From contig NZ_MZMO01000001.1 in the NCBI RefSeq assembly GCF_002240565.1, positions 2,108,001 through 2,172,000 of the forward strand: a stretch of 64,000 nt of DNA, read 5' to 3'. Below, one piece after another: positions 1 through 64,000 of the stretch. The first letter of the stretch is position 1. Each line of letters starts with the position of its first letter. Both the position numbers and the translations under genes were made by a program. Origin of the DNA: Clavibacter michiganensis subsp. insidiosus. GTDB lineage: Bacteria > Actinomycetota > Actinomycetes > Actinomycetales > Microbacteriaceae. The notes under the pieces were generated by a model that was not told where the DNA came from, did no database searches, and saw only the letters and a program-made list of their open reading frames with translations.

Positions 1-2
1 CG

Positions 3-551
3 ATGTACTTCACGGCCTCGCTCAACTCCTTCAAGAGCGGCCTCTACAAGCTCGTGCCGGCCACGCGCCGCGCGCGCTTCGCCGACATCGCCGAGCAGAT
101 CACGCAGTCGGTCGGCCGCTACGTCATGGGCCAGGTGGGCCTCGCGCTCTGCAACGGCGTGCTGAGCTTCGTCTACCTCAGCATCGTCGGCGCGGCCCTG
201 CCGGCGGTCTGGGCCTTCATCGCGTTCCTGTTCTCGCTGCTGCCCCTCGTGGGGACGATCACCGGCTCGGCGCTCATCGTGCTCGGCCAGATCGTGCTGC
301 TGCCGGAGTCGATGAACACGTGGATCGCGGTGGCGATCTACTACCTCGTCTACATGCAGATCGAGGCGTACGTGCTCAGCCCGAACATCATGAACCGCGC
401 GGTCAAGGTGCCCAGCGTCGTGGTCGTCATCGCGGCGCTCACGGGCGGCACCCTGCTCGGGGTGCTCGGCGCGCTCATCGCGGTGCCGGTCGCCGCGGCG
501 GTGCTGCTCATCATCCGCCAGGTCGCGGTCCCGCTGCAGAACGAGCGCTGA
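3..551 (+). CDS. AI-2E family transporter, C-terminal part
   Basis: The reading frame is open to the left edge, so only the last ~182 residues of a gene that starts outside the window are present. Full members of the family (PF01594) are roughly 350-400 residues. Several hydrophobic segments are visible, including a run around residues 45-95 and the closing segment near residues 140-172 with the glycine-rich GGTLLGVLGALIAVPVAA, which is the conserved C-terminal signature of the family. Members are polytopic inner-membrane permeases; the substrate cannot be told from sequence, and most are not true AI-2 exporters. The gene converges on the hydrolase gene to its right. Confidence 0.85.
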   Translation: MYFTASLNSFKSGLYKLVPATRRARFADIAEQITQSVGRYVMGQVGLALCNGVLSFVYLSIVGAALPAVWAFIAFLFSLLPLVGTITGSALIVLGQIVLLPESMNTWIAVAIYYLVYMQIEAYVLSPNIMNRAVKVPSVVVVIAALTGGTLLGVLGALIAVPVAAAVLLIIRQVAVPLQNER

Positions 552-566
552 CCGCCCCGCCCGGCG

Positions 567-1301
567 TCAGCGCGGGGTCGGCCACTCGGTCGGCAGCGGC
601 AGCACCGACGGGGCCACCGCGCGCACGATCTCGGTGAGCACGCGCGAGACCTGCGACTCCCCCACCCACAGGTGCTTGGCGCCGTCCACGGCGATGAGCT
701 CGGCCTCCGGCACGGACGCGAAGCGCTCGCGCGCCTCGGCTGGCTGCAGGAAGTCATCGTGCTCGGGCACGAGGATCACGAGCCGTCGCGGATCCCCGTG
801 CCACGCGGCGACGTCGTCGGCCGTGGCGCGGTGCAGCGGCGGCGACAGCAGGATCGCGCCCTCGACGGGATGGGCGAGGCTGTGCTTCAGCGCGATCTCC
901 GTGCCGAAGGACCAGCCGACGATCCAGGGCGCGGGCAGGCCGCGATCCGCGACGAGGTCCATGGCGGCGGCGAGGTCGAGCCCCTCCGCCTCCCCGCCGT
1001 CGAACGCGCCCTCGCTCGTGCCGCGGGCGGATGTGGTGCCGCGCGTGTTGAAGCGCAGCACCGCGAGCCCGGCCATCGCGGGCAGACGGAGCGCGGCCTT
1101 GCGGAGCACGTGCGAGTCCATGAAGCCGCCGGCCGTGGGCAGCGGGTGCAGCGTCACGAGCGTCGCCACCGGATCCCGGTCGGCGGGCAGCGCGAGCTCC
1201 CCCACGAGGCGGAGGCCGTCGGCGGTCGTGAGCTCGACGTCCTCGCGACGCGCGGGCAGCTCGGTGGAGCTCGTGATGGGGCGGGGTGCGGTGTCCGTCA
1301 T
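567..1301 (-). CDS. alpha/beta hydrolase
   Basis: 244-residue alpha/beta-hydrolase fold protein. The nucleophile elbow G-W-S-F-G lies near residue 120, a candidate acid is in PEHDDFLQP and a late histidine in DGAKHLW completes a plausible Ser-Asp-His triad. No signal peptide is visible, so it is probably cytoplasmic. The ATG overlaps the stop of the upstream 98-residue gene (ATGA), indicating a two-gene operon with translational coupling. The substrate is unknown; resemblance is to small dienelactone-hydrolase/esterase-type proteins. A much longer frame exists upstream but lacks coding character, so this ATG was chosen. Confidence 0.8.
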   Translation of the reverse strand: MTDTAPRPITSSTELPARREDVELTTADGLRLVGELALPADRDPVATLVTLHPLPTAGGFMDSHVLRKAALRLPAMAGLAVLRFNTRGTTSARGTSEGAFDGGEAEGLDLAAAMDLVADRGLPAPWIVGWSFGTEIALKHSLAHPVEGAILLSPPLHRATADDVAAWHGDPRRLVILVPEHDDFLQPAEARERFASVPEAELIAVDGAKHLWVGESQVSRVLTEIVRAVAPSVLPLPTEWPTPR

Positions 1302-1594
1302 GAGACCTTCCAGCAGTGGGTGTGCCAGTGGCGGCGGGCGGCGAGGTCGCTCTGCTCGCCCATCATGCCGTCGGCGCGCCAGGCCACGACGTGCGCGTGG
1401 CCGGGCTCGATGTCGAGGGTGCAGCCGGGGCAGCGGTACACCTTGAGGGCGCGCGCCGCCGACACGGGTTGCACGTTCCAGACGCGGCCGCGCCGGGTCT
1501 CGGTGTGCTGCGAACCGCTGAGGAGGCGCGTCAGCACGTCCTCGTCGTCCTCCTGGCGCGCGCGTCTCCCCCGGGGTCGATTGCTGCGCGGCAT
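1298..1594 (-). CDS. conserved small protein with Cys/His metal-binding pattern
   Basis: 98 residues. The first ~35 are basic and acidic (RPRGRRARQEDDEDV), followed by a compact C-terminal part with CPGC near residue 55 and H-x-H-x-H-C near the end, which together could ligate one zinc. I recognise the type as a conserved actinobacterial protein of unknown function, often given the unsupported name ATP/GTP-binding protein; no nucleotide-binding motif is visible. Its stop overlaps the start of the hydrolase gene by four bases, so the two are co-translated. Confidence 0.7.
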   Translation of the reverse strand: MPRSNRPRGRRARQEDDEDVLTRLLSGSQHTETRRGRVWNVQPVSAARALKVYRCPGCTLDIEPGHAHVVAWRADGMMGEQSDLAARRHWHTHCWKVS

Positions 1595-1629
1595 GATCCG
1601 ATCCTAGGCGGCGGCGTGCCCGCGTCCGG

Positions 1630-3360
1630 TCACCCGGCGTCGGCTTGACGACCGAGGCGCGCCTCCTCCTGGTCGAGCATGCGCTGCGCGCGGGCGAGCA
1701 CGCGCGACGGGTGCTCCCCCGTGCCACGGGCCTCGAGCAAGGCCGCGCGCTCGGCGTCGAGGACGTGCCGCCGGAGCAGCAGGTACGCGGCGCGCGGGCT
1801 CAGGGGCGCGTCGTCGTCCGCCGCCATCGCGTCGGCGCGCTCGGTCACCCACTCGGCCTTCATCGCCGTGTCGCGCCGCACGCGCTCCACGACCTCGTCG
1901 TCCACCACCGTCCCCTCGGGCAGCTGCCGCACGCCCTCGTCGACGGCGCGGATCCCCGCGTCGGCCAGCCCGGAGACGAGCGCGGCGAGCTGCCGCTGGT
2001 CCTCGACCGCGTCGCTGCCGCGGATCCCGCTCAGCCGGATGACGGCGGGGAGCGTGCCGCCGTTCACCAGCAGCGAGACGATCGCGACCGTGAAGGCGAT
2101 GAGCACGAGCTGGGCGCGGTACGGGGTGCCCGACGGCAGCGACTGCGCGGCCGCGAGCGTCACGACGCCGCGCATGCCCGCCCAGCCGAGGACCAGGCCG
2201 CCGCGCCACCCGAGGCCCTGCGAGCGGAGGGCCCGCAGGTCGGCGCGTCGTCGGCGCAGGATCCGCGCGGCGGCGCGCTCCCGCCGCGACGACCGGTCGT
2301 CGCCGCGCTCCCGGCGGAGCCGCTCGAGCCCGCGGCGAACCCGGCGCGTGCGCGCCGCGACGTGCTCCTCGTGGCGCCGCAGCCCCAGCAGCAGCGGCAC
2401 CAGGAACCCGAAGCGGACGACGGTCAGGACGACGAGCGTGAGGATCCCGTAGGCCACCGCCCTGCCCACGCCGAGGTCGGCCTCGTGCACCTCGTCGATG
2501 ATGTCCCGGAGCTCCAGCCCCATCACGAGGAAGACGCCGTTCTCCAGCAGGAAGAGGACGGTCCGCCAGTTCAGCCTCTCGTTGATGCGCGACTGCGCCG
2601 TCAGGGTCGACGCGCTCCGGTGGCCCGACCAGATGCCGGCCGCCACCACCGCGAGCACGCCGGACGCCCCCACCTCCTCCGCGGGGATGAAGGCCACGAA
2701 CGGCACGGCGAAGGAGATCGCGGTGTCGAGCACCGGGTCGTCCAGCCGACGCCGGACCTCCGTGGTGATGACGCCGACGACGACCCCGATGGCGAGGGCG
2801 CCCACCGCGGAGAGCACGAATCCCCCGGCGGCCTGCCACAGGTCGACGGACGCGCCGACGGCGGCGATCGAGGTGCGCAGCAGCACGAGCGCGGTCGCGT
2901 CGTTGACGAGGCCCTCCCCCTCGAGGACGGTCACGAGGCGCGGCGGGAGGCCGAGCCGACGGGCGATGCTCGTGGCCGCGACGGCGTCAGGCGGGCTGAC
3001 CACCGCGCCGAGGGCCAGCGCGCCGGCGAAGGACAGGTGCGGGAAGAGGGCGTAGAGGAGCAGGCCGATCCCGAACGCGGACACGAGCACCAGGACCACC
3101 GAGAGGCTGACGATCGTCCGAAGGTTGCGGCGGAGGTCGACGAGCGGCACGGTCACGGCGGCACCGTAGAGCAGCGGTGGGAGGACGCCCGCGAGGATCA
3201 GCTCGGGCGCCACCTCGACCGGCGGCACGCCCGGCAGGTAGGAGATGCCGACGCCGAGGAGCACCAGCACGAGGGGCGTCGCCACTCCGATCCGCCGCGC
3301 GAGGAGCGTGACGGCCACCAGGGTCGCGATCCCGGCGACGCCGAGAGCCGCGTAGTCCAT
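1630..3360 (-). CDS. Na+/H+ antiporter, CPA1/NhaP type
   Basis: 576-residue membrane protein with about twelve hydrophobic segments in the first ~420 residues. The CPA1 signature is present around residues 125-165: the segment ALGAVVSPPDAVAATSIA followed by EGEGLVNDATALVLL contains the N-D pair characteristic of this exchanger family. A soluble, charged C-terminal domain follows (residues ~430-576), as in bacterial NhaP/NhaP2-type proteins. It should exchange cytoplasmic Na+ (or K+) for protons at the cell membrane. A basic insert of about 50 residues (rich in RRRER) lies between membrane segments near residues 330-380. It is transcribed as a single gene or together with the downstream pair. 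Confidence 0.9.
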   Translation of the reverse strand: MDYAALGVAGIATLVAVTLLARRIGVATPLVLVLLGVGISYLPGVPPVEVAPELILAGVLPPLLYGAAVTVPLVDLRRNLRTIVSLSVVLVLVSAFGIGLLLYALFPHLSFAGALALGAVVSPPDAVAATSIARRLGLPPRLVTVLEGEGLVNDATALVLLRTSIAAVGASVDLWQAAGGFVLSAVGALAIGVVVGVITTEVRRRLDDPVLDTAISFAVPFVAFIPAEEVGASGVLAVVAAGIWSGHRSASTLTAQSRINERLNWRTVLFLLENGVFLVMGLELRDIIDEVHEADLGVGRAVAYGILTLVVLTVVRFGFLVPLLLGLRRHEEHVAARTRRVRRGLERLRRERGDDRSSRRERAAARILRRRRADLRALRSQGLGWRGGLVLGWAGMRGVVTLAAAQSLPSGTPYRAQLVLIAFTVAIVSLLVNGGTLPAVIRLSGIRGSDAVEDQRQLAALVSGLADAGIRAVDEGVRQLPEGTVVDDEVVERVRRDTAMKAEWVTERADAMAADDDAPLSPRAAYLLLRRHVLDAERAALLEARGTGEHPSRVLARAQRMLDQEEARLGRQADAG

Positions 3361-3431
3361 GACCCGAGGCTAGCCGGGTGGAGCGGTCGCCCCGCACGGC
3401 TCCGAGGGGCAGCCGAGAGCAGCTCCGGGGA

Positions 3432-4136
3432 TCAGTACCAGTTCTTGAGGACGCTGTGCGCCTTCGCGCCGCACGGCGACCCGTAGCGCGAGTCGATGTA
3501 GCCGAGGCCCCAGGTGATCTGCGTGGCGGGGTTCGTCTGCCAGTCGGGCCCAGCGGACGCCATCTTGCTGCCGGGGAGGGCCTGCGGGATGCCGTAGGCA
3601 CCGCTGGGGTTGTACGCGTTCACCCGCCAGCCGGACTCCTTGGTCCAGAGGTAGTCGAGGCATGCGTACTGGTCGTCGCCCATGCCCTGCGAGGCGAGGA
3701 TGCTCCGGGCGATGCCCTTGGCGCTGCCCGGATCCGGGATGGCGATGGCACCGCCGCCGCCGGAGCCGGACGGCTTCCCGCCGGAGCCCGACCCGGTCGA
3801 CGGCGACGGGGTCACGACGGGAGGCGGGGGCGGCGGGGCCGCGACGGACTCGAAGCCGGGCTCGATCTCCACGGCGGTGTCGGCCGTGGTCACCGTGATG
3901 GACTGCGCGTCGGCGCGGGCCAGCTGGGCGACGGTGGCCTGGTACTCCTGGTACTGCGGGTTCGCGACCGCGCCGGACGTGGGATCCACGACGTTGACGA
4001 GCATGAACGCGGCAGCGGCGCCGAACGCGATCGTCGGGGCGGCCACCCGGGAGAACGCGGAGCGCCGTCGGGGGACGGCCCTCGGAGCGGTGGTGAGCGG
4101 CTGGCGAGGAGCGAGTGCGTTCGTGTGTCTACCCAT
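3432..4136 (-). CDS. secreted lytic transglycosylase-like protein
   Basis: 234 residues. A basic N-terminus and a hydrophobic stretch near residues 30-48 form a signal/anchor segment; a Pro/Gly/Ser-rich linker (residues ~95-130, PPPPPPVV and GSGSGGKPSGSGGGG) leads to a C-terminal domain of ~95 residues. That domain has the lysozyme-like features of actinobacterial transglycosylases: ARSILASQGM, a glutamate in WTKESGWRVNAYNPSGAYGI and a closing WGLGYI. The Glu in TKESGW is the likely catalytic acid. It should act on peptidoglycan outside the membrane. The DNA just upstream of the start contains the near-repeat GGTAACGGTTGGGTAA, which may be a regulatory site. Confidence 0.85.
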   Translation of the reverse strand: MGRHTNALAPRQPLTTAPRAVPRRRSAFSRVAAPTIAFGAAAAFMLVNVVDPTSGAVANPQYQEYQATVAQLARADAQSITVTTADTAVEIEPGFESVAAPPPPPPVVTPSPSTGSGSGGKPSGSGGGGAIAIPDPGSAKGIARSILASQGMGDDQYACLDYLWTKESGWRVNAYNPSGAYGIPQALPGSKMASAGPDWQTNPATQITWGLGYIDSRYGSPCGAKAHSVLKNWY

Positions 4137-4238
4137 GACTCCGGATGACTTTACCCAACCGTTACCCGGATGGCGACTCCCGCGCCGGATCGGGGGCGTC
4201 CTGCCAGGCGGACGGGGTGGGGAGGAGCGGCCGGACGG

Positions 4239-4784
4239 CTAGCGGACGGCGTTCATGACGTCGATGACGGCGTCCAGCAGCAGGTCGACCTGCGCCTCGC
4301 GGTAGCCGCCGCGGCGGGGGTGGAAGGCCGCCGTGCGGACGTCGTCGACGCTCATGGGCTTGGTGCCGCGGAAGTACTTCGCGATGCGGTCCGCGAAGCG
4401 GTCGACCTCGCGCCGGTCGTACCCGGTGGTGAGGAACCCGGCGCGGTCGAAGCGCTCCCCCGTCGGCCGGCTGACCCGGTCGAGGATCTCCTGCGCCGCG
4501 CGCATGGCCTCGGCGTTCCACGCTTCGGCGCCGACGCGGGCGACCGTGCGGTCGCGCTCGCGGACGGCGAAGGCATCCTCCAGGCGCTCGAGGACGCGGT
4601 CCACCGCGGCGGCCGAGTAGCCCCCGCGGCGCATGTCGAAGGACACCCGGCGGATGGTCTCGGAGGTCAGCGACCGATCGGCCTCGTCGTCGTAGCAGCG
4701 GCGCGCATCGCGCAGGAAGGCGTCGACCTGGTCCGGGTCGTAGCCGCGCTCGCGGCGCCCGGCGCTCGGGAAGGTGGTGGTCAT
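4239..4784 (-). CDS. DivIVA-domain protein
   Basis: 181 residues containing two copies of a DivIVA-like motif: FDMRRGGYSAAAVDRVLERL near residue 50 and FHPRRGGYREAQVDLLLDAV near the C-terminus, with further partial repeats (GYDPDQVDAFLRDA, GYDRREVDRFADRI). This repeat pattern marks small actinobacterial DivIVA-domain proteins of unknown role, unlike full-length Wag31 which has a long coiled coil. The ATG at 4784 gives MTTTFPSAG; an alternative ATG lies 9 bases upstream. It is just downstream of cdsA and transcribed in the same direction. Confidence 0.8.
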   Translation of the reverse strand: MTTTFPSAGRRERGYDPDQVDAFLRDARRCYDDEADRSLTSETIRRVSFDMRRGGYSAAAVDRVLERLEDAFAVRERDRTVARVGAEAWNAEAMRAAQEILDRVSRPTGERFDRAGFLTTGYDRREVDRFADRIAKYFRGTKPMSVDDVRTAAFHPRRGGYREAQVDLLLDAVIDVMNAVR

Positions 4785-4794
4785 CCGGGACATC

Positions 4795-5835
4795 CTACGA
4801 GGAAGCGCCCGTGACGATGAGGAACAGCGCATAGGCCACGGCGCCCGACGGCAGCGCGGAGTCGAGGCGGTCGAGGAACCCGCCGTGGCCCGGCAGCCAG
4901 GAGCTGATGTCCTTGACGCCGAGGTCGCGCTTGATGAGCGACTCGGCCAGGTCGCCCAGGGTCGCGGTGACCACGATGACGAGGCCGAGGATCACGCCGA
5001 ACCACCACGCCTGCTGGATCATGAACAGCGAGAGCAGGATCCCGGCGAGCACCGCGGCGACGACCGCGCCGGCGAAGCCCTCCCACGTCTTCTTCGGGCT
5101 GATCGTCGGCGCCATGGGGTGCTTGCCGAAGTTGAGCCCGGCCACGTAGGCGCCCGTGTCGGAGCAGACCACGACGATGAGGAACGCGAGCGTCCACCAC
5201 TCCCCGCCGTCGCCCGCGGTGAGCAGCACGGCGAACGACCCGAGGAGGCCCACGTAGGCGAGCAGGAAGACGCTCGAGCCGATGTCGCCGACGACCGCCC
5301 GTGCCGGAGTCCGCCGGGCAGGCACGGCCTGCTCCACCAGCCGCCAGAGCGCGACGAAGACCATGGCCCCGAGGAGCCCCAGCCACTGCCCGTCCGGCCG
5401 GCCGTAGTAGGTGATGGGCATGAGCGCGACGACGGCGATCACCGAGCCGACGCGCGGCACGCGACGGCCCGCCTGGCGCAGCGCCGTGGCGAGCTCGTAC
5501 GCGGTGAACGCGATGAGCGCGACGGCGATCAGCACGAACAGCTGCTTCACCACGACGAGGCTGACGAGGACGACCCCGCCGAGGAGGAGCCCCACGGTCA
5601 CGGCGAAGAGCAGGTTGCGGCCCGTGCGGGCGTTGATGCGGTCGTTCGTCGCTTCGAGCGACTTGCGCGTGGCGCGCACCTGCGCCGTCAGGTCGGCCCG
5701 CGTCGCCTGGACCTGCGCCTCGAACTCGGCGCGGGTCACGCGACCGCGGTGCCGCCGGATCCGCGGAGCGCCGTCGGGGCCCGAGGCGGGCGGCACGACG
5801 GGCGCCCGCTCGACGGGATCCTCCGGGCTGGCCAC
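4795..5835 (-). CDS. cdsA: phosphatidate cytidylyltransferase
   Basis: 346 residues. The enzyme makes CDP-diacylglycerol from phosphatidic acid and CTP, the precursor of anionic phospholipids, at the cytoplasmic membrane. After a hydrophilic, basic N-terminal extension of ~75 residues there are about eight hydrophobic segments. The C-terminal family signature is clear: S-L-I-K-R-D, then V-K-D, then LPGHGGFLDRLDS. It is next to frr, downstream of pyrH, the usual order in actinobacteria. The N-terminal extension, with a helical stretch (EAQVQATRADLTAQVRATRK), is longer than in proteobacterial CdsA. Confidence 0.96.
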   Translation of the reverse strand: MASPEDPVERAPVVPPASGPDGAPRIRRHRGRVTRAEFEAQVQATRADLTAQVRATRKSLEATNDRINARTGRNLLFAVTVGLLLGGVVLVSLVVVKQLFVLIAVALIAFTAYELATALRQAGRRVPRVGSVIAVVALMPITYYGRPDGQWLGLLGAMVFVALWRLVEQAVPARRTPARAVVGDIGSSVFLLAYVGLLGSFAVLLTAGDGGEWWTLAFLIVVVCSDTGAYVAGLNFGKHPMAPTISPKKTWEGFAGAVVAAVLAGILLSLFMIQQAWWFGVILGLVIVVTATLGDLAESLIKRDLGVKDISSWLPGHGGFLDRLDSALPSGAVAYALFLIVTGASS

Positions 5836-6393
5836 CTAGACCTCGAGGAGTTCGGTCTCTTTGCGCTTCAGCGCGTCGTCGACCTGGTCGGTGTGCGTCT
5901 TGGTGAGCGCCTCGAGCTCCTTCTCGCCACGCGCGACCTCGTCGTCGCCGAACTCGCCCTTGAGGGCGTCGAGCTCGTCCTTCGAGCGGCGGCGGATGTT
6001 GCGGACGCTGACGCGCCCCTCCTCGGCCTTGCCGCGGACGATCTTGACGAACTCCTTGCGGCGGTCCTCCGTGAGCTCGGGGAGGGTGAGGCGCACCATC
6101 TCGCCGTCGTTGCCGACCGTGGCGCTGAGGTTCGGGACGTTGACGAGGGCCTTCTCGATCTCCTTGAGGGCCGTCTTGTCGTAGGGCGTGACGATGAGCG
6201 TGCGCGCCTCGGGGTTGTTCATGCTCGCGAGCTGGCCGAGCGGCGTGGGGCTGCCGTAGTACTCGACCATGACCTTCTGGAAGAGGGCGGGGTTAGCGCG
6301 GCCCGTGCGCACGCTCCCGAAGTCCTCCTTCACGGCCTCGACGGCCTTGCCCATCCGGTCTCGGGCATCTGCGAGGACTTCGGCGACGGTCAC
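5836..6393 (-). CDS. frr: ribosome recycling factor
   Basis: 185 residues, the normal length of RRF, which with EF-G splits the post-termination ribosome. Recognisable segments are [21 protein letters not shown] (near residue 27), the conserved [21 protein letters not shown] region ([14 protein letters not shown]) and [10 protein letters not shown]. The start is GTG, preceded by AAGGAG at proper spacing. Its stop abuts the cdsA start, and pyrH lies upstream, forming the rpsB-tsf-pyrH-frr-cdsA cluster. Confidence 0.98.
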
Positions 6394-6504
6394 GGGATCT
6401 CCTTCGGTAGCGCGGGCGCGGTGGGCGCCCGGTCGATCTTAACGCGGATGGGAGGCGCTCCGGCCGCGACGCGGCCCGTCGGACCACAGGAGGAGCGCCG
6501 CTTG

Positions 6505-7221
6505 TCAGTTGGAGACGATGGTGCCGATGCGCTCGCCCCGGATGGCGCGGGTGACGTTGCCGCCCGGCTCCATGCCGAAGACGACCATCTTCATGTCGTT
6601 GTCCATGCAGAGGCTGAAGGCGGTCGAGTCGACGACCTTGAGGCCGCGCTGCAGGGCGTCCTGGTAGGTGACGGTGTCGAGGAGCGTCGCGGACGCGTCC
6701 GTGCGGGGATCGCCCGTGTAGACGCCGTCGACGCCGTTCTTGGCCACGAGCACCTCGGTGGCCGAGATCTCGAGGGCGCGCTGCGCCGCGACCGTGTCGG
6801 TCGAGAAGTAGGGCAGGCCGGCGCCGGCGCCGAAGATGACGATGCGGCCCTTCTCGAGGTGGCGCACGGCGCGGCGCGGGATGTACGGCTCCGCGACCTG
6901 GGTCATGGAGATGGCCGACTGGACGCGCGTGGCGGCGCCGGCCTGCTCGAGGAAGTCCTGCAGGGCGAGGGCGTTCATCACCGTCCCGAGCATGCCCATG
7001 TAGTCCGCGCGGCCGCGGTCCATGCCGCGCTGCGACAGCTGGGCGCCGCGGAAGAAGTTGCCGCCGCCGACCACGATCGCGACCTCGACGGTCTTCGCGG
7101 CCTCGGCGATCTCGCGGGCAAGGGCGCTGACGACGTCCGGGTCGACGCCCATCTGGCCGCCGCCGAACGACTCCCCGGAGAGCTTGAGGAGGACGCGGCG
7201 GGTGGTGGTCTGATCGGTCAT
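6505..7221 (-). CDS. pyrH: UMP kinase
   Basis: 238 residues. It phosphorylates UMP to UDP with ATP in pyrimidine nucleotide synthesis. The family features are [11 protein letters not shown] at the N-terminus (phosphate-binding lysine and glycines), [10 protein letters not shown], and the acid-rich [13 protein letters not shown] near residue 165. The ATG at 7221 gives [17 protein letters not shown]; upstream in-frame codons read into non-coding sequence. It sits between tsf and frr in the conserved order. Confidence 0.98.
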
Positions 7222-7339
7222 AGGTGCTGTTCCCGTCCTCGCGTTCCGGGCGCCGGATCCGGCCCCGGTCCAATGTACTGTGACGCCCGCCGCCGGCGGC
7301 CGCGCCTCGCGACGCGGCCCGGGTCCGGACATGGAGAAG

Positions 7340-7369
7340 GGAGCCCGGGTCGCATGCGACCCGGGCTCC
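7340..7369 (-). terminator. rho-independent-type terminator after tsf
   Basis: Perfect 30-bp palindrome (arms GGAGCCCGGGTCGCA / TGCGACCCGGGCTCC), effectively a 13-bp stem with a CATG loop, 12 bases past the tsf stop. On the minus strand it is followed by CTTCTCC rather than a long T run, as is common in high-GC actinobacteria. It separates the rpsB-tsf unit from pyrH. Confidence 0.75.
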
Positions 7370-7380
7370 CCGTGGTGGTG

Positions 7381-8208
7381 CTAGGCGCCGACCTTGAAGC
7401 GCGCGAATCCCGTAACCGTGAGGCCCGCGGCCTCGACGACCTTCTTCACGGACTGCTTGTTGTCCTTCGCGTAGTCCTGCTCGAGGAGCGCGACCTGCTT
7501 GAAGTAGCCGGTGAGGCGACCCTCGATGATCTTCGGCAGGGCGGCCTCGGGCTTGCCCTCGTTGCGCGAGATCTCGGTGACGATCGCGCGCTCGGCCTCG
7601 ACCTTGTCCGCCGGGACGTCTGCGCGGGCGAGGTACTCCGGGTTGGCGAACGCGATGTGCTGGGCGATGCTGCGCGCGGTCTCCGCGTCCGAGCCCGAGT
7701 AGTCGACGACGACGCCGACCTGGGGCGGGAGGTCCTTCGACGTGCGGTGGAGGTAGATCTCCTGGTGCTCGCCGGTGAGGCGGGCGACGCGGCGCAGCGC
7801 GATCTTCTCGCCGAGGATCGCGGCCTGGTCGCTGATGAGCTGGTCGACGGTCTGCTCGCCGGCGGGGGCCTGGAGGGCCTCCTCGACGGTGGACGCGCCG
7901 GCCGCGACGACGGCGGCGAGGACGGACTCGGACAGCGCGATGAACTTGTCGTTCTTGGCGACGAAGTCGGTCTCGCAGGCGAGCTCGATGAGGGTCGCGG
8001 CGCCGTCCTTCTCGCTGGCGGCGACGAGGCCCTCCGCGGTGGAGCGGTCGCCGCGCTTGGCGTTGCCCTTCTGGCCCTTGAGGCGCAGGATCTCGATGGC
8101 CTTCTCGATGTCGCCGTCGGCCTCGACCAGCGCGTTCTTGCTGTCCATCATGCCGGCGCCGAGGCGGTCGCGCAGCTCCTTGACGTCAGCGGCAGTGAAG
8201 TTCGCCAT
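7381..8208 (-). CDS. tsf: elongation factor Ts
   Basis: 275 residues. EF-Ts is the nucleotide exchange factor of EF-Tu. The signatures VKELRDRLGAGMMDSKNALVEADGD (first 40 residues; motif split over two helices) and ETDFVAKND around residue 80 are both present. Two in-frame ATGs exist (8214 and 8208); AGAAGGAG lies 9 bases before the second and only 3 before the first, so 8208 is preferred. It lies 110 bases downstream of rpsB across a strong hairpin. Confidence 0.98.
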   Translation of the reverse strand: MANFTAADVKELRDRLGAGMMDSKNALVEADGDIEKAIEILRLKGQKGNAKRGDRSTAEGLVAASEKDGAATLIELACETDFVAKNDKFIALSESVLAAVVAAGASTVEEALQAPAGEQTVDQLISDQAAILGEKIALRRVARLTGEHQEIYLHRTSKDLPPQVGVVVDYSGSDAETARSIAQHIAFANPEYLARADVPADKVEAERAIVTEISRNEGKPEAALPKIIEGRLTGYFKQVALLEQDYAKDNKQSVKKVVEAAGLTVTGFARFKVGA

Positions 8209-8261
8209 GCTCATGGACTCCTTCTGTAGGTGGTGATCCGGGGGTCTCCCGGAGGTGAGTG

Positions 8262-8300
8262 CCCGACGGGCGGGCGCGGAACCCGCGCCCGCCCGTCGGG
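8262..8300. promoter_or_regulatory. perfect 17-bp inverted repeat between rpsB and tsf
   Basis: Arms CCCGACGGGCGGGCGCG and its exact complement, separated by a 5-base loop. It starts 18 bases past the rpsB stop (rpsB and tsf are both read right to left) and precedes the tsf ribosome-binding site. It could partly terminate rpsB transcription and so lower tsf relative to rpsB, or act as an RNA-stability element. Structure seen; role inferred. Confidence 0.75.
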
Positions 8301-8318
8301 ATGGTGCGTGTGGTCGGA

Positions 8319-9266
8319 CTACTCGGAGACAGGCGCCTTCTCGGCGTCGGTCGCCTCGGCCTCGATCTTCGCCTCGGTGGCGTCGTCGGACTCGGGGGCG
8401 TGCACGGGCGCGGCGACCTCGTCCTCGGACTTCGCCTCGTTCTTGGCGGAGACCTCGGCGTCGACGTCGTTCTCCTCGACGGGCAGCTCGGCCTTGGCGG
8501 CATCGCCCTGCTCGAGCAGCTCGCGCTCCCAGTCGGCCAGCGGCTCGGCCGGTGCGGAGCCCTCGGCGTCGGGCTTCTGGTGGCGCTGGATGAGGCCCTC
8601 GGCCGCGGCGTCGGCGATGATTCGCGTCAGCAGCGCGACGGAGCGGATCGCGTCGTCGTTGCCCGGGATCGGGTACTGGACCTCGTCCGGGTCGCAGTTG
8701 GTGTCGAGGATGCCGATGACGGGGATGCCGAGCTTGCGCGCCTCGTCGATCGCGAGGTGCTCCTTCTTGGTGTCCACGACCCACATCGCCGACGGCGTCT
8801 TGGTCAGGTTGCGGATGCCGCCGAGGCTCTTCTCCAGCTTGTCGCGCTCGCGACGCTGGATGAGGAGCTCCTTCTTGGTGAAGCCGCGCGTCGTGTCGTC
8901 GAAGTCGACGAGGTCGAGCTCCTTGAGGCGGTTCAGGCGCTTGTGCACGGTCTGGAAGTTGGTCAGCAGACCGCCCAGCCAGCGCTGGTTCACGTAGGGC
9001 TGGCCGACGCGCTGCGCCTGCTCGGCGATGGACTCCTGCGCCTGCTTCTTCGTGCCGACGAAGAGGATGGTGCCGCCGTGGGCGACCGTCTCCTTGACGA
9101 AGTCGTACGCCTTGTCGATGAGGGCCAGCGACTGCTGCAGGTCGATGATGTAGATGCCGGAGCGCTCGGTGAAGATGAAGCGCTTCATCTTCGGGTTCCA
9201 GCGCGTCTTCGGGTGACCGAAGTGGACGCCGCAGTCGAGCAGCTGGCGGATGGTGACGACGGCCAT
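8319..9266 (-). CDS. rpsB: 30S ribosomal protein S2
   Basis: 315 residues, longer than the ~240-residue E. coli S2 because of an acidic C-terminal tail ([20 protein letters not shown]), as often seen in actinobacteria. The N-terminal core [19 protein letters not shown] and the segments [12 protein letters not shown] and [13 protein letters not shown] identify the protein. AGGAG lies seven bases before the ATG. It begins the rpsB-tsf unit. Confidence 0.98.
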
Positions 9267-9500
9267 GGCCGTACTCCTGTTCCGGCGCGCGCTGTCGCGG
9301 CGCGCCTCGTCGGTTCGCTCGGCGGTCGGGACGACCGCTGATCCTGGTGCCCGGCGCGCATCCGCTCCTGAAGGCGACAGGGAACATCGCCAGGAGGAGA
9401 CCGAGTGGATGCGGCGGCCTGATGGGCACGCGTAGTCACCCGACCTGGATCGGGTGCTGGTCGATGCTATCACCCGCCGGACGACCGGCGGGGCGGCGGA

Positions 9501-10958
9501 TCAGGCGCGCGCGGCCTTCGTGCGCTTCTTGGGCTTGTCGACGAAGAGCGTCTCGGCCTCCTCGAGCGACATGCCGTTGGTCTCCGGGATCTTCGTGAGC
9601 ACGAAGACGAAGGACAGCGCGGCGAACGCGGCGTACATGCCGTAGGTGAAGGGCAGCGAGAAGGCGGAGAGCGCGGGGAACGACACCGTGATGGCGAAGT
9701 TCGCGATCCACTGGGCCATCGCCGCGACACCGAGGGCCTTGGCGCGGATCCGGTTCGGGAAGATCTCGCCGAGGAGCACCCAGACGAGCGGGCCCCACGA
9801 TGCCCCGAAGCCGATGACGAAGACGTTGGCCGCGATGATCGCGATCACGCCGAAGGGCTGCGGCAGAGCGACCTCGCCGTCGACGGTCGAGGACTGGCTG
9901 AAGCAGATCGCCATCACGGCCAGGGACACGGCCATGGCGAGCGAGCCCGACAGGAGGATGGGGCGCCGGCCGATGCGGTCGACGAGCGCGATGGCGATGA
10001 ACGTCACGGCCACGTTGGTGACGGCCGTGATGACCGAGGTGGTGAGCGACTGCGACTCGTCGAAGCCGACGGCCTGCCAGAGCGTCGTCGAGTAGTAGAA
10101 GATCACGTTGATCCCGACGAACTGCTGGAACACGGACAGGATGATGCCGATCCACACGATGCCCTGCAGCCCGAACTTGCGGCCGCGCAGGGTGCCGGTG
10201 CGCTTGGCCACGCGGTCCTCCTCGATCTGGCGCTCGAGGTCGCGGCTCGCGCGGTCGATGTCCTCCTGCTTCCAGACGCTCGCGAGGATCTCCTGCGCCT
10301 CGTCCTTGCGGCCCTTCTCGACTAGGAAGCGCGGGGACTCGGGCAGGCGGTAGGCGAGGAAGCCGTAGATGACGGCCGGGATCGCGCAGACGAGGAGCAT
10401 CCAGCGCCACGCCTCGAAGCCGAACCAGAAGTCCTCCGACGCTCCGCCCGCCGCTCCCGCGAAGACCGCGTCGGAGAGCAGGGCGGTGAAGATGCCGAGC
10501 GTGATCGCGAGCTGCTGCAGCGACGCGAGGCGGCCGCGGAGGAGCTTCGGCGAGATCTCCGCGATGTAGGCGGGAGCCACGACCGAGGCGATGCCGATGC
10601 CGAGGCCGCCGACCACGCGCCAGATGGTGAGGTCCCAGACGCTGAACGCGAAGCCGGAGCCGAAGGCGCTGACGAAGAAGAGGATCGCGCCGATGATCAT
10701 CGTCCAGCGGCGCCCGATGCGGTCGGCGATGCGGCCCGCCAGGTAGGCGCCGAGCGCGCAGCCGAGGAGCGCGCTGGCCACCGCGAAGCCGATGAGCGTC
10801 TCGCTGAGCTCGAACCGGCCCTGGATCGCGGAGACCGCGCCGTTGATGACCGAGGAGTCGAACCCGAAGAGGAAGCCCCCCACCGCGGCCGAGACGGCCA
10901 GGCCGATCGCGCGTCGCTGGAGCTTCTTGTCATCCCGGGGGGTCGTCGTCTCGTTCAC
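9501..10958 (-). CDS. MFS sugar transporter, sugar porter family
   Basis: 485 residues with 12 hydrophobic segments. Sugar-porter signatures are present: GFLFGFDSSVINGAV in helix 1, AGRIADRIGRRWTM between helices 2 and 3, YRLPESPRFLVEKGR in the central loop, and LVDRIGRRPIL and PETNGMSLEEAE near the end. It most likely imports a hexose or pentose with protons, like XylE/GalP types; the exact sugar is unknown. The GTG at 10958 (VNETTTPRDDKK) was chosen because upstream in-frame sequence lacks transporter similarity. No regulatory gene is adjacent. Confidence 0.92.
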   Translation of the reverse strand: MNETTTPRDDKKLQRRAIGLAVSAAVGGFLFGFDSSVINGAVSAIQGRFELSETLIGFAVASALLGCALGAYLAGRIADRIGRRWTMIIGAILFFVSAFGSGFAFSVWDLTIWRVVGGLGIGIASVVAPAYIAEISPKLLRGRLASLQQLAITLGIFTALLSDAVFAGAAGGASEDFWFGFEAWRWMLLVCAIPAVIYGFLAYRLPESPRFLVEKGRKDEAQEILASVWKQEDIDRASRDLERQIEEDRVAKRTGTLRGRKFGLQGIVWIGIILSVFQQFVGINVIFYYSTTLWQAVGFDESQSLTTSVITAVTNVAVTFIAIALVDRIGRRPILLSGSLAMAVSLAVMAICFSQSSTVDGEVALPQPFGVIAIIAANVFVIGFGASWGPLVWVLLGEIFPNRIRAKALGVAAMAQWIANFAITVSFPALSAFSLPFTYGMYAAFAALSFVFVLTKIPETNGMSLEEAETLFVDKPKKRTKAARA

Positions 10959-11076
10959 AACGGACCACTCTGCCACTTCTCCGACGGGGCGGGCACCGGG
11001 CGGGCAACCGGCGGCGCGCAGGGCATGATGCCCGCGACCGGAGGACGGCACTCGTCCGCCGGGGAGGGAGCGGCGC

Positions 11077-11628
11077 ATGCACGGGGTGGCTGCACGGAGG
11101 AGGGCGTGCGCGGCGGCGCTCGTCGTCGGGTTGCTCGTCGGCGCGACGACGCCGGACCTCGCGGGACGGGCATCGGCGGATGCGTCGCAGGCCTCACCGG
11201 CTGTCCCCGCGACGCCGCGGTGGGAGTGGCCGGTCGATCCGCCGCACACGATCACGCGTCCGTTCCAGGCGCCGACCACGGCGTACGGACCCGGTCATCG
11301 GGGGATCGACATCGCGGTCGCACCCGGCGCCGAGGTCCATGCTCCCGCGGACGGGATCGTCTCATTCGCCGGGGTGGTCGTCGACCGCCCGGTCGTGAGC
11401 ATCCGGCACGCGGACGGGCTCGTGTCGTCCGTCGAGCCCGTCGTGCCGCTGGTCGCCGCGGGTGACCCCGTCGTCGCCGGGCAGGTGATCGGCACGCTCG
11501 CCGCGTCGCCCCGCCACGAGCCCGACGGCGGGCTGCACCTCGGGGCGCGCCTGCACGGCGACTACGTGGATCCGGCCCTGCTGCTCGCCGCCCTGCGGCA
11601 CGCGGTGCTGCTGCCCTTGGATCCCTGA
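11077..11628 (+). CDS. secreted M23-family peptidase
   Basis: 183 residues. A signal peptide is clear (basic start, hydrophobic AAALVVGLLVGATT, cleavage probably after the Ala-rich region near residue 35). The M23/LytM domain follows: GHRGIDIA supplies the first His and Asp, then APADGIVSFAG, and a late GLHLGARLHG supplies one His. The usual H-x-H pair here reads G-L-H, so one conserved His is missing; many actinobacterial secreted M23 proteins show a similar change (xLHWG). It is probably a peptidoglycan-binding or -cleaving protein. GGAGGGAG lies six bases before the ATG. Confidence 0.85.
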   Translation: MHGVAARRRACAAALVVGLLVGATTPDLAGRASADASQASPAVPATPRWEWPVDPPHTITRPFQAPTTAYGPGHRGIDIAVAPGAEVHAPADGIVSFAGVVVDRPVVSIRHADGLVSSVEPVVPLVAAGDPVVAGQVIGTLAASPRHEPDGGLHLGARLHGDYVDPALLLAALRHAVLLPLDP

Positions 11629-11697
11629 CGCCCGTCGCGGTCCCGGCGCTTCCGCTGGCAGCCGGGGTCCGGTGCCCCGCGCCGATGCCCATGCGGG

Positions 11698-12684
11698 TCA
11701 GGCGCGCGGGTGGGCCCCCTCGTAGCTGCGCCGCAACCGGTCGATCGAGACGTGCGTGTAGATCTGCGTCGTGCCGAGGCTCGCGTGGCCGAGCATCTCC
11801 TGCACGGTGCGGAGGTCCGCTCCCCCGTCGAGCAGATGCGTCGCCGCCGTGTGCCGGAGGGCGTGCGGTCCCTGCGGGCCGGATCCGGGGATGTCCGCGA
11901 GCACGGAGGCCACGAGACCGTAGACGGCGCGCGATCCCAGCCGACCTCCGCGCGCCCCGAGGAACAGCGCCGTCCCGGTCCGCGACGAGACGAGCCCCGG
12001 ACGACCGCGCGCGACGTAGGCAGCGAGCGCCTCGGCCGCGGGGACCCCGAACGGCACGACGCGCTCGCGATCGCCCTTGCCGATCACGCGCACGGTGAGA
12101 CGGGACGCGTCGACGTCGCCGAGGTCGAGGCCCGTGAGCTCCGACACCCTGAGGGCGGAGGCGTACAGCAGCTCGATGACGGCGAGGTCGCGGAGCGCGG
12201 CCGGGTCGTCCTCCGCCGCGCCCGCGGCGAGCCCGCCGAGGATGGCGGACATCTGCTCGCGCGCCAGCACACGCGGGAGATGCGATCCCGCCCGCGGAGC
12301 CTTCAAGCGCACGGCCGGGTCGGCGACGACGCGGCCCGCGCGGAGGAGCCACGCGCCGAAGCCCCGCACCGCGGCCGACCGTCGCGCCAGCGTCGCGGGA
12401 GCCAGCCGAGCCTGGGACCCCCGCCACAGCCAGTCGCGCAACACCTCCAGATCGAGGCCCGCGGACGTCCGGACGCCCTGGCGGGCAGCATGCGCAGCGA
12501 GGTCGCGCAGGTCGGCGGAGTACGCCCGCACGGTGTGCGCCGCGCTCCCCCGCTCCCGTTCCATGGCGGTCGCGAACGCGGCGATGTCGTCCGAGAGCGG
12601 ACCAGCGCCGCTCGCACCGCGCGAGGGCTGCGGCCGACCCGCCCCGCGCTCGGCGCGTCCGCCGTCGACCCGCATCGTGTCCAT
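11698..12684 (-). CDS. xerC: tyrosine recombinase XerC
   Basis: 328 residues. It should resolve chromosome dimers at dif together with XerD. The N-terminal core-binding domain covers residues ~30-115. The catalytic set is complete: Arg in ALRVSEL, Lys in [10 protein letters not shown]-x-x-R in HALRH, His in LGHASL and the nucleophile Tyr in TQIYTHV. It lies downstream of dprA in the ancestral operon, so the 10.6-kb element in dprA now separates it from the upstream promoters. An alternative ATG is 9 bases downstream (MRVDGG). Confidence 0.95.
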
Positions 12685-12767
12685 TCCCGAAGGCTACGTG
12701 GATCCGCACCCCGCGAGCCGAGCCCTCGCCGTGCACACGACGCGGTGGGTCCGCGGACCGGGCCCCG

Positions 12768-13299
12768 TCAGCGAGAAGCGGGTCGCCGCACCCAGCCACC
12801 GTCCGGTCGGGCCACCGCTCCCTCGAGCTCGAGCATGCCCAGCACGGATGAGGTCTCCGCCACGCCGAGACCCGCGCGTGCCGCGACGTCCGCGGTCTCG
12901 CGTCCGCGCCGGACGGCGAGCGCGTCGAGCACGCGCACGACGCGCGGATCACCCCGGACCTCCGCGGTGCGCGCGCCCGGACGGGCGGGGTCGGCTGCGC
13001 CGGGCGGGGTCCGGAGGAGCGCGTGCGCGGGCCCCGTCTCCTGGATCGGCGTGCCCGGTCCGCTCCAGCCCGGCAGGAGGTCCATGACGTCGTCGGCGGA
13101 CGTGATGCAGACGGCCTGGGACTCGCGGAGCAGGCGATGGCACCCCGACGACGACACGCTGGTCACCGGACCCGGGACGGCGCCCAGCGGCCGCTCCAGC
13201 GCGACCGCGTGGTTGGCCGTGTTCAACGACCCGCTGCGCGCACCCGCCTCGACGACCACGGTGGCCGCGCTGACCGCCGCGATGAGGCGGTTGCGCAGG
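12768..13299 (-). pseudogene. dprA: dprA, 3' half separated by the integrative element
   Basis: This frame encodes the C-terminal ~177 residues of DprA: LRNRLIAA, then VVVEAGARSGSLNTANHA from the end of the Rossmann-like domain, then a winged-helix-type tail (residues ~115-177) ending at 12768. It has no start of its own at the break; internal re-initiation at a GTG/ATG near 13259 would give at most a fragment lacking the nucleotide/DNA-binding half. Joining base 13299 to base 23875 recreates RWRFLLRNRLIAA without any frameshift, so excision should restore the gene. Confidence 0.93.
13289..13299. repeat. attL core (left copy of GGTTGCGCAGG)
   Basis: Left copy of the 11-bp core shared with 23864-23874. 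Left of it is the 3' half of dprA; right of it is element DNA beginning CGGACCTATCGTTATATGCA, whose end overlaps the integrase start codon. Confidence 0.88.
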
Positions 13300-13318
13300 C
13301 GGACCTATCGTTATATGC

Positions 13319-14749
13319 ATGGCCGATCCTGCCCCCACCCGCGTCGCGATCTACGCTCGCCAGTCTGAAGACGTATCAGAAGGCATCGAGCGCCAGCTCT
13401 CACGCTGCCGCGCCCTCATCGACGCTCGCGGATACGCGCTCGTGCGCGAGTACCTCGACAACGACACGAGCGCCGCCAAGCGCCGCGGCCCGAGCACGGC
13501 GTGGGCGAAGATGCTCGACGAACTCGCCGCGGGGGCGGCCGACGTGGTCGTCGCCGTCGACCTCGATCGCCTCCTCCGAGACACCCGCGACCTGATCGCG
13601 ATCATGGACACTGGCGCGCGCGTGCTCACCGTCGACGGCGAGATCGACCTCACGACGGCCGACGGCGAGTTCCGCGCGACGATGCTCGCCGGCATCGCGC
13701 GGTTCGAGATCCGCCGCAAGTCCGAACGCCAGCTCCGCGCCAACCTCGACCGCGCTTCCCGCGGACGCCCGACGCCTGGCCGACGTCGGTTCGGGTACGA
13801 CTCCGACGGCATCACCCCCCGCGAGCACGAGGCCGTCCACGTCCGGCGCATGTTCCAGCACGTCGCGGACGGCGGATCCATCCGCTCGCTCGTCCGCTCG
13901 CTCGTCGACGACGGCGTCGACCCGGCTCCCGGGCGCGCGTGGACGCCGACCCGCGTCCGATACATCCTCACGAACCCGCACTACTCCGGGAGCGTCACGC
14001 ACCTCGGCCGCGTCATGCCGTCGGACTCGATCGTCCCGCTCGTCGACGCCGATCTCGCCGCAGAGGTCCGCGCGATCCTCGCGGATGCCGCGCGACGGAC
14101 GACCCCCGGCCCCTCCCGCCGCTACCTCCTGTCCGGACTTGCGACGTGCGGCGTGTGCGGCGCCGGGATGCACTTCATGCGGACCTATCGGTGCAGCGCA
14201 TCGACAGCTCACCCCTCCATCACTCGCGACCGGCTGGAGGGCCGGATCCGCGAGGAGATCGCCCGTGCCCTCATCGGCGGCGGATCCACGCTCTTCCCCG
14301 TGCGGACGGAGACGGGCGCCGTCGGGCGGCTCATGGCCGAGCACGCGCGCAACGCGGACGCCGTGACCGCCCTCCTCGCGGACCGCGACGAGGGCCTCGT
14401 CCCGGCGCAGTCCGCGCGCGAGCGCCTGATCGCCCTTCGCGGCGAGCGCGAGGAGATCGAGCGGCAGCTCGACGAGGCGCGCGTGTCGAAGTCCGCGGCG
14501 AGCGCCCTCGTCGACGTTGCCCAGACGCTCCTCTCATCGCTTCCTCCGGAGGGCACGCCCTACGACGACGTCGCGGCGGCAATCCTGGCGCGCTTCGACG
14601 AGCTCGATCTCGACCGCCAGCGCGAGATCGTCGCGGCGCTCCTGTACGTCCAGGTCGACCCGGGGCGTGACACGCGCCGCCGGGTCCACGTCGAGCACCT
14701 CCTCGCCCCGGCGCTGAACCCCCGGGAGCAAGTCGACGCCGACGAATGA
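13319..14749 (+). CDS. large serine recombinase (site-specific integrase)
   Basis: 476 residues. The resolvase-type catalytic domain occupies residues 1-150: YARQSED holds the nucleophile serine (about residue 15), followed by DLDRLLRDTRDLI and EIRRKSER. A recombinase domain (residues ~160-255: GRRRFGYDSDG, WTPTRVRYILTNPHYSG) and a zinc-ribbon domain (CGVCGAG ... YRC, residues ~278-298) follow, with a coiled-coil region near residues 350-390. It should catalyse the integration at the dprA core and, with a directionality factor, excision. The ATG sits inside the attL arm, 20 bases from the core, as is common for such integrases. No directionality factor could be identified. Confidence 0.95.
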   Translation: MADPAPTRVAIYARQSEDVSEGIERQLSRCRALIDARGYALVREYLDNDTSAAKRRGPSTAWAKMLDELAAGAADVVVAVDLDRLLRDTRDLIAIMDTGARVLTVDGEIDLTTADGEFRATMLAGIARFEIRRKSERQLRANLDRASRGRPTPGRRRFGYDSDGITPREHEAVHVRRMFQHVADGGSIRSLVRSLVDDGVDPAPGRAWTPTRVRYILTNPHYSGSVTHLGRVMPSDSIVPLVDADLAAEVRAILADAARRTTPGPSRRYLLSGLATCGVCGAGMHFMRTYRCSASTAHPSITRDRLEGRIREEIARALIGGGSTLFPVRTETGAVGRLMAEHARNADAVTALLADRDEGLVPAQSARERLIALRGEREEIERQLDEARVSKSAASALVDVAQTLLSSLPPEGTPYDDVAAAILARFDELDLDRQREIVAALLYVQVDPGRDTRRRVHVEHLLAPALNPREQVDADE

Positions 14750-14802
14750 CGCCGCGATGACGCCGGCGGCGCCCCGTGAGGGGCCGCGCGAAGGCGTTCG
14801 TG

Positions 14803-14900
14803 TGTCGAAGTGTCGGAAGTACCTACATCTTGCATCTCTTCTTCGAGGTCTCTCTCTTGAGTGTGGAAGGGAAGATGTAGCTAGTTCCGACACTTCGACA
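14803..14900. repeat. long hairpin 1 of the element
   Basis: Arms 14803-14831 and 14872-14900 pair over 27 of 29 positions: an outer perfect 16-bp part (TGTCGAAGTGTCGGAA), a GTAC/CTAG step and an inner perfect 9-bp part (CTACATCTT). The 40-base loop is pyrimidine-rich (GCATCTCTTCTTCGAGG...). There is no T run, so a simple terminator is unlikely. A related structure lies at 22544-22667. Confidence 0.85.
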
Positions 14901-15162
14901 TGCCCCGGCCATGCGCGCACCGCGCGCACCGCTCCCGGTTCGCCGCCGGTCGACGCGGGATCCCGGCGCGTTCTCGCCCCTTCGCCGCGGATCAATGCGT
15001 CGAGCCACCTTCGACGCGCGCATCCGGCCGTTTGGCGTGCGACCTGCCGCCGGTGTCGTACACCCGTGGCGCACTACTTCTACATAGGGACGATGCCGGT
15101 CGCAGCCTGACAGCGCGCCGCCGCCCCTCTGAGGCTGGGATACGGCTGCTGTGGTGGACACG

Positions 15163-15196
15163 CCGCGCGCGATTGGCTCCACCCGATCGCGCGCGG
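15163..15196. repeat. perfect 11-bp inverted repeat
   Basis: CCGCGCGCGAT and ATCGCGCGCGG separated by 12 bases. It lies ~107 bases upstream of the first small gene of the element and could be an operator or a terminator-like structure for the integrase transcript. No T run follows. Confidence 0.55.
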
Positions 15197-15302
15197 TTCC
15201 CGCCCCCGCCCCCGCCCCCTCGCACTTCTTCTTCGCGCTCGCCTCCGGCGGGCGCTTTCATTTTTGGCCTCGCACTGTCACGTCACACCCCATGGAGGAG
15301 CC

Positions 15303-15485
15303 ATGCTCATCACATTCACCTGTCGCTCGTGCGGCCGGCTCTTCGAGGCGGCATCGCCGCATGCTCGGACGTGTAGCCAGGCGTGCCGTCAGGCGGTCTA
15401 CCGCACTCGTCAGCGCGAGACGATCCGCGACGTCCGCGACGTCCTCGACGACCTTCTCGAACTCCAGCGCCGGACCGCCACATGA
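15303..15485 (+). CDS. small zinc-ribbon protein
   Basis: 60 residues, MLITFTCRSCGRLFEA followed by ARTCSQACRQAVYRTRQR. Two cysteine pairs (C-x-x-C and C-x-x-x-C) about 17 residues apart form a treble-clef-like zinc knuckle resembling those in phage DNA-binding proteins. The C-terminal half is a charged helix (DVRDVLDDLLELQRR). GGAGGA lies just before the ATG. Its stop overlaps the next start (ATGA), beginning a run of coupled genes. Confidence 0.75.
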   Translation: MLITFTCRSCGRLFEAASPHARTCSQACRQAVYRTRQRETIRDVRDVLDDLLELQRRTAT

Positions 15486-15844
15486 GCGCCGAGTCCGCCC
15501 TCGTCGGCGCGCCCTGGACCGCCGACGACTTCGACCCCGAGCGCGCCTGGGCGCTCGTGACCGCCCTCCGCGGCGAGCGCGACGCAGAGCGCGCAGCGCG
15601 CGAGGCGGCCGAGTCCGGCGATGCTCTGATCGCCGCTCGCGCCGAGCTCGCCTCCGTCCGCCGACAGCTGCACGTCGAGCGCGCCGGCCAACGGCACGGC
15701 ATCGACCCGGACGACGTCGACTTCTTCACGCGCGGCGTCGAGACCGAGGACGAGATCCTCGCCGTCGCCGCTCGCCTCGGTCGCGCCGCCGGCGCCCCTC
15801 CCCAACCCGTCTCCCCGCCGCGCTTCCTCGCGGCGCCCCGCTGA
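15482..15844 (+). CDS. unknown element protein, coiled-coil, scaffold-like tail
   Basis: 120 residues. The centre (residues ~25-65) is a predicted coiled coil (LRGERDAERAAREAAESG...). After it comes RHGIDPDDVDFFTRGVETED and an Ala-rich helix, then a proline-rich end. The order helix / x-H-G-I-x-P-D-D / short helix is reminiscent of the C-terminal part of phage capsid scaffolding proteins, but this is only a resemblance and no capsid gene is nearby. Start overlaps the previous stop. Confidence 0.6.
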   Translation: MSAESALVGAPWTADDFDPERAWALVTALRGERDAERAAREAAESGDALIAARAELASVRRQLHVERAGQRHGIDPDDVDFFTRGVETEDEILAVAARLGRAAGAPPQPVSPPRFLAAPR

Positions 15845-15870
15845 CCCACCCGCCGACCGAAAGGCCTCGC

Positions 15871-16611
15871 ATGACCTCCCCCGACTTCCGCCACTCCGAC
15901 GAGTACGCACCCCGCATCACCCCGGGGTGGGTACTCGACCGCATCCCCGGAGGCACCGACGCTTCCGCCGCGTTCGAGCGCGCTGACGCCGACTACCGCG
16001 TCGCACAGCACGCCGCCGACCTCGCTGCCCTGCCCGTCGGCGAGGAACAGCGCAAGCTGGATCACCGGTCCGCCGGCGCCTCGGCGGTAGCGCTCGACGC
16101 AGCCATGGCAGAGCGAGACGAGCGAGCGGCCGAGCTCGTGGCAGCCAAGCGCGCCCGCACCGCCGCTCGCCGTGTGGTCGCGGACCTCATCGACGGCAAG
16201 ACCCGCGCGACAGACGCCCTCATCGAGCGGACCGCCGGCGAGCTCGTCCTCGCGGCGCGCGAGGACGCTGCCCGCGCCCTCGCCGAGCTGAAGAGCGCGT
16301 TCAAGCAAATCGACGAGTACGTCTCCTACGCCGCCGGGCTCGTCACGAACCTCGACAGCCCCGAGATCGAGCTCCTCGTGGGCTGCCGCGAGGCCGGTCT
16401 CGACGAGGCCGCGACCCTTGCCGAGTTCCGCGATCGAGGGCTGACGCCCCCGGGATCCGGCGCTCGCGAGGATTGGCTCACCGCGCCGATCTCCCGGCGT
16501 CGGGTCCTGCACCTGACCGCGGCTCGCGAGCCCCTCTCCGCCGTCGAAGCCGCCCTCGCCGCGGTGCCGACCGCCCCCGCCGTCGTCTCCAGCACCGAGG
16601 TCCCCGCGTGA
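15871..16611 (+). CDS. unknown element protein with long helices
   Basis: 246 residues, not recognised. Residues ~35-160 are Ala/Arg/Glu-rich and probably form long helices (AELVAAKRARTAARRVV, LVLAAREDAARALAELKSAF); the C-terminal ~90 residues are more globular. The N-terminus holds ITPGWVLDRIPGG. It contains no signal peptide or membrane segment. It is preceded by GAAAGG at proper spacing and is coupled to the next gene through a GTGA overlap. Confidence 0.65.
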   Translation: MTSPDFRHSDEYAPRITPGWVLDRIPGGTDASAAFERADADYRVAQHAADLAALPVGEEQRKLDHRSAGASAVALDAAMAERDERAAELVAAKRARTAARRVVADLIDGKTRATDALIERTAGELVLAAREDAARALAELKSAFKQIDEYVSYAAGLVTNLDSPEIELLVGCREAGLDEAATLAEFRDRGLTPPGSGAREDWLTAPISRRRVLHLTAAREPLSAVEAALAAVPTAPAVVSSTEVPA

Positions 16612-16853
16612 ACCGCGCCGACCTCGAAGCGATCGTCCGCGACGTCGTCGCCACGTCCCCTGACGGCGAGCTGAGCGAGCAGCACCCTGGGTTCCAGAGG
16701 CTCGTCGCCCGCTGGGCCGCCGAGGACTCCGCGCGCACGGGCGAGACCATCTCGCCGGAGGCCTATTTTGCGCGCGGACGAGCCGCGCGCCGCGAGGCGA
16801 TCACCTCGGACGAGAAGACCGACGAGGTCGTCGCGGCGGTGCGGCGTGGCTGA
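16608..16853 (+). CDS. unknown small element protein
   Basis: 81 residues, acidic, not recognised. The start is a GTG overlapping the previous stop by four bases. The middle (GFQRLVARWAAEDSARTG) is helical and the end (ITSDEKTDEVVAAVRRG) charged. Part of the run of co-translated small genes at 15.3-17.0 kb. Confidence 0.6.
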   Translation: MNRADLEAIVRDVVATSPDGELSEQHPGFQRLVARWAAEDSARTGETISPEAYFARGRAARREAITSDEKTDEVVAAVRRG

Positions 16854-17034
16854 CGCCCCCGAACCCACGTTCGGCACCGTCGGCACCGGCGCGCAGAAGG
16901 TCCATTACGTCGCGGCTGTCCTCGCCGACGGCACGCAGCGCGAGGACGTCGGCGACCTCCTCCCCTGGGTCGACGCCGCGGACATTCCCGCTCCGCCGGC
17001 CAAGCAGCCACCCCGGCGCTCGCACGGCTTCTGA
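16846..17034 (+). CDS. unknown small element protein
   Basis: 62 residues from a GTG that overlaps the previous gene by eight bases. The sequence FGTVGTGAQKVHYVAAVLADGT looks like a short beta-rich fold; the C-terminus is proline-rich and basic (PAPPAKQPPRRSHGF). Function unknown. It ends the first run of coupled genes, and a terminator follows at 17162. Confidence 0.55.
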   Translation: MADAPEPTFGTVGTGAQKVHYVAAVLADGTQREDVGDLLPWVDAADIPAPPAKQPPRRSHGF

Positions 17035-17161
17035 GCGCCACGCTCGCGGTCTGGAGGGCTTCCTCGCCCTCTGGGCCGTGGAGGCGCTCTACGGGCCGCA
17101 TCAATCGGCCTCGCAAGCCCTGAGCACGGCGAGGGCCGCTGGCGCTCTCCCGTTACTCACT

Positions 17162-17188
17162 GGGCCGGCTCTCCACGCGAGCCGGCCC
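17162..17188 (+). terminator. hairpin after the first small-gene run
   Basis: Perfect 10-bp stem GGGCCGGCTC / GAGCCGGCCC with a 7-base loop, followed by CTCCCCTA. It lies 128 bases after the gene ending at 17034 and 55 bases before the next start, in an otherwise empty 209-base gap. Confidence 0.6.
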
Positions 17189-17243
17189 TCCCCTACGTGC
17201 GCCCGGGCAATACCCGCGGCGCTGCCGCTGGACGCGGCTCACC

Positions 17244-17639
17244 ATGAGCGACACCTCCCCCGCCCCCACCTCTGACCTCCGCGCACGCGCGGCCGTTGCC
17301 GCCGAGGCCCGCCTCCGCGGACACCTGGCGCGGTTCCTCGACGGCCCCGATGTGGCGATCGTCCCCACCGCCCTTCGCGGCGAGACGAGCCACGGCGCGT
17401 ACGTGCGCATGTCGCCCGCGCAGCGCGCCGCCGTGATCCTCCCCGTGCTCCCGACGAAGGCGCCTGCGACGAATGTCCCGCGCGCAAAGGTGACGGCGCC
17501 CGCCGTGCCGCCCTCCACCGGTCGCTACTTCGTCTCGTGCGCCACGGGGTGCGGGCGGATGCTGCCGACGCGCGGCCCCCGCCCCGTCATTCGCCGGTGC
17601 CCCGCCGTGTGCGTGCCGGTCAAGGGCAAGCGCTCGTGA
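17244..17639 (+). CDS. unknown element protein with C-terminal cysteines
   Basis: 131 residues, not recognised. The N-terminal half is helical and Ala-rich (RARAAVAAEARLRGHLARF); the C-terminal ~45 residues contain CATGCGR and RRCPAVCVP, four cysteines that could hold a zinc. Its stop overlaps the GTG of the next gene by four bases. Confidence 0.6.
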   Translation: MSDTSPAPTSDLRARAAVAAEARLRGHLARFLDGPDVAIVPTALRGETSHGAYVRMSPAQRAAVILPVLPTKAPATNVPRAKVTAPAVPPSTGRYFVSCATGCGRMLPTRGPRPVIRRCPAVCVPVKGKRS

Positions 17640-17899
17640 CGCTCGCCGCGACAGCGGTCGCCCTCGTGGCAGCCCGCTACGACGACGAGGAGGGCGCGCT
17701 CACGGCCGGCGCCCTCCGCCGCCTGGCCCAGCGCCAGGCCTCAGCCGGCAAGCGGTGCGGCTCGTGCGGCGAGCTCCTGCCTACCTCGGCGTTCGGCGCT
17801 GAAGCCCGACGCCCGGACGGGCTAAAGGCCTCGTGTCGCCCGTGCCTCGCCGCAGCGGCCAGTGACGCCCGTGCGCGTCGGGCAGGGGGTACCTCGTGA
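17636..17899 (+). CDS. small zinc-finger protein
   Basis: 87 residues from a GTG overlapping the previous stop. The second half carries KRCGSCGELLPTSAFG and CRPCLAAA about 30 residues later: two C-x-x-C knuckles with a spacer ending in PDGLKAS. This is the pattern found in the zinc-binding part of many phage HNH/endonuclease-VII-like proteins, but no HNH residues follow, so only the metal-binding module is present. Function unknown. Confidence 0.65.
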   Translation: MTLAATAVALVAARYDDEEGALTAGALRRLAQRQASAGKRCGSCGELLPTSAFGAEARRPDGLKASCRPCLAAAASDARARRAGGTS

Positions 17900-18219
17900 G
17901 CGACACCGGCACCCCCTCCCGCCTCGACGCCACCCCTCACGTCCGCGCCGTGGCCGAAGCCGGCCTCCGGCTGGAGCTCGTGCTCCGCGATGCACGCGCT
18001 ATCCAGTGGTACCCCGCGCCCGTGCCGCGCCCGGACACTGACGGTCGGCGCCCGTCTGGGATCAGCGATCCCGTTCCGGCTATCGCCGGTGACTGGCGCC
18101 GCATCGCCGTCCGTGAATCCGTCGTCGAGAGCGAGCGCATGCTCGACCGCGCGGTCGACGCACTCGCAGTCGCTCGCCGGCGACTGGAGCGCGCGATCGC
18201 CGAAGCCCGAGCCGAGTAG
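17896..18219 (+). CDS. unknown element protein
   Basis: 107 residues starting at a GTG overlapping the previous stop by four bases. A central WYPAPVPRPDTDGRRPSGISDPV loop separates two helical halves (RAVAEAGLRLELVLRDA and ESVVESERMLDRAVDALAVARRRLERA; each shown in part). Small proteins of this layout are common in actinophage structural or lysis regions, but I cannot assign a function. Confidence 0.6.
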   Translation: MSDTGTPSRLDATPHVRAVAEAGLRLELVLRDARAIQWYPAPVPRPDTDGRRPSGISDPVPAIAGDWRRIAVRESVVESERMLDRAVDALAVARRRLERAIAEARAE

Positions 18220-18423
18220 TCGCGAGCCTCGCTCCGCGCGATCAACCGCGCGCGGGGCGGGGCTCGTGCGTGGCGACCCGTCGCCGGCCCCCTGGGGGTA
18301 GGGCCCTCCCCCCGCCCCCTCACCCGAGATCGACTTGGCATAGCGCCTCTCAGTGCGCGCGGGTCTCAGGGTTTGAACTAATCGCCCCCTCCTGGCCCCC
18401 TCCACGCCTTCACCGACCCCTCA

Positions 18424-18443
18424 ACAATCCGCACACGGATTGT
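18424..18443. promoter_or_regulatory. 8-bp inverted repeat before the tail gene
   Basis: ACAATCCG-CACA-CGGATTGT, a perfect 8-bp inverted repeat ending 19 bases before the tail-protein ATG. Size and symmetry suit an operator or a small RNA hairpin next to the ribosome-binding site. The rest of the gap 18220-18462 shows only GC-rich sequence. Confidence 0.5.
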
Positions 18444-18462
18444 CAGACCCCTCTAGGACCTC

Positions 18463-20952
18463 ATGCCCGAACTCCCCGCCGCCCTGACATATGGATATGT
18501 CGTCGGCCGCTACCTTCTCGCCATCGGTGACACGACCCGCGACGATGACCGTCTTCCCGACCCCATCGCCGCCTCCGGCACCGTCCGATTCCGCCCCACC
18601 GTCGCCGCCATCCGCAGCGCCGGTGGGCTCTCCCCCGTCGTCGTTCCGCAGCTCGTGACCGCCACCCTCGACGACGAGGGCTGGCTCACCGACACCGCCG
18701 GCTCGCGCGGCGTGTGGCTCGTTGCGGGGTCCTACGACGTCTCCTTCCAGTTCGGCGCCGTGGCGCTCGCCCCCTTCCGAATCTTCGTCACCCCCGACCA
18801 CACCGAGCGCGCACCGCTCGACCTCGGCGCCGAGACGCCCTTCGTGCCAGCGCCCGGTGAGGTGTTCGTCGTGAACGAAGCCGTGCGCGCCGAGACCCTC
18901 GCGGCCCGCGACGAGACGCTAGAAATTCTCGAGTCGATCCGCGACGCCGGCGGCATCACCGGTGCCGAGCTGGAGCGCTCCGTCACCGACCTCGTGAACG
19001 AGCTGACCGCGGACCTCTACCCGGATGCCGGCTACGACGTCGTCGTGATCCTCGGTCAGTCGAACGCCCAGGGCGCCGCTGTGGACTTCACCCGCGCGCT
19101 GGAGCCGGACGTAGACCCGCGACGGGTCTACCAGTACGGCGCCACGGCGAAGGACAACCCGCGCCCCGGCGCGGGCCAGATCATGCCCGCCAGCGACCCG
19201 CTCATCCACCGATGGACCCAGACGAACACGGATGGCTCCGCCAAGCTCACGAAGGGCCCAGGCCTCCCGTTCGCCCGAAAGTACGCACCGACGCTCGACC
19301 GTGGCCGGCGTCTTCTTCTCGTGCCCGCCGCCTACTCAGGAACCGGGTTCAATAAGACGAACCATGGCTCTGAAATGTCGACCCACTGGCGACCCAACGA
19401 CCTGACCGGCGTCAACCTCTATGAGTCCGCAATCGCACAGACGAAGGCGGCACTTCTCGCTGCCGGCCCGGGCGCGCGCCTCGTCGCGGCCATCTGGGTC
19501 CAGGGCGAGACCGACGAAGTGACCGCACCCGCCGCATACCGTGACTATTTGCTCGCGCTCATCGACGGCCTGCGAACGCGGCTGTCTGCGCCGCAGCTCC
19601 CATTCCTCATCGGCGGCATGGTCCCCGAGGGAGTTGCCGCCGTTCCGGGCCGGGCGCTCATCGATGGCGTGCACCGGGAGATCCCTTCGCTCCGGCCCTA
19701 CACGTCGTTCTCGGCGGGTCCGTCTGGCAAGTTCATCGACTCCGGGCTTCACTACAGCGCGGCGGGTCAAGAGGACCTCGGCGCAGCCCTGTTCGCCGGT
19801 CTGTCCGCCGCCCGCGCGAACGTGCCGAACCCGCCGGCCCAGGTGACGACTCTCACCGCCGGCGCACCCGGGTCTGCCGCTGTGCCGCTCTCCTGGAGCG
19901 CCGCGGCGCGCGCGACGAGTTACTTCGTCGAGCGCAAGGCTACGAGCGCCTCGACCTGGATGCCCGTCGCTGAGACGACGTCGACGTCGATCACTGTCGT
20001 CGGCCTCACGCCCCAGACGGCCTACGACTTCCGCGTGAAGTCGTCGAACACGGGAGGAACCGCCGCCCCGTCCTCGACGGTCTCGGCGACCACACTCGCT
20101 TCCGGGTTCGTGCTCTCCGACCTCGCCACCCCTGCGACACGTGCGTACGGAACCCGCCGCATGCACGCGGCGTACTCCGGACCGGCCCTTCGCGTCGTCC
20201 GCCTGTCGGACAGCACGAGGATGGACGTGCCCTTCGACGAGCGCGGCGACCTCGACACGGCAACGATGTTGGCTTGGGCCGGTTCGGCGACGGTGAGCGT
20301 GGAGACGTTCTACGACCTCACGGGGAACGGCCTGCACCTGACCCAGTCGACCCCGACCAACATGGCGCGCCTCGCCCTGAACGGCACCCTGGACACCATC
20401 GGCGGCAAGCCTGCCCCGGTCGGCAACGCGAACACGTTCTACTCCGGCACGTTCACCGGCCCGTCGCTGTATGCGCGCGGGTCGTCGACTGTGTGCGCGG
20501 TCTCCTATGGCGCGGCGACGGCGAATGGTCGGCTCGTCTCCGAGACCAGCTCGTCGGCAGTGGCGCAGCAGTACGTCCCGATCATGGCGAACGCAACTAA
20601 TTCGGCGCTCGTGTCGCAACGCATCACGGACGACACGGCCGCGAGCGTCGCGCCCGACACCGCCACGGCGGCAGCCTTCGCGACGTCGACGCTCGTGCAG
20701 ATCACGTCGACCGACACCGGATCGGCCTTCGTGAAGCGCGTGAATGGTGCCGATGCTGGGACGGTCACCTACACGCGATCCGGCGCCCTGACGCTCAACA
20801 CGTTCACCTGGGGCGGCCTGTTCCGAAACGGCACCTTCGGCGCCCCGATCGCAACGCGCCCAATTGAGCTCGTCGCCTTCCCGTCCGCGCTGTCTTCCGC
20901 TGACCGCGCCGTCGTCGAGGCCTCCCAGAAGGCGTACTTCGGCACGCCGTAA
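18463..20952 (+). CDS. phage tail/receptor-binding protein with SGNH esterase domain
   Basis: 829 residues. Residues 1-150 resemble the N-terminal attachment domain of actinophage minor tail proteins, ending in a short helix. Residues ~185-460 are an SGNH/GDSL-type (sialate O-acetylesterase-like) domain: VVVILGQSNAQG carries the nucleophile Ser, AAIWVQGETDE a conserved block, and DSGLHYSAAG the Asp-x-x-His pair. Residues ~465-555 form a fibronectin type III domain (PLSWSAAARATSYFVER). The last ~270 residues contain FYDLTGNGLHLTQST and a beta-rich fold like arabinofuranosidase-B/LamG lectins. A role in binding and de-acetylating surface polysaccharide of the host cell is inferred. A terminator follows. 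Confidence 0.8.
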   Translation: MPELPAALTYGYVVGRYLLAIGDTTRDDDRLPDPIAASGTVRFRPTVAAIRSAGGLSPVVVPQLVTATLDDEGWLTDTAGSRGVWLVAGSYDVSFQFGAVALAPFRIFVTPDHTERAPLDLGAETPFVPAPGEVFVVNEAVRAETLAARDETLEILESIRDAGGITGAELERSVTDLVNELTADLYPDAGYDVVVILGQSNAQGAAVDFTRALEPDVDPRRVYQYGATAKDNPRPGAGQIMPASDPLIHRWTQTNTDGSAKLTKGPGLPFARKYAPTLDRGRRLLLVPAAYSGTGFNKTNHGSEMSTHWRPNDLTGVNLYESAIAQTKAALLAAGPGARLVAAIWVQGETDEVTAPAAYRDYLLALIDGLRTRLSAPQLPFLIGGMVPEGVAAVPGRALIDGVHREIPSLRPYTSFSAGPSGKFIDSGLHYSAAGQEDLGAALFAGLSAARANVPNPPAQVTTLTAGAPGSAAVPLSWSAAARATSYFVERKATSASTWMPVAETTSTSITVVGLTPQTAYDFRVKSSNTGGTAAPSSTVSATTLASGFVLSDLATPATRAYGTRRMHAAYSGPALRVVRLSDSTRMDVPFDERGDLDTATMLAWAGSATVSVETFYDLTGNGLHLTQSTPTNMARLALNGTLDTIGGKPAPVGNANTFYSGTFTGPSLYARGSSTVCAVSYGAATANGRLVSETSSSAVAQQYVPIMANATNSALVSQRITDDTAASVAPDTATAAAFATSTLVQITSTDTGSAFVKRVNGADAGTVTYTRSGALTLNTFTWGGLFRNGTFGAPIATRPIELVAFPSALSSADRAVVEASQKAYFGTP

Positions 20953-20975
20953 TTCCCTCACCGACACCTCCGTCC

Positions 20976-21007
20976 AAGGCCCTCTCCGCATGTGCGGAGG
21001 GGGCCTT
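20976..21007 (+). terminator. intrinsic terminator after the tail gene
   Basis: Stem AAGGCCCTCTCCGC / GCGGAGGGGGCCTT (13 of 14 pairs) with loop ATGT, ending in CTTCG. It starts 24 bases after the tail-protein stop and lies directly before the tape-measure fragment. Confidence 0.8.
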
Positions 21008-21029
21008 CGTCGGCGCTGTCCTACCCCTC

Positions 21030-21911
21030 GTGACGACCCTCGCGGGCCTCCTGATCCCCGTTATCCAGGCGCTCCTCCCGATCGTGACGACCGTGTTCGG
21101 CGTGATCGCCAACGTCATCACCTCCGCGATGCAGATTGTCCAGGGCATTATCCAAGTCGTTACCGGCATCATCTCCGGCGACTGGGGCATGGTCTGGACG
21201 GGCATCCTGAACGTCCTCGGCGGGGTGTGGAACACGATCGTCTCGCTCGTGACCGGCGCGCTCGGGATCCTCGGATCGGTCATCTCCTCCGTCCTCTCCG
21301 CAATCGGCGGAATCTTCTCCTCCGTGTGGAACGGCCTCATCGGTATTGTCTCCGGGGCGTGGAACGGCATCACCTCAGCCGTCTCGACGGGCGTCGGCAA
21401 CGCCGTCCGGTTCGTCGGTGAGCTGCCCGGGAAGACGATTGCCGGCCTCGGCAATCTCGGCGCGCTTCTCATCTCCGCCGGCGGCGACATGATACGCGGA
21501 TTCATCGAGGGCGTAAAGGGCGTCGCCGGTAGGATCGCCGAGGCTGTCCTCGCGCCGATCCGAAACAGCGTCGAGGGAGTGAAAAACTTCCTCGGCATCG
21601 CCTCCCCTTCCAAGCTGATGAAGAAGTTTGGAGGCTGGACCGGCGAGGGCTACGCGATCGGCCTCGCGAACACCGCGGGCCTGATCCAGAAGGCCTCGGG
21701 CGTGCTCGCGCCCACGCTGCCGCCCGTGCCGTCGCCCGCGGGCCTCGTGCCCGAGGGCGGCGTCTCGGGCCAGCTCGCCGCGCTCCAGTCGCGCGACGGC
21801 AGCGGCCAGCCCTCGATCGTCCAGCACGTCCACCCGACTCCCGGCATGTCCGAGGAGACCGTCGCCGAGCTCGCGCTCCGCAAGCTCGGCCGAAAGGGAG
21901 GTCGCCTCTAA
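21030..21911 (+). pseudogene. tape measure protein, C-terminal remnant
   Basis: 293 residues corresponding only to the end of a phage tail tape measure protein. Family features are the repeated hydrophobic/Trp units (GDWGMVWTGILNVLGGVWNTI; SSVWNGLIGIVSGAWNGI), then FLGIASPSKLMKKFGGWTGEGYAIGL, the classic C-terminal signature. Full-length proteins are usually well over 600 residues, so the N-terminal part is lost. The matching frame runs upstream to the terminator at 20976, where the break seems to be (residues FVGAVLPL are still family-like). There is no own promoter or clear ribosome-binding site. Confidence 0.8.
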
Positions 21912-21945
21912 CGGCCGCCCGGTCACGCCGTGCCAGACTCGCGGC

Positions 21946-22155
21946 ATGACCATCCTCCTCGGCGTCCTGATCGTCGCCGGCGGTCTCCTCGCGGTCGCGG
22001 GCGCGGTCGACGCGTACTCCGGTCGGATGCGGACGTCGAAGGGCCTCCCCGGCTTCTACGACGCCCCGAAGGACAGTCCGCGCGGGCTCATCCTCGCGAT
22101 CGCCGGGGCGCTCCTCGGTGTCGTGAGCGGCCTCATCGCCCTTCTGGCGCCGTAG
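21946..22155 (+). CDS. small two-helix membrane protein
   Basis: 69 residues with two hydrophobic segments (LLGVLIVAGGLLAVAGAV and LILAIAGALLGVVSGLIALLA) separated by a charged loop. Its size and topology fit a class II holin or a small membrane protein of unknown role. No endolysin gene is adjacent, so the holin reading is weak. Confidence 0.6.
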   Translation: MTILLGVLIVAGGLLAVAGAVDAYSGRMRTSKGLPGFYDAPKDSPRGLILAIAGALLGVVSGLIALLAP

Positions 22156-22161
22156 CGGCGC

Positions 22162-22452
22162 TCAGTCGACCTCCGGGCGCCCACGCTGCCAGTCGTCGCT
22201 CAGGAGTCGCGCCCGCGGCGGCTCCGGCAGGTCGTGGCGGTTGGCCGCCCACCAGCCGGCGGCTTCCTCGGCGGAGCCGAAGGGGCCGTAGACGCCGTGG
22301 TCGCAAATGGTCATCGTCTCGCGTCGCGACCGGAGTGCCTGCGACTCGTCGCGGATCGCGGCGCTGCCCGCGGAGCGGAAGTAGAGCGCGGGCCCGTCCA
22401 CGGCGGCATCGGGCCGGCGCTCCGGCTCGACCTTCCTCACCTTGTTCGACAC
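22162..22452 (-). CDS. unknown small element protein (reverse strand)
   Basis: 96 residues if the GTG at 22452 is used (VSNKVRKVEPERR); an internal ATG at 22314 would give 50 residues (MTICDHGVYGPFGSAEEAAGWW). The C-terminal part, with GPFGSAEEAAGWWAANRHDLP, looks like a genuine conserved small domain. It runs against its neighbours and ends seven bases from the stop of the small membrane protein. Start and function uncertain. Confidence 0.5.
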   Translation of the reverse strand: MSNKVRKVEPERRPDAAVDGPALYFRSAGSAAIRDESQALRSRRETMTICDHGVYGPFGSAEEAAGWWAANRHDLPEPPRARLLSDDWQRGRPEVD

Positions 22453-22543
22453 GCGCCCGACGGTACGGCCGGCCGCCGACAAGCGCCGGAGCGACGCGGG
22501 CCGCGCGGTTCGCCAATCCGTGTCTGATACCGACCTACATCCA

Positions 22544-22667
22544 GTGAAGAGTCGTGGCGTAGGTGATGACGAACAGCCCTGTATGTATCTCCTCCTCAAG
22601 TGTCTTCTCTCTCCAGCAGCAGAACTAGAGCGTGTCGTTCGTCATCACCTACGCCACGTCTCTTCAC
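22544..22667. repeat. long hairpin 2 of the element
   Basis: Arms 22544-22574 and 22637-22667 pair over 30 of 31 positions (GTGAAGAGTCGTGGCGTAGG... with one mismatch at the ninth base). The 62-base loop contains the pyrimidine-rich stretch TGTATCTCCTCCTCAAGTGT, related to the loop of hairpin 1 at 14803-14900. It lies in a gap between the reverse gene ending upstream at 22452 and the gene starting at 22726. Confidence 0.87.
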
Positions 22668-22725
22668 TTCCCTGCGCGCGCCGCCGCACCCCCTGCGCCC
22701 CGCGCCCCTCCCAGAACGGTTCCCC

Positions 22726-23490
22726 ATGCTCACCACCAAGGCCCACCCAGCCCTCGCCCGCTCCGTCGACGAGATCGACGGCACCTCCGTTATATCCCGC
22801 GACGCCCTAGCCGCGTCGATCGCCGCCGACCTCGGCGAGACAGGCATCGTCGCGTTCGACGATGCGTACGCGGAGCGCACGTACGTCTACCGCCACGGCC
22901 TCGACATGCCCGCGCGAGTCACGCGCGCCGACCTCGACGAGCTCACGCGCGCCGCGGTCCTCGACTACGCGCGCACCGCGCTCGACGACGTGGACGCTCG
23001 TGCTCGCGCCCGCGCCGCTGCCACCCTCCGCGCTGTCTCCTCCCGCGCCACCGGCGTCACGACGTATCTCCGTCGCGTGCGCGCCCGCGTCGTCGAGCTA
23101 CTGCCCGAGATCGACGAGGACGTCCACGACGCCCTACGCGCTGCCCTGCGATCAGCGTCCGCTCCACCCTCGTCCACCGCGCCGTCGCGCACCGCGTCGG
23201 CCCGAGCCGCACGACGCGCCGACAGCGATGCCGCGGACCGCGAGCAGCTCCAGGGCATCCTCGGCTCCTGGCTCCCGCTCCTCGCGCCCGGTGAGCACGA
23301 CCTCGGCGACGTCTGGGCGGCGTGGACCGACGCCGTTGCTCGCTCCGAAAAGCTACGCGTATCCCAGCCGCGCGTCGCGCGCATCGGTCGGACGCGCTTC
23401 TACGCCACCCTCGCCGACGTGACGACCGTCCAAACCGGCGCCGCCCGCCGCCGCTTTATCGTCATCCCCGCTGCCGCGAAGGCGGCGTGA
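22726..23490 (+). CDS. unknown element protein
   Basis: 254 residues, Ala/Arg/Asp-rich, not recognised. The first 40 residues (ALARSVDEIDGTSVISRDALAASIA) look globular; a helical middle (RTALDDVDARARARAAATL) and a Ser/Ala/Arg-rich linker near residue 150 lead to a C-terminal domain with ILGSWLPLL and RVARIGRTRFYATLADV. It has no signal peptide or membrane segment. A good terminator follows its stop. It could be a DNA-binding or regulatory protein, but nothing proves this. Confidence 0.6.
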   Translation: MLTTKAHPALARSVDEIDGTSVISRDALAASIAADLGETGIVAFDDAYAERTYVYRHGLDMPARVTRADLDELTRAAVLDYARTALDDVDARARARAAATLRAVSSRATGVTTYLRRVRARVVELLPEIDEDVHDALRAALRSASAPPSSTAPSRTASARAARRADSDAADREQLQGILGSWLPLLAPGEHDLGDVWAAWTDAVARSEKLRVSQPRVARIGRTRFYATLADVTTVQTGAARRRFIVIPAAAKAA

Positions 23491-23510
23491 CCCGAGCCGT
23501 GCATCGACGG

Positions 23511-23540
23511 AGCCCCCGCCCTCTTCGGAGGACGGGGGCT
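23511..23540. terminator. bidirectional terminator near the right end of the element
   Basis: Stem AGCCCCCGCCCTC / GAGGACGGGGGCT (12 of 13 pairs), tetraloop TTCG, followed by TTTCG. It lies between two converging genes, 21 bases from the stop of one and 20 from the stop of the other. Confidence 0.85.
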
Positions 23541-23559
23541 TTCGTCGTTCCGGCGCGGG

Positions 23560-23712
23560 TCAGACGCCCCAGCCGCGGAAGCCCTCGCGGACGCGGACGT
23601 AGGAACCGTCGGAGTAGACGGCGTGGCACCAGCCGGGCTCGCCGGCGATCGGCCGGAGCGTGAACGCGGCCTCATCGGCGGCGGCTGTCGTCGTGCTCGT
23701 GTGCTGGGCCAT
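23560..23712 (-). CDS. unknown 50-residue protein
   Basis: MAQHTSTTTAAADEAAFTLR followed by a compact WCHAVYSDGSYVRVREGF end. The start is supported by GAGGAG six bases upstream; a longer frame upstream of it lacks this. The gene converges on the 22726-23490 gene over a shared terminator. As the last gene before attR it is in the position where directionality factors or regulators sometimes lie, but its sequence does not show a helix-turn-helix. Confidence 0.6.
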   Translation of the reverse strand: MAQHTSTTTAAADEAAFTLRPIAGEPGWCHAVYSDGSYVRVREGFRGWGV

Positions 23713-23863
23713 GTCGTTCTCCTCGCTGATCGGCGCGCTCCGTGCTCGCTCAGGACGACCGTAGCACACCTAGCGCCCGAATCTGCTGCTGACCAGGACA
23801 TACGCGAGGCGCCTCACGCTTCTCCGCTCAGAAGGCAGCCGACACGCCGTGCATATGACGCTG

Positions 23864-23874
23864 GGTTGCGCAGG
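23864..23874. repeat. attR core (right copy of GGTTGCGCAGG)
   Basis: Right copy of the 11-bp core. To its left is element DNA with the arm TGCATATGACG (23850-23860), the near-complement of CGTTATATGCA next to attL; to its right the 5' half of dprA begins. Confidence 0.88.
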
Positions 23875-24833
23875 AGGAACCTCCAGCGCGTCGGCGACGC
23901 CCCGCACGGCAGCTCGGACACCACCGCCCCGTCGCGTCGCATCCGCGCGAAGAGCTCCGCGTGGCCGGACGGGTAGAGACGGTCGACGCCGCCCGCGAGG
24001 AACGCCACCGTGCGCCCGGCGGATCCGACGGCCGCGCGGTGCGCCGCACCGTCGATGCCGTACGCACCGCCCGAGACCACGGCCACCCCTCGATCGACGA
24101 GACCGGCGGCCAGCTCGGCGGTGACGTGCTCGCCGTAGCCGGTGGCCGCGCGCGCTCCCACGATCGACACGGACCTCGGGAGCGCGGCCATCGCGTCCGG
24201 CGCTCCGGTGCACCAGAGCACGAGCGGCGCGTGCGGCCCCAGGTCGTCCGCTCCCGCCGGCCACAGCGCATCCCCGGGCACCAGGACGAGCGCGCCCACC
24301 GCGCGCGCGGCGTGGAGCCGCGCCAGCGCCTCGGTCCGCACGACGCGGGGCCGCCAGCGCTCGAGCGCCCCGTCGACCTCGCCGACGAGCGCAGCGCGCC
24401 CGTCCGCCTCCAGCTCGAGCCCGGCCTCGATCATCGCGCCGACGAGGGCGTCGGCCGAGCAGCCGTCGACGATCGAGGCCAGGGCCGCGCCGGCGCCGAG
24501 GACGCCGATGACCGCCCCGGCGACTCGATCACCGGGCTCGGCGATGCCGGACCACGTGCACCGCGCCGCCGCCTCCTCCGCATCCACGTCGCACGCCTCC
24601 TCTCCCGGCGATCCGGGGGCGGGGCGGAGCGCGGCCATCAGCCCGGCGAGATCACGCGCGGGCAGGCCGAGGCGGGCGACGGAGCGCGCGTGCGCCGAGT
24701 CCGGTCCTCCGATGCGAGTCCGGGGTGCCTCCGCGGGTCGCGCACGACCTCCGGAGGGGCATGGCGACGGATGGTCGGCACGATCGGGTCCGGGCGGAGC
24801 GTCCGCGACGCCATCTCCGTCCACGCCGATCAC
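23864..24833 (-). pseudogene. dprA: dprA, 5' half separated by the integrative element
   Basis: Encodes the N-terminal ~320 residues of the DNA-processing protein that loads RecA on incoming single strands during transformation. The Rossmann-like core is visible: SVSIVGARAATGYGEH, VVSGGAYGIDGAAHRAA, TVAFLAGGVDRLYP and SPTRWRFLLRN, at which point element DNA adds 17 foreign residues before a stop at 23814. The GTG at 24833 overlaps the comM stop (GTGA); a later ATG at 24638 is an alternative start closer to the usual length. Together with 12768-13299 it rebuilds a complete protein. Confidence 0.93.
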
Positions 24834-26386
24834 GAGGCACCTCGCAGCAGGAGGGCCCGTCCCAGGTGATCCGCGTCGGGGCTCGACGCGCCCTCCAGGT
24901 CCGCGAGCGTCCACCCGATCCGGAGGACCCGGTCGTAGCCGCGCATGGTGAGGAGCCCGCGGTCCAGCGCGCGGTCGAGGGACGCGGTCGCGCCGCGGGC
25001 GATGCGCGCCTCCCGCCGGAGCCAGGTGCCGGAGGCGTGGGCGTTGGTGCGCCACGGCGTCGCCGCCCATCGCTCCGCCGCGGCCGCCCGCGCCGCGGCG
25101 ACGCGCGCCCGGGCCGTCGCCGTGGTGACGCGCGGCGCGTCACCGGCGGCCAGGTGCACCGCGGTCGTCACCCGGCGGACGCCGAGCCGGATGTCCATGC
25201 GGTCCATCAGGGGGCCGGAGAGGCGCGCCAGGTAGCGCCGGCGCGCCTGGGGCGGGCACGAGCAGTCGGAGCCCGCGACGCCGTACGACCCGCACGGGCA
25301 GGGGTTCGCCGCCATCACGAGCTGGAAGCGCCCCGGATAGTGGGCGACGCCGTTGGCCCGGTGGATGCTGATGACCCCCGACTCGAGCGGCTGTCGCAGG
25401 CAGTCGAGCACCGCGCCGGCGAACTCCGGCGCCTCGTCGAGGAAGAGCACTCCCCCGCTGGCGCGCACCGCCGCGCCGGGACGGATGCGCCCGCTGCCGC
25501 CGCCGACGATGCCCGCGGCGCTCGCCGTGTGGTGCGGCGCCTCCAGCGGCGGTCGCACGGGCAGCTCGGGGCCCAGCCGCTCCCCGCAGAGCGACCGGAT
25601 GCAGCCGACCTCCAGCGCGGCCTCCTCGTCGAGATCCGGCAGGAGTCCGGGCAGCCGCTGCGCGAGCATCGTCTTCCCCGCGCCCGGCGGCCCGAGGAGG
25701 AACATGTGGTGCCCGCCCGCCGCGGCGACCACGAGCGCCTCCACGGCCTCCTCGTTGCCGACGACGTCGCCGAGGCAGGGCTCTGCTGCCTCCCGACCGC
25801 CGAGGACCTGCGTCGAGGTCGCATCCGCCGCGACGACAGGCCGGGCGTCGTCCTCCTCCGGCTCCGGCTCGAGCTCGGCCCCGTGGTGGATCGCGGCATC
25901 CCGCAGGCCCGCCACCGGGATGACGCGGATGTCGGGCACGAGGGACGCCTCGTCCGCGTGGCAGCGCGGCACCATGACCCGGCGGATGCCGGCACGTCGC
26001 GCGGCGAGCACCGCGGGCAGGATGCCGTGCGTCGGCCGCAGCCTCCCGTCGAGGCCGAGCTCGCCGAGATGCACCGTGCCGGCGACGGACTCCGCCGAGA
26101 CCGACCCGCCAGCCGCGAGGACCGCCAGGGCGATCGCGAGGTCGAAGCCGGAGCCGTGCTTCGGCAGGACGGCCGGCGAGAGGTTGACGGTGACCCGGCG
26201 GACCGGGAACTCGCATCCCGCGTTGCCGGTCGCGGCACGGACCCGCTCGCGCGCCTGGCTGAGCGCGGCGTCCGGCAAGCCGATGAGCACGAAGCCGGGG
26301 AGCTGGCTCGTGATGTCTGCCTCGACGTCGACGAGCGCTCCGTCGAGGCCCGAGAGGGCCACGGCGAGCGTGCGACCGACGGCCAT
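24830..26386 (-). CDS. comM: ComM/YifB family Mg-chelatase-like AAA ATPase
   Basis: 518 residues. ComM homologues are hexameric helicases that promote branch migration during transformation. The N-terminal Lon-like domain (residues 1-170) contains GLPDAALSQARERVRAA and VTVNLSPAVLPKHG; the AAA module has Walker A GPPGAGKT (residue ~230), Walker B GGVLFLDEAPEF and the family's AANPCPCGSYG cysteine motif; the C-terminal domain ends in RGYDRVLRIGWTLADLEG. Start and stop overlap those of yraN and dprA, so the three genes are translationally coupled. Confidence 0.95.
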   Translation of the reverse strand: MAVGRTLAVALSGLDGALVDVEADITSQLPGFVLIGLPDAALSQARERVRAATGNAGCEFPVRRVTVNLSPAVLPKHGSGFDLAIALAVLAAGGSVSAESVAGTVHLGELGLDGRLRPTHGILPAVLAARRAGIRRVMVPRCHADEASLVPDIRVIPVAGLRDAAIHHGAELEPEPEEDDARPVVAADATSTQVLGGREAAEPCLGDVVGNEEAVEALVVAAAGGHHMFLLGPPGAGKTMLAQRLPGLLPDLDEEAALEVGCIRSLCGERLGPELPVRPPLEAPHHTASAAGIVGGGSGRIRPGAAVRASGGVLFLDEAPEFAGAVLDCLRQPLESGVISIHRANGVAHYPGRFQLVMAANPCPCGSYGVAGSDCSCPPQARRRYLARLSGPLMDRMDIRLGVRRVTTAVHLAAGDAPRVTTATARARVAAARAAAAERWAATPWRTNAHASGTWLRREARIARGATASLDRALDRGLLTMRGYDRVLRIGWTLADLEGASSPDADHLGRALLLRGAS

Positions 26387-26742
26387 CAGCAGGCGCTCCG
26401 CACGACCTCGATGGACGGTCGCCCGCCTCGGGGCCAGACGACTCCCACCACATCGATCCGCACGGGGCCGCGGCGCTCGGGATGCGCCTGGCACCAGAGA
26501 CCCGCGAGCACCCGCAGCCGCGCGGCCTTCGCTCGCGTGACCGCCTCGAGGGGATGCCCGTAGCCGAGCCCCGCGCGCGTCTTGACCTCCACGAGCACGG
26601 TGGTGCCCGCGTGCGACATCACGAGGTCGATCTCGCCCTCGCGACAGCGCCAGTTGCGCTCGACGAGCGCGTAGCCGCGCCCGATCAGATGCTGCGCGGC
26701 GAGATCCTCGCCGCGTCGTCCCAGGTCCTGCTCGCGTGTCAT
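26386..26742 (-). CDS. YraN/UPF0102 family nuclease-like protein
   Basis: 118 residues. The restriction-endonuclease-like fold is marked by [32 protein letters not shown] and [14 protein letters not shown], which give the E-x(n)-D-x(n)-E-x-K set of the family. Function is not established; the gene is usually next to comM-dprA or rnhB. Its stop overlaps the comM ATG (TGATG). The ATG giving [13 protein letters not shown] was chosen. Confidence 0.9.
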
Positions 26743-26852
26743 GCGCACCTCCGCGAGGAGGATGCGCGACCACGACGCCGCGGCCTGCCGCACGTGTCCG
26801 GGTCGTGCGATCGAGCCCGCCCGGACGCCTGGGGAGGGATCCCCTCAGGGCC

Positions 26853-27176
26853 CTACTCGTCGATGGCGAGCTCCTTGGGGAGCTCGAACTCCTTCGCCGA
26901 CAGCTCCTCCACGTTGACGTCCTTGAAGGTGAGCACCCGGACGGACTTCACGAACCGGTCGGAGCGGTAGACGTCCCACACCCAGACGTCGGTCATCGTC
27001 AGCTCGAAGTAGAAGTCGTGCTCCGTGTCGCGCCGCACCAGCTCGACCTCGTTGGCGAGGTAGAAGCGCCGCTCGGTCTCGACCACGTACTTGAACTGGG
27101 ACACGATGTCCCGGTACTCCCGGTAGAGCGCGAGCTCCACCTCGCGGTCGTAGTCCTCGAACTCGTCGTCATCCAT
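26853..27176 (-). CDS. DUF2469 family protein
   Basis: 107 residues, highly acidic N-terminus (MDDDEFEDYDREVELALYRE), then FKYVVETERRFYLANEVELV. Members of this family are found almost only in actinobacteria, next to rnhB and yraN exactly as here; their function is unknown. Length and sequence are typical of the family. Confidence 0.93.
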   Translation of the reverse strand: MDDDEFEDYDREVELALYREYRDIVSQFKYVVETERRFYLANEVELVRRDTEHDFYFELTMTDVWVWDVYRSDRFVKSVRVLTFKDVNVEELSAKEFELPKELAIDE

Positions 27177-27210
27177 GGTCCGTCGATCCTAACCGCCCGC
27201 GCGACTGCCT

Positions 27211-27870
27211 TCAGGCGCCGGGGGTCGCCAGCACGCCGGTGAGCCAGGTCCGCCGATGGATGCGGGACGCCCCGCGTGCCCGGATCGCGTCGAGGTGCGC
27301 CGCGCTGCCGTAGCCCTTGTTGCCGGCCCACCCGTACTCGGGCGACTCCTCGTGCCACGCGGCCATCAGGCGGTCGCGGTGCACCTTGGCGAGCACGGAC
27401 GCCGCCGCCACCGAGGCGCAGTCCCGGTCGGCCTTGACGCGCACCCGCACCGGCACCGGATGCGCGAGGGCGGGCGTGAGCCAGTCGTGGGATCCGTCGA
27501 GCAGGACGATGCTGTCGAGGAGCGGCACGCCGAGGTGATGCAGCTCGACGAGCGCGCGTCGTCCCGCGAGGCCGAGGCAGGCCGTGATCCCGAGCGCGTC
27601 CACCTCCTTCGCGGACGCCATGCCGATCGCGGAGTGCCGGACCCACGCCGACACGTCGGGGTGCAGCGCCTCGCGCCGCTTCTCGCTGAGCATCTTCGAG
27701 TCGCGCAGCCCCACCGGGAACGCACCGGCATCGGGGCCGAGGGCGGCCATGCCCACCGCGACCGGTCCGGCGAGGGCGCCGCGCCCGACCTCGTCGCAGC
27801 CGATGACGAGCGCCGCACCCGCGTCGAGGAGCTCCCGCTCGACCTCGAGCGTGGGATCCGCGACCGGCAT
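27211..27870 (-). CDS. rnhB: ribonuclease HII
   Basis: 219 residues. It removes ribonucleotides and RNA primers from RNA-DNA hybrids. Catalytic acids appear in GCDEVGRGALAGP, in LLDGSHDW and in VKADRDCASVAAASVLAKV; LRDSKMLSEKRRE is another signature. The ATG overlaps the lepB stop (TGATG). Confidence 0.97.
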   Translation of the reverse strand: MPVADPTLEVERELLDAGAALVIGCDEVGRGALAGPVAVGMAALGPDAGAFPVGLRDSKMLSEKRREALHPDVSAWVRHSAIGMASAKEVDALGITACLGLAGRRALVELHHLGVPLLDSIVLLDGSHDWLTPALAHPVPVRVRVKADRDCASVAAASVLAKVHRDRLMAAWHEESPEYGWAGNKGYGSAAHLDAIRARGASRIHRRTWLTGVLATPGA

Positions 27871-28622
27871 CAGCCGGCGGGGACCGCGTCGGGCACGTCG
27901 CCGAACGTCTCGGGGTGGTCGCTGAGGATCGACCAGCGGTCGATGGGCCAGGTGATGACGAAGGCGCGGCCGACCACGTGGTCGAGCGGCACGAAGCCGT
28001 GCGTGGGCCCGTCCTGGTTGTAGCGCGAGTCCCACGAGTTGCCGCGGTTGTCACCCATGACCCAGAGCGAGTCCGCCGGGACGGTGATGTCGAAGTCCAC
28101 GTCGGATGCCCGCGTGACGCCCGGGACAAGCTTGATGTACGGCTCGTCCAGCGGCACGTCGTTGACGCTCATCTGGCCGAGGCTGTTGCAGCAGACGACG
28201 TGGTCGCCCGGGAGTCCGATCAGGCGCTTGATGAGGTGGTCGTTGCTGTCGGACGCCGACAGGCCCACCGTGGTGAGCGCCCAGTCGACGGCGGCCGCGA
28301 TGGGCGGCTTGTCGACCTCGGGCGACGGCTGGAGCCAGCCGCCCGGATCCCGGAACACCACGACGTCGCCGTGCTGCAGCGGCATGAGCCGCGGCGTCAG
28401 CTGGTTGACGACGATGCGGTCGTCGATCTGCAGCGTGTCCTCCATGGAGGACGACGGGATGTAGAACGACCGGATTAGGAACGCCTTGATCAGGACCGAG
28501 ACGAGGAGGGCCACCACGAAGATGACGAGGACGTCCCGCAGGAACGTCTTCCATCCACGCGACCCGCTGCCACTGTGCCTGCCCGAGGATCTCGTCTCCA
28601 CGGGCGCCGTGCTGTCTGTCAT
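27870..28622 (-). CDS. lepB: signal peptidase I
   Basis: 250 residues. It removes signal peptides from secreted proteins at the outer face of the membrane. After a polar ~28-residue N-terminus one membrane segment (VLVIFVVALLVSVLIKAFLI) precedes the nucleophile Ser in IPSSSMEDTL; the general base Lys is in HLIKRLIGLPGD and the late box is VMGDNRGNSWDSR. The gene should be downstream of rplS in one transcript; here an IS481 element and a hairpin lie in between. AGGCGG before the ATG is the ribosome-binding site. Confidence 0.96.
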   Translation of the reverse strand: MTDSTAPVETRSSGRHSGSGSRGWKTFLRDVLVIFVVALLVSVLIKAFLIRSFYIPSSSMEDTLQIDDRIVVNQLTPRLMPLQHGDVVVFRDPGGWLQPSPEVDKPPIAAAVDWALTTVGLSASDSNDHLIKRLIGLPGDHVVCCNSLGQMSVNDVPLDEPYIKLVPGVTRASDVDFDITVPADSLWVMGDNRGNSWDSRYNQDGPTHGFVPLDHVVGRAFVITWPIDRWSILSDHPETFGDVPDAVPAG

Positions 28623-28632
28623 TTAACCGCCT

Positions 28633-28664
28633 GAGCTCCCGGCAAGCATATGCGCCGGGAGCTC
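28633..28664 (-). promoter_or_regulatory. hairpin in the lepB leader
   Basis: Perfect 11-bp stem GAGCTCCCGGC / GCCGGGAGCTC with a 10-base loop that itself contains the palindrome GCATATGC. It ends ten bases before the lepB start on the coding strand. It may be the original rplS terminator or a control hairpin for lepB. Confidence 0.65.
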
Positions 28665-28693
28665 GGTGGGATGACAGGTGGGGATGCGCTAGG

Positions 28694-29761
28694 TGTACCC
28701 GGCCATGACGTTGGTGACACTTCGGGGCGTGTGAGGAGGCCTCCTGGCTTGATGGAGCTGTCTAGTTCTGCCACTGCCAGGAGGCCTCGATGTCCCACGC
28801 TAATGCTCGTCTGACGGTTCACGGGAGGGTTCTCCTCGTGCGGCGGGTGGTCGAGGATCGTCGGCCGGTCTCGCATGTCGCGCGCGAACTCGGTGTGTCG
28901 CGTCAGTGCGCGCATCGGTGGGTGAATCGGTTCCGGTCCGAGGGCTTCGAAGGCTTGTCGGACCGGTCCTCGAGGCCGAGACGGGTGCCGACGAGGACGA
29001 GCCCGGAACGAGAACGAGCCGTCGTGGAAGCGAGGACCCGATTGCGATCAGGTCCTGCCCGGTTGGCGCCGGTGACCGGTGTTCCAGCCCGCACGATCTC
29101 CCGCATCCTGCGGCGGCACGGGGCACCGCCGTTGGCATGGTTGGACCCCGTCACCGGGGCCGTGATCCGGGCATCCCGGTCGACGGCAAACCGGTACGAG
29201 CATGAGCATCCCGGCGACCTGATCCACGTCGACGTGAAGAAGCTCGGCCGGATCCCGGACGGCGGCGGCTGGCGGGCGCATGGCCGCAGCGAACAGGTTC
29301 GTGGTCGTGGGATCGGGTTCGATTACGTCCACGCCGTGGTCGATGACCACACCCGCCTCGCCTACGCGGAGATCCACCCGGACGAGAAGGGCGTGACCGC
29401 GGCAGGGTTCCTGACCCGGGCCGCGGCGTACTTCGCCGAGCACGGCATCACCCGCATCGAACGGGTCCTGACGGACAACGCGTTCGCCTACCGGCACTCG
29501 GCCGCGTTCCAGAACGCGGTCACGCAGCTCGGTGCGAGGCAGAAGTTCATCCGCCCGCACTGCCCCTGGCAGAACGGCAAGGTCGAACGCTTCAACCGCA
29601 CCCTCGCGACCGAGTGGGCCTACCGGCAACCCTTCACCAGCAACCAAGCCAGAACCGACGCCCTTGATCCGTGGATCCAGCACTACAACACTGAACGAAT
29701 CCACTCGAGCCACGGGCTGACGCCCGCGGCCCGAGTGTCACCAACGTCATGACTCAGTACA
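28694..29761 (+). mobile_element. IS481-family insertion sequence, intact, 1068 bp
   Basis: Terminal inverted repeats of 28 bp (24 identical): left 28694-28721 begins TGTACCCGGCCATGACGTTG, right 29734-29761 is its near-complement. A 6-bp target duplication GCTAGG stands immediately outside each end (28688-28693 and 29762-29767). A CTAG-centred target is known for IS481-family elements. One complete transposase gene is inside. IS481-type elements (for example IS1121) are known from Clavibacter. It sits between rplS and lepB, oriented against them. Confidence 0.93.
28790..29752 (+). CDS. IS481-family transposase
   Basis: 320 residues. The N-terminal helix-turn-helix (VEDRRPVSHVARELGVSRQC) and ISRILRRHG region precede an rve-type catalytic domain with DDE residues in LIHVDVKKLG, VLTDNAFAY and NGKVERFNRTL. 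The frame is complete and the stop lies inside the right inverted repeat. Copy in this window is probably active. Confidence 0.95.
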   Translation: MSHANARLTVHGRVLLVRRVVEDRRPVSHVARELGVSRQCAHRWVNRFRSEGFEGLSDRSSRPRRVPTRTSPERERAVVEARTRLRSGPARLAPVTGVPARTISRILRRHGAPPLAWLDPVTGAVIRASRSTANRYEHEHPGDLIHVDVKKLGRIPDGGGWRAHGRSEQVRGRGIGFDYVHAVVDDHTRLAYAEIHPDEKGVTAAGFLTRAAAYFAEHGITRIERVLTDNAFAYRHSAAFQNAVTQLGARQKFIRPHCPWQNGKVERFNRTLATEWAYRQPFTSNQARTDALDPWIQHYNTERIHSSHGLTPAARVSPTS

Positions 29762-29762
29762 G

Positions 29763-30107
29763 CTAGGAGCGCTTCTCCTTGATCTTCGCCTTCTTGCCGC
29801 GCAGGTCGCGGAGGAAGTAGAGCTTGGCGCGGCGCACGTCGCCGCGCGTCACGACCTCGATGTGGTCGATGACCGGGGAGTGGACCGGGAAGGTGCGCTC
29901 GACGCCGACCTGGAAGCTGACCTTGCGGACGCAGAACGTCTCGCGGACGCCCTCGCCCTGTCGGCCGATGACGATGCCCTGGAACACCTGGATGCGCGAG
30001 CGGCTGCCCTCGACGATGTTGACGTGGACCTTGACCGTGTCGCCGGCGCGGAAGTCGGGGATGTCCGACCGCAGCGACGCCTTGTCGACGGAATCGAGGA
30101 TGTGCAT
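29763..30107 (-). CDS. rplS: 50S ribosomal protein L19
   Basis: 114 residues, normal length. Family features: [33 protein letters not shown] and a basic C-terminus ([18 protein letters not shown]). Its TAG stop is part of the CTAG target used by the IS, and the sequence remains intact because the duplicated target kept the stop. Confidence 0.98.
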
Positions 30108-30277
30108 GGTGTACCGCTCTCTGCAACCGCCACGGGTCGACTGCGCATCAATGTCTGGAAGGGGAACGGCCCGCATGAGTGGCCGACTCCCCCGTGGCAG
30201 GGTCGACGGCAGGCACGATCGCCCATTCTGTCACCTCGGGCGCGTCGAGCGCAAAGCGCGAGGCACGGACGCCCGGA

Positions 30278-30769
30278 TCAGTCGAGCCGCATGGTGCGGC
30301 CGGCGTCGGGACCTTCGGCGGCCTTCCACTCGGGCGGTCGCGGCTGCGCGTCCCGCTCGATGACGGCGATGACCTCCTGCATGCGCTGCCGCGTCTCCAC
30401 GACCAGCTGCCGGGCGCCCAGCGCGACGAGGGCGACGGCCGCGAGGACCGCCACGACGGCGCACCAGGTGCTGACGACGGAGTAGGTGCCCGTCCCGATG
30501 ACCGCGAGGGTGAGCACGCCCATCGCCACCGCGTCCGTCGGCGAGACGGCCCGGGCCGTGCGGACGGAGCGGCGGGCGAGCACGAGGCCGAGGGCGGCGA
30601 GCAGCGCGATCCCCAGGGCACCCGCCGCGAGCATCACGAGGAGGAGCTCCCAGCCGCCGGACCCGAACGCCGCCCAGCCGACGAGGAGCCACGCGGGCAG
30701 CACGACGACCGCGGCGAACTGCCATCGATAGAGCGCGCGACGGAGACCGAGGGCCGGGGACTGCTGCAT
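30278..30769 (-). CDS. integral membrane protein of unknown function
   Basis: 163 residues with four hydrophobic segments (around residues 12-30, 38-58, 80-95 and 100-118) and a charged C-terminal tail (ETRQRMQEVIAVIERDAQPR). It is divergent from map, with the two starts ~70 bases apart. Such small four-helix proteins are common in actinobacteria; no family signature is apparent. Confidence 0.7.
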   Translation of the reverse strand: MQQSPALGLRRALYRWQFAAVVVLPAWLLVGWAAFGSGGWELLLVMLAAGALGIALLAALGLVLARRSVRTARAVSPTDAVAMGVLTLAVIGTGTYSVVSTWCAVVAVLAAVALVALGARQLVVETRQRMQEVIAVIERDAQPRPPEWKAAEGPDAGRTMRLD

Positions 30770-30842
30770 GGCCTCATGGTACGAGCGGATCCTGGGCGCC
30801 TCGGGAAGGCCGGGGCCCGGCTCCCGTAGGATCCTTCGCGTG

Positions 30843-31607
30843 ATGGAACTGCGAACGCCCGCCGAGATGGACCAGATGCGACCCGCCGGGGAGTTCGTGG
30901 CCTCCGTGCTCACGGCCCTGGCCGCCAAGGCCGCGGTAGGCGTCAACCTGCTCGACCTCGACCGCGAGGCCCACCGCATGATCCGCGCGCGAGGTGCCGA
31001 GTCCTGCTACATCGACTACCACCCGTCCTTCGGCGCCATGCCCTTCGGCAAGGTGCTCTGCACGTCCGTCAACGACGGCGTGCTGCACGGCCTCCCCCAC
31101 GACTACCGGCTGCAGGACGGCGACCTCCTGAGCCTCGACTTCGCGGCGTCCGTCGACGGCTGGGTCAGCGACTCGGCCGTCAGCGTCATCGTCGGCACGC
31201 CGCGCGAGGAGGACGTGCGCCTCATCGAGGTGACGACCGCCGCCCTCGAGGCGGGCATTCAGGCGGCGCAGCCGGGCGGGCGCACGGGCGACATCTCGGC
31301 GGCGATCGGTGCCGTCGCGACCGCGGCCGGCTACTCGGTCAACACCGACTTCGGCGGTCACGGCGTCGGGCGCACCATGCACGGCGACCCGCACATCGCG
31401 AACCAGGGCCGGCCGAACCGCGGCGTGCCGCTGCGGCCCGGGCTGGTCATCGCGATCGAGCCGTGGTTCCTGCAGAGCACCGACGAGATCTACACGGACA
31501 AGGACGGCTGGACCCTCCGGAGCGCCGACGGCTCGCGCGGCGCGCACATGGAGCACACGGTCGCCATCACGGAGTCCGGCCCGCTCATCCTCACCGCGCG
31601 CTCCTGA
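30843..31607 (+). CDS. map: type I methionine aminopeptidase
   Basis: 254 residues. It removes initiator Met from new proteins. Metal ligands are visible in the conserved order: Asp in LSLDFAASVDGW(V)SDSA, His in GGHGVGRTMHGDP, Glu in VIAIEPWF and Glu in HMEHTVAITE. TGCSVNDGVLHG-type substrate segment reads CTSVNDGVLHGLP. The ATG gives MELRTPAEMDQM; the frame extends upstream but without family similarity. Confidence 0.97.
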   Translation: MELRTPAEMDQMRPAGEFVASVLTALAAKAAVGVNLLDLDREAHRMIRARGAESCYIDYHPSFGAMPFGKVLCTSVNDGVLHGLPHDYRLQDGDLLSLDFAASVDGWVSDSAVSVIVGTPREEDVRLIEVTTAALEAGIQAAQPGGRTGDISAAIGAVATAAGYSVNTDFGGHGVGRTMHGDPHIANQGRPNRGVPLRPGLVIAIEPWFLQSTDEIYTDKDGWTLRSADGSRGAHMEHTVAITESGPLILTARS

Positions 31608-31635
31608 GGCCCGGCGGGACCGGCGCGGAGCCGGC

Positions 31636-32322
31636 CTACTCGGGCAGCAGGTCCGGGCGGACCCGGCGCGTGCGCTCGAGCTGCTGCTCGCGCCGCCACG
31701 CCGCGATCGCCCCGTGGTTGCCGCTGCGCAGCACGTCGGGGACGGCCAGGCCCCGCCACTCGGGCGGCTTCGTGTAGCTGGGATGCTCGAGCAGCCCGTC
31801 GGAGTGGCTCTCCTCGACGAGGCTCGCGGGGTTGCCGACGACGCCGGGCACGAGCCGCCCGATGGCCTCGATCATCGCCATCACGGCGACCTCCCCGCCG
31901 TTCAGCACGTAGTCGCCGAGGCTCACCAGGCGGACCCGCGCACGCGCGGCGGTGTGGTCGACGACGCGCTGGTCGATGCCCTCGTAGCGGCCGCAGCCGA
32001 ACGCGAGGTGCGGCTCGGCGGACAGCTCCTGCGCCATGGCCTGCGTGAAGACCTCGCCCGCGGGCGACGGGAAGATGACGACCGGATCCGTGTCGTCGGC
32101 GAGCACCTCGTCCATGGCCTCGCCCCAGGGCTCCGGCCGCATGACCATGCCGGCGCCGCCGCCGTAGGGCGTGTCGTCGACCGTGCGGTGACGGTCGTGC
32201 GTGAAGGCGCGCAGGTCGTGGACGCGGAGGTCGATGAGGCCGGACTGGCGCGCGCGTCCGAGGAGGGAGATGTCGAGCACCCCGAAGAACTCGGGGAAGA
32301 TCGAGACGATGTCGATCCGCAT
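31636..32322 (-). CDS. trmD: tRNA (guanine-N1)-methyltransferase
   Basis: 228 residues. It methylates G37 of tRNAs reading codons starting with C. Signatures are [25 protein letters not shown], the trefoil-knot part [15 protein letters not shown] and [13 protein letters not shown]. The stop of rimM is two bases from its start. Final gene of the rpsP-khpA-rimM-trmD unit. Confidence 0.98.
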
Positions 32323-32323
32323 G

Positions 32324-32965
32324 TCAGCGGGCGTCGTCGCCCTCGGGGGCGGGATCGGTCTCGGCGTCCGACGTCGCGGCCGCAGCGGGTGCCGACTGCT
32401 CCTCGGGGATGTCCTCGAAGAGGCCGAGCGGCGGCGTGACGACGAGGGTGCCTGCCTCCACGTCCACGGACGGGACGATGGCCTGCACGAACGGGACGAG
32501 CACGGTGCCGGAGGGCGTGTCGACGTGCAACAGGTCCTGCGCGGGGAAGTGGTCGACGAGCGCGACGGTGCCGACCTCGACGCCGTCGCGGAGGACCTTC
32601 AGGCCGACGAGCTGGTGGTCGTACCAGGCGTCGGGCTCGGCGGGCTCGTCGGCCGGGGGCGTCATCCAGAGGATGGCCTTGGCGAGCGACTCGGCGGCCG
32701 TGCGGTCGGCGACGCCCTCGAAGAAGCCGACGGGGTGGCTGTTGTACCAGCGGAGCTCGGTGAGCGTGAGGGAGCGTCCGTGCCACGGGGACGTGTCCGG
32801 GACCTGGAGAGAGAACTCGGCGCCGGGGACGAACCGCTTGTCGGGGTCGTCCGTGAACAGCTCGAGCTTCACGGCGCCCTTGAGCCCGTGCGCCTTGGTC
32901 AGCCGGCCCACGCGGAACGCCGCGGGGTCACGGACGATGTCCTCAGGAATCGGTGTCCACCACAT
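32324..32965 (-). CDS. rimM: 16S rRNA processing protein RimM
   Basis: 213 residues: an N-terminal barrel ([20 protein letters not shown], residues ~17-100), a PRC-barrel (residues ~105-180, [14 protein letters not shown]) and an acidic low-complexity tail ([16 protein letters not shown]). It helps 30S assembly around S19. The ATG used lies within the end of khpA (23-base overlap), and no closer start codon is available before the conserved domain, so the genes are coupled. Confidence 0.96.
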
Positions 32966-33179
32966 CGACGCGGACGCGCTGGCCGTCGGCGAGAGCCGAG
33001 ACGAGCGTCCGGAGGGCCTTCGCGGTGCGACCCGCCCGGCCGATGACCCGGCCGAGGTCCTCGGGGTGCACGCGCACCTCGAGGACCTCGACGCGGGGGG
33101 ATCCCTTGCTCGTCACGGAGACGTCGTCCGGGTGCTCGACGATGCCCTTGACCAGATGAGCGAGCGCGGGAGCGAGCAT
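32943..33179 (-). CDS. khpA: KH-domain RNA-binding protein KhpA
   Basis: 78 residues. One KH domain with the G-x-x-G loop in VIGRAGRTAKALRTLV. In Gram-positive bacteria KhpA pairs with KhpB to bind many RNAs and affect cell size. Placed between rpsP and rimM as usual, with a 3-base gap to rpsP. Confidence 0.95.
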   Translation of the reverse strand: MLAPALAHLVKGIVEHPDDVSVTSKGSPRVEVLEVRVHPEDLGRVIGRAGRTAKALRTLVSALADGQRVRVDVVDTDS

Positions 33180-33182
33180 GGG

Positions 33183-33596
33183 CTAGGCCTGCTCCTCGGT
33201 CGACTCGGCCTCGGGCGCGGCGGCCTCGGGCGCGGGTGCGGCCTTCTCGGTCTTGGGCTTGAGGACCGGCTTCTTCTTCTCGTCCGCGACGTAGGCGGGC
33301 TTCGCCTCGCGGGTGCGGACGGTGGAGACGGCGTCCTTGTCGCCCTTGAAGCGACCCCAGTCGCCCGTGAGCTTGAGGAGGGCCTCGACCTGCTCGGTGG
33401 GCTGGGCGCCCACGGAGAGCCAGTACTGCGCCCGCTCCGACTGGACCTCGATGAACGAGGGCTCCTCGGTGGGGTGGTACTTGCCGATCTCCTCGATGAC
33501 GCGGCCGTCGCGCTTGGTGCGCGAGTCGGCGACGACGATGCGGTAGTACGGCGCGCGGATCTTGCCCAGGCGCTTCAGACGGATCTTGACAGCCAC
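33183..33596 (-). CDS. rpsP: 30S ribosomal protein S16
   Basis: 137 residues. The core (residues 1-80: [28 protein letters not shown]) is typical; a Lys/Ala/Glu-rich tail of ~50 residues is common in actinobacteria. The start is GTG, with AGGAG four bases upstream. First gene of the rpsP-khpA-rimM-trmD unit. Confidence 0.97.
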
Positions 33597-33869
33597 AATT
33601 CTCCTGAATTTCTTTTGTGTGGGGTGAACTGACGGCCGTGAGCGTGGGGGCACACTCGGCATTGGTTCGATGGGGTCTCGCGGCGCCTGATTAGAGGGTC
33701 GGACGATCGCGGACTCGACAGATCATTATGGCAGACACCGGGCCGGGCCGGGACCCCCGTCGTCGGCGCGCCGCGCGGCGTCATCGCCCGGCCGCCCCGC
33801 GGGGTGCGTGGCATGATCGGACGACACCCGGCGCATGCGCCCCGAGACCCCGTGGACGGCAGGACCCGC

Positions 33870-35003
33870 ATGCAGATCGACTTCGCCCACCGGCCCCCGT
33901 CCCGCGTCGGGATCGAGTGGGAGCTCGCGTGCGTCGACCGGGGCTCCGGGGAGCTCGCCGGCGTCGCTCCGGAGATCCTCCGCTCCTTCCCCTACGACGA
34001 TGCGCACCCGCACGTGACCGGGGAGTTCCTCACCAACACGGTCGAGGTCGTCAGCGCGCCGCACGCCCGCGTCGGGCACGCCGTGGACGACCTCGCGCGG
34101 CTCATCGAGCGGGTCGTGGACGTCGCGGATCCGCTCGGCATCGACCTCATGTGCGCGGGGACCCACCCCTTCAGCGCGTGGCCCGACCAGGACGTGACGC
34201 CCGACAACGAGCGCTACGCGACGCTCCTCGACCGCACCAGGTGGTGGGGGCGGCAGATGATGATCTGGGGCGTGCACGTGCACGTCGGGATCGACGACGG
34301 GTCGAAGGCGCTCCCGATCCTCAACGCGCTCCTCGTGCACCTCCCCCGCTTCCAGGCGCTCAGCGCGTCGAGCCCGTTCTGGTCCGGGCAGGAGACGGGC
34401 TACGCGTCGAACCGGGCGCTCATGTTCCAGCAGCTGCCGACCGCGGGGCTGCCGCCCGACCTCACGACGTGGGCCGACTACGAGCGGCTCGTCGGCGACA
34501 TGACGCACGTCGGCGTGATCGACCACCACAGCGAGCTGCGCTGGGACATCCGGCCGGCGCCCAAGTGGGGGACCCTCGAGACGCGCGTGTTCGACGGCGT
34601 GTCGACCCTCGGCGAGATCGCGTCGCTCGCGGCGCTCGTGCAGTGCCTGGTGCACGACATGTCGGCGGCGCTCGACCGCGGCGAGGAGCTGCCCCGGATG
34701 CAGCCGTGGTTCGTGCGCGAGAACAAGTGGCGCGCGGCCCGCTACGGGATGGACGCCATCATCATCCAGGACGCCGCGGGCGAGGAGGCCCTCGTCGGCG
34801 ACGACACCCGGGCGCTCGTGGAGCGGCTCTCCCCCGTGGCCGACGCGCTCGGCTGCGAGGCGGAGCTGCGCGGGATCCTCGACATCGTCGACCGCGGCGC
34901 GAGCTACCAGCGGCAGCTGCGGGTGGCCGAGGAGAACGACGGCGCGCTCGCCCCCGTGGTCACGCACCTCGTCGAGGAGCTGCGCTCAGGATTGGGCCGG
35001 TGA
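33870..35003 (+). CDS. YbdK family carboxylate-amine ligase
   Basis: 377 residues of the GCS2 glutamate-cysteine-ligase superfamily. Features: VGIEWELACVD (substrate/metal-binding Glu near residue 15), EFLTNTVEVVSAPH, WGVHVHVGIDDG and TLETRVFDGVSTLGE, then ENKWRAARYGMDA. Family members join glutamate to an amine, but the substrates of this subgroup are often unknown. The start MQIDFAHRPPSRVGIEWELA fits the family N-terminus. Confidence 0.88.
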   Translation: MQIDFAHRPPSRVGIEWELACVDRGSGELAGVAPEILRSFPYDDAHPHVTGEFLTNTVEVVSAPHARVGHAVDDLARLIERVVDVADPLGIDLMCAGTHPFSAWPDQDVTPDNERYATLLDRTRWWGRQMMIWGVHVHVGIDDGSKALPILNALLVHLPRFQALSASSPFWSGQETGYASNRALMFQQLPTAGLPPDLTTWADYERLVGDMTHVGVIDHHSELRWDIRPAPKWGTLETRVFDGVSTLGEIASLAALVQCLVHDMSAALDRGEELPRMQPWFVRENKWRAARYGMDAIIIQDAAGEEALVGDDTRALVERLSPVADALGCEAELRGILDIVDRGASYQRQLRVAEENDGALAPVVTHLVEELRSGLGR

Positions 35004-35016
35004 CGCGGGGCAGACT

Positions 35017-36216
35017 GTGCAGGTGAGCCCGGCCGTCGACATCGTCATCCTCGTCGTCGCGGTGCTCGCGGCCCTCGCCGGGTGGCGTCGCGGGGCCATC
35101 GTCACGATCGCCGGGCTCGCGGGCATCGTGCTGGGCGTCCTGCTCGCGCTGTGGATCACGCCGGCCTTCCTGGCGCTGCTCGACCAGTTCGGCGTGGCCA
35201 CCGGGATCATCCGCACCCTCGCGGCCGCGCTGCTCATGCTCGTCACGACGTCGCTCGTGAGCGGGATCCTGGCGCAGGTCGCCAGCGTCCTCACGCGACT
35301 CCTCCGCCCGCGCGGCGCCGCGCGCGGCCTCGACCGCGGGATCGGCGCCGTCGCGGGTCTCGCGGCCTGGGCCGTCTCGGTCTGGTTCATCGGCGGCTTC
35401 CTCGGCTCCAGCGGCGTGATCCCGGCGGTGCAGCTCGCGTCGTCGTCGCGCATCCTCGCGACGCTCGACCGGGTCAGCCCCATCTCGAGCGGCACCGCCC
35501 TCTCGACGCTCGACGACGCGCTCCACGACGTCGGATACCCGCGCGTGTTCGCGAACGGCGAGGGGGCGATCGCCGACACGGCCGCGCCCGACGCGGACGT
35601 CCCCGACGCCGTGCGCCGCTCCGCCTCGAGCGTGGTGAAGGTCCTCTCGTCGGCACCCGCCTGCGGCACGTCCTCCTCCGGGAGCGGCTGGGTCGTGCAA
35701 GGCGACCGCGTCGTGACGAACGCGCACGTCGTGACCGGGTCCGACCAGGTCTACGTGCAGCAGGGCGGGACCGGCCAGCTGCTCGAGGCGGACCTCGTGG
35801 TGTTCGACCCCGCGCGCGACGTCGCGATCCTCGCCGTGCCCGGCCTCACCGCGGCCCCGCTCGCGCTCGGCGACGAGCTCGCCGCCTCCGATGCGGCCGT
35901 CGTCGCCGGCTACCCGGGCGGCGGGCCCTACCAGGCCACCGGCGCGCGGATCCGCGAGGTGGTCGAGGCGCTGGGCACCGACATCCAGCACGAGCAGCCC
36001 GTCACGCGCGAGGTCTACTCGGTGCGCGGCACGGTCCGACCCGGCGACTCGGGCGGCGCGCTGTTCGACGCGCAGGGGCGCGTGATCGGCCTCGTGTTCG
36101 CGACCTCGACGGTCGACTCCCAGACGGGCTACGCGATGACCCTCGACGAGATCGCGCCCGTGCTGCAGCAGGCCGGCGCGACGACCCCGGTGGGCTCCGG
36201 GCGCTGCTCCGTCTGA
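35017..36216 (+). CDS. membrane-anchored trypsin-like serine protease (MarP-like)
   Basis: 399 residues. Four hydrophobic segments in residues 1-150 form a CvpA-like domain; a periplasmic-side protease domain follows with His in VVTNAHVV, Asp in DPARDVAILAV and Ser in RPGDSGGALFDAQG, the complete trypsin triad. The domain order is that of mycobacterial MarP (Rv3671c), which protects against acid stress. It starts with a GTG 13 bases after the upstream ligase and is probably co-transcribed with it. Confidence 0.92.
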   Translation: MQVSPAVDIVILVVAVLAALAGWRRGAIVTIAGLAGIVLGVLLALWITPAFLALLDQFGVATGIIRTLAAALLMLVTTSLVSGILAQVASVLTRLLRPRGAARGLDRGIGAVAGLAAWAVSVWFIGGFLGSSGVIPAVQLASSSRILATLDRVSPISSGTALSTLDDALHDVGYPRVFANGEGAIADTAAPDADVPDAVRRSASSVVKVLSSAPACGTSSSGSGWVVQGDRVVTNAHVVTGSDQVYVQQGGTGQLLEADLVVFDPARDVAILAVPGLTAAPLALGDELAASDAAVVAGYPGGGPYQATGARIREVVEALGTDIQHEQPVTREVYSVRGTVRPGDSGGALFDAQGRVIGLVFATSTVDSQTGYAMTLDEIAPVLQQAGATTPVGSGRCSV

Positions 36217-36226
36217 GGCCCGGGCG

Positions 36227-36604
36227 TCACGCCGCGACGACGGACAGCACGTTGCCGGCGGGATCGCGGAACCACGCGATGTCGGGGCCGTCGCCGCGCA
36301 TGACGCCGCGCGCGTCCGTGGGCATCCCCGCGAAGATCGCCGTCTCGACGCCGCGCCCGTTCAGCTCGACGACCGCCCGCGCGACGTCGTCGACCTCGAA
36401 GTTGAGGACCGTGAAGGACGCGGGCTCGTGCCCGGGCTTCGGGTAGACGAGGACGCGGGCGCCGGATCCGGGCAGCACGAGCCGGAGCATGCCCATCTCG
36501 GGGACCTCCTCGACCTCGAGGCCGAGCGTGTGCCGGTAGAACGCGAGCGCGGCGGGGACGTCGTCGACGCTGAACCCGCTGAAGGCGGTGACGGGTGCGA
36601 ACAC
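36227..36604 (-). CDS. VOC/glyoxalase-like domain protein
   Basis: 125 residues. One vicinal-oxygen-chelate module: [23 protein letters not shown] at the start, [19 protein letters not shown] in the middle and [14 protein letters not shown] at the end. Catalytic activity cannot be deduced. The GTG start at 36604 has AGGAG six bases upstream and is preferred to a longer form. Confidence 0.85.
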
Positions 36605-36749
36605 GGGGAGCTCCTGACGCCGGGACCACGACGGGGCGCCGCGATGCACGACCCCACGCTGGCACGTCGCGACCCGCGCGTCGAGCGATGCGCGGACGGC
36701 GCCCTCCCGGTGGGGTGGGCGCCGTCGTGGATCGTGCGGGTCGACCGGG

Positions 36750-38321
36750 TCAGCGGCCGAGGAACTTCTGCAGCGAGGCGAGCTCCTCCTCGCTCGGGGC
36801 GCCGTTCGCGCCGCCCTTGGCTGCCCCGGCGAGCCCGAAGCCCGACCCGGCGGGGGCCGTGGGTCCGCCGATGCGCTGGCCTGACGCGAGCGCCGCGTTC
36901 TCCTGCGCGCGCTTGGCCGGGTTGCCCGACTTCGAGCCCTTCTTCTTCTGCTGCACGGGCTTGCGGCTCGAGTGCGCGCCGGGCATCGGGCCCATGCCGG
37001 GGATCTGCGGCATGCCGCCGCGGGCGACCGTGCGCATCATCTTCGAAGCCTGCTCGAATCGCTGCACCAGCCCGTTGACGTCGGTGACGGTCATGCCGGA
37101 TCCGCGCGCGATGCGGAGGCGGCGCGAGCCGTTGAGGAGCTTCGGGTTCTGGCGCTCGGCCTTCGTCATCGATTGGATGATCGCCTCGGTGCGGACGATC
37201 TCCTTCTCGTCGAAGTTCTCGAGCTGCTCCTTCATGGCGCCCATGCCGGGGAGCATGCCCATCATCTTCTTGAGGGAGCCCTTGCCGCGGAGCTGCTGCA
37301 TCTGCTTGAGGAAGTCGTCGAGCGTGAAGGTGTCGCTCGCGAGCTTCTGGGCGACCTCCATCGCCTCCTCCTCGTCGAAGGCCTGCTGGGCCTGCTCGAT
37401 GAGGGTGAGGATGTCGCCGAGGTCGAGGATGCGGCTCGCCATGCGGTCGGGGTGGAAGGGCTCGAAGTCGTCGAGGCCCTCGCCCGTGGAGGCGAACATG
37501 ATCGGGCGACCGGTGACGGAGGCGACCGAGAGGGCCGCTCCTCCGCGCGCGTCGCCGTCGAGCTTCGAGAGCACGACGCCCGTGAAGTCGACGCCGTCCT
37601 GGAAGGCCTTCGCGGTCGCGACCGCGTCCTGGCCGATCATGGCGTCGATGACGAAGAGGACCTCGTCGGGGTCGGTGGCCTTGCGGATGTCGGCGGCCTG
37701 CTTCATCAGCTCCTGGTCGACGCCGAGGCGGCCGGCCGTGTCGATGATGACGACGCTGTACTGCTTGTCGACCGCGTGCTTCATCGCGTCCTTCGCGACG
37801 CGCACGGGGTTTCCCTTCCCGTTGCCGGGCTCGGGCGCGAAGACGGGGACGCCCGCCTGCTCGCCGACGACCTGCAGCTGCTGCACGGCGTTGGGGCGCT
37901 GGAGGTCGGCCGCGACGAGCATCGGCGTGTGGCCGTCCTTCGCGAGCCACTTGCCGAGCTTGCCCGCGAGGGTCGTCTTGCCCGCGCCCTGGAGGCCGGC
38001 GAGCATGATGACCGTCGGCGGCCTCTTGGCGAAGGTGATGCGGCGCTGCTGGCCGCCGAGGATCCCGACGAGCTCCTCGTTGACGATCTGCACGACCTGC
38101 TGGGCGGGGTTCAGCGCCTGGCTGACCTCGCCGCCGAGCGCGCGCTCGCGGACGGACGCGGTGAACGCCTTGACGACGTCGAGCGCGACGTCGGCCTCGA
38201 GCAGCGCGCGGCGGATCTCGCGGACGGTGCCGTCGACGTCCGCGGCGCTGAGCTTGCCCTTGCCGCGCAGGTTCTTGAAGGTCTCGGCGAGGCGGTCCGA
38301 GAGAGTTCCGAAGGTAGCCAT
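36750..38321 (-). CDS. ffh: signal recognition particle protein Ffh
   Basis: 523 residues. N-domain residues 1-95, GTPase G domain with [38 protein letters not shown], then the methionine-rich M domain (residues ~310-460, including [14 protein letters not shown] and [13 protein letters not shown]) that binds 4.5S RNA and signal sequences. It delivers membrane proteins to FtsY, encoded next door. Confidence 0.98.
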
Positions 38322-38371
38322 GGTGGGTCCAGCTTAACCGGCGCCGGAGGTCGCCCGAGCCGGGGCGCGGG

Positions 38372-39247
38372 TCAGCCGACCAGGTTCTGCGCGAACACGT
38401 GGGGGGTGAAGCCGGTCAGGTCGCCGATGCCCTCGCCCTGGCCGATGAGCTTGATGGGGATGCCCGTGCGCTCCTGCACGTTGAGGATGAAGCCGCCCTT
38501 GGCGGATCCGTCGAGCTTCGTGATGACGAGGCCCGTGACGCCGCCGTGCTCGATGAACGCCTGCGCCTGCGCGAGCCCGTTCTGGCCGGTCGTCGCGTCG
38601 AGCACGAGGAGCACCTCCGCGATGGGCGACTGCTTCTCGACCACGCGGCGGATCTTGGACAGCTCGTCCATGAGGCCGCCCTTGGTGTGCAGGCGGCCGG
38701 CCGTGTCGATGATGACCATCTCGGTGCCCGTGCGCATCGCGTGCTCGACGGTCTGGAAGGCGACGCTCGCGGGATCCTGGCCGGGCTGCTGCGGGCGCAC
38801 GATGTCGGCGCCCGCGCGCTCGGCCCAGGTGGCGAGCTGGTCGACGGCCGCGGCGCGGAACGTGTCCGCCGCGCCGACGACGACCGTGCGGCCGTAGTTG
38901 CGGAGGAACTTGGCGAACTTGCCGATGGTGGTGGTCTTGCCGACGCCGTTGACGCCGACCACCAGGATCACCGCCGGGCGGGCGCTGAGCTTCAGCGTCG
39001 GGTCGTGCTTCGCCAGGCGCTCCTCGATGCTCTCGCGGAGCATGCGCTGGAGGTCGCGCGGGTCGGTCGTGCGGTAGCGCTCGACCTTCTGGCGGAGGTC
39101 GTCGATGGTGGCCTCGGTGACGTCCGGCCCGAAGTCCGCGGTGATGAGCGCGGTCTCGAGGTCGTCCCACGTGGTCTCGTCGATCGTCGGCTTCGCGAAC
39201 ATCCCGCGGAGCGCGCCGGAGAGGGACCAGGGGGTGCGGGCTGCCAT
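38372..39247 (-). CDS. ftsY: signal recognition particle receptor FtsY
   Basis: 291 residues, a short FtsY lacking the acidic N-terminal A domain found in E. coli. The NG domain is complete: GVNGVGKTTTIGKFAK (P-loop), DTFRAAAVDQLATWAER, DTAGRLHTKGGLMDEL and ITKLDGSAKGGFIL. It is read in the same direction as smc (upstream) and ffh (downstream). Confidence 0.98.
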   Translation of the reverse strand: MAARTPWSLSGALRGMFAKPTIDETTWDDLETALITADFGPDVTEATIDDLRQKVERYRTTDPRDLQRMLRESIEERLAKHDPTLKLSARPAVILVVGVNGVGKTTTIGKFAKFLRNYGRTVVVGAADTFRAAAVDQLATWAERAGADIVRPQQPGQDPASVAFQTVEHAMRTGTEMVIIDTAGRLHTKGGLMDELSKIRRVVEKQSPIAEVLLVLDATTGQNGLAQAQAFIEHGGVTGLVITKLDGSAKGGFILNVQERTGIPIKLIGQGEGIGDLTGFTPHVFAQNLVG

Positions 39248-39267
39248 GTGCCCAGCGTAGCCGCGGG

Positions 39268-42200
39268 TCAGGAGGCGGCCTGCTCCTCGGGGGCGGGCTC
39301 GGGCGCGGGCTCGGCGGCGGCATCCGGCGCGGCATCCGGGCGCGCGTCGCGGCTCACGCGCTGGCCGACGACCGCGCTCACGCCGTCCTGGCGCATCGAC
39401 ACGCCGTAGAGCGCGTCGGCGATCTCCATGGTGCGCTTCTGGTGGGTGATGACGATGAGCTGCGCGGTGTCGCGGAGCTGCTCGAGGATCGTGAGCAGGC
39501 GGCCGAGGTTGGCGTCGTCGAGGGCCGCCTCCACCTCGTCCATGATGTAGAACGGGCTCGGCCGCGCGGTGAAGATCGCGATGAGCAGGGCGACGGCGGC
39601 GAGCGACCGCTCGCCGCCGGAGAGCAGCGACAGGCGCTCGATGCGCTTGCCGGCGGGGCGCACGCTCACCTCGATGCCCGTCGTGAGCAGCTGCTCGGGA
39701 TCGGTGAGGTGGATGCTGCCCGTGCCGCCCGGGAAGAGGATCGGGAAGACGCGGTCGAACGCCTGCCGGGTGTCCTCGAACGCGGCGGCGAAGACGCCCT
39801 GCATGGTGCGGTCGATGTCGTCGATGATCGTGAGCAGGTCCTTGCGCGTGGCCGTGAGGTCGGCGAGCTGCTCGGTGAGGAACAGGTGCCGCTGCTCGAG
39901 CGCGGCGAACTCCTCGAGCGCGAGCGGGTTGACGCGGCCGAGCTGGGCGAGCTTCCGCTCCGCCTGCTGGAGGCGGGAACGCTGCTCCTCGCGGTCGAAG
40001 GGACGGGTGGGGACGGGCGGGGCGTCGTCGTCATCCATCTCCTCCGCCTCGTCTCCTGGCCCGGATGGCTCCGCGCTCGGGGCCGGCGTCTCCGGTGACG
40101 CAGCCGCGTCGTCGGGATCGGCCTCGGCATCGCCGCCGCCGTCATCCGCCGGCGTGCGCGGGCGCTGCCGCGGCGGGAGCGGCGCTTCCTCGGGGACGGG
40201 CACATCGGGTCCGTACTCGGCGACGAGCACCTCCTCCCCCAGCCCGAGCTCGCTCGCGGCGCGCTCGAGCAGCTGGGAGACCTGCAGGCGCTTCTCGTAG
40301 ATCTGCAGCTCGAGGCCGTGCACGTCCTCCGTGATGCCGTGCAGGCGCGTGCGCAGCTCGGCCTCCTCGCGGCGGAGCGCGACCAGCTCGGCGTTGCGGC
40401 CGGCCCGCGCCTCCTCGGCGCGGGCGAGCACGAGACGCGCGTCCGCGGTGCTGAGGTCGGCGGCGCGCACCACGGCGGGCAGGGCGTCGGCGACGGACGC
40501 GGCGCGGGCGATCTGGCGGCGGCGGATCACCTGACGGCGGGCGGCCTCCTCGGCCGCGGCGCGCTCCGCGGCGAGGCGGCGCTCGAGCGCGACCGTGCGC
40601 TCCTGCTCCGCCCGCACGCGCTCGCGAGCGGTCTCGACCTGGAGGCGCGCCTCGATCTCGGCCTCGCGCGCCGCCTCCCACTCGGCCACCAGCGCGTCGC
40701 GCCCGCTGGCGTCGAGCACGGGCCGGGGTCGGGAGCGCGCCTCGTCGAGCGCGCGACGGGCGACGTCGTTCGCGGCGACGGCCTCGTCCACGGAGGCGCT
40801 CGCGAGATCCAGGCCACGCTGCACGCGGGCGAGCTCGGCGGCGGCGGACTCCGCCTGCGCGCGCGAGCGGCTGAGCCGCTCGGCGTGGGCGGCGAGGCGC
40901 GCGTCCGCTTCGCGGAGGCCGCCGAGCGCGGCGGACGCGCGCTCGCGGGCGGCGCGGAGGCGCTCACGGCCGGCCGCGAGGTCCACCTGGAGGTCGTCGA
41001 TGCGGGCGCGGACGTCGGTGAGGGTCATCGCGGCGGCCTCGCGCGCGGCCACGAGCTCGAGCTTGGAGCGCGTGGCGCCGGATCCGCCGCGCAGCACGTG
41101 CGCCGAGACGACCTCCCCGGCACGGGTGATCGCCGTGGCGGGAGCGTCGGGCCCGCCGAGGAGGGCGACCGCCTCCGCGAGGTCGTCGACGAACACGACG
41201 TCGGCGAGGATCCGCCGCACGCCGTCGGGTGCGTCGACCACGCTGGAGGCCGCGACCGGGCCGGCGATCGACGGCTCGGCGACCTGTCCGTCGGCGGATC
41301 CCGCGACGACCACCTCGACCCGACCCAGGTCATCGTCGACCGCGCGGCGGAGGGCGGCGACCGCGTCGTCGTGCGTCTCGGCGAGCACGGCGTCGGCGAG
41401 GGACCCGAGCGCGGCCGCGACGGCGGCCTCGTAGCCGGCTCGCACGTGCACGTGCTCGGCGAGGAGGCCGCGGATGCCGGGGAGACCCGCGGCGACGAGG
41501 TCGCTGGATCCGTCGCGCTGGTCGAGCGCGCTCGCGAGGGCCTGCTCGCGCGCGGCCAGGGCGTCGCGCTCGCGCTCCTTCGCGTGCAGCTCCTCGCGCA
41601 CGGCCTCGATGGCGGACTCCTCGCTCGCGACGTCGGCCTGCGCGTCCTCGTAGGCGCGGGTCAGCTCGGATCCGCCCTGCTCGTCGGCCTCGCCCTCCGC
41701 CTCGCCGCGCTCCCGCTCCGCCTCGGCGGCCGTGAGCCGGGCGCGCGCCGCGTCGAGCGCGTTCTGCTGCCGCAGCACCTCGCCGCGCACGGCCGCGAGC
41801 TTGGATCCCGCAGTCTCCGCCCGACCCGTGAGGCCGGCGATCTCGAGGTCGTGCCGGGAGACGAGCGCGCTCTGGGCCTGGATCTCCTCGTCGAGCGCGT
41901 CGAGCGCCTGCCGCGCCGCCGCGGTCGCCTGGCGCGCCGCGGCCCAGCCCGCCTCGGCCTCGGCGATGAGCGTCACGAGGCGCGCGGCCTCGTCGCGCGA
42001 CTCCTGCACCTGCGCGGGCGTGGTGCCGGTCGCGGCCTCGGGAGCGTCGTCCGCAGAACCGAGGAGCGCGAGCCGCTGCTGCGCCAGCGAGAGCAGGTTC
42101 CGCAGGCGCTCCTGCACCTGCTCGAGCGCGAAGGCCGTACGGCGGGCGCCGTCGACCTCGTCGCCCTCCTGCTCCTCGACGATGCGCTCCGACCGGATCA

Positions 42201-42996
42201 CCGCGCGGTCGAGCTTCTCCTGCAGCACCATGCGCTCGGTCGTGCGCTCCTCCTCGGTGCGCGTGTGCTCCGCGAGCGCGTGCCGGAGGGTGACGACGTC
42301 GTCGGCCACGAGCCGCGCGCGGGCGTCCCGGACGACGGCCGCCACGGTCTGCGCCTGGCGCGCGACCTCCGCCTGACGGCCGAGCGGCTTCAGCTGGCGG
42401 CGGATCTCCCCCGCGAGGTCGTTGAGCCGCGTGAGGTTCGCCTGCATGCCCTCGAGCTTCCGGAGGGTGCGCTCCTTGCGGCGGCGGTGCTTGAGGATCC
42501 CCGCGGCCTCCTCGATGAAGCCGCGCCGCTCCTCGGGGGTCGCGCGCAGCACGTTGTCGAGGCGGCCCTGGCCGACGATGACGTGCATCTCGCGGCCGAG
42601 CCCCGAGTCGCTCAGGAGCTCCTGCACGTCGAGCAGGCGGCAGGACGTGCCGTTGATCGCGTACTCGCTGCCGCCGTTGCGGAAGAGCGTGCGGCGGATC
42701 GCGACCTCGGTGTAGTCGATGGGGAGCGCCCCGTCGGCGTTGTCGATCGTGAGCGTGACCTCCGCGCGGCCGAGCGGCCCGCGCGTCGAGGTGCCGGCGA
42801 AGATGACGTCCTCCATCTTGCCGCCGCGGAGGGTCTTGGCGCCCTGCTCGCCCATGACCCAGGCGAGGGCGTCGACGACGTTGGACTTGCCGGATCCGTT
42901 CGGCCCGACGACGCAGGTCACCCCGGTCTCGAACTGGAACGTGGTCGGCTGCGCGAACGACTTGAACCCCTTGAGGGTCAGGCTCTTCAGGTGCAC
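39268..42996 (-). CDS. smc: chromosome segregation protein SMC
   Basis: 1242 residues. Walker A GPNGSGKSNVVDALAWVMGE near residue 32, long coiled coils, a hinge near residues ~480-640 (PGIRGLLAEHVHV), then the signature LSGGERSLAAVALL and Walker B PFYIMDEVEAALDD. A Pro/Asp/Glu-rich linker of ~90 residues (PADDGGGDAEADPDDAAASP) lies in the second coiled coil just before the C-terminal head. The GTG start gives VHLKSLTLKGFKSF. It condenses and organises the chromosome. Confidence 0.97.
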   Translation of the reverse strand: MHLKSLTLKGFKSFAQPTTFQFETGVTCVVGPNGSGKSNVVDALAWVMGEQGAKTLRGGKMEDVIFAGTSTRGPLGRAEVTLTIDNADGALPIDYTEVAIRRTLFRNGGSEYAINGTSCRLLDVQELLSDSGLGREMHVIVGQGRLDNVLRATPEERRGFIEEAAGILKHRRRKERTLRKLEGMQANLTRLNDLAGEIRRQLKPLGRQAEVARQAQTVAAVVRDARARLVADDVVTLRHALAEHTRTEEERTTERMVLQEKLDRAVIRSERIVEEQEGDEVDGARRTAFALEQVQERLRNLLSLAQQRLALLGSADDAPEAATGTTPAQVQESRDEAARLVTLIAEAEAGWAAARQATAAARQALDALDEEIQAQSALVSRHDLEIAGLTGRAETAGSKLAAVRGEVLRQQNALDAARARLTAAEAERERGEAEGEADEQGGSELTRAYEDAQADVASEESAIEAVREELHAKERERDALAAREQALASALDQRDGSSDLVAAGLPGIRGLLAEHVHVRAGYEAAVAAALGSLADAVLAETHDDAVAALRRAVDDDLGRVEVVVAGSADGQVAEPSIAGPVAASSVVDAPDGVRRILADVVFVDDLAEAVALLGGPDAPATAITRAGEVVSAHVLRGGSGATRSKLELVAAREAAAMTLTDVRARIDDLQVDLAAGRERLRAARERASAALGGLREADARLAAHAERLSRSRAQAESAAAELARVQRGLDLASASVDEAVAANDVARRALDEARSRPRPVLDASGRDALVAEWEAAREAEIEARLQVETARERVRAEQERTVALERRLAAERAAAEEAARRQVIRRRQIARAASVADALPAVVRAADLSTADARLVLARAEEARAGRNAELVALRREEAELRTRLHGITEDVHGLELQIYEKRLQVSQLLERAASELGLGEEVLVAEYGPDVPVPEEAPLPPRQRPRTPADDGGGDAEADPDDAAASPETPAPSAEPSGPGDEAEEMDDDDAPPVPTRPFDREEQRSRLQQAERKLAQLGRVNPLALEEFAALEQRHLFLTEQLADLTATRKDLLTIIDDIDRTMQGVFAAAFEDTRQAFDRVFPILFPGGTGSIHLTDPEQLLTTGIEVSVRPAGKRIERLSLLSGGERSLAAVALLIAIFTARPSPFYIMDEVEAALDDANLGRLLTILEQLRDTAQLIVITHQKRTMEIADALYGVSMRQDGVSAVVGQRVSRDARPDAAPDAAAEPAPEPAPEEQAAS

Positions 42997-43153
42997 GCCC
43001 GTCGCCCTCCTCGCGTGATGGTCCCGCTCACGGTACCGGACGCGGGGGCGGGCGCCGGGAGCCGCGCGTGGTCGGCCGAGCACCGCCCGGCCGCCGCTAC
43101 CGTGGGAGGGCGCGCGCCGGGCTCGGTGGCGCGCGCCGACGAGGGAGCCGACC

Positions 43154-44278
43154 ATGCCGCACGCCGCCGACGACCGCGCCTTCGCCGTCGAGGAAGTCCG
43201 CCCGCCCGGCGCCGTCGGGGCCGACGGCTGGGACGACTTCGTCGCCCTCACCGACGTCGTCAACCGCGCGCAGTCGCACGATCTCGGGCATGACGCGTTC
43301 GTCTGGCTGCCGGAGGAGCTGATCCCCTACTACGCCGACGTCGCGCACGTGCGGAAGCGCCTGTTCGCCGCGCGCGTGGACGGCCGGATCGTCGGCCGCG
43401 GGCTCCTCTCGACCTGGCTCAACGACCCGACGACCTCGGACGTCGCGGTCTCCGTGCTCCCCGAGCACCGGCGCCGCGGGATCGGACGGAAGCTCCGGGA
43501 GCGCGTCGAGCGGATCGCCGTCGACGAGGGCTGCCGCACGCTCACGGGCTTCACCATGCACCGCGCCGAGGCGAACGGCGTGCCCATCCCCGCGCCCACG
43601 GGCATCGGCGCGGTCGGGGCCGACGACCCGTCGTCGCGCTTCGCCGTCGACGCCTGCCACCGCCTCGGCCAGACCGCGCGCGCGAGCGCGCTCGACACGC
43701 GGGACGCGGCCCCGACGCTCGCCGTCCACCTCGCCGATGCGCGCCAGGCCGCCGGCGACGACTACCGCGTCCTCGCCTGGGTGGACGCGACCCCGGAGCA
43801 CCTGCTCGACGACCTCGCTGTGCTCCAGACGCGCATGTCGACCGACACCCCGCAGGGCGACCTCCCGCAGGCGGAGGATCCGTGGGACGCCGACCGGATC
43901 CGCGAGGCCGAGGCCCGCCGCGCGTCCTCGGGCCGCACGGGCCTCACCACCGCGGCCCTGCACGTGCCGTCGGGCCGCCTCGTGGGCTTCACGGAGATCG
44001 CCGTCTCCCCCAGCGGACGGCGCTCCGACGGGCACGCGTACACGTACCAGCAGGACACGCTCGTGCTGACCGAGCACCGCGGCCACCGCCTGGGCATGAT
44101 CCTCAAGGTCGAGAACCTGCTGCTGCTCGCGCGCGAGGCCCCCGAGGCCGACCGCGTCGTCACCTGGAACGCGGACGAGAACCGGCCGATGCTCGCGATC
44201 AACGAAGCGCTCGGCTTCCGGCACGTGGGCACGAGCGGGAGCTGGCTGCGGGAGGTCGCGTCGGCCGACGCCGGCTGA
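43154..44278 (+). CDS. GNAT-family acetyltransferase, tandem domain
   Basis: 374 residues. The first GNAT domain (residues ~10-180) has DVAVSVLPEHRRRGIGRKLRERVERIA, the R-x-x-G-x-G/A acetyl-CoA loop. The second (residues ~215-370) has LVLTEHRGHRLGMILKVENL. Two-domain GNATs of this type in actinobacteria include mycothiol-synthase-like proteins, but the substrate is unknown. It is divergent from smc and ends the conserved chromosome before the accessory region. Confidence 0.88.
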   Translation: MPHAADDRAFAVEEVRPPGAVGADGWDDFVALTDVVNRAQSHDLGHDAFVWLPEELIPYYADVAHVRKRLFAARVDGRIVGRGLLSTWLNDPTTSDVAVSVLPEHRRRGIGRKLRERVERIAVDEGCRTLTGFTMHRAEANGVPIPAPTGIGAVGADDPSSRFAVDACHRLGQTARASALDTRDAAPTLAVHLADARQAAGDDYRVLAWVDATPEHLLDDLAVLQTRMSTDTPQGDLPQAEDPWDADRIREAEARRASSGRTGLTTAALHVPSGRLVGFTEIAVSPSGRRSDGHAYTYQQDTLVLTEHRGHRLGMILKVENLLLLAREAPEADRVVTWNADENRPMLAINEALGFRHVGTSGSWLREVASADAG

Positions 44279-44291
44279 GACGCCCCGTGTC

Positions 44292-45068
44292 TCAGGAGCG
44301 TCCTCGTCCGAGTTCCTCGCGGATGTCGGGGCTCCAGATCAGAGCACCCCCGGCGTGGACCGCACCTCGCCAATCGAGTCGCTGCCCGCGCCATTCCTCG
44401 ATGGGCTGCTCGGTCACGAACATCCAACTGTCGGAATCCCTGCGCCACTGCTCATCCGACAGCGTCCATGCGCCCAGGATGATGGACGTCGACTTCTGGA
44501 CGGCGAGGAGACGATCGACATCCCGCGGGAGGCCCGCGTCGCCGACGCGCTTCTTGGCGCGACGCGCATTCGCCGCCCCCAATCCCCACCACCTGGTGGC
44601 GCGCTCGTGGAATATCTCCGCGCCTCGCCCGCCATGCAGCGCCGGGCGCCGGGTGCCGTCACCGACGTCGTCGATGTCGTCGTGGTGCAGGATGACGATC
44701 GCGGTCCGCGTCAGCTGGTCATAGCGAACGGAACCCTCGCGCGCGAACACCGCTGGCGTGAGGTACTTGGACGAGCCGACCTTGGCGATGTTCGTCACGT
44801 TCGTGAGGTCCTCCGCACGCTCGTCGTCGACGATCACCTTGACGCCGGCGGCGGCAACGGCACAGATCGCGGCGCTCTCCGCACGCTCCGCCGACGCTCC
44901 ATCGGGGAAGGGCTCGCTCGTGATGAAGACCTTCGTGCCGGATTCATCGCGCAATGCATCCGCGGCCGAGTTGTGATGCCCCCAGACGCGTCCAGGACTG
45001 CTCCCGATGCCGATGTAGACCGTCTTGCGATCATCATTCCGGTAGATGTAGAGATACGTGCTCGTCAT
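44292..45068 (-). CDS. GIY-YIG-type nuclease-like protein
   Basis: 258 residues. The N-terminus (YLYIYRNDDRKTVYIGIGSS followed by PGRVWGHHN) is a GIY-YIG domain of the LEM-3-like type, with the Tyr pair, the Arg and a His in place. The remaining ~160 residues (PAVFAREGSVRYDQL, WWGLGAANARRAKKRVGDA) are not recognised. It may cut DNA or a modified nucleic acid. Its ATG overlaps the stop of the ACP-domain gene (ATGA), so it is translated with it. Base composition is less GC-rich than the core genes, as expected of acquired DNA. Confidence 0.7.
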   Translation of the reverse strand: MTSTYLYIYRNDDRKTVYIGIGSSPGRVWGHHNSAADALRDESGTKVFITSEPFPDGASAERAESAAICAVAAAGVKVIVDDERAEDLTNVTNIAKVGSSKYLTPAVFAREGSVRYDQLTRTAIVILHHDDIDDVGDGTRRPALHGGRGAEIFHERATRWWGLGAANARRAKKRVGDAGLPRDVDRLLAVQKSTSIILGAWTLSDEQWRRDSDSWMFVTEQPIEEWRGQRLDWRGAVHAGGALIWSPDIREELGRGRS

Positions 45069-45625
45069 GATGTGTCCCCCTCATAGGGCGTAGGCGTCGC
45101 GACCACGTCGGTCTCGAGCAAGCGGACTGCTCGCCGTCGATTCGTCCTCACGCCCGTCGCCGATCCGGCCCAGATAGGCGTGAGTGAATCCGCGATGATG
45201 TCCTCGACACGGCCCACTGTCTCCTCGGACCCTATTGCCGCCCCTTCGCACCCACCAATCCCCCTTTCGAGGCGGGCGCATTCGCGTGCGTCCTCGAGAG
45301 CACGCCTTCTCAGGCGACCGCGACGAGGGCGACCCCGGCGTTCGCGGAGTCCGTCGGGGACGTCGGGCGACCCGCCCCCGACCCTCTCCTCGACCGCACC
45401 CTCGCCGAGAGCCCGGCTCAGGGCCGCGCTCGACCTGTGCCCCCAGGAGACCGTCTCCGGTGCGTCGACCTCGCGCAGCTCCGACAGCTCCCCGCGCAGC
45501 TCCATCAGGTCCCGCGAGGCGAGGCCGAGATCCGCGAACGGCGCATCCACGTCGACGGCCGCCTCGATCCCCGTCGCCCTCGCGACCCGGGCCGCCATCT
45601 CGGCCGCAAGCTCGTGCGCTCTCAT
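45065..45625 (-). CDS. protein with N-terminal acyl-carrier-protein domain
   Basis: 186 residues. Residues 1-80 form an acyl/peptidyl carrier domain: MRAHELAAEMAARVARATGI, then FADLGLASRDLMELRGEL, in which the Ser of D-L-G-L-A-S is the phosphopantetheine site, then SSAALSRALGEG. Residues 95-140 are Arg-rich (RERRGRPRRGRLRRR) and look out of frame or degenerate; the last ~50 (VEDIIADSLTPIWAGS) look like normal coding. Overlaps of four bases with the MFS gene before it and the GIY-YIG gene after it argue that the frame is really used. No adenylation or ketosynthase gene is in this operon. Confidence 0.6.
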   Translation of the reverse strand: MRAHELAAEMAARVARATGIEAAVDVDAPFADLGLASRDLMELRGELSELREVDAPETVSWGHRSSAALSRALGEGAVEERVGGGSPDVPDGLRERRGRPRRGRLRRRALEDARECARLERGIGGCEGAAIGSEETVGRVEDIIADSLTPIWAGSATGVRTNRRRAVRLLETDVVATPTPYEGDTS

Positions 45626-46881
45626 ACCGACGCCTCCCTGCCCACAGGCGACGAAGCCAGCGGCGTCAGCAGCCCGAGCCCCAGTACCACGACGAGAGCC
45701 GCCCCGGTCGGATACAGCACTGCCGCGAACCCCCACTGCTCGCAGGCGGCGGTCAGCACCACCGCGCCGAGCGGCGCCAGGCACGTGGTGACCGTCCAGA
45801 AGGCCGCGGTCACCCTCCCGATCAGTCGGGGCGGAGTCACCTGCTGACGCAGGCTCATCGAGCAGACACCGCCGAGCGTGCTGCCCAGCCCGAAGGCGAG
45901 GCCGACGAGGGCGACAGCGACCGCGTGATGAGCGAGAGGAAGCAGCCCGACCGAGAGCGCCACGAGCAGGAACCCCCCGAACCAGCAGCGCGCGAAGCCG
46001 AACCGGCGGTGGAGCGGACCCGCGCCCACCGCGGCGCCCAGCGAGCCGACCGCGGCCACCGCGAAGACGATGCCGACGACCCAGGACGGGCTCCGCACCG
46101 AGTCCTTGAGCCAGAAGACCAGAAGGTCGTCGGCCGAGACGGTGACGAGGGTGAACAGCGTGAGGAGCACCATTAGCCAGCGCAGGGTCGGGTTCTCCCA
46201 CAGGAAGACGACCCCTTCCCTGAAGCCGGCGAACCAGCCACCAGGGCGAACGGCGTAGGGGTCGTGCTCGGCGTCGGACGCCTCCGACGGCGGCGGGCGC
46301 AGCAGCCACACCGAGAGCGCGGACACCGCGAAGGTGAGCGCGTCGACGCCGATGGCGTTGGCCGGGCCGGTCAGGGCCGCCAACGCTCCGGCCGCGGCCG
46401 GTCCGACGAGGTAGGCCACCGAGTTCGACGTCTCCAGCCTGCCGTTGGCGTCGACGATCTGGTTCTGGGGCACCAGCGCCTGCACCATCGACACGTGGGC
46501 GACTTGGAAGGTCAGGCCGAGCCCGGACCCGATCGCCGCGCACACGTAGACCAGCCACAGCTGCGGCTCGATCCACCACACGACAGGCACCGCTCCGAAG
46601 ACGACGAGACGGCCCAGGTCGCAGCCGATCATCAGCCGCCTGCGGTCGACGCGGTCGATGAGTGGTCCCACCAGGACACCGGCGACGAGGCGGACCGCAC
46701 CGTAGACCGCCGAGACCGCACCCATCTGGAACAGCGATCCGGTCAGCTCGAGCACCAGGAGCGGCAGGGCCAGGCTGCCGAACGCGTTGCCGAACGCCGA
46801 GAGACCCTGCCCGGCCCAGTAGAGGTTGAAGGCCGCGTTCCGATGCAGCGGGACCTCAGGGTCGCGACCGACGACCGGCAT
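45622..46881 (-). CDS. MFS efflux transporter (MFS_3 / macrolide-efflux type)
   Basis: 419 residues with about 11-12 hydrophobic segments. RNAAFNLYWAGQGLSAFGNAF at the N-terminus and GPLIDRVDRRRLMIGCDLGR between helices 2 and 3 are typical of the MFS_3 group of drug/macrolide exporters. Starts at MPVVGRDPEV. Its stop overlaps the ATG of the ACP-domain gene, giving an MFS-ACP-GIY-YIG operon. An export role for a secondary metabolite is possible but unproven. Confidence 0.85.
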   Translation of the reverse strand: MPVVGRDPEVPLHRNAAFNLYWAGQGLSAFGNAFGSLALPLLVLELTGSLFQMGAVSAVYGAVRLVAGVLVGPLIDRVDRRRLMIGCDLGRLVVFGAVPVVWWIEPQLWLVYVCAAIGSGLGLTFQVAHVSMVQALVPQNQIVDANGRLETSNSVAYLVGPAAAGALAALTGPANAIGVDALTFAVSALSVWLLRPPPSEASDAEHDPYAVRPGGWFAGFREGVVFLWENPTLRWLMVLLTLFTLVTVSADDLLVFWLKDSVRSPSWVVGIVFAVAAVGSLGAAVGAGPLHRRFGFARCWFGGFLLVALSVGLLPLAHHAVAVALVGLAFGLGSTLGGVCSMSLRQQVTPPRLIGRVTAAFWTVTTCLAPLGAVVLTAACEQWGFAAVLYPTGAALVVVLGLGLLTPLASSPVGREASV

Positions 46882-47004
46882 CAGCGGACCCCTCGTGCGA
46901 TGTGCGAGAGCGCGTCGACGAACCGCGCCACGAGGTGGGACGCGCGGCCGAATCCGTGACGCGCTTTCGACTTCGCGCTGATCACCACGCACATGCGATC
47001 ACGC

Positions 47005-47310
47005 ATAACCACGATGCCATCCTTCACAACGCGTCACTTGACCTGGTGCGCGCTGCGGAAGTCAGCGCGCTCGTGTCTGCCCGTCGAGCGTCCGACGGCA
47101 CGATCTGCCCGCGGATCTTGCTGCGACGCTGGGCTTCTGCATCGCGGCCCACGGGGGAATGCCGTCAAGCTACCGTTCTCGCTGACAGACCGGGCAGAAG
47201 TGACTCGAGCGGTTCATGAACGCCTCGCGGACGATCGACGTGCCGCAGCGGCGGCACGGCTTCCCCTGCTGCCCGCAGGCGTTGAGCGAGTGCGAGAAGT
47301 AGCCGGACTC
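47005..47310. repeat. left copy of a ~300-bp diverged direct repeat (mutM 3' region)
   Basis: Matches 58565-58870 in the same orientation without large gaps: ACCACGATGCC starts both, TCAAGCTACCGT follows at the same distance, and AAGTGACTCGAGCG and TTCATGAAC are shared inside mutM. Identity looks like about 70-80% by eye. The two copies enclose an 11.5-kb accessory segment. Confidence 0.75.
47170..47310 (-). pseudogene. mutM 3'-end fragment
   Basis: Encodes only the C-terminal ~46 residues of formamidopyrimidine-DNA glycosylase: [20 protein letters not shown], then [24 protein letters not shown] zinc finger. It differs from the intact gene at 58736-59644 at about one residue in four or five, so it is not a recent duplicate. 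Upstream of SGYF the similarity stops abruptly. Confidence 0.85.
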
Positions 47311-48339
47311 CACACGGCAGGTACGAGAACAACGATTCCCGTAGGAGAAGCGTTTTCGCTGGTCGACGGCTTTTCCCCGTCTGGAAAACGCCACCGTGCC
47401 GGGCACGTCCTGAGTAGCCTGGTACGACCACTCCACGTCAGACTTCGCAGCCACGCGATCGATGGGGGGGGAAGCCGCCCGCCAGGCCGCCGTCTGCGCT
47501 TTCACCGAGGTCACCCGGATGATCCGTCGGCATGGCGTACCCCGCGCGCTGGCTCGTGGTTCACCACTCAGCCACGATCGCCAGTGTTCAGACGAGGGCT
47601 CTGATGCACTTCGGATCGGTGATGGAGCGGCCCGTCCTACGCCGATGATCCAGCTCCCCCGGGCCTTCTCCGCTCGGCGTCGCGATCGCGCAGATGGTTC
47701 TGGAGGACCTCGCCGATGACGGTGACCTGTTCCACGGTCAACGGCGGCGCGGCCTCATGGATCTTCCGGACGTGCTCCTCGTGCGCAGCCGAGTCGAAGG
47801 CATAGTCCAGGTCGGAGACGCGGATCAGGGTCTTGATCACCGGGCGCATCACCGTGCAGATCGCCGAGCATGGGCAAGTGTGGAGGGCCCGGCGCCGGAC
47901 GCCCGGGGCCGCGGTCCTCGGCGTAGGCGGTCGAGAGCACCGGAGCAAGTACTACTTCCAGGGAGGACGAGAACCCACCGGCTGGCCGGGTTCCTCGGGC
48001 GAGTGGTCTGACACCGCCCGAGAGGACTGGCCGCCGGATTGGGATGTGGACGACGGCACGCGCCTCTCAGCGGCCACTCGCGCTTGGAGCCCATGCCCGC
48101 GCGGCGGTCGGCGAGAAACGGATGCCGTACGCCGGGATGACGCGACGCGTTCCGCCTCAGGCCGAGGACTCGCCCGCCCGCTCCCGCTGCACCCGCGTCC
48201 GGTGCGTGTCGTACTCGACGTCGTGCAGGCCGGGCGGCAGCGGCGCGATGAGCAGCCCCCGGCTCGCGAGTCGCATCCGGGTGCTGCGCGTGAGCTGCTC
48301 CCCGTGCGCGGTGTCCATCGTGTGGCGAGCACCGGGGTG
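47311..48339. other. mosaic of remnants without clear intact gene
   Basis: Contains a run of eight G at 47463-47471, a 70-codon frame (47637-47849, minus) and a short remnant near 48180-48330 that reads MRLASRGLLIAPLPPGLHD then VEYDTHRTRVQRERAGE on the minus strand, which looks like the end of an unidentified gene. Nothing else can be supported. Confidence 0.45.
47637..47849 (-). CDS. small hypothetical protein
   Basis: 70 residues: [20 protein letters not shown], then [20 protein letters not shown]. Composition is protein-like ([19 protein letters not shown] helix), but no family is recognised and it could be the end of a larger broken gene. Lies in a region of gene debris. Confidence 0.35.
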
Positions 48340-48611
48340 TGGACGACCGGTCCGACAGCCCTCGCACCCCTTCCTGACGGAACCGGGCCACCCAGCGATG
48401 CGCGCGCCGCCGCGAGACGCCGAGCTCACGCGCGACCCGCCGACGATCCTCCACCACGCGCCGCACGAGTAGAAGCCTCCCGCTGGACTGTCAGATGAGC
48501 GCCACCGTGGGACATCGAGGCCTCCTGGCGAGGGTTGAACTATGCAGCTCCATCAGGCCAGGAGGCCTTTCCACACGCCTCGAACCGTCACCAACTTCAC
48601 GGTGGAGTGCA
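48340..48611 (-). mobile_element. IS481-family relic (one end)
   Basis: The 28-bp terminal repeat 48584-48611 matches that of the intact IS at 20 of 28 positions, and GCTAG follows it directly, as at the intact copy. Inside, the transposase start (ATGTCCCAC near 48515) and the helix-turn-helix region (VARELGVSRRRAHRWVARF, GLSDRSS) are present but frameshifted, and similarity ends near 48340. The other end is missing. Confidence 0.8.
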
Positions 48612-48612
48612 G

Positions 48613-49128
48613 CTAGAGCCGCTCTCCAGCCGCGCTCGCGTCGTCGCCAAGCGCTAGTAAGAGCTTCCGCAGGAGATCGCTGAGGTGCTGCTGCTCGTCC
48701 CGATCGAGGGAGGCGAGCAGATCGCGTTCGTTCTCGACGTGGCTCACGAGGGCATCGTTGACCACTGAGAGGCCCTGCCTAGACAGCGTCACGATAACGC
48801 TACGACGATTCGCGGGGTCAGTCTCGCGCGTCACGAACCCCTTGTCGACCAGCCGGTTCAAGCGGTTCGTGATGGCGCCGGAGCTGACCATGGTACTGGC
48901 CAGGACGTCTCCCACGGTCATGCGGTGCGGTGCGCCAGCCCTCCTGAGCGCGGCAAGCAGGTCGAACTCGCCGGGCAGGAGGTCGTGCTGGTTGAGGGTG
49001 GCAGCGATGTGCCGATCCAGGATCGCGGCGGATCGGCTGATGCGGCCGATCACCGCCATGGGGCTCACGTCGACATCCGGGCGCTCCTGTGCCCACTGAT
49101 CAAGTACTCGATCGACTGCGTCGGGCAT
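48613..49128 (-). CDS. MarR-family transcriptional regulator
   Basis: 171 residues. The winged helix-turn-helix covers residues ~45-130: HDLLPGEFDLLAALRRAG, MTVGDVLASTMVSSGAITNR, then LVDKGFVTRETDPANRRSVI with the wing arginines. Dimerisation helices flank it. The ATG at 49128 has AAGGAG six bases upstream; a GTG 15 bases earlier would put the start on that site. It is divergent from the biosynthetic operon and most likely its ligand-responsive repressor. Confidence 0.9.
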   Translation of the reverse strand: MPDAVDRVLDQWAQERPDVDVSPMAVIGRISRSAAILDRHIAATLNQHDLLPGEFDLLAALRRAGAPHRMTVGDVLASTMVSSGAITNRLNRLVDKGFVTRETDPANRRSVIVTLSRQGLSVVNDALVSHVENERDLLASLDRDEQQHLSDLLRKLLLALGDDASAAGERL

Positions 49129-49141
49129 GACCGACTCCTTC

Positions 49142-49203
49142 ACGTTGAATTGTTTGACTCAGCCTCGGCCTCGGCATACACTCCTCAACGTTAAACAGTG
49201 TTG
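49142..49203 (+). promoter_or_regulatory. promoter of the indigoidine-type operon with candidate MarR sites
   Basis: TTGACT (49154-49159), 17-base spacer, TACACT (49177-49182): a good sigma-70-type promoter pointing into the operon. Two AT-rich motifs, ACGTTGAATTGTTTGA upstream and TCAACGTTAAACA just after the -10, lie within the 100-base divergent gap and could bind the MarR dimer. The rest of the window's non-coding DNA is far more GC-rich. Confidence 0.6.
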
Positions 49204-49230
49204 CGCCGCGACGTTCGGAGGGCTGGGGCT

Positions 49231-50190
49231 GTGACGAACGATGAGGCGCACCGCAGGCGGTCCTCTTTGCCAATGGAGCTTAACGAGGAGGTCGCCCTCA
49301 CGCTCGCAGATGGCGCTGCAGTCGTCGCCCTCGAATCCAATGTTGTCGCTCAGGGGCTGCCGTACCCACGGAACCACGAGACAGCGCTACAGGTCGAGGA
49401 CGCTGCACGAGGCGCAGGAGCCGTCCCCGCGACCATCGCTGTCATCGACGGGGTTGTGCGAGTCGGCTTGAGCCGGGACGAGCTTGAGCGCATCGCACTG
49501 TCGCCATCCCTGCCGAAGCTCACCACCCGGGACATCGGCGCGTGCGTGGCACGCCGAGGAACCGGAGCCACGACCATCGCGGCCACGATGGCGATCGCGG
49601 ACCTGGCAGGCATCGCAGTCGTCGCCTCCGCTGGGCTCGGGGGTGTCCACCGAGACGCGAGCGAGAGCTTCGACATCTCCGCTGACCTCCCTCAGCTGAC
49701 TCGATCCAAGGTGCTCGTCGTCTCCGCTGGAGCCAAGAAGATCTTGGACGTACCGGCGACGCTGGAGTACCTCGAGACCGCCGGTGTGCCCGTGGTCGGC
49801 TACCGATGCGATGACTTCCCCGCCTTCTACTGCGTCTCGAGCGGGTCCCCGGTTCCACACCGCTCGGACAGCCTCACCGAGGTAGCACAAGCAGCTCTTG
49901 CTCATTGGTCGCTGGGGAACGCCGGGGCGGTCCTCGTCGCCCACCCCATATCGCCGTCGCACGCGCTTGAGTCGGCAGAGGTCGATGAAGCCATAGAGTC
50001 GGCGCTCCTTCGCGCTCGTGCCGAGGGCATCAGCGGGCAGCGTGTCACGCGATACCTGCTTGACGCGGTCAACGATGCGACCCACGGACGCGCGCAGGCC
50101 GCTAACGCCGCAGTCCTCATCAGCACCACAGAGATCGGCGCTCAAGCGGCGGTCGCATATTCGGCCGTGATCAGGAGAGCTCTTACATGA
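49231..50190 (+). CDS. PsuG-family C-glycosidase/synthase (IndA/MinB-like)
   Basis: 319 residues. PsuG enzymes reversibly split or form the C-C bond between ribose 5-phosphate and a uracil-like base. Family blocks: VVALESNVVAQGLPYPRNHE, TRDIGACVARRGTGATTIAA, SAGLGGVHRDASESFDISAD and VPVVGYRCDDFPAFY. Homologues (IndA, MinB) stand beside indigoidine synthetases, where C-ribosylation of a pyridinedione has been proposed. No PsuK kinase is present, so a catabolic role is unlikely. The GTG has GGAGGG eight bases upstream. First gene of the operon; overlaps the next start (ATGA). Confidence 0.88.
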   Translation: MTNDEAHRRRSSLPMELNEEVALTLADGAAVVALESNVVAQGLPYPRNHETALQVEDAARGAGAVPATIAVIDGVVRVGLSRDELERIALSPSLPKLTTRDIGACVARRGTGATTIAATMAIADLAGIAVVASAGLGGVHRDASESFDISADLPQLTRSKVLVVSAGAKKILDVPATLEYLETAGVPVVGYRCDDFPAFYCVSSGSPVPHRSDSLTEVAQAALAHWSLGNAGAVLVAHPISPSHALESAEVDEAIESALLRARAEGISGQRVTRYLLDAVNDATHGRAQAANAAVLISTTEIGAQAAVAYSAVIRRALT

Positions 50191-50879
50191 AAAGCCTCAA
50201 CGCAGCGCTGTTCGACCTGGACGGGACGTTGTTGGACACGCCACCGGCTATCGCGGCTGCGCTCAAGTCCGCCGTCGCCGAAGTCACGGGCGAGAACGTC
50301 GCCCTGCAAGATGTCGTCCAACTCGTGGGACGTCCTCTACCGATCTTGTGCGGACGGCTCGTAGGTCGTCATGAGGATGACCCGATGACTCTTGCCGTGG
50401 TACGGGCATACCAGCACCGTTATCGACAAGACATCGTCCCAAGCGCGCAGCAGTTGATCTTTCCCGGTGTCCTCGACGGTCTCGACGCCCTCCGGGCCGA
50501 GGGGCTCTCCTTTGCCATCGTCACCAGCAAAGCGCACCACGCGGCGGAATCAATACTCGACGCGGCGGGTCTGCTCGACCGCTTCGACGTCGTCATCGGC
50601 GCGGACGACGTGAAGAACCCCAAGCCCGCCGGGGATGCGGGACTGAAGGCTCTGGACATGCTGTCCGTCACACCCGAGGCCGCGATCGTGGTCGGTGATA
50701 CTGCCGACGACATACGAATGGCCGGCGCCGTCCCCATGCGTTCCATCGGGGTGACGTACGGATCGACGATGAAAGAGGCGATGACCGCTCTCCGTCCCAC
50801 ACTGGTCGTCGAGGACTTCCCGTCGGCGGTGAGTGCGATCAGGCACGTGATGCTCAGCAGAGAAGAGATGCTCTCATGA
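50187..50879 (+). CDS. HAD-superfamily phosphatase (IndB/MinC-N-like)
   Basis: 230 residues. HAD motifs: ALFDLDGTLLDT (nucleophile Asp), AIVTSKAHHA (Ser/Thr), KNPKPAGDAGLKAL (Lys) and VVGDTADDIRMAGA (acids). The cap is phosphoglycolate-phosphatase-like. In the related indigoidine and minimycin clusters a HAD phosphatase dephosphorylates a C-nucleotide and is thought to protect the producer. Here it is a single domain, without the extra C-terminal domain I remember for MinC. Both ends overlap the neighbours by four bases. Confidence 0.88.
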   Translation: MKSLNAALFDLDGTLLDTPPAIAAALKSAVAEVTGENVALQDVVQLVGRPLPILCGRLVGRHEDDPMTLAVVRAYQHRYRQDIVPSAQQLIFPGVLDGLDALRAEGLSFAIVTSKAHHAAESILDAAGLLDRFDVVIGADDVKNPKPAGDAGLKALDMLSVTPEAAIVVGDTADDIRMAGAVPMRSIGVTYGSTMKEAMTALRPTLVVEDFPSAVSAIRHVMLSREEMLS

Positions 50880-51568
50880 CCAGTGCTCTCACCGAAACGC
50901 AGACAGACGAAGTCGTCGTTATGGACGGGCGTGTTCACCAGCTCCCCCGCACCGACGCGCTGCTCGCTCTTCACGCCACGGCCCGCAATGCAGAGGCCAG
51001 TCATCGAGACTTCGTCCTGTCCACGCAACAGGTCATGCGGCTCCTTCTAGAGGAGTCCCTCGGACACTTGACTCATGTCGACGAGGCGCCGATCACTCCG
51101 ATCGGTGGAGCGTTCCAGGGTCGTCGTCGCGCACAGCAGCAGGTGATGGCCGTCTCGGTTCCGAGCGCCGGGGACGCACTCGAAGCCGAGCTCCGCTCGA
51201 TAGTCCCCGACGCGCGTATCGGGAAGATCCTGATTCAGCGGGACCCCGATCTGAAGACCCCGACGCTCCACTGGAGCAAACTGCCAGACGGCATCGCGGG
51301 AAAGGAAGTGCTGCTTCTCGACCCCATGATGGCGACCGCGAGCACTGTGAAGCTGGCGATCACCGTGCTGGCCGACTCCGGCGTGAAGCCCGCAGACATC
51401 GTCGTCGTGAACTTCCTGACCTGTCCTGAGGCACTCGAGAAGCTGTTCGCCGAACATCCCGAGGTCCGCGTCGTCACCAGCTTCATCGACGATCGCCTCA
51501 CCGAGCAAGCCTTCCTGTGGCCGGGGATCGGCGACTTCGGTGACAGGTACTACGGGACCTTCCGATGA
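50876..51568 (+). CDS. uracil phosphoribosyltransferase-like protein (MinD-like)
   Basis: 230 residues. UPRT fold: VLLLDPMMATASTVKLAITVL corresponds to the PRPP loop (usual D-P-M-L-A-T-G-G), then FLTCPEALEKLFAEHPEV, then SFIDDRLTEQAFLWPGIGDF(GDRYYGT). In this copy the two loop glycines are replaced by A-S. UPRT makes UMP from uracil and PRPP; the minimycin-cluster homologue MinD is reported to aid self-resistance by enlarging the UMP pool. It overlaps its neighbours by four bases on both sides, so its place in the operon is firm. Confidence 0.85.
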   Translation: MTSALTETQTDEVVVMDGRVHQLPRTDALLALHATARNAEASHRDFVLSTQQVMRLLLEESLGHLTHVDEAPITPIGGAFQGRRRAQQQVMAVSVPSAGDALEAELRSIVPDARIGKILIQRDPDLKTPTLHWSKLPDGIAGKEVLLLDPMMATASTVKLAITVLADSGVKPADIVVVNFLTCPEALEKLFAEHPEVRVVTSFIDDRLTEQAFLWPGIGDFGDRYYGTFR

Positions 51569-52482
51569 CGTCACCTGGGCGGTCGGTGCGCATTCCCGGC
51601 AGCGCCGGGATCGCAGCAGCTGCAGCGGTCGCGCCCATCGTGTGGGGAAGCACGTACGTAGTGACGACTGAGCTACTGCCTCCCGGCCACTCGATGACCG
51701 CCAGCGTGCTGCGCGCGCTGCCCGCCGGCCTGCTGCTGCTCGCCATCCGATCGGGCCTCCCGCCACGGGGATGGCGCGTACGCACGGCTGTGCTCGGCAT
51801 GCTCAACATCGGGTTCTTCTTCCCGCTCCTGTTCATCGCCGCTTATCGGCTTCCCGGGGGTCTTGCCTCCGTCGTGGGGGCTCTCCAGCCGATCCTCATC
51901 ATCGGCCTGACTCTCGTGCTCCGATGGGGTCGGCCATCGAACGCCCATTTGCTCGGGGGCCTCGTCGCGCTGATCGGCGTGTCGCTCGTCTCCGTCAACG
52001 AGAACGCTTCCTTCGATGCGTTGGGTTTTGTAGCCGCCGTGCTCGGGACGGTGTCCATGGCGTCGGGGATCCTCCTAACCCGGCGCTGGGGAACGCCACC
52101 GAACACTCATCCGCTGAACTCCACCGCGTGGCAGCTGATAGTCGGCGGCGTCGCGATCATCCCCCTCATCCCGATCTTCGACAGCGGACCTTGGGAGCCG
52201 ACCGCTGCTGGCGTCGCCGGCTACGCGTGGTTGACCCTCGTGGGCGGGGCACTTGCGTACAGCCTCTGGTTCCGCGGCGCTCGAGCTCTGCCCTCCACCG
52301 GAATCGCTCTGCTCGGAGTCCTCAGCCCTGTGACTGCAGCGACTCTGGGCTGGGTCCTTCTGGGGCAGGAACTGTCTCCACTGCAGGTGGTCGGATTCGT
52401 CATCGCTCTGGGCGGTTCTCTGGGAGGTCAGCTCACACCCGCATACAAGACGCGTCCTGTCTTGACGCAAGCCACCTCATGA
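51565..52482 (+). CDS. EamA/DMT-family transporter
   Basis: 305 residues, ten hydrophobic segments in two EamA repeats (VAPIVWGSTYVVTTELLP at the start; LALLG...VLSPVTAATLGWVLLGQ in the second half). Such proteins export metabolites such as amino acids, purines or secondary products. In this operon it is the obvious exporter of the product (the role given to MinT in the minimycin cluster). ATG overlaps the previous stop; 25 bases separate it from the NRPS. Confidence 0.9.
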   Translation: MTSPGRSVRIPGSAGIAAAAAVAPIVWGSTYVVTTELLPPGHSMTASVLRALPAGLLLLAIRSGLPPRGWRVRTAVLGMLNIGFFFPLLFIAAYRLPGGLASVVGALQPILIIGLTLVLRWGRPSNAHLLGGLVALIGVSLVSVNENASFDALGFVAAVLGTVSMASGILLTRRWGTPPNTHPLNSTAWQLIVGGVAIIPLIPIFDSGPWEPTAAGVAGYAWLTLVGGALAYSLWFRGARALPSTGIALLGVLSPVTAATLGWVLLGQELSPLQVVGFVIALGGSLGGQLTPAYKTRPVLTQATS

Positions 52483-52507
52483 ACCTCGACGTCGGCAAGG
52501 AAATGTG

Positions 52508-55500
52508 ATGAACGCAAACGAGTCCTTTGATTCGCACGATGAAGTCGAATCACTGCCGGTGATGCTCAAAGCTGCTGTTGCAGCTGATCCCGGAAAAGCC
52601 GCGGTGGTCGCAGAGAACACCATGATGACCTACTCGCAGCTGTGGGCAAGGGCGACGGCCCAGGCTGAACACCTCCGCCGGGTGGGAGTGCGGCCTGGCG
52701 ACTACGTGGGGTTGTACCTAGAACCAGGCGAACGGCTCCTGGTGGCTGTGTGGGCCGTGCTCCTCGCTGATGCGGCGTACGTGCCGCTGGCTGTGGACTA
52801 CCCATCGGAGCGCATCCGCTACATGATCGCCCAGTCCGCTGTTGCCCACATCATCACGGATGACGTCTCCGCGTCGCCCGCTCGGAAGCTCACCCCGGAT
52901 GGCGTGCACGTGCACATCGCAGGTGAGGGCACCCCGACGCTTGCGGGCGCCTACGACCCCGACATGTCGGGTTCGGCGTATGTCATATTCACCTCTGGCT
53001 CGACCGGCAAGCCGAAGGGGGTCGTGATACCGCATTCGGCGATCACGCATCAGATGCGGTGGCTCGCGCAGGAGATGGCGCTCGGGCAGGCGCGGATACT
53101 GCTCAAGACCCCGACGAGCTTCGACGCCGCACAATGGGAGCTCCTCGCGAACGCAGTCGGCGGAACCGTCATCGTCGGAGAAGCGGGTATCCACCGCGAT
53201 CCCTCTCGTATCCGAGCACTCGTCGATTCTCAGCACGCCACTCACCTCCAATGTGTTCCCACGCTCTGGAGGGCTCTGTGCCGAGAGCCGGAATTCGCGA
53301 GATGCGAATCGTTGACACACGTCTTCAGTGGAGGCGAAGCCCTGACTCCCGGGGATGCAAAAGACATCATGCAGACGCTTCCTCATGCGCGTCTCTTCAA
53401 TCTCTATGGTCCGACGGAGACGACCATCAACGCCACCTCGCATCGAGTCGGCGTCGATGATGTCGATCCTCCAGATCCCGTGGTGACCATCGGGCGCCCG
53501 ATACCGGGGTGCTCCGTTCACATCCTCGACGCGAAGCGGCAGCCCGTCGCTCTCGGCGACCATGGAGAGCTCGCCATCGGTGGTCCTCAGGTGGCATCCG
53601 GCTACCTCAACGATGCCGCGAGGACCGAGGAGCGGTTCGTCACGATCGAGCGCGAGGGAGTCGCCACGCGCGTCTACCTGACGGGGGACATCGTCTCCCG
53701 CGACTCGGCCGGAGCGCTGCACTTCCACGGGCGTACCGACGACCAGGTAAAGGTGAACGGGCACCGAGTCGAGACCGAGGAGGTGCGGCTCGCGGTCGAG
53801 CAGCACCATTGGGTGCGTTCCGCCGCCGTCGTGCCGTGGAAGGACCCTCGGGACGGCGTGGCGCGTCTGGCGGCGTTCGTCGAGCTCGACCCGCACGAGG
53901 CCGCGCTCATGGACGCTGACCGCGCAGGGCAGCATCACCGCTCGAAGAAGGGGCACGAACAAGTCCTCGCACAGCTCGCAGTGCTTTCCCGGGACGGCGA
54001 CCGGCCGGACGACGTCGTCCTGGCCAACGCGGAGGGCACGCCCGAGCAGCGACGGTTCGCGTTTGGACGCAAGACCTACCGCTTCTACGAGGGCGGACAG
54101 TTGACGGTGGAGGACATCACACGAGCCGTCGACACGTCACAGAAGCCTGTTCCGGTGGCGCCGCTTGCAGCGCTGGACGTCCATGTGCTCGCGGAGCTCC
54201 TCCGCTGGTTCGGCCCGTTCACCAGCCCTGAGAGGTTGCTCCCCAAATACGCCTACGCTTCACCGGGAGCGCTGAACGCCACCACGATCTACCTCGAGGC
54301 CTGCGGCATCGAGGGCCTGCTGGATGGGATGTACGAGTACCGCCACGCCTCGCATGGCTTGAGGAGGGTCGGCCCCGTTGAGAGCGAGTTGCCCGGTCCT
54401 CTGCGTTTCCACTTCGTCGGAAGTCGCCGCGCCATCGATTCCGTATACGCAACGAACATCGACGAAGTGCTGCACTTCGAGGGCGGACACATGGCAGGTC
54501 TCCTCGACCATGCTGCGGCTCAGATCGGTTACTCGGCACAACTCCAACCGTCGACCCAGGACGCTCGCATCGTCGCCGCGGAGCACGTCTGCACCGCGGT
54601 GATCGACCTCGGCCCCGCAGCGCCGGCTGGGGATGACCTGCCGGTCCGGGTGACCGTTCAAATGCACGACAGCGTCAAGGACGCACGATCCGGCACCTAC
54701 GACGTCGGCCCCGCGGGACTCCGACGGCTCAGTGCAGACATCATCGAGCGACGGCACGTCATCGCGATCAACCAGGAGACCTACGACCGGTCGAGCTTCG
54801 GTGTCGGACTCTCGGTTCCGAGTACCGCGGGATGGCGTGGATTCGTAGCCCTAGGGAGGGCGCTGCAACGGCTGCAGATGAACTCGGAGGGGATCGGGCT
54901 GATGTCGGCCGGTTACTCCTCGCTCACCGGGCGCGATCTCCCCTCGGCTCTGCAATATGCGAACATCGTCGGAGACGCCTCGATCATGTACTTCGCGGTC
55001 GCCGGGCCGGTGTCCGAGGAGCAGATCCGCTCGACCGGCATGCACGAGGACTCTGTCCACACTCGTGGTCCCGAAGAGATCCTTCGGGACGATCTTCGCC
55101 GCACCCTGCCCTACTACATGGTTCCCTCGCGCATCACCATCGTCGACGAGATACCCGTCTCCAGCAGCGGCAAGCACGACAGGGCGGCCCTCGTCTCCGT
55201 CGTTGAGGCATCCGTCGCACCTCATGCTGTTGTGACACCACCGAAGACCGACCTCGAGCGCAGCCTCCTGGACCTCTGGAATGAGACGCTCAGGTCGGAT
55301 CATCGGTCCGTGACCGCGGACTTCTTCGACCTGGGCGGAAACTCACTCGACGCAGTCCAGCTCATCAACCGCATAAATCGCGTCCTCGGGGTTCTGTTGC
55401 CCGTCCAGACGGTATTCGAACGCCCGACGGTACGCGGTCTGGCGGAAGTGCTGTCTTCGAGGTCATTGGCGATGTCCCGTCTCATCAAGCTCGCCGATGG

Positions 55501-56269
55501 TCCCGGTCCCGTATGCGTCGTCTGGCCCGGGCTCGGCGGCTACCCGATGAACCTGAGGGCGTTCGCTGAGCATCTCTCCTCGAAGTTCACTGTCTACGCT
55601 GTTCAGACCCACGGACTCAACGTCGGTGAAGTCCCCTACACGACCCTGCGCGAGATGATCGATCGTGACATCATGCTCATCGACGGTGCGCTGGGCGATC
55701 AAGACCTGGCGATCGCCGGGTACTCATTCGGCGCGAGGGTGGCGACCGAGGTAGCGGCGACGTTGACCGCCAGGGGCCGAGCCATCAAACAGGTAATCCT
55801 CTTGGCGCCCGGATCGCCGTTCGTGCCCGGTCTGCCTCTGAGCTCTGGTGACGGATTCGGTGACTCGTATTTCAGGCACATGGCATATTCGGTGTTCGTA
55901 GGACGACTTCCTGACGATGAGGCTGCCGCTCAGCTAGCCTCCATGACCGACCAGGAGTCTTTTCTCGAGGCGTTGACTCTCTGGCGTCCTGGGTTCGACC
56001 TGGAGCTGGCGGCAAGGATCCTCGCGGTTGCATCAACCACATTCGGATTCCGCGGCGACACCGTCACGGACGTCGACGGCCTTCTGGCCAAGATGCACGT
56101 CTTCGCGGCGCTCGGGGACACTCCGTCCTTCTTGCGATCGAATGAAGTGCCCCTCGAAGAACATGGGCAGCTGCGTCGTCTCTCCGTCGATCACTACGCC
56201 ATCCTGCGTGATCCCGCGGTAGAAACCGTGGTGGGCATGTTGGAAGCTCGCCAGGTTCGGGTGGGCTGA
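52508..56269 (+). CDS. single-module NRPS, A-Ox-T-TE (indigoidine synthetase-like)
   Basis: 1253 residues. Adenylation domain ~20-450 and its C-terminal subdomain near 830-900: SAYVIFTSGSTGKPKG (~158), LFNLYGPTETT (~298), SSSGKHDRAAL (~885). The segment TSFDAAQWELL gives D-A-W at the first code positions, in line with glutamine activation as I remember it for indigoidine synthetases. A nitroreductase-like oxidase is inserted within the A domain at ~520-830 (KTYRFYEGG, LPKYAYASPGALNATTIYLE). Carrier domain ~910-985 with FFDLGGNSLDA; thioesterase ~1000-1253 with GYSFGAR (nucleophile) and VDHYAIL (His). This order is that of BpsA/IndC, which cyclise and oxidise two Gln to indigoidine. AAGGAA precedes the ATG. 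Confidence 0.93.
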   Translation: MNANESFDSHDEVESLPVMLKAAVAADPGKAAVVAENTMMTYSQLWARATAQAEHLRRVGVRPGDYVGLYLEPGERLLVAVWAVLLADAAYVPLAVDYPSERIRYMIAQSAVAHIITDDVSASPARKLTPDGVHVHIAGEGTPTLAGAYDPDMSGSAYVIFTSGSTGKPKGVVIPHSAITHQMRWLAQEMALGQARILLKTPTSFDAAQWELLANAVGGTVIVGEAGIHRDPSRIRALVDSQHATHLQCVPTLWRALCREPEFARCESLTHVFSGGEALTPGDAKDIMQTLPHARLFNLYGPTETTINATSHRVGVDDVDPPDPVVTIGRPIPGCSVHILDAKRQPVALGDHGELAIGGPQVASGYLNDAARTEERFVTIEREGVATRVYLTGDIVSRDSAGALHFHGRTDDQVKVNGHRVETEEVRLAVEQHHWVRSAAVVPWKDPRDGVARLAAFVELDPHEAALMDADRAGQHHRSKKGHEQVLAQLAVLSRDGDRPDDVVLANAEGTPEQRRFAFGRKTYRFYEGGQLTVEDITRAVDTSQKPVPVAPLAALDVHVLAELLRWFGPFTSPERLLPKYAYASPGALNATTIYLEACGIEGLLDGMYEYRHASHGLRRVGPVESELPGPLRFHFVGSRRAIDSVYATNIDEVLHFEGGHMAGLLDHAAAQIGYSAQLQPSTQDARIVAAEHVCTAVIDLGPAAPAGDDLPVRVTVQMHDSVKDARSGTYDVGPAGLRRLSADIIERRHVIAINQETYDRSSFGVGLSVPSTAGWRGFVALGRALQRLQMNSEGIGLMSAGYSSLTGRDLPSALQYANIVGDASIMYFAVAGPVSEEQIRSTGMHEDSVHTRGPEEILRDDLRRTLPYYMVPSRITIVDEIPVSSSGKHDRAALVSVVEASVAPHAVVTPPKTDLERSLLDLWNETLRSDHRSVTADFFDLGGNSLDAVQLINRINRVLGVLLPVQTVFERPTVRGLAEVLSSRSLAMSRLIKLADGPGPVCVVWPGLGGYPMNLRAFAEHLSSKFTVYAVQTHGLNVGEVPYTTLREMIDRDIMLIDGALGDQDLAIAGYSFGARVATEVAATLTARGRAIKQVILLAPGSPFVPGLPLSSGDGFGDSYFRHMAYSVFVGRLPDDEAAAQLASMTDQESFLEALTLWRPGFDLELAARILAVASTTFGFRGDTVTDVDGLLAKMHVFAALGDTPSFLRSNEVPLEEHGQLRRLSVDHYAILRDPAVETVVGMLEARQVRVG

Positions 56270-56409
56270 TGCCTCATCTCAAGGTGTGGCACTATGCGCC
56301 CGAGTTGACTCCGGAGAAGAAGCAACTTCTCGTGGATGCCTTCGAGGCTGTCACCGTCGAGATCCTCGCTTCTAGGCGCGGACATGGCCGGTGTGGAGGT
56401 TTTCGGTGA
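56269..56409 (+). CDS. tautomerase-like mini-protein overlapping the PPTase gene
   Basis: 46 residues starting at an ATG overlapping the NRPS stop (TGATG). It begins MPHLKVWHYAPELTPEKKQL, with Pro next to the initiator Met as in 4-oxalocrotonate tautomerases, whose N-terminal Pro is catalytic, followed by the helix LLVDAFEAVTVEIL. After residue ~34 the sequence (SRRGHGRCGGFR) loses coding character where the PPTase frame takes over, so this may be a truncated relic. Confidence 0.4.
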   Translation: MPHLKVWHYAPELTPEKKQLLVDAFEAVTVEILASRRGHGRCGGFR

Positions 56410-56971
56410 TCTGACGGACTTGGAGCACTTCGCCTCCGAAGAGGACCTGCTCGTGGGCGCATCTGCGGCCCGGTTGGCGGAGTTCCGTACCGCACGGTCA
56501 TGCGCTCGACAAGCGCTGCAACTGCTCGGGTCGCCGGCATCGAACATCTTGAGGGGCCATGACCGCGCCCCGATCTGGTCGGCGGGCGTCACCGGCAGCA
56601 TTACGCACCGTGATGGATACCGGGCGGCAGTCGTGGCGAAGAAGAGCCGGGTGTCGGCTATCGTAATCGATGCTGAACAGGATCTGCCCCTCCCCGATGG
56701 AGTGGCCGACATGACTTTGACCGCTCCGGACTGGGCGTCCGTTCGGGGCCTCACGGCGAACCACAATTGGGATCGCCTGCTCTTCAGCGCCAAAGAGGCT
56801 GTCTTCATGCTTGCATCAGGACTGGGAGCACCTACGACGATCGACATCATACGGGTGCACACCGACGGGCAGATCGACGTGATGGCCAGAGAGGCCGGAT
56901 TCGACATAGACGCCCGGTGGGTGGAGGCACGCGGGCTTCTCGTCACGGCGGTTGCGGCTCGTACGCGTTAG
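56336..56971 (+). CDS. 4'-phosphopantetheinyl transferase, Sfp/EntD type
   Basis: 211 residues from ATG 56336, or 195 from ATG 56384. It moves phosphopantetheine from CoA to the carrier Ser of the NRPS. Motifs: EFRTARSCARQALQLLG (CoA binding), TGSITHRDGYRAAVVA, VIDAEQDLPLPDGV (Mg ligands Asp/Glu) and WDRLLFSAKEAVF. LLGADMAGVEVFGD upstream of the second Met still matches the family N-terminus, so the longer form is more likely, overlapping the mini-protein. It is the last gene of the operon. Confidence 0.9.
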   Translation: MPSRLSPSRSSLLGADMAGVEVFGDLTDLEHFASEEDLLVGASAARLAEFRTARSCARQALQLLGSPASNILRGHDRAPIWSAGVTGSITHRDGYRAAVVAKKSRVSAIVIDAEQDLPLPDGVADMTLTAPDWASVRGLTANHNWDRLLFSAKEAVFMLASGLGAPTTIDIIRVHTDGQIDVMAREAGFDIDARWVEARGLLVTAVAARTR

Positions 56972-57009
56972 TCGTTCGTGTCGAGAGGGGTCCAGTCCCG
57001 ATCACTGGT

Positions 57010-57698
57010 CTAGCGACGTCGCGACGCTTCGGACGCAGTCGCCAGGCCCATGTCTGCGTTGCGCGCGTCAAACGCGAGCCACCGGCTTGCCTGGCTCCGG
57101 TCGGCAAGCCGTGACCCGACCGCGGCGTTCCCGCTGGCTGCGGCGGTAACGGCTACTTCGCCCCAGCCGCCCTCGCTTGCGGCGAGTCGAAGAGTGAGCT
57201 GTCCCCAGGTCGGATTCGCGTAGACGACCTGGGCGTCCGTAAGACTGTCAATCCGTTCCCCAGAGAGGTCGCCTCGCACTTCTTCGCGCGAAGCGAAACG
57301 CGCTTCCCGGTACTCCTGTCGCCGTTCGTCCACTTCCGTCCGCAGCGCTCCTTAGCGTGGGACTTCAATGGGTGCTGGCGAACAGCGGTCAGGTAGCTGA
57401 AATCCACCGCCTCGCCATCGACGCGGCGGATCCAGATCCCGATCGGATTGGCCCCGACGAACACACCACTCGCATCGCGAGCTCGGTCGATGAAGAACTC
57501 CTTCACGCCCGGGCCCGTCTTCTCAGCGTGGTCCGGGTGACGTTCGAGGAGTTCGATGAGCATCCGGTGGTGGACTGGGTCGGAGATCGCGACCCCGACC
57601 GAGTAGCCGGAGTCGCGCAGAATAGCGCGGAACGCTGCCTCGGCCGCCGAGCGCGTCGGCCAGCTGAACGTCCCGAGAAGTATAGGGATACTGGCCAT
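57010..57698 (-). pseudogene. DUF3223 (DCL-like) protein gene, frameshifted
   Basis: The first ~115 codons (57698 down to ~57355) read MASIPILLGTFSWPTRSAAE, SDPVHHRMLIELLERHP, FFIDRARDASGVFVG, AVDFSYLTAV: the DUF3223/DCL domain. Then the frame shifts at about 57352-57375; in the next frame the expected continuation ALRTEVDERRQEYREARFAS, DLSGERIDSLTDAQVVYANP and GQLTLRLAASEGG runs to 57010. A single-base indel (or sequencing error) would rejoin them. These proteins occur in phage and defence settings and have unknown function. Confidence 0.75.
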
Positions 57699-57810
57699 GA
57701 CCATCACCCCATGGCATCACCACCGTGATCACAGCGAACGATCGGGAAGACCGCGGCGTGAAGGCACCCCGCCCCTCCCCGGAGCACATGTCCTGCCGTA
57801 ACCTTGCCGC

Positions 57811-58518
57811 ATGAGTCTTTCCTACGACGACGTTCGGAATCTCCCGCTGTCCGATTTGAGCCTGAACCTGCTCAGATCGTTGGGCTCCGACCCGAACTTC
57901 AACAACTTGATACAGGGGTTCAAGCAACGAGGCGGCTACGACCAGCCCACGCCGTCCGACCTCGACGCGATGCTGGCTCGACTGTCGGATGCGTGGGCAT
58001 GGCTCGAGTCGCATGCTCTGATCGGCCCCTCATCACGAAACCCCCAAAGCAACAATTGGAGCCGAGTCACGACCACGGGGACGGCCCTGCTCGATGACCC
58101 CAACGCGCTCCCGAAGGTCTGGGCGGAAGATCGCCTCGCCGGTGGGCTCCACCCGGCCCTGTCGTCAGCGCGATCGAATTTCGCACTCGGCGACTTCGAG
58201 ACGGCTTCCTTCGCGGCGATGAAAGCCGTCGAGGTGGAGGTGCGCCGCGTCGCTGGTCTGCCGAATGAACTCCTCGGAGTGGCCCTGATGAGGAAGGCCT
58301 TGAGCCCGAAGGATGGCGTTCTTCGCGACCCCGGCGCAGAGGGGGGGGGACAGCAGGCCATCGCCGACCTATTCGCCGGCGCGATCGGCGCCTACAAGAA
58401 CCCGGCCAGTCATCGCACCGTTCGGTTCGACGACGCAGTCGAGGCTGCGGAAGTGATCCAGCTCGCCGATCTCCTTCTCCGCATCGTGCAACGGGCTGAG
58501 GCGCGACTGAATCTGTAA
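57811..58518 (+). CDS. TIGR02391 (Ymh) family protein
   Basis: 235 residues. The C-terminal ~125 residues match the TIGR02391/Hypoth_Ymh pattern: ALGDFETASFAAMKAVEVEV, then GVALMRKALSPKDGVL, then IADLFAGAIGAYKNPASHRT, a HEPN-like helical domain often found near restriction and abortive-infection genes. The N-terminal ~100 residues are helical and contain PTPSDLDAMLARLSDAWAWL. A run of nine G (58341-58349) lies in the coding sequence. It faces away from the DUF3223 gene across a 112-base gap. Confidence 0.78.
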   Translation: MSLSYDDVRNLPLSDLSLNLLRSLGSDPNFNNLIQGFKQRGGYDQPTPSDLDAMLARLSDAWAWLESHALIGPSSRNPQSNNWSRVTTTGTALLDDPNALPKVWAEDRLAGGLHPALSSARSNFALGDFETASFAAMKAVEVEVRRVAGLPNELLGVALMRKALSPKDGVLRDPGAEGGGQQAIADLFAGAIGAYKNPASHRTVRFDDAVEAAEVIQLADLLLRIVQRAEARLNL

Positions 58519-58564
58519 ATCACTCACGAGTTGGTGCTGATCAGCGTATCGATGCAGCCCCGCG

Positions 58565-58870
58565 CGACCACGATGCCGTCCTTCATGACCTAGCACTCGA
58601 CGAGGTGGTCGCCGCGGGACTCAGTGCACTCGCACCTAGCCGCCTCGCGGTTCGACGGGACAACCTGTCCGAGACTCTTGTTGCGATAGCCAACTTCTAT
58701 ACCAATGTCCACTCTCGAAGAAGATCAAGCTACCGTCACCGCTGACACACCGGGCAAAAGTGACTCGAGCGATTCATGAACTTCTCACGTGCGATCGGTG
58801 TCCCGCAGCGTTTGCAGGGATGCCCAGCGAGCCCATAGACATTCAGGCGTCGGGAAAAATAGCCGGACGC
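58565..58870. repeat. right copy of the ~300-bp diverged direct repeat
   Basis: Covers the 170 bases downstream of mutM and its last ~45 codons; partner of 47005-47310. On the minus strand both copies contain a V-K-D-G-I-V-V-like stretch just outside mutM (KDGIVVARG here, KDGIVVMRD in the left copy), perhaps a relic of a small gene. Confidence 0.75.
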
Positions 58871-59644
58871 GCCGTTGACGTTGACGTACTGCGCGTCGAA
58901 GCTCGTGCCGCCCTCCGCGAGGGCGCGAGCCAGCACGGTCCGCACCTCCGCGAGCAGCCGCAGGGCGCGCCCCCGGCCGAGCTGGTCCGTGGGATGCGCG
59001 TAGTGGATCCGCGCGGCCCACAGCACCTCATCCGCGTAGATGTTGCCGATGCCGCTCACGAGCGTCTGGTCGAGCAGCGCGCGCTTGATCCCCGTGCGTC
59101 GCCGCGCGAGCCGGTCGAGCAGCAGCTCGTCGTCGAACGCCGGGTCGAGCGGATCCCGCGCGATGTGGGCCACCTGCGTCGGCACGAGCGCGGCGGCGGA
59201 TCCGCGACCGCCCGCGTTCCCGTCGGGCGTCGCGACGAGGCGGTCGACGGCCATCGAGCCGAAGATCCGCTGGTCCACGAAGGCGACGACGAGCTCGCCC
59301 TGCACCGGGTGCTCGATGCCCATGCGGATCCGCAGCAGCCCGTCGGGGTCGGAGCCGGGCTCGCGGAGGAGCACCTGCCCGCTCATGCCGAGGTGCGTGA
59401 CGAGGGCGCGGGGTCCGGTCGTGTCGCGCCCGGCGTCGGGCTCGAGCGGCAGCCAGAGGAACTTGCCGCGCCGGACGGCGGAGGTGAACACACGGCCGAC
59501 CAGCAGGTCGACGAACGCGCCCTCGAGCGGGTCATGCCGCTTGAGCGACCGCGCGTCGAGGATCTCCACGCCGGTGATGCGGGCACCGGCGACCGCGGGC
59601 TCGAGGCCGGCGCGGACGACCTCGACCTCGGGGAGCTCGGGCAC
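58736..59644 (-). CDS. mutM: formamidopyrimidine-DNA glycosylase
   Basis: 302 residues from a GTG (P-E-L-P-E-V-E follows the initiator; Pro2 is the catalytic nucleophile and Glu3 the acid). It excises 8-oxoguanine and FapyG. Also visible: SAVRRGKFLWLPL (catalytic Lys), GIGNIYADEVLW (helix-two-turn-helix) and the zinc finger CKRCGTP...FCPVC. Starts 6 bases after rnc. A diverged copy of its last ~46 codons is at 47170-47310. Confidence 0.97.
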   Translation of the reverse strand: MPELPEVEVVRAGLEPAVAGARITGVEILDARSLKRHDPLEGAFVDLLVGRVFTSAVRRGKFLWLPLEPDAGRDTTGPRALVTHLGMSGQVLLREPGSDPDGLLRIRMGIEHPVQGELVVAFVDQRIFGSMAVDRLVATPDGNAGGRGSAAALVPTQVAHIARDPLDPAFDDELLLDRLARRRTGIKRALLDQTLVSGIGNIYADEVLWAARIHYAHPTDQLGRGRALRLLAEVRTVLARALAEGGTSFDAQYVNVNGASGYFSRRLNVYGLAGHPCKRCGTPIAREKFMNRSSHFCPVCQR

Positions 59645-59650
59645 CGCGGG

Positions 59651-60367
59651 TCAGGCCGTGGTGCGCGCCTCGAGGCGGGTCCACGCCTCGAGCGCGGCAG
59701 TCATCTCGGCCTGCTTCTTGCTGGATCCCTCGCCCGTCGTCCGCACGGCGGAGCCCACCGTGACGGCGGCGTGGAAGCGCTTGCTGTGATCGGGTCCGCT
59801 ATCGCTCACGTCGTAGACGGGTGCGGGCAGGCCCTGGCGCGCGGCGCTCTCCTGGAGCGCGGTCTTCGGGTCCATCGCGGCGCCGAAGCGCGCGGGGTCC
59901 TCGAGGAGGGGCGCGATGAGGCGCAGCACGAGGCCGGTCGCGGCCTCTCCCCCGGCGTCGAGGTAGCAGGCGCCGATGATGGCCTCGACCGTGTCGGCGA
60001 GGATCGACGACTTGGCGCGGCCGCCCGTGAGCTCCTCGCCCCGGCCGAGCAGCAGGTGCTCGCCGAGCCCGATGCGGGTGGCGACCTCCGCGAGGGCGAC
60101 GCTCGAGACGAGGCTGGCGCGCCGCTTGGCGAGCTCACCCTCGTCGAGGTCGGGGTTCTCGAGGTAGAGCATGACCGTGACGGCCTGCCCGAGGATGGAG
60201 TCGCCGAGGAACTCGAGGCGCTCGTTGTGCGGGATGCCGCCGTGCTCGTACGCGTATGAGCGGTGGGTGAGCGCGAGCTCGAGGAGCTCGGGGCTCACGT
60301 CCACGGCGAGGAGGCGCCGGAGCGCGTCGCGGTCGCCGTGGACGCGGGATCCCGTGGTGTCGGTCAT
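59651..60367 (-). CDS. rnc: ribonuclease III
   Basis: 238 residues. The nuclease domain (residues 1-150) has HNERLEFLGDSILG, the RNase III signature with its catalytic acids, and DTVEAIIGACYLDAG; the double-stranded-RNA-binding domain (residues ~160-235) ends in GEGSSKKQAEMTAALEAW. It processes rRNA precursors and other double-stranded RNA. ATG at 60367 chosen; it lies 26 bases after rpmF. Confidence 0.97.
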   Translation of the reverse strand: MTDTTGSRVHGDRDALRRLLAVDVSPELLELALTHRSYAYEHGGIPHNERLEFLGDSILGQAVTVMLYLENPDLDEGELAKRRASLVSSVALAEVATRIGLGEHLLLGRGEELTGGRAKSSILADTVEAIIGACYLDAGGEAATGLVLRLIAPLLEDPARFGAAMDPKTALQESAARQGLPAPVYDVSDSGPDHSKRFHAAVTVGSAVRTTGEGSSKKQAEMTAALEAWTRLEARTTA

Positions 60368-60392
60368 GTCCGACGTGCTGCGCGGGTCGCGA

Positions 60393-60596
60393 CTAGACGT
60401 CGGCGACCTTGCGGCCCTTGTACTCCATGTACAGGGACGTGCCGGCGGCGTCCTCGACCACGCGCGCGCGGTGGGGCATGGAGTAGACGACCCTGCCGTT
60501 CTCGATGGTCTTGACGAGCGTGGGAGCCTCGGCCTTCCACTGCGAGCGACGCGCACGCGTGTTGGATCGGGACATCTTCCTCTTGGGTACAGCCAT
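60393..60596 (-). CDS. rpmF: 50S ribosomal protein L32
   Basis: 67 residues, [20 protein letters not shown] then [20 protein letters not shown]. This is the variant without the Cys4 zinc ribbon, as in other actinobacteria. It sits two bases after the DUF177 stop, the usual DUF177-rpmF pair. Confidence 0.97.
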
Positions 60597-60598
60597 GG

Positions 60599-61171
60599 CT
60601 AACTCTCATCTCTCTGCGTTTCGGTGTCGGCGTCTTCACGCGCCGCACCGCTGTCTTCGGAAGCTCGGAAGCCGGACAGGGCTGCCCAGCGCTGATCGAT
60701 CACGGGCTCCGGGTCGGAGTCCGCCAGGACCAGGCTGATGCCGGGACCCAGATCGAGATCGCGGTCCTCGCCCGGCACTTCGGGCTGGAACGGCAGTGAA
60801 AGGACCACCGCATCCCGGATGACCGGCTCCAGGTCCACGTGCTCGTCCTGGACCTGGTAGTCGAAAGCTTCATCAAGACCATACGCGAACATCTCCGCGA
60901 AATCGACCTGGACACGCTCCTGCATGTCGGCGAGGGTGCGCGCGGACTGCCCGTCGGCCACCGTGTCGACCTCGCCGGTGGCGAGGATCCCGTCGTGCAG
61001 GGACTCAAGGCGCACGGTGACGCGCATCTCCCGGCCGGCGGGGACGGCGATGAGGCCCTCCCCCATGCGCTCGGGGGTGACGATGGTCAGGTCGAGCTCG
61101 CGCATCTCGCCGGGCCGGTGCACGATGTCGTGGACGTGGACCGTGAATGGGGTCTTCTGGAACCTGGACAC
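60599..61171 (-). CDS. DUF177 (YceD) family protein
   Basis: 190 residues. [20 protein letters not shown] near the start, [18 protein letters not shown], and the C-terminal acidic part [15 protein letters not shown]. Cysteines of other family members are absent. Thought to act in 23S rRNA/ribosome assembly from its constant pairing with rpmF; role not proven. Confidence 0.92.
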
Positions 61172-61190
61172 CCGTAGATCCTACGGGGCA

Positions 61191-61682
61191 TCAGCCGGCG
61201 CGCCGGACGGCCAGCGCCTCCTGGACGGCCGCAGGGACGTACGGCGCGACATCGCCGCCGAGCGCCTCGACCTGGCGCACGAGCGAGCTGGAGACGTGGG
61301 CGTGCGCGGGATCCGGCAGCAGCAGCACGGTCTCGACGTCGGCCAGGTCGCGGTTGACGAGCGCCATGGGCGTCTCGTACGTCACGTCGAGCTGCGACCG
61401 GACGCCCTTCACGAGCACGGTCGCGCCGATCTGCCTGCAGTAGTCGACGAGGAGGCCCGCGCCCCAGGAGTCGACGCGGACGGTGGCGGGGAGGCCGGCG
61501 TCGCGGATCACGCGTTCGATGAGGGCGACGCGCTCCTCGAGCGGCAGCATGGGCGTCTTGCCGGGGTTGTGCACGACCAGGACGACGAGCTCGTCGTAGA
61601 GGCGGGCGGCCCGGCGGATCACGTCGAGGTGCCCGAGCGTGAGGGGGTCGAACGATCCGGGGACGACGGCGATCCGCTGCAT
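61191..61682 (-). CDS. coaD: phosphopantetheine adenylyltransferase
   Basis: 163 residues. It makes dephospho-CoA from 4'-phosphopantetheine and ATP. The nucleotidyltransferase motif [20 protein letters not shown] is at the start (T/H-x-G-H), followed by [15 protein letters not shown] and [16 protein letters not shown]. Typical length and fold. Confidence 0.97.
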
Positions 61683-61707
61683 CCCGCCAGCCTACGGCGG
61701 CGCTCCC

Positions 61708-63891
61708 CTAGTTCTTGTCGAGGAAGGCGCGCTCCTCGTCGTCGAGCCGGCGGGCGAGCGCGCGCGCGAGGGCGGGGTGGCCCTGGAGATCGGGCGACGC
61801 CTCGAGCACGTCGTGCGCGTGCTCGCGCGCGGACTCGATGAGGTCGCCGTCCTGCGCGACCCGCAGCAGCCGGAGCGACGAGCGGCCGCCCGACTGGTTC
61901 GTGCCGAGGACGTTGCCCTCGCGACGCAGCTCGAGGTCGACGCGCGCGAGCTCGAAGCCGTCGAGCGTCGCCGCGACGGCGTCCACGCGCTCGCGGGCGA
62001 CGGTCTCCGGCTCCGCGTGCGTGACCATCAGGCAGAGGCCGGGCACGCCGCCGCGACCGACGCGGCCGCGGAGCTGGTGCAGCTGGGAGACGCCGAAGCG
62101 GTCGGCGTCGAGGATCACCATGGTCGAGGCGTTCGGCACGTCGACGCCCACCTCGATGACGGTGGTGGCGACGATCAGGTCGATGTCTCCCGCGGAGAAC
62201 GCGCGCATGACGCGGTCCTTCTCCTCCCCCGTCATGCGGCCGTGCAGCACGGCGCGGCGGACGGATCCGAGGCGCGGGTGGGCGGCGAGGAGCGCGTCGA
62301 CCTCGGTGACGGTGGCGAGCGACGGCCGGGTGGGCGCGTCGTCCGCTCCCTCGCCGGCGTCCTCGTCCTCCGCCTCCGGATCCTGCGGGTCGATCGCGGG
62401 GCACACGACGAACGCCTGGCGCCCCTTCTCGATCTCCTCGGCCGTGCGCTCCCACACCCGCTCGATCCACCGCGGCTGCTCGTGCAGCGGGACGACGAAG
62501 GACGCGATCGGCTGGCGCCCGCTCGGCAGCTCGGCGATGGTCGAGACGTCGAGGTCGCCGAACACCGTCATCGCGACCGTGCGCGGGATCGGCGTGGCCG
62601 TGAGCACGAGCACGTGCGGCGGGGTGCCGCCCTTCCGCCGGAGCGCCTCGCGCTGGTCCACCCCGAAGCGGTGCTGCTCGTCGACGACCACGAGGCCGAG
62701 GTCGAGGAACTCGACGCGGTCCCCGAGGAGCGCGTGCGTGCCGACGACGATGCGCGCCTGGCCGCTGACGATGCGCAGCAGCGCGCGCTTGCGCTCGGCG
62801 GTCGACAGCTGGCCGGTGAGGAGGGTGGGCATGAGCTCCGCCGCGAGATCCGGGCCGAGCGACGTGGTGAGCGAGCGGAGGTGCTGGCTCGCGAGCACCT
62901 CGGTGGGCGCGAGCAGCGCGGACTGGCCGCCGCTGTCGGCGACCGCGAGCATCGCCCGGAGCGCGACGAGCGTCTTGCCGGAGCCGACCTCGCCCTGCAC
63001 GAGCCGGTTCATGGGCCAGGTGCGCGCCATGTCGGTCGCGATCTCCTCGCCGACGAGCCGCTGGTCGCCCGTGAGCTCGAAGGGCAGCTGCGCGTCGAGC
63101 CGGTCGAGGTGGCCGCCTGCGGTCGGGATCCGCGGCGTCGCCGGCAGCGCGCGCGCCGCCTGCCGCCGCTGCAGCAGCGCGGTCTGCAGCACGAACGCCT
63201 CCTGGAAGCGCAGGGCGTCGCGGCCGCGCTTCCAGTCGACGTCCTTCTCGGGGCGGTGCACGCCCTCGAGCGCCTCGCGGTACGGGAGGAGGCCACGCTG
63301 GGCGCGCACCTCGGCGGGGACGGGATCCTCGAGGTCGTCGACCGCGTCGAGCGCCAGCTCCACCGACTTCGCGACCTGCCAGCTCGCCATCGACGCGGTG
63401 GCCGGGTAGATGGGGATGGGCATCTCGGCCCAGCGACGCGCGGCCGCGTCGGGCTCGCCGCCCGAGAGCGCCGGGCCCTCGTGCGCGTCGAAGAGCTCGT
63501 AGTCGGGGTGCGCGAGCTGGAGGGCGCCGCGGTAGTCGCTGACCTTGCCCGCGAAGATGCCGCGGACGCCCGGCACGAGGTCCTTGGCGCGCCACGCCTG
63601 GTTGAAGAAGGTGAGGGTGAGGAATCCGCGGCCGTCGGTGATCCGCACCTCGAGGATGCTGCCGCGCCGGGCCCGCATGGGGCGCTCGCGCACCTCGCGG
63701 ACCTCGGCGACGATGGTGGCCTGCTGGTCGACCGGCAGCTCGGCGAGGGCCGTGAGCTCGCCGCGGCGGGCGTAGCGGCGCGGCAGGTGCTCGAGGAGGT
63801 CGGCGACCGTGCGCAGGCCGAATGCCTTCTGCAGCACGCCCGCGGTGCGGCCGCCCACGACGCCCGCGAGCGCGGCGTCGGATCCGGTCAT
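61708..63891 (-). CDS. recG: ATP-dependent DNA helicase RecG
   Basis: 727 residues. N-terminal wedge/OB domain (residues ~1-190), then the helicase: Walker A QGEVGSGKTLVALRA, DEQHRF box (VVDEQHRFGVDQRE), TATPIPRT, and motifs V-VI ATTVIEVGVDVPNAS and QLRGRVGRGG. It reverses stalled replication forks and resolves branched DNA. An acidic stretch of ~20 residues (DPQDPEAEDEDAGEGADDAP) is inserted near residue 480. Confidence 0.97.
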   Translation of the reverse strand: MTGSDAALAGVVGGRTAGVLQKAFGLRTVADLLEHLPRRYARRGELTALAELPVDQQATIVAEVREVRERPMRARRGSILEVRITDGRGFLTLTFFNQAWRAKDLVPGVRGIFAGKVSDYRGALQLAHPDYELFDAHEGPALSGGEPDAAARRWAEMPIPIYPATASMASWQVAKSVELALDAVDDLEDPVPAEVRAQRGLLPYREALEGVHRPEKDVDWKRGRDALRFQEAFVLQTALLQRRQAARALPATPRIPTAGGHLDRLDAQLPFELTGDQRLVGEEIATDMARTWPMNRLVQGEVGSGKTLVALRAMLAVADSGGQSALLAPTEVLASQHLRSLTTSLGPDLAAELMPTLLTGQLSTAERKRALLRIVSGQARIVVGTHALLGDRVEFLDLGLVVVDEQHRFGVDQREALRRKGGTPPHVLVLTATPIPRTVAMTVFGDLDVSTIAELPSGRQPIASFVVPLHEQPRWIERVWERTAEEIEKGRQAFVVCPAIDPQDPEAEDEDAGEGADDAPTRPSLATVTEVDALLAAHPRLGSVRRAVLHGRMTGEEKDRVMRAFSAGDIDLIVATTVIEVGVDVPNASTMVILDADRFGVSQLHQLRGRVGRGGVPGLCLMVTHAEPETVARERVDAVAATLDGFELARVDLELRREGNVLGTNQSGGRSSLRLLRVAQDGDLIESAREHAHDVLEASPDLQGHPALARALARRLDDEERAFLDKN

Positions 63892-64000
63892 CCCCCGAGT
63901 GTACGAGGGGCGTCTGACGGCGGTGGGCCGGCCAGCGGCCCGGCCGCCGTCCCGCCGTCCGCTCCGTCGTCGGACCGCGGGCGGCGGCGGACGAGCGAGC
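63892..64000. other. non-coding end of window
   Basis: 109 GC-rich bases upstream of recG, with a GC palindrome around 63929-63950 (GGCCGGCC...GGCCGGCC-like). No gene start or end can be supported before the edge. Confidence 0.4.

What the first reader, a model, noticed from the sequence alone, without database searches (positions are those of the whole stretch)
49128..56971. MarR-controlled indigoidine / C-nucleoside type biosynthetic operon
Seen: an A-Ox-T-TE single-module NRPS in one tightly overlapping operon with PsuG-like, HAD, UPRT-like and EamA genes, plus a PPTase, under a divergent MarR gene. Established: A-Ox-T-TE enzymes (BpsA, IndC) make indigoidine; PsuG- and HAD-type IndA/IndB accompany IndC; in Streptomyces the min cluster with the same kinds of genes makes the C-nucleoside minimycin, with phosphatase, UPRT and transporter in self-resistance. 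Inference: this Clavibacter-like cluster could make a pyridinedione C-nucleoside as well as, or instead of, blue pigment. No DUF4243-type oxygenase (used for oxazine-ring formation in related pathways) is visible here, so the product may be a ring-unexpanded variant that has not been described.
Basis: partly seen in the sequence, partly recalled or inferred. Interest (0 to 1): 0.85.

Follow-up and report, generated by a model that had tools for sequence, protein, structure and literature searches.

The report
Blue-pigment cluster with ribose-attaching genes
A rare, horizontally acquired gene set in an alfalfa-wilt bacterium makes the building block of a known blue pigment and carries genes that probably attach a ribose to it, which would link an old group of soluble blue pigments to a set of genes that can be tested.

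Summary
Observation confirmed. Window 48613-56971 holds a MarR gene divergent from PsuG-like, AlnB-like HAD, UPRT, EamA, a 1254-aa A-Ox-T-TE synthetase and a PPTase. A truncated tautomerase-like ORF (56269-56409) was missed. No DUF4243 gene was found in the genome. The host is most likely Clavibacter insidiosus, reported to make indigoidine. The cluster sits in a ~11.6-kb low-GC insertion at the mutM 3' end, absent there from 17 of 17 congeners.

It is not a minimycin cluster (no oxygenase; tautomerase broken), nor plain bpsA or Dickeya indABC: a cluster-specific second UPRT rides with PsuG (29 of 35 PsuG+ loci, 0 of 45 PsuG- loci). The same gene order without DUF4243 occurs in Pseudarthrobacter polychromogenes, Curtobacterium pusillum and an Acidimicrobiales MAG. 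Pseudarthrobacter is a source of 'indochrome', recalled as C-ribosylated indigoidine.

Best reading: an indochrome-type pathway. The synthetase makes the aminopyridinedione; part dimerises to indigoidine, part is C-ribosylated, dephosphorylated and exported; UPRT protects the UMP pool. The product is unproven. The truncated tautomerase and an odd UPRT motif leave 'indigoidine only' open for this strain. New variant of a known kind.

The parts
48613..49143 (-). MarR-family regulator, divergent from the operon; W..ERPD..SPM N-terminus as in PecS/MftR-type proteins (family label recalled)
   Evidence: Pfam MarR_2 48 bits; nearest solved chains 8ylh/8ylf, E 4e-38 and 2e-36; divergent MarR also in L007, L008, L012
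49154..49198 (+). divergent intergenic stretch: promoter-like TTGACT-17-TACACT (49154-49182) and an 18-mer CTCCTCAACGTTAAACAG (49181-49198) that resembles CTCATGAACGTTCAACAG at the same place in L007; possible operator, weak
   Evidence: neither beats shuffles
49273..50190 (+). PsuG-like (Indigoidine_A) C-glycosynthase/C-glycosidase, 305 aa
   Evidence: Pfam 352 bits; solved PsuG E 3e-73, segments around YeiN Glu31 and Lys166 kept; groups with NRPS-linked PsuGs; start codon
50187..50879 (+). HAD phosphatase, AlnB-like
   Evidence: Pfam HAD_2; best solved relative AlnB E 3e-34, next 1e-19
50876..51568 (+). uracil phosphoribosyltransferase of the NRPS-linked clade; departs from an otherwise invariant motif residue
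   Evidence: Pfam 190 bits; clade 100/100; motif usual in 119 of 120 homologues, the window's being the exception
51565..52482 (+). EamA (DMT) exporter
   Evidence: Pfam EamA 97 bits
52505..56269 (+). single-module NRPS A-Ox-T-TE, Gln-type code, 1254 aa
56269..56409 (+). truncated tautomerase-like ORF (46 aa), C-terminal half missing
   Evidence: 46% identity over 35 aa to the discrete tautomerase-like protein of L007, itself a weak Pfam Tautomerase hit under the cut-off
56336..56971 (+). 4'-phosphopantetheinyl transferase (start may lie further in)
   Evidence: Pfam 4PPT_N 80 bits
47182..47308 (-). displaced original 3' end of mutM (left border of the insertion)
   Evidence: 84-93% to mutM ends of 17 of 17 congeners; direct repeat with 58725-58868, 74%
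58736..59644 (-). mutM (fpg), whose 3' end is foreign (right border of the insertion)
   Evidence: Pfam; congeners match up to about 58733-58769

Best explanation
An indochrome-type pathway. (1) The PPTase-activated NRPS loads L-Gln, oxidises it in the Ox domain and releases the cyclised aminopyridinedione; part couples in air to indigoidine (established for BpsA/IndC; inferred here). (2) The PsuG-like enzyme joins ribose 5-phosphate to a ring carbon by a Lys-iminium/Mannich-like step (established for YeiN; inferred here). (3) The AlnB-like HAD removes the phosphate. (4) As DUF4243 is absent, the ring is not rearranged to the oxazine of minimycin; the C-ribosyl aminopyridinedione is exported by EamA and oxidises, alone or with unribosylated monomer, to soluble blue dyes. 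(5) UPRT keeps UMP high against the uridine-like C-nucleotide, as proposed for MinD. (6) The divergent MarR protein represses the operon. Shown: genes, order, kinship, co-occurrence, insertion. Inferred: chemistry, product, regulation. In this strain the truncated tautomerase and the UPRT motif may lower the ribosyl branch.
For: UPRT lies near the NRPS in 29 of 35 loci with PsuG and in 0 of 45 without (Fisher 3e-16; 9 independent pairs, 6-8 the same way, 0 opposite). Cluster UPRTs are one clade apart from 12 housekeeping ones (100/100) and are a second copy in 10 of 10 such genomes examined. NRPS-linked PsuGs separate from 15 Microbacteriaceae PsuGs (SH-aLRT 99) and keep the catalytic segments. 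The HAD's nearest solved relative is AlnB, partner of the C-ribosylating AlnA (one search lists AlnA; pathway role per PMC8724604, section read). The same order without DUF4243 is found in P. polychromogenes, C. pusillum and an Acidimicrobiales MAG, whose whole genomes also gave no PF14027 hit. [quoted passage not shown] MinB/MinC-N/MinD roles: PMC8724604 section 6.
Against: No metabolite data. Six of 35 PsuG+ loci lack UPRT, among them two Dickeya, a genus reported to make indigoidine. The tautomerase-like ORF is truncated, though P. polychromogenes shows none behind its NRPS either. The window's UPRT departs from a residue kept in 119 of 120 homologues. The A. antioxidans NRPS alone turns E. 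coli pellet and supernatant blue. The window's organism is listed in reviews for indigoidine. The Nocardia/Williamsia members of the same clade have DUF4243 (8 of 9 seen), so the window type may be an oxygenase-loss form. That indochrome is a C-riboside is recalled.
Confidence: 0.57

Rival explanations
1. Indigoidine only. NRPS and PPTase make the blue pigment; PsuG and HAD are accessory or clean-up enzymes, as they may be in Dickeya indABC, and UPRT is a salvage gene carried along. Sub-form: a nucleoside branch existed in the donor but has decayed in this strain.
For: Reviews list Clavibacter or Corynebacterium insidiosum as indigoidine producers; Dickeya loci have PsuG, HAD, EamA and MarR without UPRT; truncated tautomerase-like ORF; UPRT motif departure; an NRPS of this lineage alone gives blue colour in E. 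coli.
Against: A separate UPRT clade tied to PsuG across Actinomycetota, Pseudomonadota and a cyanobacterium is hard to explain as salvage; the relative-rate tests show no faster change of PsuG, HAD or UPRT in the window (12 tests over 6 genes, none under 0.05).
Confidence: 0.33
2. The cluster UPRT does not protect UMP but transfers phosphoribosyl to the uracil-like aminopyridinedione, giving an N-nucleotide as product or PsuG substrate.
For: Cluster UPRTs differ from housekeeping ones at 13 columns, 7 substitutions and 6 in an N-terminal extension.
Against: C-terminal PGIGDFGDR and the PRPP loop are largely kept and match eukaryote-type UPRTs; MinD is reported to act by raising UMP.
Confidence: 0.07
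3. Ordinary minimycin, with the oxygenase supplied from elsewhere in the genome.
For: PsuG, HAD and UPRT shared with min-type loci.
Against: No PF14027 hit in the genome; tautomerase truncated.
Confidence: 0.03

Closest known systems
Minimycin (min) cluster, Streptomyces hygroscopicus JCM 4712 (Kong 2019, not held; seen through review PMC8724604, section 6)
   Same: Gln-type NRPS, PsuG-like C-glycosynthase, HAD phosphatase, UPRT, transporter
   Different: min has a DUF4243 domain fused to the HAD and a tautomerase domain in the NRPS; the window has neither
Dickeya indABC with pecS-pecM
   Same: PsuG-like, HAD, NRPS, MarR and EamA genes (L039, L086); PecM exports indigoidine (PMC6391409, PMC12288460; passages)
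   Different: no UPRT in those loci; in the window the MarR gene is divergent from PsuG and EamA is inside the operon
BpsA/IndC-type indigoidine synthetase alone
   Same: A-Ox-T-TE enzyme with Gln-type code
   Different: 45 of 80 relatives have no PsuG and no UPRT nearby; the window has both
AlnA/AlnB of alnumycin
   Same: PsuG-like plus HAD pair; AlnB is the nearest solved relative of the HAD, AlnA is among those of PsuG
   Different: aglycone is a polyketide (recalled), no NRPS
Indochrome of Pseudarthrobacter (Arthrobacter) polychromogenes and relatives
   Same: P. polychromogenes carries the same MarR/PsuG-HAD-UPRT-EamA-NRPS-PPTase set (L008); soluble blue, indigoidine-related (C-ribosyl structure recalled)
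   Different: no genes for indochrome appeared in the listings; the window's organism is listed for indigoidine, not indochrome

Membership tests
Indigoidine synthetase (A-Ox-T-TE) | A, T and TE domains with an Ox insertion before the end of A | tested here: met
   Ox by motif and position, no Pfam model hit
Indigoidine synthetase (A-Ox-T-TE) | L-Gln specificity | tested here: met
   code DAWQFGLINK, shared by 80 of 121 aligned; by prediction only
Minimycin (min) cluster | PsuG-like, HAD, UPRT and transporter with the NRPS | tested here: met
   UPRT clade
Minimycin (min) cluster | DUF4243 domain | tested here: not met
Minimycin (min) cluster | tautomerase domain on the NRPS | tested here: not met
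   no C-terminal extension; only a truncated separate ORF
Dickeya indABC/pecSM | PsuG-like, HAD, NRPS without UPRT | tested here: not met
   UPRT present; Dickeya loci lack it
PsuG-type C-glycosidase/C-glycosynthase | fold and catalytic Glu/Lys segments | tested here: met
   residue roles from PMC7722734 passages
PsuG-type C-glycosidase/C-glycosynthase | C-C bond formation with an aminopyridinedione | not testable with these tools
   needs enzyme assay
PecS-PecM pair | PecS gene divergent from the PecM transporter gene (PMC6391409) | tested here: not met
   MarR is divergent from PsuG; EamA is fourth in the operon
PecS-PecM pair | urate/xanthine response | not testable with these tools
   sequence resembles such regulators
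Indochrome-type cluster (proposed here) | same oxygenase-free gene order as in P. polychromogenes | tested here: met
Indochrome-type cluster (proposed here) | C-ribosylated blue product | not testable with these tools
   no metabolite data; structure recalled

The most novel reading that the evidence does not exclude
The window and its relatives in Curtobacterium, Pseudarthrobacter/Arthrobacter and an Acidimicrobiales MAG carry the genes for indochrome: a min-like machinery without the oxygenase, giving a C-ribosyl aminopyridinedione that is both a uridine-like antimetabolite (hence UPRT and exporter) and the monomer of a soluble blue dye. A plant pathogen would then make a C-nucleoside besides its pigment.
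Probability: 0.45. Interest if true: 0.75.

Novelty: new variant of a known kind. Interest (0 to 1): 0.58.

Why it matters
The role of PsuG-like IndA and HAD-like IndB in indigoidine clusters is unsettled as far as I know, and none of the ten paper searches listed genes for the ribosylated (indochrome) pigments. A conserved, oxygenase-free cluster with its own UPRT gives a direct test: does PsuG turn the indigoidine monomer into a C-nucleoside? A yes would point to further C-nucleoside sources, explain why only some indigoidine clusters carry UPRT, and suggest that some 'blue pigment' producers also release antimetabolites. It would also invite a second look at the water-soluble blue pigment of Arthrobacter antioxidans, whose structure is not yet verified.

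Tried and rejected
Minimycin proper: set aside for want of a PF14027 hit in the whole genome and of the NRPS-fused tautomerase.

Pseudouridine salvage (PsuG with a kinase): the partner here is a HAD phosphatase, and PsuG groups with NRPS-linked PsuGs, not with 15 other Microbacteriaceae ones. I made no search for psuK.

Faster decay of the window's copies: Tajima relative-rate tests, 6 genes, L007 against the window with two outgroups, gave no p under 0.05 in 12 tests. The truncated tautomerase and the UPRT motif stand alone as signs of decay.

Operator and promoter: palindromes between MarR and PsuG do not beat shuffles; one promoter-like hit was found where 1.0 is expected.

Misses of my own profiles: the tautomerase profile missed the window's truncated ORF (found by reading); the PPTase profile missed the other PPTase type of L008 (seen, confirmed by Pfam); no HAD was found in 11 of 35 PsuG+ loci, not followed up. 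The DUF4243 profile, seeded with two Streptomyces sequences, may miss distant forms; it found 14. A first pattern count of the UPRT motif was unreliable and was replaced by an alignment column. Structure prediction was not used.
Full report
THE OBSERVATION. Pfam hits: MarR 48613-49143(-); Indigoidine_A (PsuG) in the ORF 49198-50190, probable start 49273; HAD 50187-50879; UPRTase 50876-51568; EamA 51565-52482; an AMP-binding/PP-binding/thioesterase protein of 1254 aa at 52505-56269; 4'-PPTase 56336-56971. Genes from PsuG to EamA overlap by 4 nt; EamA to NRPS is 22 nt. The Ox domain has no Pfam hit but fills the stretch between the A core and AMP-binding_C and carries the [RK][HQ]VIAINQ and G[LF]MS[AS]GYSS motifs of the aligned indigoidine-type synthetases. 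The A-domain code reads DAWQFGLINK, as in 80 of 121 aligned sequences (mapping recalled). The NRPS stop overlaps the ATG of a 46-codon ORF, 56269-56409; its first 35 residues are 46% identical to the 76-aa tautomerase-like protein behind the Curtobacterium NRPS, which is itself a weak Pfam Tautomerase hit under the cut-off. The C-terminal half is missing.

THE HOST AND THE INSERTION. Two plasmid stretches of the genome match Clavibacter plasmids from Medicago at 98.6-99.5% (five records); NZ_CP011044 has 47,690 bp, the size of pCI1 of C. michiganensis subsp. insidiosus R1-1 in PMC4424300 (whole text). The host is thus most likely C. insidiosus. Reviews name Clavibacter or Corynebacterium insidiosum among indigoidine producers (PMC11637871, PMC8066239, PMC10745774; passages). 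Of 299 family genomes the NRPS (E 1e-100) is in this one and one other, the Curtobacterium of L007; the six other same-genus genomes of that draw lack it. Of 396 order genomes only this one has a UPRT match at E 1e-45. GC is 62-69% in the kilobases from 47 to 59 kb and 69-79% in the flanks from 40 to 47 and 59 to 64 kb. A direct repeat of 144 nt (74%) of the mutM 3' end flanks the stretch, 11,560 nt apart. In 17 of 17 congeners the mutM end matches the left repeat (47182-47308) at 84-93%; in 16 of 17 the DNA 45-115 nt further on matches parts of the window's left flank (41.6-45.3 kb); L147 showed no left match in the 1.5 kb held. The original mutM end was displaced leftwards and a foreign end now completes mutM. 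I recognised no integrase in the ORF list of 46-60 kb; one IS481-type leader fragment lies at 47849-48466.

RELATIVES. With an Ox-domain alignment, 312 relatives were found in genome contigs and the best 80 were kept, all with record titles. Their surroundings were profiled within 8 kb. PsuG lies near the NRPS in 35 of 80; UPRT in 29 of these 35 and in 0 of the other 45 (Fisher 3e-16; 9 independent pairs on the NRPS tree, 6-8 the same way, 0 opposite, sign-test median p 0.016). The six with PsuG but no UPRT are two Dickeya, Edaphovirga, Brenneria, an Oxalobacteraceae strain and Pseudoalteromonas luteoviolacea. DUF4243 is in 12 of the 29 (7 Nocardia, Williamsia, 3 Streptomyces, Brasilonema); 17 show none, of which L015, L038 and L051 lie on contigs that end early. 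Pfam confirmed a HAD-DUF4243 fusion in the two Streptomyces tested. The window NRPS falls in a 13-row clade, all PsuG+UPRT+: window, Curtobacterium, P. polychromogenes, an Acidimicrobiales MAG and nine Nocardia/Williamsia. The first four lack DUF4243 in the locus and gave no PF14027 hit in the whole genome. That search rang in 6 of 16 genomes, the two positives (L009, L032) among them; it also rang in genomes of L016 (70 bits, with a stop inside), L057 and L082 (28-30 bits) and, under the cut-off, L041, so for those DUF4243 outside the locus is not excluded. The order in L007, L008 and L012 is MarR divergent from PsuG-HAD-UPRT-EamA-NRPS, then a tautomerase-like gene (L007, L012) and a PPTase (L007, L008).

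PROTEINS. PsuG: one copy in the genome; the segments with YeiN Glu31 and Lys166 are kept (roles from PMC7722734 passages). NRPS-linked PsuGs group apart from 15 Microbacteriaceae PsuGs (SH-aLRT 99, quick tree). Four columns separate 35 of 35 from 15 of 15 and a fifth 33 of 35 from 15 of 15; two lie in the segment before GGVHR. HAD: best solved relative AlnB, E 3e-34, next 1e-19. UPRT: in 12 genomes, the 10 with a UPRT-bearing cluster have two strong UPRTs, Dickeya (L039) and a bpsA-only Streptomyces (L017) one. Thirty cluster UPRTs form one clade against 12 housekeeping ones (100/100). The window's UPRT departs from a motif residue kept in 119 of 120 homologues and in 41 of 42 rows of the tree; one protein cluster of 3 member sequences on 6 contigs stands for it. 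MarR: nearest solved relatives share its W..ERPD..S.M start (PecS/MftR label recalled). No gene evolves detectably faster in the window than in L007 (12 tests, none under 0.05).

MECHANISM. In the min pathway MinA makes the aminopyridinedione, which couples to indigoidine or is tautomerised, C-ribosylated by MinB and converted by the two parts of MinC; MinCN, MinD and MinT form the self-resistance (PMC8724604 section 6; Kong 2019 not held). Without DUF4243 the route would stop at the C-ribosyl aminopyridinedione 5'-phosphate, which the HAD would dephosphorylate. Oxidative coupling, alone or with unribosylated monomer, would give soluble blue dyes. I recall that indochrome of Arthrobacter polychromogenes is such a ribosylated indigoidine; [quoted passage not shown] 34LCH1' in a reference list (PMC9559291; paper not held). 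A. [quoted passage not shown] its NRPS alone colours E. coli pellet and supernatant blue (PMC13405713: abstract, passages, sections 23 and 25, part 1 of 27). P0011, named A. antioxidans, is 49% identical to the window's NRPS. That result shows that an NRPS of this lineage suffices for blue colour; it neither supports nor excludes ribosylation in the native host. Tautomerases are known both fused and discrete in indigoidine clusters (PMC12766979, passages).

WHAT SPEAKS AGAINST. There is no chemistry. Dickeya, reported to make indigoidine, has PsuG and HAD at hand. The tautomerase-like ORF is truncated here, although P. polychromogenes shows none behind its NRPS. The UPRT departure may weaken self-protection. 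The clade also holds DUF4243-bearing loci. Hence 0.57 for an indochrome-type pathway and 0.33 for indigoidine alone, decay in this strain included.

LITERATURE. Ten searches: indigoidine+Clavibacter, minimycin+indigoidine+UPRT, IndA+pseudouridine, oxazinomycin/C-glycosynthase, PecS+PecM, indochrome, polychromogenes, insidiosus/blue pigment, Knackmuss/C-nucleoside, ribosyl or glycosylated indigoidine. In the titles, abstract starts and passages that I saw, none describes an oxygenase-free PsuG-UPRT indigoidine cluster or genes for indochrome. Listings were capped, and most subscription journals are not held.

Noticed in passing
window 47182-58768: Insertion of about 11.6 kb at the 3' end of mutM that swaps the gene's end for a foreign one; carries a DUF3223 ORF (57153-57707), a Hypoth_Ymh ORF (57811-58518) and an IS481-leader ORF (47849-48466); no integrase recognised.
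   Followed up: partly
window 44265-47181: Left of the displaced mutM end, a stretch with an MFS transporter (45622-46992) found no match next to mutM in most congeners (only L134 and L139 match into it), perhaps a second insertion at the same spot.
   Followed up: no
P0011 (Arthrobacter antioxidans) and PMC13405713: The paper reports no recognisable Ox domain in this NRPS; in my alignment P0011 carries the Ox motifs (VIAINQ, GLMSSGYAS) over the whole Ox stretch, so the domain is probably present but without a Pfam model.
   Followed up: partly
L016, L038, L064: PsuG+UPRT+ loci without a DUF4243 hit nearby carry an Oxidored_FMN (old yellow enzyme family) gene; perhaps another ring-tailoring branch.
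   Followed up: no
L062 (Brenneria izbisi): PsuG, HAD and DUF4243 beside the NRPS but no UPRT: the reverse combination of the window.
   Followed up: no
L057:12785-14086: A ribose-phosphate pyrophosphokinase-like gene next to PsuG in a Microbispora NRPS locus, possibly for PRPP supply.
   Followed up: no
L007:3593-4753: The Curtobacterium locus has two MarR genes in tandem, both divergent from PsuG.
   Followed up: no
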